Positions 1 to 33,398 of a DNA stretch of 33,398 nt are shown here, piece by piece. Under the pieces are notes generated by a model. The model worked only from the letters and a program-made list of their open reading frames with translations, did not search any database and was not told the origin of the DNA. The stretch lies in NCBI GenBank assembly GCA_017471765.1, contig JAFURT010000029.1, positions 1 through 33,398 on the forward strand, written 5' to 3'. The stretch is from Clostridia bacterium (GTDB taxonomy: Bacteria; Bacillota; Clostridia; Oscillospirales; Acutalibacteraceae). Every line of letters starts with the position of its first letter. Position 1 is the first letter of the stretch. The position numbers and the translations under genes were made by a program.

Positions 1-486
1 GCTTGCACCAGCCTGGAGAGCATCGAGCTGCCTGCTGGCCTGACCAACCTGAAGAAGCGTACCTTCTCCGGCTGTACCAGCCTGAAGAGCATTGAACTGC
101 CCGCCGCTGTGACCACCCTGGGCGACCGCGTGTTCATCGGCTGTACGGCTCTGGAGAGCGTGAAGCTGTCGAACATCACCAAGATTGATGTGCAGACCTT
201 CAACAACTGCCCGAAGCTTACGAGCATCACCATCCCGGAGACGGTGACCTCCATCGGCAGCCTGGCCTTCCGTCTGAACGAGAGCCTGAAGACCGTCTAC
301 ATCGACTCTGCCACCATCGCCGCCGGCCTGACCGGTAATGCGGTGTACGGCAACATGATCAAGTGGGCGGAGACTATCGCGATCCGTTCCGACATCACTG
401 AGGTTCCCAGTTATGTGACCTCCAACTACAAGACGGTTGGTTCTGTCACTGTGGACGGCGTGGAGTATGTCACCTATAGCAAGTAA
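1..486 (+). CDS. BspA-type leucine-rich repeat surface protein, C-terminal part (5' end outside window)
   Basis: The frame is open from the first base to the stop at 484-486, so this is the last 161 residues of a longer protein. It shows about four copies of the roughly 22-residue LRR_5 (BspA/Treponema) repeat with the pattern 'F.gC.sL.si.lP..vt.ig': SGCTSLKSIELP, IGCTALESVKL, NNCPKLTSITIPETVTSIG, then a decayed copy. This family is usually secreted or cell-surface and binds host or matrix ligands; the anchoring part is not visible. The last 40 residues are non-repetitive and end in ...VTYSK, with no LPXTG signal or membrane helix, so any anchor must lie upstream. It is followed by a strong terminator and looks like the last gene of its unit, unrelated to the sugar operon further on. 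Confidence 0.85.
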   Translation, partial: ACTSLESIELPAGLTNLKKRTFSGCTSLKSIELPAAVTTLGDRVFIGCTALESVKLSNITKIDVQTFNNCPKLTSITIPETVTSIGSLAFRLNESLKTVYIDSATIAAGLTGNAVYGNMIKWAETIAIRSDITEVPSYVTSNYKTVGSVTVDGVEYVTYSK

Positions 487-525
487 GGCGAACTTACAGT
501 AAGTAAGCAAAATCAAATTTAGCAC

Positions 526-561
526 AAGCCGGGGGCTGTGGAAATCCACAGCCCCCGGCTT
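526..561 (+). terminator. Rho-independent terminator after the LRR gene
   Basis: A perfect 17-bp stem (526-542 pairing with 545-561) lies 40 nt after the stop codon. The two unpaired central bases mean the top of the stem must open to form a real loop. The T-rich tail (ttatct) is short, so termination may rest mainly on stem strength. Confidence 0.8.
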
Positions 562-680
562 TATCTATGCCCGCAAAAACACACAAGATTTTTTGTCATG
601 CTCTTTCCGATTTCAAAAAGCCCCTGTCAACTCGGCGGAGGATATGCTTACTTTTGGACAAACAATAGAACTTTTGTCTA

Positions 681-709
681 TAGAACCCCCCACTTTCCCG
701 TGGTATAAT
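681..709 (+). promoter_or_regulatory. Extended -10 promoter for the metallophosphoesterase gene
   Basis: TATAAT at 704-709 is preceded by TGG (701-703), which gives the extended -10 motif TGnTATAAT. The hexamer 17 bp upstream (681-686, tagaac) is a poor -35, as is usual for extended -10 promoters. A TTGTCT at 674-679 is too far away at 24 bp. A start near 716 would give a leader of about 22 nt before the ATG at 738. Confidence 0.7.
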
Positions 710-737
710 GAACAAAAAATAAGAAAGGATGGTTTCT

Positions 738-3700
738 ATGAAAACAAGAAAACAATGGCTCGCCATACTTTTGGCAATCGGATTTCTAATCCAGATGGTT
801 CCCCTAGGGATAGCGGCAGACACCGCCACTATAGGCTGGGAGATGCGTAGCGAGGCCAAGAGTTTTAATCTCTTGGATGATGGCGCCGGCATCACGTCGA
901 TGAACGAGGCCGGCGAGGTCGTCACGCCCGAGCAGGCGGCGGCGCTAATGACCCAGCCTCTGGGCTATGAGGCTTTCGAGGTGAAATTCGACCTGACTTG
1001 GAGCGCCTCCAACCTTTCCGACGGTCAGTCGGGTTATGGTAGTTCCTTTGTGTATTTATTCCTGAACAGCACCGGCAGCATCGCGGATAGTGGCACCAGC
1101 GCCTATCCGGCTAAGAACCAGATTTCCATTAAAGACCGCCATGTGGACGGCCGTGAAATCAGCGGTGCCACCAAAGCTGGCGTAATCAGCCTTGGCTTGG
1201 ATAGCAACAATCAGCGCGTTACCTTCAAAAATCTGAATGCAGATATGGTGACGGAATGCCATCTGTCCCTGGCGAACAATGTGCTGACCTTTGCCGTATA
1301 CAAGGATGGAGCCGTGCTGAAAACCTACACCATCACGTACAACGAGGGCACGCTGAATCCTGATGCGGCCAAGTATCTGGGCGTGGCGGTATATAAGAAT
1401 CACGCGTTCTCCATCCGTAACGTGGAGATTCTTTCTACCGACTATATGGAGCAAGAAGAGCCGGATGAAGGTGGCGATGACGTGGTATACGAAGGCAAGT
1501 GGGAGATGCGCGAGATGGATAAAGGCTTTGTGACTACCGGCGTCAATGGCATCACCACCCTGCGCGAGGACGGCAACGCCTCCGCCGGCTCTGCTGCCAT
1601 CTGGAACGAGGCGGTGGGCACAACCCGCTTCCGCGCCTCTTTTGACTTGATTTGGAATAATAGCAACCTTACCGAGGGGCAGCCCGGTTATCTGGATAAC
1701 TTCTTGTCCATCTATGTGACGGATAGCGTGGCTTTCCCGGCCGGGTCAGGCGCTTTTCTGCCGTCGCCCGGATTCCGTGTGGAAACCAAGCATTTCCAGG
1801 CGGAGGATAAGGTGAGCGCCATTACCTCTACCAGTGCGGCCATTGTGGACTTTGGCGGCAAGACGCTGAACGATATGAACGAAGGGAATCGGAGCACCCT
1901 GTATATCGAACTGATGAATGGTGTCCTATCGCTGTATGTTAAGGATGGAGATACCATGAGAGGTAAGATATCGTACACCTTTGACGATTCCTATTTTACT
2001 GCAGACAAGCCACAGTATATTGGCTTCGCTTTGTACGGCAGTACCATATTCAGCGTCGAAAACTTTACCATCCATGACGTATCGGATGAGAACATCCCCG
2101 AAACCAACTCCCAGCAGGGGAAAGGCTTCGATTTCCGTGGCAGCAACACCTATATGCTGTCGGAGGAAGCTATTGCCGCCCCCTCTACCATCGAGGCGTG
2201 GGTGAAGATTCCGGCGAATGTTGGTAACACGACCTATGTGGGCACGCTGTTTGAAACGAATGAAGTAACCTTTATGGGTGCTACTGACGGCAATCCTCGT
2301 GTCCTTTTCGGTGGTAGTGGCCTAAAGGTAACCAGTGTAGACTTACGCACAAATAGCTGGACCCATCTGGCCTTTGTGTGCGACCGGGAGCAGGGCAAGA
2401 TCCTCTGCTACGTCAACGGCGAGTTGGCAGGTAGCAAGGCTGCCACGGTGAAGGAGCTTACCACGTCCTCCACCGCCATTCTGGGCAACGTGAAGAACAA
2501 GATGACCTCGACCTTCCACGGTGAGGCGGCCGACCTGCGCCTGTGGAGCGACGTGCGTACCGCCGAGGAGATCAAGGCGAATATGAGCGCCACTGTGCCG
2601 ACAGATGCCGAGGGGCTGATCGCCAACTATCTGCTCACCGAGGGAGGGGACGTGCAGACCGATCGCACCGGCAAGAGCAGCGACCTGCTGGTGAAGAAGC
2701 GCGTCACCTTTGTGGAGGAGCCGGAAGAGGGCGACTACGACTATACCATTGCCGTTATTCCGGACACCCAGATCATGACCGGTGGCTACACCAGCCACTC
2801 TGCGTACACTGCGCTGACCACCTGGCTGAAGGAGAATAAGGAGAGCGAGAAGATCGCTTTCGCTCTGCACGTGGGCGACCTGGTAAATGACCCCAATGAC
2901 ACCCAGTTTACGCTGGCCAAGCAGGCGATGGATATCCTGGACGGTTACGTACCCTACGCCTTCGTCCCCGGCAACCACGATTACGACACCGATTCCTCCA
3001 CCAAGCGGGATACGTCTGTATTCAACAAGTATTTCCCATACGCCAAGTACAAGGAGTTCTCGGATTTCGGCGGCGCCTACGAAGAGGGCAAGATGGATAA
3101 CACCTACTGGTTCTTCGATGCCGGCGAGGAGAAGTACATGGTTGTGGCGCTGGAATTCGGTCCTCGTGATTCGGTACTGGAGTGGGCCGGCGAGATTACG
3201 GCGGCCAACCCCGACCGGCATGTCATCGTCATCACCCACGGCAGCCTCTATAACGACGGCGAGCTGATGGACGAAACCTCCGAGAACACTCCCACCAACT
3301 ACCTGAACGGTGGCTATCTGGATGTGCCGGGCGACCCCGCCAACCACGGCGAAGGTATTTGGGAGAAATACGCCAGCAAGTACGCAAACATCGACATGGT
3401 TATTTCCGGTCACATCTACACGGATAATATTGTTACCCGCTATGAGGTGGGCGACCACGGCAACAAGGTGTGCCATATGCTGGTCAATGCCCAGCGCCTG
3501 GACTTCGATATGTGGCTGGATCAGGAATACTTCGGCGCTGACGGATTGGGCATGATTGCGCTGATGCGGTTTAGCAACGGAGGGAATACAGTATCGGTTT
3601 CGTACTATTCTCCTTATTTGGATAAGTATGTTAATGAAGTAAACCAATTTACCCTCTCGCTGGGCGAAGATGGTAGCTGGGTTGACGGTTGCTACTACGT

Positions 3701-4298
3701 AGACGGCGAGGCTGTGAAGGGTCTGTACAAGATCGACGGCGACTACTACTACTTCAACACCGGTAGCGGCAAGATGATGGCCGACCGCACCATCTGGGTG
3801 AAGGCAGACAACGCCTACGGCCTGGCCGCCGACCACTATGTACTGGGCGCTGACGGTAAGCTGGAGGTTGTGAAGAACGGCTGGCTGACCAATGATAAGG
3901 GCCTGACCTTCTACTACGTCAACGACGAGCGTGTGAAGGGCTTGTACGAGATCGACGGCGACTACTACTACTTCAACACCGGTAGCGGTCTGCTGACCGT
4001 GAACAAGACCATCTGGGTTGCCAAGAGCAACGCTTACGGCCTGGCCGCCGGCAATTACGAGCTGGGCGCTGACGGCAAGCTGGTTGTCCCCGTGCTGAAC
4101 GGCTGGGTTGGCAACTACTACTACGTGGACGGCGAGGCTGTCAAGGGCGTGTATAAGATTGATGGTGTGTACTACTACTTCCATCATGCCAGTGGCCTCC
4201 TGCAGACCAATAAGACCGTATGGATCAAGGCGGACAACGCTTGCGGCCTGGCCGCCGGCAACTACGAGCTGACCGCTGACGGCGTGATTGTTCTGTAA
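738..4298 (+). CDS. Secreted metallophosphoesterase with lectin-like domains and cell-wall-binding repeats
   Basis: This 1186-residue secreted protein has a signal peptide (1-27, ending GIAA). Two related beta-sandwich domains follow, each opening with WEMR (about 34-233 and 254-447), then a LamG/ConA-like domain (about 461-655), a calcineurin-like phosphoesterase domain (about 666-970) and aromatic choline-binding-type repeats (984-1186). All metal-ligand motifs are present: PDTQ (675-678), GD (713-714), GNHD (745-748), TH (833-834) and GH (891-892). It should hydrolyse a phosphoester outside the cell while held on teichoic acid or another wall glycopolymer; the substrate cannot be read from sequence. 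An ATG at 729 lies inside the ribosome binding site (aagaaagga), so the ATG at 738, which gives a clean MKTRK signal peptide, is taken as the start. It has its own promoter and terminator and runs opposite to the sugar operon. Confidence 0.93.
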   Translation: MKTRKQWLAILLAIGFLIQMVPLGIAADTATIGWEMRSEAKSFNLLDDGAGITSMNEAGEVVTPEQAAALMTQPLGYEAFEVKFDLTWSASNLSDGQSGYGSSFVYLFLNSTGSIADSGTSAYPAKNQISIKDRHVDGREISGATKAGVISLGLDSNNQRVTFKNLNADMVTECHLSLANNVLTFAVYKDGAVLKTYTITYNEGTLNPDAAKYLGVAVYKNHAFSIRNVEILSTDYMEQEEPDEGGDDVVYEGKWEMREMDKGFVTTGVNGITTLREDGNASAGSAAIWNEAVGTTRFRASFDLIWNNSNLTEGQPGYLDNFLSIYVTDSVAFPAGSGAFLPSPGFRVETKHFQAEDKVSAITSTSAAIVDFGGKTLNDMNEGNRSTLYIELMNGVLSLYVKDGDTMRGKISYTFDDSYFTADKPQYIGFALYGSTIFSVENFTIHDVSDENIPETNSQQGKGFDFRGSNTYMLSEEAIAAPSTIEAWVKIPANVGNTTYVGTLFETNEVTFMGATDGNPRVLFGGSGLKVTSVDLRTNSWTHLAFVCDREQGKILCYVNGELAGSKAATVKELTTSSTAILGNVKNKMTSTFHGEAADLRLWSDVRTAEEIKANMSATVPTDAEGLIANYLLTEGGDVQTDRTGKSSDLLVKKRVTFVEEPEEGDYDYTIAVIPDTQIMTGGYTSHSAYTALTTWLKENKESEKIAFALHVGDLVNDPNDTQFTLAKQAMDILDGYVPYAFVPGNHDYDTDSSTKRDTSVFNKYFPYAKYKEFSDFGGAYEEGKMDNTYWFFDAGEEKYMVVALEFGPRDSVLEWAGEITAANPDRHVIVITHGSLYNDGELMDETSENTPTNYLNGGYLDVPGDPANHGEGIWEKYASKYANIDMVISGHIYTDNIVTRYEVGDHGNKVCHMLVNAQRLDFDMWLDQEYFGADGLGMIALMRFSNGGNTVSVSYYSPYLDKYVNEVNQFTLSLGEDGSWVDGCYYVDGEAVKGLYKIDGDYYYFNTGSGKMMADRTIWVKADNAYGLAADHYVLGADGKLEVVKNGWLTNDKGLTFYYVNDERVKGLYEIDGDYYYFNTGSGLLTVNKTIWVAKSNAYGLAAGNYELGADGKLVVPVLNGWVGNYYYVDGEAVKGVYKIDGVYYYFHHASGLLQTNKTVWIKADNACGLAAGNYELTADGVIVL
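3687..4295 (+). repeat. Three tandem cell-wall-binding repeats in the metallophosphoesterase gene
   Basis: Three copies of a roughly 65-residue unit are visible, beginning CYYVDGEAVKG, FYYVNDERVKG and YYYVDGEAVKG. Each continues with YKIDG/YEIDG, YYYF, a T(I/V)W(V/I) strand and a YGLAA- or CGLAA-type end. The aromatic/glycine pattern matches choline-binding (CW_binding) repeats, here with a longer spacer. Copies are close at DNA level, indicating recent duplication. Confidence 0.75.
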
Positions 4299-4454
4299 AT
4301 TCCCGTCCCCAACTGTGCAATTCGGTATATACTTTTTATGCACAGGCCGGTAGCGGCAGAGTCTTCCCTTATCGCCAACGTTGCCGTAAACGTTGACAGC
4401 AACCGTATGGCGAACAGCAAACTTGCAGTAAATAAGAATAAACCTTCAAAATGC

Positions 4455-4492
4455 AACCCGCCGGCTGTGGATGTTTCCACAGCCGGCGGGTT
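4455..4492. terminator. Bidirectional terminator between converging units
   Basis: A perfect 17-bp stem (4455-4471 with 4476-4492) around a 4-nt loop lies between the metallophosphoesterase stop (4298) and the oxidoreductase stop (4508). It is flanked by T-rich sequence rightward and by ttgcatttt on the other strand, so it can serve both directions. The inner GCTGTGGA/TCCACAGC arms are the same as in the terminator at 526-561. Confidence 0.8.
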
Positions 4493-4507
4493 TGCTTATT
4501 TATAGGA

Positions 4508-6205
4508 TTATTCTACATCCAAGGAGAAAATACGGTACGCCTCAGCGCCCCAGGTAGCCAGCGGCACTACACGGATAGCGTCCACCTGCTGACCGACGGA
4601 GTGATACGCCAGACGGCGGCGGTTATTTTCCACTCGCTCCAGCACCTTCTCCTCGCCGTTCAGCACGCCCACGATTTCATAGCTCTTGAGCAGGGTATCC
4701 GGCAGCTTGTACCGGGGCTCCTCCAGCCGGAATACGCAGGGCATATTGTGGTAGTTACGGTTGAGGTTACTATCCAGCACCAAACGCACACGCTCCACAT
4801 AGGTGGGGGCGGCGAAGGTGTACTCCACGTATTCGCCCGCCTTACCCGTCCAAGCGTTCTCCTCGCCGTTGTAGTCACGGTCCATGCCGTTACGCAGTAC
4901 ATCGTGGCTGACGGCAGCCTGCTGGGTCAGTGCAGAGGGGGTACGCCGCAGACCGGGCAGGAAGCAGTCGTCCTCCATCAGCATCTGCTGCAGGCGGGAT
5001 ACATCCAGCCCACGCAGGGTACAACCGGACTGCACCGCCAGCGCCACACCGGTACCGATAGCCTGGCCCAGCAGGGCACAGGTGCCCATCACGCGGGAGG
5101 AGCTCAGAGCGGTATGGGTCACACTGATGTTCCGACCGGCAAAGGTCAGGTTCTCAATATTCTTGGAGTACAGGCTACGCCACGGAATACCCCAGGGAGA
5201 GGGGGCCGGATGATGGATGGTGGGGTAGCTCTCCTTGTGGCCGAAGCCGGCAGGATAGTGGTCGTCCATGGTCCAGCCGCCGTAGGCCACGATATCCTCA
5301 AACTGGCCGCCAGCCTCCACATCGTGCTGGTTGATGATTACATCACCCACGTAGCGGCGGCTCTCACGCTTGCCGGGCAGGAAGCCGATCCAATCCAGCG
5401 CCCAATTCTCCGCGCCGTGGTCGCCCTGGTTCTTCACGTGATCCCACACACCCAGCGCAATGCGGAGCAGTTCGTGGCGCAGAGCATCGGCGTCATGGAT
5501 GCTGTCCATATCGCCGCCCAGCTCGATCCACCAGTAGTTGGTGCCGATGTGATGCTCACGGAAGGGCATATCGTCATCGCTGGTGAAGGTGTACGCCCAA
5601 TCCGGCTTAATGAACTTCTGGGGGCGGTCGGTTTCACGAATCTGGAACAGACAGCTGTTGCCCATGGTCTTGATGTCTGCTTCTTCCGGAGCGATGGGCT
5701 CACCGAACTCACTGCGGCTCTCACGGCCCAGACGGAACTCGGCGCCGGTCAGCGGGGCCAGAATGGAATCGCCGGAGCAATCCGCAAAGAAGGTGGCCTT
5801 GACGGTGTGATACGTCTCGCTGGTCATCTGCCAGCCACGGACAGAAACGATGCGGTTGCCGTCCATCTCTGCCTCCTGGCAGGTGCAGTTGAGCAGCAGA
5901 GTCAGCCCTTCCTGCAGCTGGGCCTTTTCATACAGCACGCTGTCCCACACGGAGTAGTTCAGGCCGGTGTTGCGGTAGAAGTTCTCCAGCTCGATCTCTT
6001 CCAACAGACCGGTCTCCCGGTTGTTGTCGCCGTGGGCTCCGCACACCCACATACGGATCTCGCCCGACGCATTACCGCCCAGAACAGGGCGATCCTGCAT
6101 CAGCACGACCTGCAAGCCACGGCGGGCCGCCGCCACAGCGGTACAAACGCCGGCTAGGCCGCCGCCGACCACGCATAAATCTACTTGATGTTCAGTATAT
6201 TTCAT
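4508..6205 (-). CDS. FAD-dependent oxidoreductase, C-terminal sugar-binding-like domain
   Basis: This 565-residue protein of the FAD_oxidored type has an N-terminal dinucleotide-binding GGGLAG (14-19) in a Rossmann beta-alpha-beta. It also carries the family's second motif GGNASGE (43-49) and a C-terminal FAD-contact segment (ALSSSRVMGTCALLGQAIG). The last ~130 residues (from GEYVEYTF) look like an F5/8-type beta-sandwich. It has no signal peptide and should be cytoplasmic. Such proteins often sit in glycosidase clusters, but their substrate is rarely known; oxidation of a sugar or sugar-derived group is inference. It is the last gene of the operon. Its ribosome binding site (aggaggaat) overlaps the stop of the glycosidase gene upstream, with 3 nt between stop and ATG, which implies translational coupling. 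Confidence 0.9.
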   Translation of the reverse strand: MKYTEHQVDLCVVGGGLAGVCTAVAAARRGLQVVLMQDRPVLGGNASGEIRMWVCGAHGDNNRETGLLEEIELENFYRNTGLNYSVWDSVLYEKAQLQEGLTLLLNCTCQEAEMDGNRIVSVRGWQMTSETYHTVKATFFADCSGDSILAPLTGAEFRLGRESRSEFGEPIAPEEADIKTMGNSCLFQIRETDRPQKFIKPDWAYTFTSDDDMPFREHHIGTNYWWIELGGDMDSIHDADALRHELLRIALGVWDHVKNQGDHGAENWALDWIGFLPGKRESRRYVGDVIINQHDVEAGGQFEDIVAYGGWTMDDHYPAGFGHKESYPTIHHPAPSPWGIPWRSLYSKNIENLTFAGRNISVTHTALSSSRVMGTCALLGQAIGTGVALAVQSGCTLRGLDVSRLQQMLMEDDCFLPGLRRTPSALTQQAAVSHDVLRNGMDRDYNGEENAWTGKAGEYVEYTFAAPTYVERVRLVLDSNLNRNYHNMPCVFRLEEPRYKLPDTLLKSYEIVGVLNGEEKVLERVENNRRRLAYHSVGQQVDAIRVVPLATWGAEAYRIFSLDVE

Positions 6206-6208
6206 CTT

Positions 6209-9200
6209 TTATTCCTCCTGTTGTCCGTTTTTATCCGTCAAAGGCTCCAACGTTATCATCGGTGCCGCTAAGATGCCTGTTTCTTTAGGGCGATACTCGT
6301 AGCACCAGGCATCTCCGACAGAGCGCCAGTACATAAAGCCGTACCAAGAGTCACAGGTATTCAGATTGTGTAACGCCCCAAAGGTGTTGTAGCGGTTACC
6401 AAACAGGGTCAGGGACAGCGTATGCATCCCTGCGGGAACGGCCTCCAGCACGCAGGCGTAGGGGGCTGTCACAATGCGCCCACAGCGTTCGCCGTCCAGC
6501 GATACACCCACCAGGGCTCCCCGGTAGGCAGGTACCCGTACTGTCAGATCGGCACCGCCCTGCGGCACCTCCACCGGCAGGTGGTACACCACATTGCCGC
6601 CGTAGAAGAGCATTCCCTGCCCGGTGATAGAGGCGAAGCCAAGCTCCTGCCGGGGTGGATACAGCGTTGCCCGGGTACCGGCCAGCGTCACATCAAAGTC
6701 GCCCAGCAGGTACACCGCTTCCAGCCCACTGCGCCGTCCGTAGGGATAGCGCAGAATCAGCTCATTGCTTCCTGCCTCAGCCGGAGGGAGAGAAACCGTG
6801 TGGATTGCCCGGTCTACGTACCAACCGGTCACTGCCGAGGGCACCGCCGTCCCATTCCACGTAATCTCACACTCGTCTGCCCGTTCCAGCGCCAATGTAA
6901 GCTTTTCCATCCGGCAGGTGCTGTGCACCGTATAGGCTAGTGTGACGGTGTGGGCAGGCGGCTCTATCGGGGTTGTCCAGGGTTGGGCAAACTTGTTGGT
7001 GCGGGAGGGATACCCTAACCGTTCCCGGATGATGTTGTCCAGCCGCAGGATTTCCTCCGGGTCGGCCAGCGGTTCGTCATCCAAAGCGAAGCGTGCCATA
7101 TCCAGCAACAGGACGTTGGGCTCCTCTCGGGTAAAGGGCACCGTATCCGGAAGCCTTACCGGCAGCCCCTTTGCTGTACGGTTCTGCACGGCGGTTACAG
7201 CGGTTGCCTCTGCCGGTGTCAGCCGTAACAGCAAGCTATCCTGCGGATACAGGGTCAGTGTCAGCTGGGTCGTAGCCGCTGTATAGCTAGCCGGGAGAAG
7301 CCGGCTGTCGCCGGTGAGGGTATCGTACAGGGTGACCTGCCAGTTCCCTGCCAGCGTCAGCACACGGCTGGCGGGGGGCGCCACATCCGGGCAAGGAGGC
7401 GAGCGCAGGGGCGCAAGGAACAGCCAGCGTGTCTGGTCATCCTGGCGCATCTGGCCCACATAGGCTGTGGACAGGGCGCCGTCCTGCTCCCGCATGGTGC
7501 ACAGACGCTTGTCGTCCAGTGCCGCCAGCACCGCATTTTCATTGAACGCCACCTGTTGTGCCACGGCACACAGGGCCGCCCCCTCATCCGAGGGGAGGGC
7601 ATCGATATACGCCGGAGGATTTCCCAAGAAAATCAGGCGACCGCCCTGGTCACAAAAGGCTTTAAGCAGGGCCAGGGTGGTGCCACGCAGGGTCTCGCAA
7701 TCGGGGACCAGGACGGTATCGTAGGTCATCTCGCCCACACGCAGGGTGGCATTTTCCACCGTTCCCACGGTGGGCAAGGTGGCCTCGCAAACAAAGTCAA
7801 AATCCACCAACCCACGCAACAGCCAGTGGGTCAGAGAGGCATGGTGCGTTTCCTTCTCGTCCAGGGCGGCAGAGGCCGTATCCCCCGGGCCGAAGCGGCA
7901 CCAGTAGCTTTCAATCGGATGGATGACAGCCACCGAAACCGCCGCATCTCCCTGCGTCAGGGCGGTGCCAAGGCGGGCGTAGTGGTCCTCCATCCAGCGA
8001 TATTCCTTATACCACGGAGATTGATAACTGATAGAGGCGGGGTAGTCTCGTTTGGCTTCCCCCTCCATGGACGTCCAGGATAGATGGGGCACCCGGAGGG
8101 TGACACCCAGCGCCGCCTGCCAATCTCCTTGGAATTTATGGCCTCGGAAATCAAAATCCCAGTTTGTCACGCCGTACAGCTCTGACATCAGGCCGCCCCG
8201 CCCCAACTGGCGGGAAACAGACTGGGCCTGCTTGGCGGTGTTGAGATGCACCACATTACACAACACATCAATGCCGGGGAGCGTAAAGGCCGGGTAGCAC
8301 CGCATCACATCGCCCACCGCAGAGGTTTGGGTAAAGAGGGAGTCCTCACCCAGCAGATGACCGGTAAAGGTTATCCCATGTGCTTCACACCACGCCCCAC
8401 AACGGGCGATAAAGGCGGCGTTGAAGCGGTCGGTGATGTGGTTGTGATACCGGTAGCGCCCAGAGGAAATTTTTCCCTCCGGCAGATCCCAGAACACCTC
8501 CGGTAGTACCTCCAACAGATCCTGGCCGTACGTGGCGGCATAGGTCTGGGGCAGGTCCATGGTCCAGGGGGCCTCTACCGCTTCCCGTCCACCGGCGTGG
8601 GCTAACCGCCGCCGGAAGGCCGGGCGTGGCTCATCCGTAAACAGAGAGGGAATGGTGTGTCCGAACAGGTCGCCCACTGCGGCGGCATACCGCTCGTGGG
8701 TCTCCCGCAGGAATGCATCCACAGCATCCCCATCCAAAGTATTCAGATAGGTCTGGTCGTTAAACCAGGGGCTTTCCTCCTGGGTGCGGCAAAAAGCGTG
8801 GTACACATCCTCGCCGACGGTGTTCCGGGGGACACGAGTATACGATGCCAGCGTGCCATCCGGGTGCAGTGTCACCCGATAGGAGGCAATATAATAGGGG
8901 GCGCCGGTTTCCACCGCCTCTTCCATCGGCCGGTCGTCCTGCCGCTCCTCCGGCGACAGCTCCAGCACCCGCTCCCGATAGCGGGGCGTGCGGGTCACCA
9001 GTCCACCGGCGGCCCCGGAGGGCCAGCGATCCTCGTCGTACAGCATCGCCTGCAGGCCGTTTTTCTCCGCCTCTTCGGCGCAGAAGCGCACCAGCGCCAT
9101 AAACTCTTCCTGCAAATACGGCATAGCCATCCCGGTGCGGGAGTGCATATGGAATCCGCCAAAGCCCATTTCCTTAAAGTAGGCGATGTGCTGGCGGGCA

Positions 9201-9304
9201 GTTTCCTTATCCATCTGACAGTTCCACGCCCAGAAAGGGGCCCCCCGATAAGCGGCAGGCGGGTCGCGGAACAGCGTCTCAAAGTCTGTGTTTTTCAAAT
9301 GCAT
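6209..9304 (-). CDS. GH106-like glycoside hydrolase (possible alpha-L-rhamnosidase)
   Basis: This 1031-residue cytoplasmic enzyme has no signal peptide. Its N-terminus has the GH106-type opening: P-P-x-x-Y-R-G-x-P-F-W-A-W-N, then GFGGFHMHSRTG and LYDEDRWPSGAAGG (about 87-100), consistent with a TIM barrel whose loops carry acidic residues. A middle region resembles a glutamine-amidotransferase-like fold (LVPDCETLRG, GGRLIFLGNPP). The C-terminal third holds beta-sandwich domains with an embedded sugar-binding-like segment (ITWNG, YPYGRRSGLEAVYLLGDF). Family assignment is from memory of motifs, so specificity for alpha-L-rhamnosides is tentative; it could belong to an unclassified relative. RBS aaggaaagg lies just before ATG. 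A hairpin with a T run stands 28 nt upstream, so expression may depend on read-through from the operon. Confidence 0.8.
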   Translation of the reverse strand: MHLKNTDFETLFRDPPAAYRGAPFWAWNCQMDKETARQHIAYFKEMGFGGFHMHSRTGMAMPYLQEEFMALVRFCAEEAEKNGLQAMLYDEDRWPSGAAGGLVTRTPRYRERVLELSPEERQDDRPMEEAVETGAPYYIASYRVTLHPDGTLASYTRVPRNTVGEDVYHAFCRTQEESPWFNDQTYLNTLDGDAVDAFLRETHERYAAAVGDLFGHTIPSLFTDEPRPAFRRRLAHAGGREAVEAPWTMDLPQTYAATYGQDLLEVLPEVFWDLPEGKISSGRYRYHNHITDRFNAAFIARCGAWCEAHGITFTGHLLGEDSLFTQTSAVGDVMRCYPAFTLPGIDVLCNVVHLNTAKQAQSVSRQLGRGGLMSELYGVTNWDFDFRGHKFQGDWQAALGVTLRVPHLSWTSMEGEAKRDYPASISYQSPWYKEYRWMEDHYARLGTALTQGDAAVSVAVIHPIESYWCRFGPGDTASAALDEKETHHASLTHWLLRGLVDFDFVCEATLPTVGTVENATLRVGEMTYDTVLVPDCETLRGTTLALLKAFCDQGGRLIFLGNPPAYIDALPSDEGAALCAVAQQVAFNENAVLAALDDKRLCTMREQDGALSTAYVGQMRQDDQTRWLFLAPLRSPPCPDVAPPASRVLTLAGNWQVTLYDTLTGDSRLLPASYTAATTQLTLTLYPQDSLLLRLTPAEATAVTAVQNRTAKGLPVRLPDTVPFTREEPNVLLLDMARFALDDEPLADPEEILRLDNIIRERLGYPSRTNKFAQPWTTPIEPPAHTVTLAYTVHSTCRMEKLTLALERADECEITWNGTAVPSAVTGWYVDRAIHTVSLPPAEAGSNELILRYPYGRRSGLEAVYLLGDFDVTLAGTRATLYPPRQELGFASITGQGMLFYGGNVVYHLPVEVPQGGADLTVRVPAYRGALVGVSLDGERCGRIVTAPYACVLEAVPAGMHTLSLTLFGNRYNTFGALHNLNTCDSWYGFMYWRSVGDAWCYEYRPKETGILAAPMITLEPLTDKNGQQEE

Positions 9305-9332
9305 CGCCCTTTCCTTAGAACGAATGAGAAAA

Positions 9333-9376
9333 ACAGCCGGAAACGCCCCGGAGTGCCCGGTGGCTTCTCCGGCTGT
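9333..9376 (-). terminator. Intra-operon terminator or attenuator upstream of the GH106-like gene
   Basis: Read on the minus strand, ACAGCCGGA (9376-9368) pairs with TCCGGCTGT (9341-9333) and is followed directly by TTTTT. The 26-nt loop can form a further G/C stem. It lies after the zinc-ribbon gene and before the last two genes, so it should lower their expression relative to the rest. Confidence 0.65.
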
Positions 9377-9427
9377 CCAAACGTATACATTTGTTATGGA
9401 CTATCGGCCAGATGCCGAAAGTTAGCG

Positions 9428-9634
9428 TCAGTCGGCAAACAGCAGACAGCCTGCCTCGCGGAATTGCCTGATTTTTTCATCCAGAAGAGCCGTATCGCAC
9501 CGCAGTTTCCGTGCGATACAGGCCTTGCAGAGAAAGTCCTTCTCGGCCGCCCTGTCCATCAGCTTTTTATACAGGCCCACATCATCCCGGCCCAGTAACT
9601 GCCCACAGGCGGCGCAGTGGCTACTATCACACAT
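9428..9634 (-). CDS. Small cysteine-rich (zinc-ribbon-like) protein
   Basis: This 68-residue protein has two CxxC knuckles (C7-C10 and C36-C39) plus C2, C46 and C63, the arrangement expected for a zinc ribbon. It is charged, has no signal peptide or membrane segment, and should be cytoplasmic. Its start lies inside the 3' end of the GH27 gene (8-nt overlap), so it was probably kept in this operon on purpose; the ribosome binding site (ggtaaaag) is weak and coupling to the upstream stop is likely. Function is not recognised: nucleic-acid or protein binding are both possible. The Cys pattern argues against a chance frame. Confidence 0.65.
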   Translation of the reverse strand: MCDSSHCAACGQLLGRDDVGLYKKLMDRAAEKDFLCKACIARKLRCDTALLDEKIRQFREAGCLLFAD

Positions 9635-10745
9635 CTTTTACCGTACCACGGTACAGCAGGAAGCTGTGGGGCTCCAGGTGGCGGCAAACAAAGTTCTCGG
9701 TGGTAAAGGTCTCGCCGCTCCACAGATCGGTCAGCTCCAGCTTCTTGCCGCTGATGCGGTTGAGGCCCAGATCCGCAATGCTGAAATGATGCTGCACAGG
9801 CACATCCTCATAGTTGAACAGACCGATGGCGAAATCGCCATTGTCCAGCATACGCACCCAGATGGGATGCTCGGGATGGCTGTTGATCATGAAAGGCATG
9901 ATGTAGGAGGGGTCCTGGTTGATGGCGATGACAGCCTTGTTGGTGATGATGCTCTTGATGGCATCCGGCATGTTGCGGATGTCGCAACCGATCATCAGGG
10001 GAGAATTCAGCAACGCCCACAGAGAGAAGTGCAGACGGTACTCATCCTCGGTACAGCCGGTCAGCCCGACATGGCCCTTGCCGTTCATACCCACCACCAG
10101 CATATCCATGTCGTTGAAGCAACCACGGCTGCTGTATTTCTGCAGGTCGGTCTGCTGCATGGCAATCTTCTTGATGGACTCCCAGGTATCGAAGATGTCG
10201 GTGGTGGAGCGCCAAATGTGGGCGCCGGTGGATTTGACCCACTCAGCGGTGTTATCCGCACCCCAGCTACAGGCGCTGAACAGGATGTCCCGGCCACAGA
10301 GAGCCAGGGCGGTACCCATCCGCTTGTACAGCAGGTGGCCGGGGGTCTCACGGGGACGGAAGCAATAGTCCACCTTCAGGTAGTCCACGCCCCACTCCGC
10401 AAAGGAGGCGGCATCGATAAACTCGTGGTCATAGCTGCCGGGGTAATCGGCACAGGTACGCTCACCCACGCAGGTGTACATACCGAACTTCAGACCAAGG
10501 CTGTGGACGTAGTCCGCTACCGGACGGATACCCTCGGGGAACTTCTCCGGGTCGGGTACCATACGGCCGTTTTCGTCACGCTCTTTCAGGGCCCAGCAAT
10601 CGTCGATGACGATGTACTCGTAGCCGGCGTCCTTCAGGCCGCTCTCGACCATCGCCAATGCGCTCTCACGAATCAGCTGGTCATTAATGTTGCTTGCAAA
10701 GGTGTTCCAGGAGTTCCATCCCAGAGGCGGTGTTTTCAGAATCAT
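9627..10745 (-). CDS. GH27 alpha-galactosidase
   Basis: This 372-residue member of glycoside hydrolase family 27 (clan GH-D) should release terminal alpha-linked galactose, or a related sugar such as beta-L-arabinopyranose, by a retaining mechanism. Visible hallmarks: PPLGWNSWNTF at the N-terminus, YIVIDDCW (44-51), MYTCVGERTC, the nucleophile in YLKVDYC (D126) and the acid/base in IWRSTTDIFDTW (D183), followed by the C-terminal all-beta domain. Length is normal for a one-barrel bacterial enzyme. It lacks a signal peptide, so it acts on imported oligosaccharides. A clear RBS (agaggg) lies 7 nt before ATG; the upstream permease gene ends 38 nt away. Its last codons overlap the zinc-ribbon gene. 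Confidence 0.93.
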   Translation of the reverse strand: MILKTPPLGWNSWNTFASNINDQLIRESALAMVESGLKDAGYEYIVIDDCWALKERDENGRMVPDPEKFPEGIRPVADYVHSLGLKFGMYTCVGERTCADYPGSYDHEFIDAASFAEWGVDYLKVDYCFRPRETPGHLLYKRMGTALALCGRDILFSACSWGADNTAEWVKSTGAHIWRSTTDIFDTWESIKKIAMQQTDLQKYSSRGCFNDMDMLVVGMNGKGHVGLTGCTEDEYRLHFSLWALLNSPLMIGCDIRNMPDAIKSIITNKAVIAINQDPSYIMPFMINSHPEHPIWVRMLDNGDFAIGLFNYEDVPVQHHFSIADLGLNRISGKKLELTDLWSGETFTTENFVCRHLEPHSFLLYRGTVKDV

Positions 10746-10783
10746 AATACAACCCTCTTACATAAAATCAATCAAATTGGCTT

Positions 10784-11794
10784 TTAGCCCACCAAGCCGG
10801 AGCGCTCGATGCTTTCCACGAAGAAACGCTGGGTAACGGCATAGAAGGCCAGCAACGGTGTCATAATCAGGAAAATACCGGCATTACGCAACAGGGCGAT
10901 GACCTGAGTATCCTCCAGATTGAAACGGGACAGCTGCGTAGCAATCTCACCGCCCACCATACCTTTGTTGCCACTCAAATAAGAATTGAATAGCTCGAAA
11001 GCCTGGGGCAGCATTTTCGTCTGCTGCAGGAACAGACCGGAATAGAAGGTGTCGTTCCATCCCCACACGAAGGAGAACAGCACCACGGTGGCAATAATTG
11101 TGGATGCACCCGGCAACATGATCTGCCAGAAGGTGCGGAAGGTGCCGGCGCCATCCACCATCGCCGCCTCTTCGGTTTCCTTGGGCATACCACGGAAACT
11201 CTGGCGGAAGATGAAGATGAACAGACCGTTCTTGATACCAAAGCCGGTAGCCGCCAGCAGGAAGAAGGGCCAGAAACTATCCAGCAAATTGATTGGTTTG
11301 CCGGAAACCGCCTCAACGATGCCGAAAATGTCAAAATCCTTGAAATACAGGTACAGCTGGGTCATGATCTGCTGCGGAGGCACCATGATGGTCAGCAGTA
11401 CCAGTGCAAAAAACAGATTCTTGCCCCGGAACCGGAACCGGGCGAAGCCATAGCCCACCAGCATACAGGAGACAGCCTGCAGTAAGGTGGTAACCGTCAC
11501 CACCACCAGGCTGTTGATCAAAGCAGACAGGTAGCCCATGCTCTTGTAGGCAAAGGTGAGGTTTTCCAAGGTGAAATGCCGGGGAATCCACAGCACCGTG
11601 TTATCATACACGTCCTGCTGTTGCATGAATGCCTTGGAAATCATGGTGATGACCGGGTAAAGAATAATAAAGGAGAATCCGATGAGGAACACTGCCTTGA
11701 CCAGGCCGCCAAGCACCTGTGAGGCAGTCCGTTCTACCCGACGAAGACGACGGCTCTCAGATGCCCTTTGGAGAATTGCAGTTTTCACGTTCAT
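10784..11794 (-). CDS. Carbohydrate ABC transporter permease (MalG type)
   Basis: This 336-residue inner-membrane protein has about six transmembrane segments, a charged cytoplasmic N-terminus (1-30) and the conserved EAA loop EEAAMVDGAGTFRTFWQIMLPG, which contacts the ATPase. It ends in the typical short tail after the last helix. It pairs with the MalF-type permease 40 nt upstream to form one channel heterodimer. No solute-binding protein gene is next to this pair: the DUF5696-type lipoprotein precedes it, so its binding partner is either that protein or one of the two solute-binding proteins upstream. No ATPase is encoded in the window. Confidence 0.93.
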   Translation of the reverse strand: MNVKTAILQRASESRRLRRVERTASQVLGGLVKAVFLIGFSFIILYPVITMISKAFMQQQDVYDNTVLWIPRHFTLENLTFAYKSMGYLSALINSLVVVTVTTLLQAVSCMLVGYGFARFRFRGKNLFFALVLLTIMVPPQQIMTQLYLYFKDFDIFGIVEAVSGKPINLLDSFWPFFLLAATGFGIKNGLFIFIFRQSFRGMPKETEEAAMVDGAGTFRTFWQIMLPGASTIIATVVLFSFVWGWNDTFYSGLFLQQTKMLPQAFELFNSYLSGNKGMVGGEIATQLSRFNLEDTQVIALLRNAGIFLIMTPLLAFYAVTQRFFVESIERSGLVG

Positions 11795-11834
11795 ATACGC
11801 TCATATCCTTTCGGGAGATTGGAAGCCGACGTTG

Positions 11835-12770
11835 TTAGGTGTAATAGAAAATGCGTTTGGACATGATGCCTGCCACCACGGCGATACAGACACCCAAAAT
11901 CGCCAGGTAGATCCAACACATGGCGTTGGACAAACCAAAGTTCATTTCGGTAAAGGCCTGTTTGTAGGCATAATCCATGACGCTGTTGCCCACCGAGGTG
12001 AAGGTATCCACAATGGAGTATACCAGGTTCACCAGCAGAAGGGGAGTGACCATGGGGAAGGTGATCTTCCAGAACATTTCCCAGCCGTTGCCGCCCTCCA
12101 CACGAGCCGCCTCATACAGCGAGGGGGAGATGGATTTCAGACCGGCCAGGAAGATGAAGATCTGCACACCGGAGCTGCTGATCACGGTGTAGATACGGTC
12201 GATCGGGCCGGTAATAATGCTGATGAAATCTTCCGACAGCCCCATCTCCAGCAGGTATTTTTCCATGTTTACACTCTTAAGGGCGGATAGGTTGGCGGCA
12301 CTGCTCATGGCCGCATCCAGGGTGGTGGTCGTATCCTGTCCGAAGTTGGTCTGCATCTGCAGGAACAGACCGGAGGACAGAATGATGGGCAGGAAGAAGA
12401 TGGCGTTTACCGCTGCCGAGCCACGGAACTTGTTTTTCAGCAACATAGCCACAAAAAAGCTGAACACGATAATAACCGGCACGTTATACAGCAGATTCAG
12501 CAGGCTTTCTGCCAGGTATTTGGGGTAGTAGGCGTCCTTGGTGAGGGCGTGAACGAAGTTCTCTATACCGGCAAACTCCAGCGTGTACCCGCCGGTACCG
12601 ATAATCTTAACCTCGTTGAGGGCGAACACCACCGACATGATCAGCGGCACGCCGAACAGGGCAATCAGACCAATCAGCCAGGGAAGAATAAACGCATAGC
12701 CGTTGAGCTCCTCACGTGCCCGCAAGGAAAGGGGGCGTTTTCTACGCCCGAGGACTGCCGCCTTGCTCAT
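11835..12770 (-). CDS. Carbohydrate ABC transporter permease (MalF type)
   Basis: This 311-residue permease has six predicted transmembrane segments and the EAA loop YEAARVEGGNGWEMFWKITFPM. The region between helices 2 and 3 carries an extra extracytoplasmic segment (about residues 145-190). Its ATG overlaps the TGA of the DUF5696-type gene (ATGA, 12767-12770), with a strong aggaggtgg RBS inside that gene's end, so the two are translationally coupled. This ties the DUF5696-type lipoprotein physically or stoichiometrically to this permease pair. Confidence 0.93.
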   Translation of the reverse strand: MSKAAVLGRRKRPLSLRAREELNGYAFILPWLIGLIALFGVPLIMSVVFALNEVKIIGTGGYTLEFAGIENFVHALTKDAYYPKYLAESLLNLLYNVPVIIVFSFFVAMLLKNKFRGSAAVNAIFFLPIILSSGLFLQMQTNFGQDTTTTLDAAMSSAANLSALKSVNMEKYLLEMGLSEDFISIITGPIDRIYTVISSSGVQIFIFLAGLKSISPSLYEAARVEGGNGWEMFWKITFPMVTPLLLVNLVYSIVDTFTSVGNSVMDYAYKQAFTEMNFGLSNAMCWIYLAILGVCIAVVAGIMSKRIFYYT

Positions 12771-15298
12771 GCTGCCACCTCCTGTACTGTGATGAAATCT
12801 TCTGCCGGTACCGTGACCTCGCCCACCGTCTGTGCAGTTTTCGTATAGTTCACGTACACGGCATAGCCGTTATCGTAGCGGGTGACGGTCAAGCCGCTCG
12901 CCAGTGTCTCGTGCTCCACCATCAAGGCGTCAGCCACCGGGTTCAAGGCCGTCTCCAGGCGAGTCTGCTGTGCGGCGATGATCTCTACCCAGTCGGTGTA
13001 GCAGGAGGAGAAATTCTCAGCATAGTCTGTATTTTTCAGAACATGTGCCTCTGCGTGGGTCAGCTGCAGGTGCAGGGACATACCGTATTCGGCAGCCTTC
13101 AGCACTGCCGTGTGGTAGTTGGGCTGCAGGTTGATGGGATCGCCGGACAAGGCCTTGCTGCCGTGCAGAACTATCTGCAGGAAAGGCACATCCTCGCTGG
13201 CAATCAGGAAGCCACTGCTTTCGGTGGCGGTGCCCATAATATGGGTGGCATAGGGGAGTGCATAACTGTTGCCCTCCCGTATCATCACCTTATCCACACC
13301 GGCGGCGATGGTGGTCAGGCTCTCCACACTCTTTTGCTGGGAGGTGATGCGATCCACCGTATTCTGCCGGTCATAGTCCGCATACAGCTCGTTACCGCTG
13401 CTACGCAGGGAAACGGCACCGAAGCCAAGCTTCTGCAGAGCCGGCAGGAACTTGTCGGTCACTTTCTGCAGGCAGTTGGGGGAGAGGATGAAGCTCTCCA
13501 CCTGCATGACACCGTCATCCTCACGGTGGAGGCCACTGGCGTAGGAGAGCGTATACAGCTTAGCTGTGTTCAGATCCAGCGTGCTGGAAGCGTTATTGGG
13601 GGCATAGAACCCATTGCCGCTCTGATACACGGTCATCAGGTTCACATCCGGGAATACCGTGATCCCCTTGTCTTTCGTATAGTTCATCAGGGACTGCAGG
13701 CCTTTTTTGCCGCCAAGCACACCGATGAGGTTGAGCGACTTGGGATATTCGTGGTAAACACCGCCGCCAAACCAGCCGGTCAGCACCAGTTCCAGATTGC
13801 TAACACCCTTCTCCCGGAAGGCTTCCAGGATATCGATGTTCTGCTCATAGGTGGTGGCCGCTTTGACGCCCACATAGGACACGCCCAGGAAGTTCTTGTA
13901 GCCGGTGACACCGCCAATGGTTTCTACTACCAGCGGTACGGAATGGCTACCGGACTTGACCAGGTCGCCCTTTTTGTAGAGATAGTCACGGTAGGTGCAG
14001 GCCATCTCGGAATAGGTTACCTCATCCTCCAGCAGGATGTACCGCACACGGTACGCGCCGTCAAACAGCGTGCGCTGGAACTGGGGCACCTTGGAGTTCT
14101 CGGAGGAACTGCCCTCCATGTAGACGTTATCCTTATTGATGACGATAAAGCGGGGATAGATAGCGTTGTAGGCGTTGTAGCCGCCACTACGGTAGGCTTC
14201 CACATACGCATTGGCCTGGCCTTCTTCGATGATAGCCAGGTAGCCGGCGTTGCCATCCTTCAGTCCGAACACCGGCAGAACCGCCCGCTCGGAATTGACC
14301 TGCTGTGCCAGCTTTGCGGTGGTGGTGACGGTCAAATCATCGCCGTAAATGGCCACCGAAGCCTTTTCACGGCGGGTGCTTTTCGCATCAAAACGAATCA
14401 GTGCACCACTGCCGTCAGGCAGGAACATGAAGCCGTCCTCCGTGCGGTCGGTGCGTCCGAAATTCTCGAACAGCGTGATGTCGTACAGCGGATAATCGTC
14501 GTCGAACAACAGCCGTTCTGTGGGCACCGATACCGTGAAGCCGTCCTCGTTCAGGGTGTACTGGAGCACGACCGTGAAATAGGGGCGGTTGACGGCGGCA
14601 CCGTTGAGACCGAACTCGGCATTGTCCGCCAGCAGGTCATCCTCGGTATACCCAGCCTCCAGCCAAAGCTGGCGCACGGCCATGAATTCGTTGAGGCCCT
14701 TAGGACGGATACCGTACATGCTCTCGCTCTCATACAGGCGATAATACGCCGTCAACTGTTCCGCCTTTTCCTCCGGCAGCTTGTTTACAAAGCTCTCAAA
14801 CCGCCGGATGCTCAATTTTTGCGGTATGCTGTCGGCGGTCAGCTCATAATCGCCCAGCTTATATTCCACATACAGGCTGTCGTCCTGTGCATAGGCGGTC
14901 ACCTGCTTGCGCTTCACCGCATCGGCGTAGCTGGACATCGTGGAATAGTTACCGTTAGCATCGTAGAAGGATAGGCTGAACTGGGATTTCAAACTATCCG
15001 TGAGCTTTTCTTCCACCGGGTTGCTGTTCCAGACCACCTGCCGGTTTTTGTCCGTCAGCTGGACAGAGAAATCCTCTCCATTGATAGACAGAGTCATTCT
15101 ATCATTAGAAAGTACCTCTGTCAAGCCGGCGGCGAGCGACAGCTTCCCGGTCAGCGCCTCCGGCGCAGTGCGGAGAGCCCAGGCATAGATATCAGCACCG
15201 CCGCAACCGGCCAAGCCGCCCATCAGCAGCAGCGCCGCCAGGGCGAGTGCCGTTGCCCGCAACCCGATATGCATTTTGTTTTGTTTCATCTTTTTCAT
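12767..15298 (-). CDS. DUF5696-type extracytoplasmic lipoprotein
   Basis: This 843-residue protein has a lipoprotein signal ending in LAGC (C31 or C32 region), so it is tethered outside the membrane. An N-terminal beta-sandwich (SINGEDFSVQLTDKNRQVVWNSNP...) is followed by a long barrel-like region with segments such as LVLTGWFGGGVYHEYP and KGITVFPDVNLM, where strands end in acidic or aromatic residues as in TIM-barrel glycosidases, and a C-terminal small beta domain. The overall pattern matches my recollection of DUF5696 proteins found beside sugar permeases in Firmicutes; enzymatic activity is not established. It starts 15 nt after the YIP1 gene (RBS ggagg) and overlaps the next permease by 4 nt. 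It could be a surface glycosidase or a transport accessory. Confidence 0.85.
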   Translation of the reverse strand: MKKMKQNKMHIGLRATALALAALLLMGGLAGCGGADIYAWALRTAPEALTGKLSLAAGLTEVLSNDRMTLSINGEDFSVQLTDKNRQVVWNSNPVEEKLTDSLKSQFSLSFYDANGNYSTMSSYADAVKRKQVTAYAQDDSLYVEYKLGDYELTADSIPQKLSIRRFESFVNKLPEEKAEQLTAYYRLYESESMYGIRPKGLNEFMAVRQLWLEAGYTEDDLLADNAEFGLNGAAVNRPYFTVVLQYTLNEDGFTVSVPTERLLFDDDYPLYDITLFENFGRTDRTEDGFMFLPDGSGALIRFDAKSTRREKASVAIYGDDLTVTTTAKLAQQVNSERAVLPVFGLKDGNAGYLAIIEEGQANAYVEAYRSGGYNAYNAIYPRFIVINKDNVYMEGSSSENSKVPQFQRTLFDGAYRVRYILLEDEVTYSEMACTYRDYLYKKGDLVKSGSHSVPLVVETIGGVTGYKNFLGVSYVGVKAATTYEQNIDILEAFREKGVSNLELVLTGWFGGGVYHEYPKSLNLIGVLGGKKGLQSLMNYTKDKGITVFPDVNLMTVYQSGNGFYAPNNASSTLDLNTAKLYTLSYASGLHREDDGVMQVESFILSPNCLQKVTDKFLPALQKLGFGAVSLRSSGNELYADYDRQNTVDRITSQQKSVESLTTIAAGVDKVMIREGNSYALPYATHIMGTATESSGFLIASEDVPFLQIVLHGSKALSGDPINLQPNYHTAVLKAAEYGMSLHLQLTHAEAHVLKNTDYAENFSSCYTDWVEIIAAQQTRLETALNPVADALMVEHETLASGLTVTRYDNGYAVYVNYTKTAQTVGEVTVPAEDFITVQEVAA

Positions 15299-15313
15299 AC
15301 GGACAGCCTCCGT

Positions 15314-17413
15314 TTATATACGCAGGGTGAATTCCCTGTATATGCTGTAAACAAATCCCGTAATTTCCTGAATCAAGCTGAAGAACAGCAAGCAGATAAA
15401 GGCGACCACCAAGGCGCTGAGCACCGTCAGGATCAGAACGCCTGTATTCTGCACGGCGTTGTATTCGTGTACCTCCATCAGGCCGATAAAGACCATCAGG
15501 CAGAACCAGGCAATACCAATGCCCTCAAAAATGGCCAGATAGGCCATCTCGTTCAGAGAGAGCACATGGGTCAGCAGGGTAGACGCTACGGTGAAAATAA
15601 TCAGCGGCTGGAAGGAATAGCCCAGCACCATGATGATATCCCGCAGACGGCCTTTACCGTTCATAAGCGTGGTAATCGACCAGTTGGCGATTACCGCCAG
15701 TGCAACAGGCATCAGGAACACGCGTAGCTGATAGAACAGGTCCAGGGACGTGTTGTAATTGTCATTGAACATGAAGCTACGAGCTTGAATATCGATGATA
15801 ATGACTACGAAGTAGACCACCATCAGCAGCAGAGCCATGCCCAAACTGCCTTTTTCACGGAAGCGCATCTCCCAGAAGCCGTCGATGGGATGCCGTAAAA
15901 TATACAGCGCACCCTTCAGGCCGGTACCGTTGACAATCTCAATGTGCCGTGCGGGGCCGGCGGCCAGACGCTTTTTGCGGATGCGCAGGACCACCACCAG
16001 GGCGGCTACCAGAACGGCGGCGCCCAGCACATAGTAGGGGAACTGTTTGGTCATCCGGATTTTCTGTGCCTTCACGTACGCCTTAGAGTAGGCATCCCGG
16101 GCACCGGCAATCTTGAAATACTCCATCGCCTGTTCATAATCATACAGACGGTAGTAAGCGTAGCCCGCCTTCATATAAGCCAGGTCGAAGTTGCTGTTAA
16201 GGCGGATAACATCGTTCCACAGAGCAATACAGGTCTCGTAATCCTGCTCCAGATAGGCCGAGGTGGCCTTGTGGATGGTGGTGGTGTATTCGGTGGGGAT
16301 AAAGCGGGTCACCGACCCATAGGATTTATCCAGGATATAGATGGTATCCTCGTGGTACAGGATGGCGCTGGGCTGTTCAAAGGAGCCCTGCTGAGCCGTC
16401 TTGAGACCGCCGAAGATGAACAGCAGGTTGCCCTCCTCATCATAGGCGAAAATACGGCCACGCTTACCGTCCAGGGCGTAGTAGTTGCCGCGCTCATCCT
16501 GGGTGATGTCCACAAATGCAGAAGGACCGTAGGTGCCCACAGAGGTATCCAGCGTAAAGATCACATCGCCGGAGACCTTCGTCTCGCCGCTGAGGGCGGA
16601 GCGCACCAGCACGTCGTTACCGGACGGATTCAGACGGCGGATGGGGTCGGTGGTGTCCGACGCCGAGGTCACCGCATAGATAAAGCCGGAGGAGTCCAGA
16701 GAAATATTGGAATATTCCACCGGTACAAAGGAGAGCAGATGCTTACGCTGGTCAGCGGTCATGACCGTCTTCCAGAACAGGTCAACAACGGTGTAAACTA
16801 CGTTGTTACTGCCGATGTAGCCCACGAAGGAGCCGTCCGGGGAGAACTGCATCAAGCCCTTGTTCACGTTCTGCACCAGAACGAACATCCGCCCGGATTC
16901 ATCCACTACCAGCTTCTGCGGCTCGAAGGAGAAGGTGGCGTCCAGCAGTTCGCTTTTGGGCTCCTCCACTGTACGCACCAGCTTATACGCCTTATCCAGT
17001 ACCACAACACGCTTGTTGGCTGTATCGGCAATGTACAGCAGACCGTCCGCATCGGCGAACAGGCCGGTAGGCTTCTGGAAGGTATCCTCCTCGCCAGCCG
17101 CATTGATGAAGGTGGTGATGGTGTGCTGCAGCCGGAAATCTTTGTCCAGCACAAACACACAGTTAGCGCCGGAATCCACAATGTAGAAATTGCCTGCGGC
17201 ATCCACGATGAGATCCTCCGGCGTGACGAAGGCACAGCCGGTCTCATTGTTCCGGAAAACGCCGTTTTCCTCATAGGCTACCGGGGCGGCCACATCGATG
17301 GGGTCACCGTTCTGATAGGAATAGGTATAGGAATAGAACGGTTCAGACGCCTGTACAGTTATGCTGAGTGCCAGCAGAAGGGCCACCAGCATAACAGCGA
17401 TCCTTTTTTTCAC
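15314..17413 (-). CDS. NHL beta-propeller / TPR / YIP1-domain membrane protein
   Basis: This 699-residue protein starts with GTG (RBS ggaggg, 8 nt before). A signal peptide (1-22) is followed by an extracytoplasmic NHL-type beta-propeller (about 60-380; repeats such as PEDLIVDAAGNFYIVDSGANCVFVLD and PTGLFADADGLLYIADTANKRVVVLD type strands), a short TPR pair (about 385-460, YLEQDYETCIALWNDVIRL / YRLYDYEQAMEYF), one transmembrane helix (about 467-485) and a C-terminal YIP1-like domain with about five helices. The propeller could sense or bind a protein or glycan and the YIP1 part may act on the permeases; neither is demonstrated. It lies between the two permease pairs, its RBS overlapping the stop of the upstream permease (TAAGGAGGG). 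Confidence 0.88.
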   Translation of the reverse strand: MKKRIAVMLVALLLALSITVQASEPFYSYTYSYQNGDPIDVAAPVAYEENGVFRNNETGCAFVTPEDLIVDAAGNFYIVDSGANCVFVLDKDFRLQHTITTFINAAGEEDTFQKPTGLFADADGLLYIADTANKRVVVLDKAYKLVRTVEEPKSELLDATFSFEPQKLVVDESGRMFVLVQNVNKGLMQFSPDGSFVGYIGSNNVVYTVVDLFWKTVMTADQRKHLLSFVPVEYSNISLDSSGFIYAVTSASDTTDPIRRLNPSGNDVLVRSALSGETKVSGDVIFTLDTSVGTYGPSAFVDITQDERGNYYALDGKRGRIFAYDEEGNLLFIFGGLKTAQQGSFEQPSAILYHEDTIYILDKSYGSVTRFIPTEYTTTIHKATSAYLEQDYETCIALWNDVIRLNSNFDLAYMKAGYAYYRLYDYEQAMEYFKIAGARDAYSKAYVKAQKIRMTKQFPYYVLGAAVLVAALVVVLRIRKKRLAAGPARHIEIVNGTGLKGALYILRHPIDGFWEMRFREKGSLGMALLLMVVYFVVIIIDIQARSFMFNDNYNTSLDLFYQLRVFLMPVALAVIANWSITTLMNGKGRLRDIIMVLGYSFQPLIIFTVASTLLTHVLSLNEMAYLAIFEGIGIAWFCLMVFIGLMEVHEYNAVQNTGVLILTVLSALVVAFICLLFFSLIQEITGFVYSIYREFTLRI

Positions 17414-17427
17414 GTGCCATTCCCTCC

Positions 17428-18351
17428 TTATTCCTTAATACCGGACGTAGCCATGGTATCAATAATCTTGGTTTGGTTGATAATAAACACCGTTGCCGGT
17501 ACCAGCAGCATCAGCACACCTACCGCCTGTGCCGCACCCTGACGGATCAGACCGCCGGTGGTAATCTGGCTCAGGGCATAGGGCAGGGTCTTCAGGTTTT
17601 CCTGGTACACATAGGCGGCGTTGTTCTGGTTCCACAGCTGCTGGAACATCAGAATAAGCACCGTCAGGTAGGCGGGCTTGGACATGGGCATGATGATCCG
17701 CCAGTAGGTGGTCAGCTCGGAGCAACCGTCGATGCGAGCCGCCTCGATCAGAGAGTCGGGGATGGTCCGCATGTAGTTAATCATAATGAACAGACCCAGC
17801 GAAGCACCCATAGAGGGGATGATCGCCGCCAGATAGGTGTCCAGCCAGCCCAGCCAGGAAATCGTCAGGTAGTTGGCGATATCGTTGACCGAGGCCACAA
17901 ACATCAGGGAGAAGGTGATCATGGTGTTGATGGTCTTACGGCCGATGAACTTCACCTTAGCCAGAGGATAGGCGGCCAGCGAGGCCAGGATGATGTGACC
18001 GAAGGTGGTGGTCAGGGTGATGAACAGGGTGTTGAAAGCGTACCGCTCAAAGGGCACCCACGTGGTCTTCATCAAGCTGAACAGCATGGTAAAGTTGTCC
18101 AGCGTGGGATGAGAGGGCAGGATGGTGGGCGGGTAATAGAACAGCTCGTTGAGCGGCTTCAGGGACATACCCACCGACATAATCAGCGGCAGGGCGCTGA
18201 AGGCACCGATAAGGGCCAAAAACACAAACACAATCACATCGCCGTAACGCTTCCGGTTACCTTTAGCCCGGCGGATGCGGCTGGAGCGACGGAATTTTAC
18301 CTTCGGCGGATTTTCCGTCAGGGGGGTGGAAACTGCCATTTGTTTTGCCAT
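17428..18351 (-). CDS. Carbohydrate ABC transporter permease (MalG/LplC type)
   Basis: This 307-residue permease has six predicted helices and the EAA-type loop EAARIDGCSELTTYWRIIMPM. A GTG at 18360 would extend it by three residues and overlap the previous gene, but the ATG at 18351 has a well-placed aaggtgg and is preferred; one base then separates it from the upstream TGA, so the genes are coupled. It forms the inner membrane channel with the next-upstream permease. Confidence 0.93.
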   Translation of the reverse strand: MAKQMAVSTPLTENPPKVKFRRSSRIRRAKGNRKRYGDVIVFVFLALIGAFSALPLIMSVGMSLKPLNELFYYPPTILPSHPTLDNFTMLFSLMKTTWVPFERYAFNTLFITLTTTFGHIILASLAAYPLAKVKFIGRKTINTMITFSLMFVASVNDIANYLTISWLGWLDTYLAAIIPSMGASLGLFIMINYMRTIPDSLIEAARIDGCSELTTYWRIIMPMSKPAYLTVLILMFQQLWNQNNAAYVYQENLKTLPYALSQITTGGLIRQGAAQAVGVLMLLVPATVFIINQTKIIDTMATSGIKE

Positions 18352-18352
18352 A

Positions 18353-19276
18353 TCAGCCACCCACCTTTCGCAGGAATTTCAGCACCAGCTGGTTAATGCC
18401 CACCATGAACAGGAACATCAGCACCGCAATAGCGCAGGCATAGCCACGCTCCAGACGGAAGTTGCTGTAGTCCATCATGTGGGTCATCATCAGATGACCG
18501 GCATAGTTGGTGCTGGGGAAGCCGGCCAGGTGAATAGACACCTGGGTGTTACCGAACATGGCGGTAATCTGCAGCACCGCCGCCGTCATCATGTGGGGCG
18601 CCATCTGGGGGATGGTGATGTACCACAGCTCCTGCATACGGTTCTTCACGCCGTCGATAGCACCTGCTTCATACAGCTGGGTGTCCACCGAGGACATACC
18701 GGCGCGCAGGGTCAGGAAGCCGGCACCCATACTCATCCACAGCTGCACAATAATAATCATCGGCAGGATGTAAGCGTCGGTAGTGAACCAGTCGATGGGG
18801 GAGGAAATCAGATTCAGCCGCAGCAACAGGCTGTTGGCGTAGCCATACATATCGCCGCTGAAAATGATGGACCAGATGGTATACACTGTACCGGAGATGG
18901 TGGGGGCGTAGAACACAAAGGTCAGCACAGCCCGCATCCCCTTGCCCAGCTCGTTGATGGCCCAGGCCACAAAGAAGGACAGGGAATAGCCTACCACGCC
19001 GGTAATCAGGGCAAAAATGATGGTATTGCGAATCGCAATAGCAAATACCTCATCATTGACGAAGAGGTTGGTATAGTTACGCAGACCGACGAACACAGGG
19101 GCCTGCAACACATCGTACTGCGTCAGGCTGAGTACCATGGAGACCACCACCGGCAAAGCCGTGAAGGCCAGAAAAATGATCATATAGGGGGTGATCATTG
19201 CATAAGCCGCCCGCTTTTTCCATATTTCCCGTCCAATGTCGGATAAACGGGTCTTCGGCTTAGAGCCTGTTTTCAT
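18353..19276 (-). CDS. Sugar ABC transporter permease (MalF/LplB type)
   Basis: This 307-residue permease has six predicted helices and the EAA-type loop YEAGAIDGVKNRMQELWYIT. An upstream in-frame ATG (19381) would add 35 highly charged residues and overlap the solute-binding gene; the ATG at 19276, preceded by aaggaaagg about 11 nt away, gives the usual N-terminus (MKTGSKPKTRL... then first helix) and is chosen. The gap to the upstream solute-binding gene carries an 8-bp hairpin. Coupled with the permease that follows. Confidence 0.92.
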   Translation of the reverse strand: MKTGSKPKTRLSDIGREIWKKRAAYAMITPYMIIFLAFTALPVVVSMVLSLTQYDVLQAPVFVGLRNYTNLFVNDEVFAIAIRNTIIFALITGVVGYSLSFFVAWAINELGKGMRAVLTFVFYAPTISGTVYTIWSIIFSGDMYGYANSLLLRLNLISSPIDWFTTDAYILPMIIIVQLWMSMGAGFLTLRAGMSSVDTQLYEAGAIDGVKNRMQELWYITIPQMAPHMMTAAVLQITAMFGNTQVSIHLAGFPSTNYAGHLMMTHMMDYSNFRLERGYACAIAVLMFLFMVGINQLVLKFLRKVGG

Positions 19277-19296
19277 CTCAAACCATTCCTTTCCTT

Positions 19297-19318
19297 GACA
19301 GGGCCGGAGAGCCCTGTC
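19297..19318 (-). other. Intergenic hairpin between solute-binding and permease genes
   Basis: GACAGGGC (19297-19304) and GCCCTGTC (19311-19318) form an 8-bp stem with a 6-nt loop, with no T run. Placed between a binding-protein gene and its permease, such stems commonly protect the upstream mRNA end and set the excess of binding protein; that role here is inferred. Confidence 0.6.
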
Positions 19319-19337
19319 TGATGGGCGCTTGTAGGCT

Positions 19338-22229
19338 TTACTCCAAGCCGAACTCCTGCCGCTTTTTCCGGATTTCTTCATTGATGCTGTCTACGGCATC
19401 CAGGATGGTATCCCGGGGACTGGCACCGCTGTTGATGACGGATTTGATGGCGTTGTCCACCGTACGGCCCACATAGTAGCTACCGGGCACCTCGGGAATG
19501 CCAACGACCCATTTCCACTGCTCGGAAATCTGACCGGCGATACTCCGCTTCCAGGAAATCTGCTTCATTGCTTCCAGGTTAGCGGTGGGCCAACGGGCGG
19601 ATTCGCCCTGGATGGCCTCAATCTCCTCGGCATAGCCGATCTGCGCCTCGGTGCTGGTCCACCACTTGAGGAACTCCCAGGCGGCGTCCTCGTCCTTGGC
19701 GTTCTTGAACTGCAGGACGCTGGTGATGGTAGATGCCGCCGTACGGTCAACCGTACCGTCGGCCTTAACCGTGCCGGGCAGGGGCATCATGGACCACAGA
19801 CCGTCAATTTCCGGTGCAGCCACCACCAAGGTGTTATAGAAGGTATAGGAGGTCATCAGCACCGGAGATTCGCCGGTGCGGAACCGGTTAATGGGGCTGT
19901 AGGTCTTGGCGGCGTTGTACTTGGTGTACAGCTCCGACCAGCGGATGAATGCATCCACCGCCTCCAGCGAGCCGAGGGCGCTGTATCCATTCTCGGTATA
20001 GACCTGGCCGCCACTCTGCAACAGATAGGCAGAGAACATGGCGTTCAGGTCGGTGGAAATACTACCCGACTGCACACCGGTGGGAGAGGGGAAGCCCACA
20101 TCCAGACCGTTTTCCTGCAGGATGGGAATCATATCGTACAGCTCATCCCACGTGTTGGGGGCTTTCAGCCCCAACTCCTCCAGCACATCGGTGCGGTAGA
20201 ACATCATCATGAAGTGCTGCTGCTCCGGCAGACCGTACAGGGCATCGCCAAAGGACTGGGATACCATGGCGCTCTCAGCGAAGCGGGCGGTAATCTCCTT
20301 CACATCCGGGAACTCGTTGAGGTTCTTAAGGGCTCCACGCAGACCGTATTCGACCGGCCGTGCCTGTCCCTGGAATACCGCCACATCCGGGCCGGCGCCG
20401 CTGGCCACCGCACGCATCAGCACGTCGTCAGCCACCAGGCGCACCTCCAGGCCGATGCCGGTGTTGGGGGTAAAGCTACCGTCGGCCAGCGTCTTGATAA
20501 CCATAGCCTGGTCACGGCCGGAGGCCATCCACAGGGTCACGTTGCGGGTTACCTGGCTGGCGTCGGTCACACCCTCGATGGAATAGTAGTCACTAACAAA
20601 GGAAATGAAGAACGCCCGTATCGTGGAAGACAGATTCTCGAAGAAACCGGCCTTCGCTTTGGGCAACGCCGAGGCTGCCGAGGACAGGGACACATAGTCA
20701 ATGAGCAGGGGCACCTGGCTGGCGGAGGCCATCCAGGAGGCCAGCGAGTTCAGGTTGTCGCTGAGCGTGGAGATACGCTCCGGAATAGAGTCCGGGTCAT
20801 CCAAAAAGGCATTCAGGGACACCAGCACGGTGTCTATGTATACCGACTGCTCACCTTTTTCGCCGGAAAGGCCGACCATGCGGGCTTCAGCCGCCTCCAG
20901 ACGCTGGATATTCGTCCGGATCGTATCATACATATCGGGGATATTGCCTTCCAGGTTGTAGTCACGATAGGTGTCCGGGAAGGAGCCGGTAATGGTGCGG
21001 ATCTTACGGCACAGCGCGTTAAGCTCCTGGATAGCCGCACTGACATCCTCCAGCACCGCCGACATCTCGTCGTTCTGAGAAACGGTCATACGCAGGGTAT
21101 GTGTGCCCTCGGTCAGATACAGCAGGCAGGGCTCCTCCGCGCCACCCAGGGTGGTCACCTGCCACTGCAGGTCGAAGGAAACAGCCATGTTCTCCGCTTC
21201 GGCAAAGGGAATCTCCCCATCCACCGTCAGCGTACGGAATGCGGTACCGCCGGATACGAAATCCTGCTTACAACGGAGATCAAACCGATACAGACCCGTT
21301 TCGGGTACGGTCACATCCCACTCAAGCCACTGGTGCTTGGCCGCCCAGCCGTTACCGCCGATGGTGTTCAGCAAAATCTTCGCCTCATCAAAGGGCTGGG
21401 TAATGCAGGAGGTGCGGTCCTCGACGGCATACAGTACACTGCTGGACTTGCGGTCAGCATCCTCGCCCTGCAGGATGATAGGCTTGACATCTGCCTCCAC
21501 TTCCTTGGCGCCCTCGGCCTTCCAGCCGGCCAGCACCTCAGCATAGCCGGAGGTCTGCTTCAGCTGGCAGAAGGTCAAAGCGGACAAAGCCAACGGCTCA
21601 CTGGCATCCGCCAGCGTCAGAGTATGCTCGCCGGCGGTGAGGTACAGCTGAAGGGCATCGTCGCCATAGCCGGCACCGCTAATCAGCGGCGCCGTCTGCC
21701 ATGCGGGGGCTTCAGTCTGGGGACGGCGGAACTCATTGCCGGAGGCACTGTACAGCTTATCCTTTCCGTCATTGACCCACACACGGTTGAATACCACCGC
21801 ACGTGCCTCGGAATAAGGCAGAGCCCCATCCAGGTACAGAGCACGCTCGATGGTGTTGCCCTTACCTTCCAGGGGATAATAACTGGCGGTAACGGTATAC
21901 AGACCGGTCTCAGGCACGGTGAAGCTCCAGGTGACCGACCCATCAGCCGCTGTAATCAGCGCTTCACGGCCGTCGGTGGTCTGTACCACCGGGGCGTCGC
22001 CCTCATAGGTTGTGGGGGCAAGCACATCCACTGTGATGGCCTGCTCCGGACGAGCCGCCTGGGCATGTTGCGCCAAATACGCACTCATCAGCGGAAGCGA
22101 AGAAACGGATTGCTCCGTTTCCGGCAACTGTGTCTGGGTATTTGGCTCCGTCGCTTCTGTGGTGGCAGCATAGGCCGCATTCCCGCACAGCAGACAAAGT
22201 GCCAGCATCCATACAATGGTCTTTTTCAT
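19338..22229 (-). CDS. Very large extracellular solute-binding protein with carbohydrate-binding-like modules
   Basis: This 963-residue protein is about twice the usual length. Signal peptide (1-21, AYA cleavage) without a canonical lipobox: the Cys residues at 12 and 15 are preceded by Leu. Two CBM6/35-like beta-sandwich modules follow (about 70-225 and 245-400), both with the VPETGLY strand and a 'GEHTLTL/GTHTLRM' end strand, then a helical segment (about 400-550) and a family 1 solute-binding domain (about 563-963; NTWDELYDMIPIL, FLKWWTSTEAQ). It probably captures polysaccharide or long oligosaccharides at the surface and hands them to the permeases downstream. The upstream in-frame start at 22391 lacks a signal peptide at its N-terminus; the ATG at 22229 is chosen (gaaaggg upstream). 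Confidence 0.9.
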   Translation of the reverse strand: MKKTIVWMLALCLLCGNAAYAATTEATEPNTQTQLPETEQSVSSLPLMSAYLAQHAQAARPEQAITVDVLAPTTYEGDAPVVQTTDGREALITAADGSVTWSFTVPETGLYTVTASYYPLEGKGNTIERALYLDGALPYSEARAVVFNRVWVNDGKDKLYSASGNEFRRPQTEAPAWQTAPLISGAGYGDDALQLYLTAGEHTLTLADASEPLALSALTFCQLKQTSGYAEVLAGWKAEGAKEVEADVKPIILQGEDADRKSSSVLYAVEDRTSCITQPFDEAKILLNTIGGNGWAAKHQWLEWDVTVPETGLYRFDLRCKQDFVSGGTAFRTLTVDGEIPFAEAENMAVSFDLQWQVTTLGGAEEPCLLYLTEGTHTLRMTVSQNDEMSAVLEDVSAAIQELNALCRKIRTITGSFPDTYRDYNLEGNIPDMYDTIRTNIQRLEAAEARMVGLSGEKGEQSVYIDTVLVSLNAFLDDPDSIPERISTLSDNLNSLASWMASASQVPLLIDYVSLSSAASALPKAKAGFFENLSSTIRAFFISFVSDYYSIEGVTDASQVTRNVTLWMASGRDQAMVIKTLADGSFTPNTGIGLEVRLVADDVLMRAVASGAGPDVAVFQGQARPVEYGLRGALKNLNEFPDVKEITARFAESAMVSQSFGDALYGLPEQQHFMMMFYRTDVLEELGLKAPNTWDELYDMIPILQENGLDVGFPSPTGVQSGSISTDLNAMFSAYLLQSGGQVYTENGYSALGSLEAVDAFIRWSELYTKYNAAKTYSPINRFRTGESPVLMTSYTFYNTLVVAAPEIDGLWSMMPLPGTVKADGTVDRTAASTITSVLQFKNAKDEDAAWEFLKWWTSTEAQIGYAEEIEAIQGESARWPTANLEAMKQISWKRSIAGQISEQWKWVVGIPEVPGSYYVGRTVDNAIKSVINSGASPRDTILDAVDSINEEIRKKRQEFGLE

Positions 22230-22341
22230 AACCGTTATCAACCCTTTCGTCATTATCCGAAGCGGTAAAATTCCGTTCCAGTGTGCTAGTAGAAATCCAA
22301 ACCTTCTTTGGGTGCCTACTGGCAAACTGGCTCCCGGCAAG

Positions 22342-22373
22342 GTCGGCGGAGCCGGAGCACCAGCTCCGCCGAC
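22342..22373 (-). other. Intergenic hairpin between the two solute-binding genes
   Basis: GTCGGCGGAGC (22342-22352) pairs with GCTCCGCCGAC (22363-22373): an 11-bp stem with a 10-nt loop and no T run. It starts 19 nt after the lipoprotein gene's stop. It likely stabilises the upstream message or reduces expression of the larger protein; function is inferred. Confidence 0.6.
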
Positions 22374-22391
22374 AGCCTGAGGGAAAGCCAC

Positions 22392-23783
22392 TTATTTGGC
22401 ATCTTCCGTATTAAATACCTCGTCTATACGTGCCTGGATAGCCGCATTGGTAGCTTCGATTACTGCGGCGGGGGTGGACTTACCGGAGAGAATGGGATAA
22501 TAAATCTCATTGACCTCGGTAGCGCCCAAATTCAGCATGTTGTTCAAAGAAGCCTTCTCCGGCATCTTAGCACCCATGGTGTACACGAACTCCGCATCCT
22601 TACGGCTATTGTAGGAGGAGGCATGCAGAGCGTCGATGAGCTCATCCAGATCTTCCTCGTAGTAGGCGTCGCCACGGGAGGGATCCCAGGTGGTCAGCGC
22701 ATCCATCCAGAACTTGGCCAGCAGGTCGGCCTCGTAGTCGTTGGTGGTGGGAATGCCCCAGATGGCGAAGCCGTCACGCATGTTGTAGTAGGTACCGCAA
22801 GAGGGACCAATGGGGAAGGTCACCGGTGCATACTCGGTGAAGCCGATCTTCTTCAGTGTGGACTGCTGCTGGGCAAACATGAACAGCAGGTTGCCATCGG
22901 TGAAGGCGTTGAGCGCATCATCCTTGGCCGTGGTACCACCGGTACGATCGCCCAGAATGGAGCCATCATTGATGGCCATATCCCGTATCAGGGTCAGCAG
23001 CTCCAGCGCATTCTTGTTGGTGCTGGGATGGTTGTAGGCATTGTAATACTTGCCGCCATCCTCTACCCACAGATAGGCGGAGTTGGCGTAGCGCAAGCTG
23101 TCGGGCAGCATGAAGGCAGAAACGCCGTAGGTGCCCTTAGCGGGATCCGTGGCACGCTTACAGTAGTCGCGGAAGGTGTTCCAATCCCACTTGCCTTCCA
23201 AAGCCAGCTTCTGGGGATCCTCCAGACCCAGCTCCTGCACCATACGGGTATTGTACAGCAGCATCATGTAGGGGGTGGGATTAGCCGTGGTGGGGAACAG
23301 ACCGTAGTTGACGCCCTTGTACACGGCGTAGCTGGTGTTCCAGCGGTTGTCCTTGTTTTCACCGATGTAGCTGTCGGTGGGAGCCACCAGATCCTGCTTG
23401 ATCCAGCTCAGGATGCTGCTGGAGTGCTGCAGGGCAATGTTGGAGTAGGTGGTGCCGGACAGGGCCGCCTGCACGAACTCATCGAAATACTGGCTCTCGG
23501 GCAGGATGACCCACTCGACGTTACAGTTGTATTTCTTTTTCGCTTGCTCCAAAGCATAGTACTTAGCATCGCCAAGCTCGCTATTGCCCAGCTTCGGGAT
23601 GGTGGTATCCGTCCAGATGCTGACCTTCAGCGTAGCGCCGTCAAAGCCTTCTACCTCGCCGTTTTCGCCGCTGCCGCTGTTTTCGCCACCGCCGCCGTTA
23701 CAGCCGGCCATGGCACCGAGAACGAGGGTCAGCATGATAGCCAAAGCCATCAGCCGACACAGCCAATGCAGTTTTTTGTTCAT
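22392..23783 (-). CDS. Sugar ABC transporter solute-binding lipoprotein
   Basis: This 463-residue lipoprotein has a clear lipobox (MAGC, Cys at 28) followed by a Gly/Ser/Glu flexible linker (29-45). The mature part fits family 1 extracellular solute-binding proteins: TLKVSIWTDTTIP, a NWDTFRDYCKRATDP-like helix (here WNTFRDYCKRATDP), and a C-terminal region with ALTTWDPSRGD. It presents an oligosaccharide to one of the two permease pairs. RBS aaggaagg sits before ATG; the preceding gene ends 35 nt upstream. Two solute-binding proteins for two permease pairs suggests either two substrates or two size classes of one glycan. Confidence 0.92.
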   Translation of the reverse strand: MNKKLHWLCRLMALAIMLTLVLGAMAGCNGGGGENSGSGENGEVEGFDGATLKVSIWTDTTIPKLGNSELGDAKYYALEQAKKKYNCNVEWVILPESQYFDEFVQAALSGTTYSNIALQHSSSILSWIKQDLVAPTDSYIGENKDNRWNTSYAVYKGVNYGLFPTTANPTPYMMLLYNTRMVQELGLEDPQKLALEGKWDWNTFRDYCKRATDPAKGTYGVSAFMLPDSLRYANSAYLWVEDGGKYYNAYNHPSTNKNALELLTLIRDMAINDGSILGDRTGGTTAKDDALNAFTDGNLLFMFAQQQSTLKKIGFTEYAPVTFPIGPSCGTYYNMRDGFAIWGIPTTNDYEADLLAKFWMDALTTWDPSRGDAYYEEDLDELIDALHASSYNSRKDAEFVYTMGAKMPEKASLNNMLNLGATEVNEIYYPILSGKSTPAAVIEATNAAIQARIDEVFNTEDAK

Positions 23784-23818
23784 AGAGATCGCCTTCCTTT
23801 CGTATCGCTTGTTTTATA

Positions 23819-26800
23819 TCAGGGATTGCTCACTGTCAGCAGCCGGGGCAACGCACCGTTGTAGCGCTCCGGGCAATAGGTGATGCGAATCTCCTTGCCG
23901 GGGGTGAAGATGGCCGCCAACTGCTCGGCCGTCTTGGCACGAGCATAGAAAGCGGGACCGTTCAGTTCAATGCTGGTGGTTTTCGCCTGATTATCCAGCT
24001 CAAAGCGGGTGCCGTCGGCAAACTCAATAATGCCGTTGGAGCTCCCCTTGGCGGATAGCGAGGGCGGGGTAAAGGACTTGATGACACCGGTCTTTTCGCC
24101 GTAAACGGACTCGCACTTGACCACCAGGTTGTTGCTGTCGAAGGTCAGGGTGACGAAATCACCGGCACGAGGCGGGGTGCTGGTGGTCTGATCGCTACCA
24201 TCCAACCGGCGGGTGTATTCGCAACTGCCGGACACCATAAACTGCTCGTACTGCGAGTAGTTGGAGATGGTGGGATCCTGCACCGACAGCTGAATGGTGG
24301 AGCTACCGCCATTGGCATAGGCACGGCCGGAAACCGTGGTGTACTTTTTAGCACCGGGGACAACCAGCGAAACCTCCACCGTGGCCTTGCCGCCCTTGGC
24401 GGTGACGGTGCCCTTGGAGGACGGCTTCAGGATGAAGCTGTTCTCGCCCACCGAGGCCAGCTCATACTGGCCGTTCTTGATGTTGGTAAACTCCATGGTG
24501 ACCGTCTGCTTCTTCTCGGTCACAAAGGAGAAGGCAAACTCGCTCTTGCCGACCTTGGTCAGGGTGATCTGCACGCAGTCGGTATCCTTCTTCAGCGACA
24601 GGGATACCGGGTAACGGCCCAGCTTACCGGAGCCGGTTACCAGATACTTGGCGGGCAACACCTGAGAAATCTCACCGGCCAACAGTCTGTAAGCGGTCTT
24701 GTAATAGCCCGCATTCATCAGGTCCACAGCCAGACGGGTGATTGAATCCTCGCCGCCGTTCTTCTCGATGTAGTCCTCCAGCTGGTTGGCGGTGATCGCC
24801 TGCTGGGAGATCCACAGGTTCTGCAGACGAGCCTGCTTGTAGGTGGTGGTCAGCCCATTGAGCTGGCCGGTGGTCTGGGCAAAGGGACGCATCACCTTGA
24901 AACCACGTACCGTGCAGGTGCTGTTGAAGACGATGCGCACGTAGTAGGTGCTCTTACCCTTGCTCTGTGCAGAAAAATCATAGCGGGTGGTGATGTTGCT
25001 GTTGAAGCGGTCGTTGTGGTGAATGTACTCACCCTCGCCCAAGTCAGTCAGCGAATTCAGGTCGGGGCCTGCCAGAACCTGAATATTGGAGGTGGTACCG
25101 GTCTTGCCGTATACATCAATGTACAAACCGTTGTCAAAGGGCTGACCGTCCTTCAGCTCCAGGGTGATCACGCCCGGGTTAGAAGCGTTGTTTACCTTCA
25201 GCTCGCCGTCAACCTGCTTGAGATTCTGGTAGGTCACGCCCTTGGCCGGATTCTTCAGCGGCAGGTCTGCCGCATCCCGGTTGAAGTCCACATCCAGGAT
25301 GTTGACATCGAAATGCTCCGGTGCGTCGATAGCGGTGTTCTCCAGCTTATCGATATCCCGCAGATTCTGGGCGGTGTTGTACTCGTCCTTATCGTTGAAC
25401 AGGGTCAGGAACTCCAGACCGTTCTGATAGGCCATCTTGGTGAACTTCTGAATCACGCCTTTGGGGTTGTGGATCGCCATCTCCACGTTCACGCAACCGG
25501 TACGGCCGTAGGCGGCCTTGTACTGATAGAAGCGGACGGGGTCGAAGTACATATCCTCACTGCTGGAGTAGAAGCCATCGCCCACGCCGGACTGCCAGCC
25601 GGAGATGGTCAGGTCGCCCCAGGAGGGATTCTGGTTGATCCACTGTACGTTGTGGGAGAAGATGTGGTCGATGGTCTGGGTATTCGGCAGGTCAATCTTA
25701 TTCCCGGAAACCTGCACAGCATCGTGGCCCATAGCCAGAATATAGGCATCGGCCAGCATCTGGTTGTAGGCGGCGTGCCAGTCGGTCAGCCAGCGCTTCT
25801 CCTTGAAGGACAGGCCGTCCTTGGGATCCAGCGTCACGCCGTCCTTCTTAGCGGCTTCCACCAGTTCGGGGTGGAAATCAGCACCGTCCATGGTATTGAA
25901 ATCCTCATAGCCGGTGATGGTGCCGAAGCCCTTATAGCACACGCCCCACTCCATAACCAGATCGATGGGCTGGGTCTGCTTGCCGCGGGCGCGCAGGAAG
26001 GACAGGGAATTGGCAAAACTGGAGAAAAAGCTCTTGATCTTGCTGACAGCGGCGTTGTTCAGTACCGAACTGCCGGTGGTGACCCACTGGGTGTTGCTGT
26101 ACACATTGGGGGTGGAAGCCGAATACAGATCCAGCGCACTGTTGTACAGCACCTGGCTGTATTTCAGGTCGGAGAAATTACCGCCCAAACCGTCGGGGGA
26201 GTAGGGGGAGTTGCTCCAATACATCGCAGACATAATCTGCAGACGGGTGCCCGCCTGCTCCGCCGCCTCAATGTAGCTTTTGAGGGTAGCGGCAGCGTCT
26301 TTTTCGTTCAGGTTCATATACTTCAGGCTCAGCATGATGCCGATCTCGTACATATTGTAATCCGACGGCCAGTTCTGGATGTTGGCCAGTGCATTGGTGG
26401 TGTTGATACCGTTGTAGAAGTTGATGCCCAGCTTGGAATAGACCTTCTCGCTCTCCATCAACTCATAGAACGTGGTATACGCAATGACCTCCGCAATGTG
26501 GAAGGTGGTGTTTGCCTCGTTGACAATCTTTACCTCTACATCCTTCGGGCAGGGGATAGCGGCACGGTCCACAGCGATGAAGTAGCTGTTGGGCGCCGAG
26601 GCAATCTGCTCGTATGTACGGAAATACACAGGGGTGTTGTTGACATACACGGTGTAGCCGAAGGCCTGGGTCGTAGGCTCGTGAATTTCCTTGATCTGCA
26701 ACAGCACAGGCTGTTTCTTATCCGCCGGCTCCGGGTCTGCTACATTCAGCTTGAAGGTAGCGGTAGCGCCCTTGCCCTCAAAGCGGATAACCGGATAGGT

Positions 26801-27229
26801 GTCCGACAGCGTACCGGTGGCGGCGACCAGCGAGGTCTTTTGGGCTCCGCCGGACAGATGCAGCTTATGCCCGGACTCATCGTCTTTATTGCCGATGAGG
26901 ACACGGTCGGCTACTGCCTGGATGATGTCATCGGCGTCGGGGAGAGTGGAGAGCTCCTGTTTGTCCGAAACGCCGTTACCACCGGTGGTGGTTGTGTTTC
27001 CTCCGTCATTGGTGCCGGAGATGGTGGTGGATTGGTTTCCGTCCCCCTTGACGATGGAGGACATAGCATCGAGAATATCCGGGTCAGTCACGGGTACATC
27101 TTCCCCTTTCGTTACACTGCTACCGAACAGGCCATTATCGTCAATGACATAGACAAACAGCGTTCCTGCCATGCAGAGCCACACGGCCGCTGCTGCAGCA
27201 ATCGCAATTAGTTTATGGGCTTTTTTCAT
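23819..27229 (-). CDS. Very large extracytoplasmic protein of unknown function
   Basis: This 1136-residue protein has an N-terminal hydrophobic segment (7-28) that may remain as an anchor, then a Gly/Thr/Asn-rich linker (about 62-90). A beta-rich region (130-290) precedes a central region (about 290-650) with alternating strands and helices and segments like LVMEWGVCYKGFG, VNVEMAIHNPKG and LEFLTLFNDKDEY, which resembles a TIM-barrel glycosidase fold; no family was recognised. A beta-sandwich (about 670-800), a helical stretch and a beta-rich C-terminus (880-1136) follow. Acidic residues at strand ends make a hydrolase plausible but unproven. Its ATG overlaps the stop of the small membrane protein (ATGA) with a strong aggagggtgacc RBS. 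First large gene before the solute-binding proteins. Confidence 0.88.
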   Translation of the reverse strand: MKKAHKLIAIAAAAAVWLCMAGTLFVYVIDDNGLFGSSVTKGEDVPVTDPDILDAMSSIVKGDGNQSTTISGTNDGGNTTTTGGNGVSDKQELSTLPDADDIIQAVADRVLIGNKDDESGHKLHLSGGAQKTSLVAATGTLSDTYPVIRFEGKGATATFKLNVADPEPADKKQPVLLQIKEIHEPTTQAFGYTVYVNNTPVYFRTYEQIASAPNSYFIAVDRAAIPCPKDVEVKIVNEANTTFHIAEVIAYTTFYELMESEKVYSKLGINFYNGINTTNALANIQNWPSDYNMYEIGIMLSLKYMNLNEKDAAATLKSYIEAAEQAGTRLQIMSAMYWSNSPYSPDGLGGNFSDLKYSQVLYNSALDLYSASTPNVYSNTQWVTTGSSVLNNAAVSKIKSFFSSFANSLSFLRARGKQTQPIDLVMEWGVCYKGFGTITGYEDFNTMDGADFHPELVEAAKKDGVTLDPKDGLSFKEKRWLTDWHAAYNQMLADAYILAMGHDAVQVSGNKIDLPNTQTIDHIFSHNVQWINQNPSWGDLTISGWQSGVGDGFYSSSEDMYFDPVRFYQYKAAYGRTGCVNVEMAIHNPKGVIQKFTKMAYQNGLEFLTLFNDKDEYNTAQNLRDIDKLENTAIDAPEHFDVNILDVDFNRDAADLPLKNPAKGVTYQNLKQVDGELKVNNASNPGVITLELKDGQPFDNGLYIDVYGKTGTTSNIQVLAGPDLNSLTDLGEGEYIHHNDRFNSNITTRYDFSAQSKGKSTYYVRIVFNSTCTVRGFKVMRPFAQTTGQLNGLTTTYKQARLQNLWISQQAITANQLEDYIEKNGGEDSITRLAVDLMNAGYYKTAYRLLAGEISQVLPAKYLVTGSGKLGRYPVSLSLKKDTDCVQITLTKVGKSEFAFSFVTEKKQTVTMEFTNIKNGQYELASVGENSFILKPSSKGTVTAKGGKATVEVSLVVPGAKKYTTVSGRAYANGGSSTIQLSVQDPTISNYSQYEQFMVSGSCEYTRRLDGSDQTTSTPPRAGDFVTLTFDSNNLVVKCESVYGEKTGVIKSFTPPSLSAKGSSNGIIEFADGTRFELDNQAKTTSIELNGPAFYARAKTAEQLAAIFTPGKEIRITYCPERYNGALPRLLTVSNP

Positions 27230-27489
27230 GCTTGGTCACCCTCCTGTTCGTTGGCTTCGCCTATTGTGTCAGTTTCTTCTGCAGTGGACTGCAAGACGGC
27301 CGGTGCGGAGGCTTCCTCCTCTTCTGCGGCAGGGGCAGCAGGCCCCTCTGCCTGCAAAACCCGCAGAGCCAGGATGGCGAAAACCACCAGGCCCAGTATA
27401 GCCATCAGACCGATACCGCCGCCCAACAGCCACTTGTACAGCGCAACATTGGCGGTCAGCAGAGAGAGTTCACAGATCAGTATGTTCAT
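27226..27489 (-). CDS. Small single-pass membrane protein with acidic Pro/Ala tail
   Basis: This 87-residue protein has one transmembrane helix (about 20-44, LLGGGIGLMAILGLVVFAILAL) followed by a roughly 40-residue tail rich in Ala, Pro and Glu (EEEEASAPA). No known domain was recognised. It is real rather than chance: it has an RBS (aaggaaagg), sits in line in the operon, and its TGA overlaps the ATG of the 1136-residue gene by ATGA, so the two are translationally coupled and may form a complex. It could be a scaffold or anchor for that partner or for the transporter. Confidence 0.75.
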   Translation of the reverse strand: MNILICELSLLTANVALYKWLLGGGIGLMAILGLVVFAILALRVLQAEGPAAPAAEEEEASAPAVLQSTAEETDTIGEANEQEGDQA

Positions 27490-27542
27490 CTGTATAACCT
27501 AACCTTTCCTTGATTTCGCCGGTTAAACGGTTTTAGGCTTCA

Positions 27543-27578
27543 AAGCCGGGGACAAACAATGCGGTCTGTCTCCGGCTT
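27543..27578 (-). terminator. Hairpin after the three-repeat surface protein gene (likely partial terminator)
   Basis: AAGCCGGGGACA (27543-27554) pairs with TGTCTCCGGCTT (27567-27578), 12 bp with one G-T pair and a 12-nt loop. On the minus strand it starts 10 nt after the stop at 27589 and is followed by a weak T stretch (ttgaag). It probably lets part of the transcripts end after the two surface-protein genes, giving them higher expression than the transporter genes; no new promoter is evident before 27489. Confidence 0.6.
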
Positions 27579-27588
27579 GATAGCGGAT

Positions 27589-29622
27589 TTATGCGTGGCG
27601 CTTGCGCAGAGCGATGCTCATACCGCCAGCCAGCACGAGCACGACGAACACAGCATAGTTCACCGGCTCGCCGGTAACGGGGCTGCCGTTGCCGGGCTTA
27701 TTGGCAGAGCCCTGGTTGCCCTCTCCGGCGGCACCGCCGTTGACAGGGCCGGTACCGGCCACACCGGAGAATTTCACCGACTTGATGCCGGTGTAGCCGG
27801 GGTGGTCGTATACGGTATAAGCAATCTTCACAAACACCTGGCGGTTACCCTTCACCGCCTCGGTCAGGTCAGCCGTATAGGTCTTGTCAGGCACAGATTT
27901 GAAATCCTGTTCCGACGGATAATCCTCATAGGACAGCCGGTCGCCGTCAAAGGTCTTGACAGCCACCCAGTCAGCCGCAGTGATATCTGCATAGTTGTCA
28001 CCGGCGGCCACATAGATGGTAGCCTTGGGGGCTTGCGTCCATTCGGGGTTGTAGCCCTCACGGGAGGAGATACGGCCGACCATTTCAAAAGACAGGGAGG
28101 ACAGCTTCTTGCCGTCGACCGAGCCGATCTTGTACACAACATAAGAATCGGCGGCGCCGCCGGTGGTGCCCAGGAAGCGGCCGTAGGCGCTGAGCACACG
28201 AGCCTTGTTGGCATCCACCATGTTCCGGAAGGTGGACAGCATCTTGTCAGCAGTCACGCCCTCGGTAAGTGCGGCAAAATTGTCCTTCACGGTGAAGGGC
28301 TCGGCAGGGCCTTCGTCCTCCGGCTTCTCGGCGGGCGGGGTGCCGGCGTTGTCACCGGTATTATCGCCGTCCACATCGCCGCCGGTGGTGTCATCCCCTT
28401 CAGGGGCGCTGCTTTCCGCAGTGGCATCGATGGACAGCGTGTTGAGGGCCGCATAGAAGCGGATGTCAAACAGCTTCCACTCCACCTTGACATACACACT
28501 TTCGGCATCGCCAATAGCCTCAGTCAGGTTGGCGGTATAGGTCTTGGGTGCATCCTTCGACCAACTGCTGTTGTTGGGATAATCCGCAATGTCCACCACG
28601 GTGTAATCCCAGTTCTGTACGGCACTGCCCCAATCCTCACCGTCGGTGGAAACCCACACGCCGGCATAGCAGTTGTCTACGCTCCAATCGGCGTTGTAGC
28701 CGTTGCGGAACATAAAGCGACCGGTAGCGGTCAAGGTAATCTGGTCTGCGTTGCCGGGAATATCCAGCTTGTAGACCACATTCACGGCTTTACCGGTGCT
28801 GCTGCCATCGCCGGTCAGAAAACGGCCGTTGGAGCTGGCAACCATGGCTTTTTCGGAAGCATACAGCTTGTCGAACTTGGCCTTGAGGTCGCCAGCCACA
28901 ATTTCGCTGGCAGAAGCGCTGTAATCATGGGTCAGCAGACTGCCGCCGGTGAAGGTTTCCTTCTCGTCGTCCTCGCCGCCGGGGGTGTTGCCACCGGCCT
29001 GGCCGGTGGTGGCGGTGATGGTCAGGTTCTTCAGGGCAGCATAGAAGCGGACGTCGTACAGTTTCCACTCCACCTTGACGTACACGCTGGTGGCATCGCC
29101 AATGGCGTTGGTCAGGTTGGCGGTGTAGGTCTTGTCCGGGTCGTTCTTCCAGCTGTCATTGTTGGGATAATCTATAGCCTCAACCACGGTGTAATCCCAG
29201 TTCTGCACGGCGGCACCCCACTCGACTCCGTCGGTGGAGACCCACACGCCGGCGTAGCAGTTCTCCAGCTTCCAGCCGTGGTTATAGCCGTTGCGGAACA
29301 TAAAGCGACCGGTAGCGGCCAGATTCAGCGCCTGCGTGTTGGCAGGAACATCAATCTTGTAAACCACGTTTACCACTTTGCCGGTGCTGCTGCCGTCGCC
29401 CGTCAGAAAACGGCCGTTGGAGCTGGCAATCATCGCCTGCGTGGAGGAGTGCAGTTTGGGGAAGGTGGACTTCATCGCATTCGCCGCAACCTCACTGCCG
29501 AGAGCACTGTAATTCTCCTCCAGCAGGGTGACCTCTTCAGCAGAAGCGGTCAGCGGCATCACGCTGAGCAGGGCGGTGGCCAGCAGGGCCACCGTCGCCA
29601 GCAGAGAAAGCAACTTTTTCAT
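27589..29622 (-). CDS. Surface protein with three copies of an unrecognised domain
   Basis: This 677-residue protein has a signal peptide (1-28, ASA cleavage) and three copies of one beta-rich domain (about 31-204, 228-402, 442-621). These are separated by Gly/Asp/Glu-rich linkers. Each copy shows VVYK(I/L), GR(F/I) then R(N/E)GYN, W near the middle, a DYP motif, TYTA(N/D)LT and a final VYVKV- or VFVKI-type strand. The C-terminus has a possible sortase-type signal: SPVTG (647-651), a hydrophobic helix (654-671) and RKRHA; SPVTG departs from LPXTG, so wall attachment is uncertain. The fold resembles a jelly-roll carbohydrate-binding module, but this is inference. RBS agaaaggag is strong; the gene follows its single-domain relative by 45 nt. 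Confidence 0.9.
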   Translation of the reverse strand: MKKLLSLLATVALLATALLSVMPLTASAEEVTLLEENYSALGSEVAANAMKSTFPKLHSSTQAMIASSNGRFLTGDGSSTGKVVNVVYKIDVPANTQALNLAATGRFMFRNGYNHGWKLENCYAGVWVSTDGVEWGAAVQNWDYTVVEAIDYPNNDSWKNDPDKTYTANLTNAIGDATSVYVKVEWKLYDVRFYAALKNLTITATTGQAGGNTPGGEDDEKETFTGGSLLTHDYSASASEIVAGDLKAKFDKLYASEKAMVASSNGRFLTGDGSSTGKAVNVVYKLDIPGNADQITLTATGRFMFRNGYNADWSVDNCYAGVWVSTDGEDWGSAVQNWDYTVVDIADYPNNSSWSKDAPKTYTANLTEAIGDAESVYVKVEWKLFDIRFYAALNTLSIDATAESSAPEGDDTTGGDVDGDNTGDNAGTPPAEKPEDEGPAEPFTVKDNFAALTEGVTADKMLSTFRNMVDANKARVLSAYGRFLGTTGGAADSYVVYKIGSVDGKKLSSLSFEMVGRISSREGYNPEWTQAPKATIYVAAGDNYADITAADWVAVKTFDGDRLSYEDYPSEQDFKSVPDKTYTADLTEAVKGNRQVFVKIAYTVYDHPGYTGIKSVKFSGVAGTGPVNGGAAGEGNQGSANKPGNGSPVTGEPVNYAVFVVLVLAGGMSIALRKRHA
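28417..29532 (-). repeat. Tandem duplication of domains 1 and 2 within the surface protein gene
   Basis: Domains 1 (29011-29532) and 2 (28417-28941) are alike at DNA level; for example 28793-28845 and 29381-29433 differ at 3 of 53 positions. Domain 3 (27760-28299) is clearly more distant. This fits a recent internal duplication of one domain. Confidence 0.8.
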
Positions 29623-29667
29623 AAAAACGCTCCTTTCTAAATAAGGAAGGGTGTAAGGACGGCAAGC

Positions 29668-30591
29668 TTACTTCTTAGCGCCCTTCTTGAACAGCAGGAA
29701 CACAATAGCGCCAGCTGCGGCCAGGATCAGCACCGCAACGATAACCACAATCAGCACGATGGGGGCGCCGGCGGGCTCGCTGTCACCGTCTGCATCCGTG
29801 TCGGTATCGACATCCACATCGGAGTTGTTGTTGTTCACGTCAGCAACGGTGGTGGTGGTCGTCTGCACAGCCTCGGTGGCGGTGGTGGTGGTCGCCTCCG
29901 TGGTGGTAGCGGCCTCGGTGGTCGTGGTGGTGGGGGCTACCGTGGTGGTGGTCGTGGGGGTCTCGACCAAACCGGAACCGCCGGTCACATTCCCCTCAAT
30001 CTTCACGTTCAGCACGCTGGAGAACATGGGGACGTCAAACACATCCCAAGCCAGACGCACATAGACAACAGAATCGTCGCCGGCAGCAGAGGTCAGGTCA
30101 GCGGTATAGGTCTTGACAGGCAGATCCTTGTAGGCGTTAGCATCGCCATAGGTGGCCATATCCACACGCTCGCCCTCCCAGGTCTTTACCTTGTAGAAGG
30201 TGGTGCCGTCGAAGGAAACCTCAACCGTACCGCTGGGGGTCTTGGTCCAATCCGGGTTGTACCCGTCACGGGAAGCAAAGTGGCCCTTCACGGTGATGCC
30301 CAGAGAATCAAACTTGCCGCCCTTAGCGTCAACCTTGTATACCAGGGAAGCCGTCTTTCCGCCGCCATCGGCACAGCAATAGCCCTTGCCGAAGGAGTAC
30401 TTGATACGGACGTTCTCGCCGGACTCCAGGTTGTACAGTCTCTTCAGGAGGCTCGCCGGGGTGTCGGTATCGCAGGAAGCAAAATCATCCTCGATAACCA
30501 GCGTCTGCGCAGCAGACACGGACATGGGTACTACCAGCACGGACAGGATCAGTGCCAGCATAGCGATCAAGCTTGCAACTTTTTTGAACAT
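29668..30591 (-). CDS. Membrane-anchored surface protein with one copy of the same domain and a Thr-rich stalk
   Basis: This 307-residue protein has a signal peptide (1-27), one domain (about 29-203) matching those of the next gene (LVYKVD, HFASRDGYNPDW, TYTADLT, VVYVRL), a threonine-rich stalk (about 211-249) and an Asn/Asp-rich segment (252-270). It ends in a transmembrane helix (276-300) with FKKGAKK. There is no LPXTG-like motif, so it is membrane- rather than wall-anchored. The stalk would hold the domain away from the membrane and may be glycosylated (inferred). It is the first gene after the AraC-box promoter (30751-30779), with RBS agaggg, and is co-transcribed with the three-domain gene 45 nt downstream. 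Confidence 0.9.
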   Translation of the reverse strand: MFKKVASLIAMLALILSVLVVPMSVSAAQTLVIEDDFASCDTDTPASLLKRLYNLESGENVRIKYSFGKGYCCADGGGKTASLVYKVDAKGGKFDSLGITVKGHFASRDGYNPDWTKTPSGTVEVSFDGTTFYKVKTWEGERVDMATYGDANAYKDLPVKTYTADLTSAAGDDSVVYVRLAWDVFDVPMFSSVLNVKIEGNVTGGSGLVETPTTTTTVAPTTTTTEAATTTEATTTTATEAVQTTTTTVADVNNNNSDVDVDTDTDADGDSEPAGAPIVLIVVIVAVLILAAAGAIVFLLFKKGAKK

Positions 30592-30638
30592 TTTGAATCC
30601 CTCTTTCTGAAAAAATTAGCTGACTGGCAGCTTTCATA

Positions 30639-30728
30639 CTATTTTGCGGATTTCGAAACCGGCAAAATCCCTTGCATTTCGGGCGAAATCATGGTATAAT
30701 GCCCTAAAGCCTTGGTAATTATGCCCAT
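30639..30728 (-). other. Possible 29-codon upstream ORF in the operon leader
   Basis: Within the leader, an ATG (30728-30726) inside the conserved motif opens 29 codons ending in TAG (30641-30639), 47 nt before the ATG of the first structural gene. There is no good ribosome binding site, and the matching leader at 33012 has a different coding outcome, so it may be chance. Confidence 0.2.
30672..30700 (+). promoter_or_regulatory. Promoter of the AraC-family regulator gene
   Basis: TTGCAT (30672-30677), a 17-bp spacer and TATAAT (30695-30700) preceded by TGG give a near-consensus extended promoter. A start near 30707 makes a leader of about 130 nt that runs across the opposing operon promoter and its 43-bp box. 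Confidence 0.75.
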
Positions 30729-30750
30729 ATTTCTTAAACCACGCATCATA

Positions 30751-30779
30751 AGCATAGCATAAGACGTAAAAAACTGCAA
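30751..30779 (-). promoter_or_regulatory. Promoter of the large leftward operon
   Basis: On the minus strand TTGCAG (30779-30774), a 17-bp spacer and TATGCT (30756-30751) form a promoter with a weak -10, as expected for an activator-dependent one. The start would be near 30744, giving a leader of about 150 nt. The -35 is the end of the conserved 43-bp box. Confidence 0.7.
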
Positions 30780-30815
30780 TTCTATTATCGTGGTATTTTC
30801 TTCTAATTTGTTTCC
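30773..30815 (-). promoter_or_regulatory. Conserved 43-bp box (left copy), probable AraC-family operator
   Basis: Minus-strand sequence from GGAAACAAATTAG through AAAATACCACGATAATAG to TTGCAGT. It matches the right copy at 32924-32966 in 41 of 43 positions. A weak direct repeat (AnAnTAG) recurs at a 21-bp offset, about two helical turns, as AraC-type dimers often use. Position upstream of and overlapping the -35 fits an activator site. Confidence 0.75.
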
Positions 30816-30838
30816 ACTTGCAGAAAGGAGGCGTAAAA

Positions 30839-31705
30839 ATGGCGCAAAATTCGTATCATCGTCATGTCTATTTGGAGGATATCACCAACGAGCACTTGTA
30901 TCTCTGCCATTACGGCTGGCACAAATGCGAGCCGGGGCATTTTTTCGGGCCGTCTATCCGTGATTTCTATTTGATCCACATCGTAACAGATGGCCGGGGA
31001 ACCTTCACGGCACGAGGCAAGCAATACGAACTGCACGCAGGGCAAAGCTTCATCATCCGCCCCGGCGAGATCACCAAGTATTTGGCCGACGCGCAGGAGC
31101 CGTGGACGTATTATTATTTTTCTTTTTCCGGCACACTGGCCCCTACCTTGCTGAACGCTACCGGCTTTAAAGATGACAAGATGGTTGTTGACATACTCAC
31201 CGCCCCGTTGGAAAAAATCATCCAAAAGGCAGTTAAACGGGCGGATGACTGTCACAACAAAATGGTACATGGCTTATCCGTGCTGATGTCTCTTATCAAT
31301 GTATATGCACAAGAGGCAGACGCGGACGCAACCCCTAGGCTGGAGGATTCCCTGGTTGCCAAAGCCAAAGCGTACATCGATTTCAACTTCTCCGGCAAGC
31401 TGACCATTGCTCAGATTGCCGCCGATCTGAACGTGAGCCGCAGTCACCTGTACAAAACCTTCAAAGACGAGACCGGGTTGTCTCCTTGCGAGTATCTTTC
31501 CCACTGCCGTATTCAAATGTCTGCCAAACTGCTGGAGGATACCGATTTGTCTATCCGGGAGATTGCCAATGCAGTGGGGTTCGATACCTACTCTGCCTTT
31601 TTCCGGGCGTTCAAGCTGTTCAGCGGGATGTCGGCCATCCAGTATCGTAAGCTGGCCGCCGCAGGAGCGTTGCCTGCCGGCTGGCAGAAAAAGGAGACCC
31701 TATGA
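30839..31705 (+). CDS. AraC-family transcriptional regulator
   Basis: This 288-residue protein has an N-terminal cupin-like sensor domain (about 25-150: FYLIHIVTDGRGTF, FIIRPGEITKY, WTYYYFSFSG) and a C-terminal double helix-turn-helix (about 187-288: LTIAQIAADLNVSRSHLYKTFK, then IREIANAVGFDTYSAFFRAFK). The sensor probably binds a sugar from the imported glycan. A TTG seven codons upstream is in frame, but the agaaaggaggcg site points to the ATG at 30839. The two 43-bp boxes flanking this gene and the next are its likely targets. It overlaps the cysteine desulfurase by ATGA. Confidence 0.93.
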   Translation: MAQNSYHRHVYLEDITNEHLYLCHYGWHKCEPGHFFGPSIRDFYLIHIVTDGRGTFTARGKQYELHAGQSFIIRPGEITKYLADAQEPWTYYYFSFSGTLAPTLLNATGFKDDKMVVDILTAPLEKIIQKAVKRADDCHNKMVHGLSVLMSLINVYAQEADADATPRLEDSLVAKAKAYIDFNFSGKLTIAQIAADLNVSRSHLYKTFKDETGLSPCEYLSHCRIQMSAKLLEDTDLSIREIANAVGFDTYSAFFRAFKLFSGMSAIQYRKLAAAGALPAGWQKKETL

Positions 31706-32829
31706 AGCCGTGCATCTATGCCGACCACGCCGCCACAACAAAACTGAATATGCACGCCTTTGAGGCGATGAAGCCTTATCTGCTGGAGCAGTACGGCAAC
31801 CCCTCCCAGCCTTACTCGCTGGGACGCCGGGCTCATCAGGCACTGGAGGAAGCCAGGGCCGCCATAGCGGCCTGCATCGGTGCCGACCCGGACGAGGTGG
31901 TTTTTACCGGCGGCGGCACAGAAAGTGACAACTGGGCGATTAAAGGCAGTGCGCTGGCGATGCCCTCCCCCGGGACAATCCTCACAACCCGGACAGAGCA
32001 CCACGCTGTGCTGGCCTCCTGCCGGGAGCTGGAGGCACTCGGCTGGGCTGTCACCGCTCTGCCGCCGGATGGAGACGGTACCCTTTCTTTGGACACGCTG
32101 GAAGCCGCCCTGTCACCGGCCGTGCGGCTGGTATCGGTGATGACCGCCAATAACGAGCTCGGGACGATTCAGCCCATTTCCGCACTGTGTGAGGTGGCTC
32201 ACCGACAGGGAACGGTGTTTCACACCGATGCCGTAGCGGCGGTGGGACACATTCCTGTAGATGTGACCGCCTGGGGGGTGGATTTGCTGTCCGCTTCCGC
32301 CCATAAATTCGGCGGCCCCAAGGGGGTCGGCTTTCTGTACATACGGAAAGGGACACCACTGTCCCCCTACCTTGTGGGCGGCGCTCAAGAGGCCGGGCGG
32401 CGGGCCGGAACCGAGCAGGTGGCAGGTGCTGTGGGGATGGCGGTGGCCTTACGGGAACGCTGTGTCTCTATGGCGGTTGACGCCGGCCATCTAAAGGGCT
32501 TAGAGGCGCAGATTTTAGCCGTTTTGCACCAGGCTGGGGTGGATTTCCGCCTGAACGGCGGTGACTACCGCATCCCCGGCCTGCTGAACCTTTCTTTCCG
32601 GAACGAGGATGGGGAGCGTCTTCTCCATCGGCTGGATTTACAGGGCATTTACGTGTCCACCGGGGCGGCCTGCGACAGTCGGCGCACCCGAATCTCTCCT
32701 GTGCTGGAAGCCATCGGTTTGGAGGAAATATACAGCCGTGGCACCATCCGTCTTTCGCTGGGACCGGATAACACGGCCGAAGAGGCGGTCTGTATCGCCG
32801 AGGCTTTGGTCGGCCTCCTGACGGAGTAA
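31702..32829 (+). CDS. Cysteine desulfurase (NifS/IscS-like aminotransferase class V)
   Basis: This 375-residue PLP enzyme should move sulfur from cysteine for Fe-S cluster or thiocofactor synthesis. It shows the N-terminal YADHAATT, the PLP lysine K202 in SASAHKFGGPKG, EHHAV around H100, HTDA with D176, RRAGTEQV and the catalytic cysteine C324 in STGAACDS. The residue that is usually Gln after HTDAV and contacts the PLP ring is Ala (A179), so activity may be altered. Translationally coupled to the AraC gene by ATGA, with RBS aaaggag. No scaffold gene (iscU/nifU/mnmA) is adjacent; its place in a sugar regulon is unexplained. Confidence 0.9.
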   Translation: MKPCIYADHAATTKLNMHAFEAMKPYLLEQYGNPSQPYSLGRRAHQALEEARAAIAACIGADPDEVVFTGGGTESDNWAIKGSALAMPSPGTILTTRTEHHAVLASCRELEALGWAVTALPPDGDGTLSLDTLEAALSPAVRLVSVMTANNELGTIQPISALCEVAHRQGTVFHTDAVAAVGHIPVDVTAWGVDLLSASAHKFGGPKGVGFLYIRKGTPLSPYLVGGAQEAGRRAGTEQVAGAVGMAVALRERCVSMAVDAGHLKGLEAQILAVLHQAGVDFRLNGGDYRIPGLLNLSFRNEDGERLLHRLDLQGIYVSTGAACDSRRTRISPVLEAIGLEEIYSRGTIRLSLGPDNTAEEAVCIAEALVGLLTE

Positions 32830-32842
32830 CAAAAACTCTCGT

Positions 32843-32868
32843 AAAAAGAGCCTTTTTGGGCTCTTTTT
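32843..32868 (+). terminator. Rho-independent terminator after the cysteine desulfurase gene
   Basis: AAAAAGAGCC (32843-32852) and GGCTCTTTTT (32859-32868) form a 10-bp stem with a 6-nt loop, followed by more T-rich sequence. It closes the araC-desulfurase unit 13 nt after the stop. Confidence 0.85.
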
Positions 32869-32923
32869 GCTTTTGTTGCAGGACATTTTCGCTGATGACA
32901 AGTCGTTATGTGTGATGAAAAAT

Positions 32924-32966
32924 GGAAACAAATTAGTATAAAATACCACGATAATAGAATTGCAGT
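32924..32966 (+). promoter_or_regulatory. Conserved 43-bp box (right copy), probable AraC-family operator
   Basis: Plus-strand copy of the box at 30773-30815, in inverted orientation, 41 of 43 positions identical; the two differences lie in the three bases after AATTAG. It ends in the -35 of the promoter for the gene at 33093. Confidence 0.75.
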
Positions 32967-32988
32967 CTTTAATCGGTTGTGCTATTCT
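32960..32988 (+). promoter_or_regulatory. Promoter of the right-arm surface protein gene
   Basis: TTGCAG (32960-32965), a 17-bp spacer and TATTCT (32983-32988). The same -35 and spacing as the leftward operon promoter, though spacer sequences differ, showing that the layout is selected. Start near 32995 gives a leader of about 98 nt. Confidence 0.7.
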
Positions 32989-33005
32989 ATGTAATGTAGG
33001 GTGAA

Positions 33006-33023
33006 AGAAATATGGGCAAATTA
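33006..33023 (+). promoter_or_regulatory. Conserved leader motif shared by both arms
   Basis: AGAAATATGGGCAAATTA here matches AGAAATATGGGCATAATTA on the minus strand at 30734-30716, with one inserted base, at nearly the same distance from the two promoters. It lies within the transcribed leader, so it may act in the RNA or mark a further protein site. Confidence 0.5.
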
Positions 33024-33092
33024 ACGGATTTTGCCTGTTTTCTGTCCTTTTCGAGGACGAGCCCTAAATTTATTACAGAAGGAGACGTATCA

Positions 33093-33398
33093 ATGAAAAA
33101 GCTCTTATCCCTGGTATTGACCCTTGCTTTGATGGCTTCCGCTATTTTCAGCGTGTTGCCCATCGCCGTTTCCGCCGCGGAAACGGGCAGCATTGTCCTG
33201 GTAGACGACAACTACAACTCCGGCACTGCCGCTGTTGGCTCTGCTGATCTGTCTACCGCTTTCCCCAGCATCGTTGCGAACACCAATGCCCGTCTGCTGT
33301 ATGACGGCAACGCAAAAGTTCGTTTTCTGTGCACCACCGGTAGCGGTGTTGTCAGCGCAACCTACAAGGTAGACATCCCCGAGGGGAACCTGGACTCC
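33093..33398 (+). CDS. Secreted protein of the same domain family (3' end outside window)
   Basis: The first 102 residues of a longer protein: a signal peptide (1-29, cleavage near VSA) and the start of the same domain as at 29668 and 27589 (LVDDNY, then a segment ending TYKVDIPEG). RBS agaaggagacg is strong and well placed. An in-frame ATG at 33012 would add 27 residues before the signal peptide and is rejected. It is driven by the right-hand box and promoter, so it is the second arm of the AraC regulon. Confidence 0.85.
   Translation, partial: MKKLLSLVLTLALMASAIFSVLPIAVSAAETGSIVLVDDNYNSGTAAVGSADLSTAFPSIVANTNARLLYDGNAKVRFLCTTGSGVVSATYKVDIPEGNLDS

Follow-up and report, generated by a model that had tools for sequence, protein, structure and literature searches.

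In the classical araC-araBAD layout, the bound regulator also tunes its own gene. In Bacillales, Bacteroides and Enterococcus, L-rhamnose genes are under AraC regulators for which direct-repeat motifs with a 21-bp periodicity have been reported (PMC3870299), and AraC is among the regulator types in Table 2 of the gpPUL paper (PMC5320581). The locus described here lies in a window of 33,398 nucleotides, and its Pfam content includes Melibiase_2, two SBP_bac_1, four BPD_transp_1 and AraC. Its layout suggests that one regulator most likely switches on genes to both sides of it, a large sugar-harvesting cluster to the left and a gene for a related surface protein to the right.

The regulator is a 288-aa AraC-family protein (30839..31705, plus strand) with an AraC_binding and an HTH_18 domain (PF02311, 76.2 bits against a cut-off of 21.1; PF12833, 76.2 bits against 33.6). 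The start of the next gene, encoding a NifS-like cysteine desulfurase (31702..32829, plus strand), overlaps its stop by 4 bases. The desulfurase gene is followed by an intrinsic terminator (32841..32870, plus strand) of 13 pairs, which scores −19.2 kcal/mol with its flanks (z −5.33). The first gene of the left arm encodes surface protein A (29668..30591, minus strand, 307 aa), with one beta-sandwich domain, a Thr-rich linker and, as read by eye, a signal-peptide-like start and a C-terminal hydrophobic stretch. Surface protein B (27589..29622, minus strand, 677 aa) has three copies of the same domain, and the rest of the likely left-arm operon (4508..27489, minus strand) encodes an 87-aa and an 1136-aa protein, two solute-binding proteins, four permeases, an NHL/Yip1 protein, a DUF5696 protein, a GH27-type alpha-galactosidase, a 1031-aa protein and an FAD oxidoreductase. 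The left-arm genes are all read from the minus strand, and 12 of the 14 gaps between them are shorter than 100 nt. The 1136-aa protein (23819–27229) has no Pfam match, and the 1031-aa protein matches neither a Pfam family nor a PDB sequence. Within this arm, 11835–22229 forms a transporter module of a 963-aa solute-binding protein, permeases, the NHL/Yip1 protein and the DUF5696 protein; the solute-binding protein has a long extra N-terminal part, and 88 of the 398 genomes of the family, counting the own one, encode relatives. A strong terminator-like hairpin of 17 pairs (4455–4492) separates the end of the left-arm operon from a converging gene (729–4298) for an 1189-aa protein with Laminin_G_3, metallophosphatase and choline-binding-type repeats, which adjoins a BspA-type leucine-rich repeat protein gene cut off by the contig start. 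The right arm begins with the gene for surface protein C (33093..33398, plus strand), which is cut off by the contig end.

Two 43-bp boxes flank the central genes. The left box (30773..30815, minus strand) precedes the glycan operon of the left arm, and only 23 bp separate it from the start codon of the AraC gene. The right box (32924..32966, plus strand) is identical to it at 41 of 43 positions; numbered along the outward strand, the mismatches are at 14 and 16. The boxes are opposite in orientation and form part of a longer inverted repeat (I1; 69 nt, 84%). As the first-pass annotation had proposed, they bracket the AraC and desulfurase genes and each points outward toward a gene of one surface-protein family. 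In 300 dinucleotide-shuffle trials of the intergenic flanks, the best 43-nt match was 27/43, and a 23-base box core has two exact matches in the window, with none expected even at 3 mismatches. On their inner side the flanking sequences are unrelated (10/43 identical). Near-identical inverted arms around 2.1 kb could also be the ends of an invertible segment, with recombination flipping the AraC-desulfurase segment between them. We consider this exceedingly improbable: we reason that a flip would leave both outward promoters intact and so make no switch, and no recombinase was found among the 20 window proteins scanned with Pfam.

The similarity of the boxes stands out against the divergence of the genes that they precede. 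When proteins and coding DNA were aligned from their starts, identity between A and C was 33/94 for residues and 131/282 for coding bases, and that between B and C 39/96 and 158/288, respectively. The downstream coding DNA is thus only 46–55% identical, compared with 95% for the box, which rules out a recent gene duplication as the source of box identity and points instead to selection or constraint, or to gene conversion, as what keeps the boxes alike. On these comparisons, we take their preservation against the surrounding drift to be real.

Each box carries the −35-like hexamer TTGCAG at its outer end (30779–30774 on the minus strand and 32960–32965 on the plus strand), so that the site overlaps the predicted −35. 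At a spacing of 17 bp in both arms, an extended −10 can be read by eye, TGC-TATGCT on the left (30751..30756, minus strand) and TGC-TATTCT on the right (32983..32988, plus strand). TTGCAG, although a poor match, would serve as the −35 of both outward promoters. A consensus promoter scanner, for which they are too weak, listed neither of them; it found 3 promoter-like sites against 3.4 expected. The left box also contains two −10-like hexamers in the direction of the AraC gene (30783–30788 and 30802–30807, by eye).

The first-pass annotation had stated that the sequence beyond the boxes differs apart from promoter spacing. This holds for the inner side but not for the outer one, where the spacer and −10 part is identical at 14 of 22 positions and two leader stretches are alike between the arms (21/26 and 16/18). 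The first of these contains an identical 14-mer, AAGAAATATGGGCA, at 30722..30735 (minus strand) and 33005..33018 (plus strand; inverted repeat I3), followed in the same order by the 16/18 stretch at 30656..30673 (minus strand) and 33023..33040 (plus strand; I9). This common leader element, overlooked in the first reading, lies downstream of both predicted promoters. No common 14-mer arose between the leaders in 1,000 shuffles, in which the longest shared run was 11.

Because the outward similarity runs through the −10 region and the leader, the whole upstream region is of common origin. This could be a duplicated promoter region of paralogues that gene conversion between inverted copies has kept alike and that needs no common regulator. 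Inverted copies 2.1 kb apart can recombine. Nevertheless, the identity is patchy, high in the box, lower in the spacer and −10 part and reduced to islands in the leader, a pattern that fits site-by-site constraint better, and we regard gene conversion as a very unlikely explanation. The same leaders could themselves be the main control point in place of the boxes, with both arms controlled at the RNA level. In favour of this, AAGAAATATGGGCA occurs in only these two places in the own draft genome with one mismatch allowed, and folding of the right leader is better than that of shuffled sequence (z −2.97, 2/200). Folding of the left leader, in contrast, is not (z −0.85, 41/200), and the two Rfam matches, with E values of 0.28 and 0.77, are far below gathering scores and lie outside the leaders. 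The two leaders have no convincing structure in common, and control mainly through them appears even less probable than gene conversion. A further elaboration, to which we give little credence, is a three-part portable module of AraC box, extended −10 and leader element, in which the regulator would bridge the boxes across the 2.1-kb cassette and the leader would add post-initiation control of the surface glycan-binding proteins.

The link between this regulator and this type of operon recurs in another genus. With E values up to 1e-5, the surface domain was found in 3 of 398 family genomes, namely the own genome and two genomes from two species of another genus (G183 and G317), both of which carry a related operon. 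Identities to its proteins are 25% for the 1136-aa protein, 41–44% for the 463-aa and 50–52% for the 963-aa solute-binding protein, 61–65% for the permeases and 46–50% for the NHL protein. Gene order differs, as surface-type genes come after the 1136-aa gene in G183 and G317 and before it here. In both, an AraC gene 35–36% identical to that of the window, at the protein level, is divergent from the operon's first gene, there the 1136-aa gene. In a tree of 52 rows, the window AraC groups with these divergent AraC proteins with a support of 98/94, under a long-branch warning; the grouping was retained (97/92) after 14 rows had been dropped, and the warning remains in this 38-row tree. Together, the grouping and the divergent placement at related operons suggest that regulator and operon travel together, or at least appear to. 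Protein A has weak matches in two genomes (G001 and G002; E 3.5e-6 to 5.6e-4), mostly over the linker and C-terminal part, and protein B had no match outside the own genome in the genus comparison.

Relatives of the 963-aa solute-binding protein led to 42 stretches of DNA (one of which, L166, is upstream sequence without the gene itself). Of these, only those of G317 and G183 (L114 and L115) have both a match to the 1136-aa protein and a divergent AraC gene; ten others have some AraC-type match and no 1136-aa match. An order-level search found the 1136-aa protein in 3 of 394 genomes, own included. In G183 and G317 its gene has surface-type genes as neighbours, and in a genome of another family (G672) those for GH27 and the FAD oxidoreductase, with differing AraC-type regulators. 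In G672, where the 1136-aa, GH27 and FAD oxidoreductase genes recur together, the regulator is a different AraC-type protein (25% identity over 96 residues), encoded inside the cluster on the same strand, a further argument against a fixed regulator. Of the 520 bases that precede the 1136-aa gene in G672, most of them coding, no near-copy was found in six other stretches (best 21/30). A further genome, G482, has the 1136-aa gene only, with no other window protein matching within 40 kb.

The desulfurase is less closely tied to the regulator. Although the first-pass annotation had described an AraC/cysteine-desulfurase cassette, a desulfurase lies beside the AraC gene at only 1 of 48 distinct other AraC places, among the matches listed (two sets combined, with 1 of 29 and 1 of 20 AraC loci, both matches being the same place, G035:C7). 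On this count we reject a conserved cassette, and with it the desulfurase as the regulator's conserved partner. At G035:C7, the desulfurase is followed by a gene that we take, from its sequence, to be ThiI-like, so that the two are apparently an IscS-ThiI pair. In a genome of the own genus (G009), a 55% identical desulfurase (L113:3303-4427) directly follows a homologue of the 1031-aa protein of the window, in a cluster whose further genes are presumably rhamnose enzymes. NifS-like desulfurases thus lie within sugar clusters in two genomes that belong to the same genus. Its position beside the 1031-aa homologue in G009 suggests that the desulfurase may be part of the glycan locus rather than a partner of the regulator.

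How widely the box itself occurs was assessed in the own and other genomes. In the own draft (1.92 Mb, 78.6% complete), a 22-base box core with up to 3 mismatches occurs in two places, both at this locus. BLAST of 101 bases around the left box likewise gave the two copies as the only strong matches, with five further matches of 14–20 bases (E 0.026 to 2). As this draft is incomplete and its contig stops within the right-arm gene, at 33398, two boxes are a lower bound for the organism. Within the genus, the own genome is the only one of 10 with the box, and the 9 others lack it. Upstream of other AraC genes, 0 of 51 regions exceed 31/43, where starts were extrapolated from alignments, L025 and L060 are one place and a more distant copy could escape at the 29 of 51 AraC loci that span up to about 1.5 kb on each side. 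Viral contigs have no exact match to the box pattern, and GTDB contigs gave no confirmed AraC relative among 15 pattern stretches and no confirmed surface-domain relative among 59.

The box is also absent from the two comparable loci of G317 and G183, where the best matches are 25/43 and 24/43, counting two wildcard positions as matches. Boxes missing from relatives are part of what the first-pass annotation had named as counting against its reading. These two loci share other blocks between the AraC and 1136-aa genes, each single-copy in the stretches searched. The absence is compatible with operator turnover, given that the regulators there are only 35–36% identical to that of the window. 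As it stands, the candidate operator is not validated by conservation. An imperfect 21-bp direct repeat within the box, claimed earlier, proved weak, borderline in the left copy at best and at chance level in the right. For any spacing of 10–25, a 9-base core as good was found in 46% of shuffles of the left box and 96% of the right; with the spacing fixed at 21 bp, cores of 7 to 12 bases gave p 0.03–0.04 on the left and 0.14–0.20 on the right (best 9-base core, 0.03 and 0.14), and the whole overlap is 9/22 identical in each box (p 0.20–0.25). Clear tandem half-sites of the AraC type do not stand out in the boxes.

That G317 and G183 lack the box next to their related AraC genes, and that half-sites are indistinct, would fit an alternative in which another regulator, or several overlapping proteins, would bind the boxes, with AraC incidental or partial and the arms still co-regulated. 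We consider this possible but unlikely: the AraC protein is the only one with regulator domains among the 20 window proteins scanned with Pfam, it is encoded between the boxes and it groups with AraC genes beside related operons, and a regulator of 35% identity could well recognise a different site. The AraC-centred, two-armed regulon of the first-pass annotation is partly supported, by its kept-alike element, predicted outward promoters, central regulator and a link that recurs in another genus. Conservation of the box, the direct repeat and the desulfurase as part of a cassette find no support or less than had been claimed.

Overall, we favour as fairly probable a model where a local glycan regulon has its two operator-promoter sites at the boxes, and where AraC binds both and so activates transcription outward into each arm. 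This regulator, whose gene lies between the boxes and whose N-terminal domain probably holds a sugar, would bind the 43-bp box overlapping the poor −35, and the bound protein would recruit RNA polymerase to the extended −10 promoter. The left promoter would then drive a minus-strand operon of about 26 kb for two surface, perhaps glycan-binding, proteins, ABC uptake, the alpha-galactosidase and other enzymes, and the right promoter the paralogous surface-protein gene. At the left box, AraC would probably also tune its own gene; this autoregulation is predicted because the box ends so close to the AraC start and contains the two −10-like hexamers.

Of the papers listed for this combination of gene families, none is on this locus by title, and several described systems resemble it in part. 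Regulators with AraC-type HTH domains beside surface-protein genes are also represented by the YSIRK-adjacent family TIGR04094, of which the window AraC is not a member (66.2 bits against a cut-off of 200, over the C-terminal HTH part only). With the L-rhamnose regulons, the locus shares an AraC regulator of sugar genes and a motif of about the size of this box (PMC3870299). As in the gpPULs, a degrading enzyme, a transport system and a regulator are clustered, the enzyme here presumably acting on polysaccharide; the locus differs in its two permease pairs and unassigned surface beta-sandwich proteins, and the paper concerns other organisms (PMC5320581). Here the regulator of an uncharacterised locus for glycan uptake is given a short, testable candidate operator, and the surface proteins, which perhaps bind glycans, are tied to the same predicted switch as the transporter. 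The closest likeness is to the AraC/XylS activators of sugar operons, with the same AraC_binding and HTH domains, a regulator gene divergent from the operon, a predicted site overlapping a −35-like hexamer and more than one transcription unit with one site, whereas here the 21-bp tandem half-sites are weak and the second arm is a surface-protein gene. This type of circuit is already well known, and the locus is best read as an ordinary Gram-positive PUL circuit, in which the boxes would be the operator-promoter pair of a local AraC activator.
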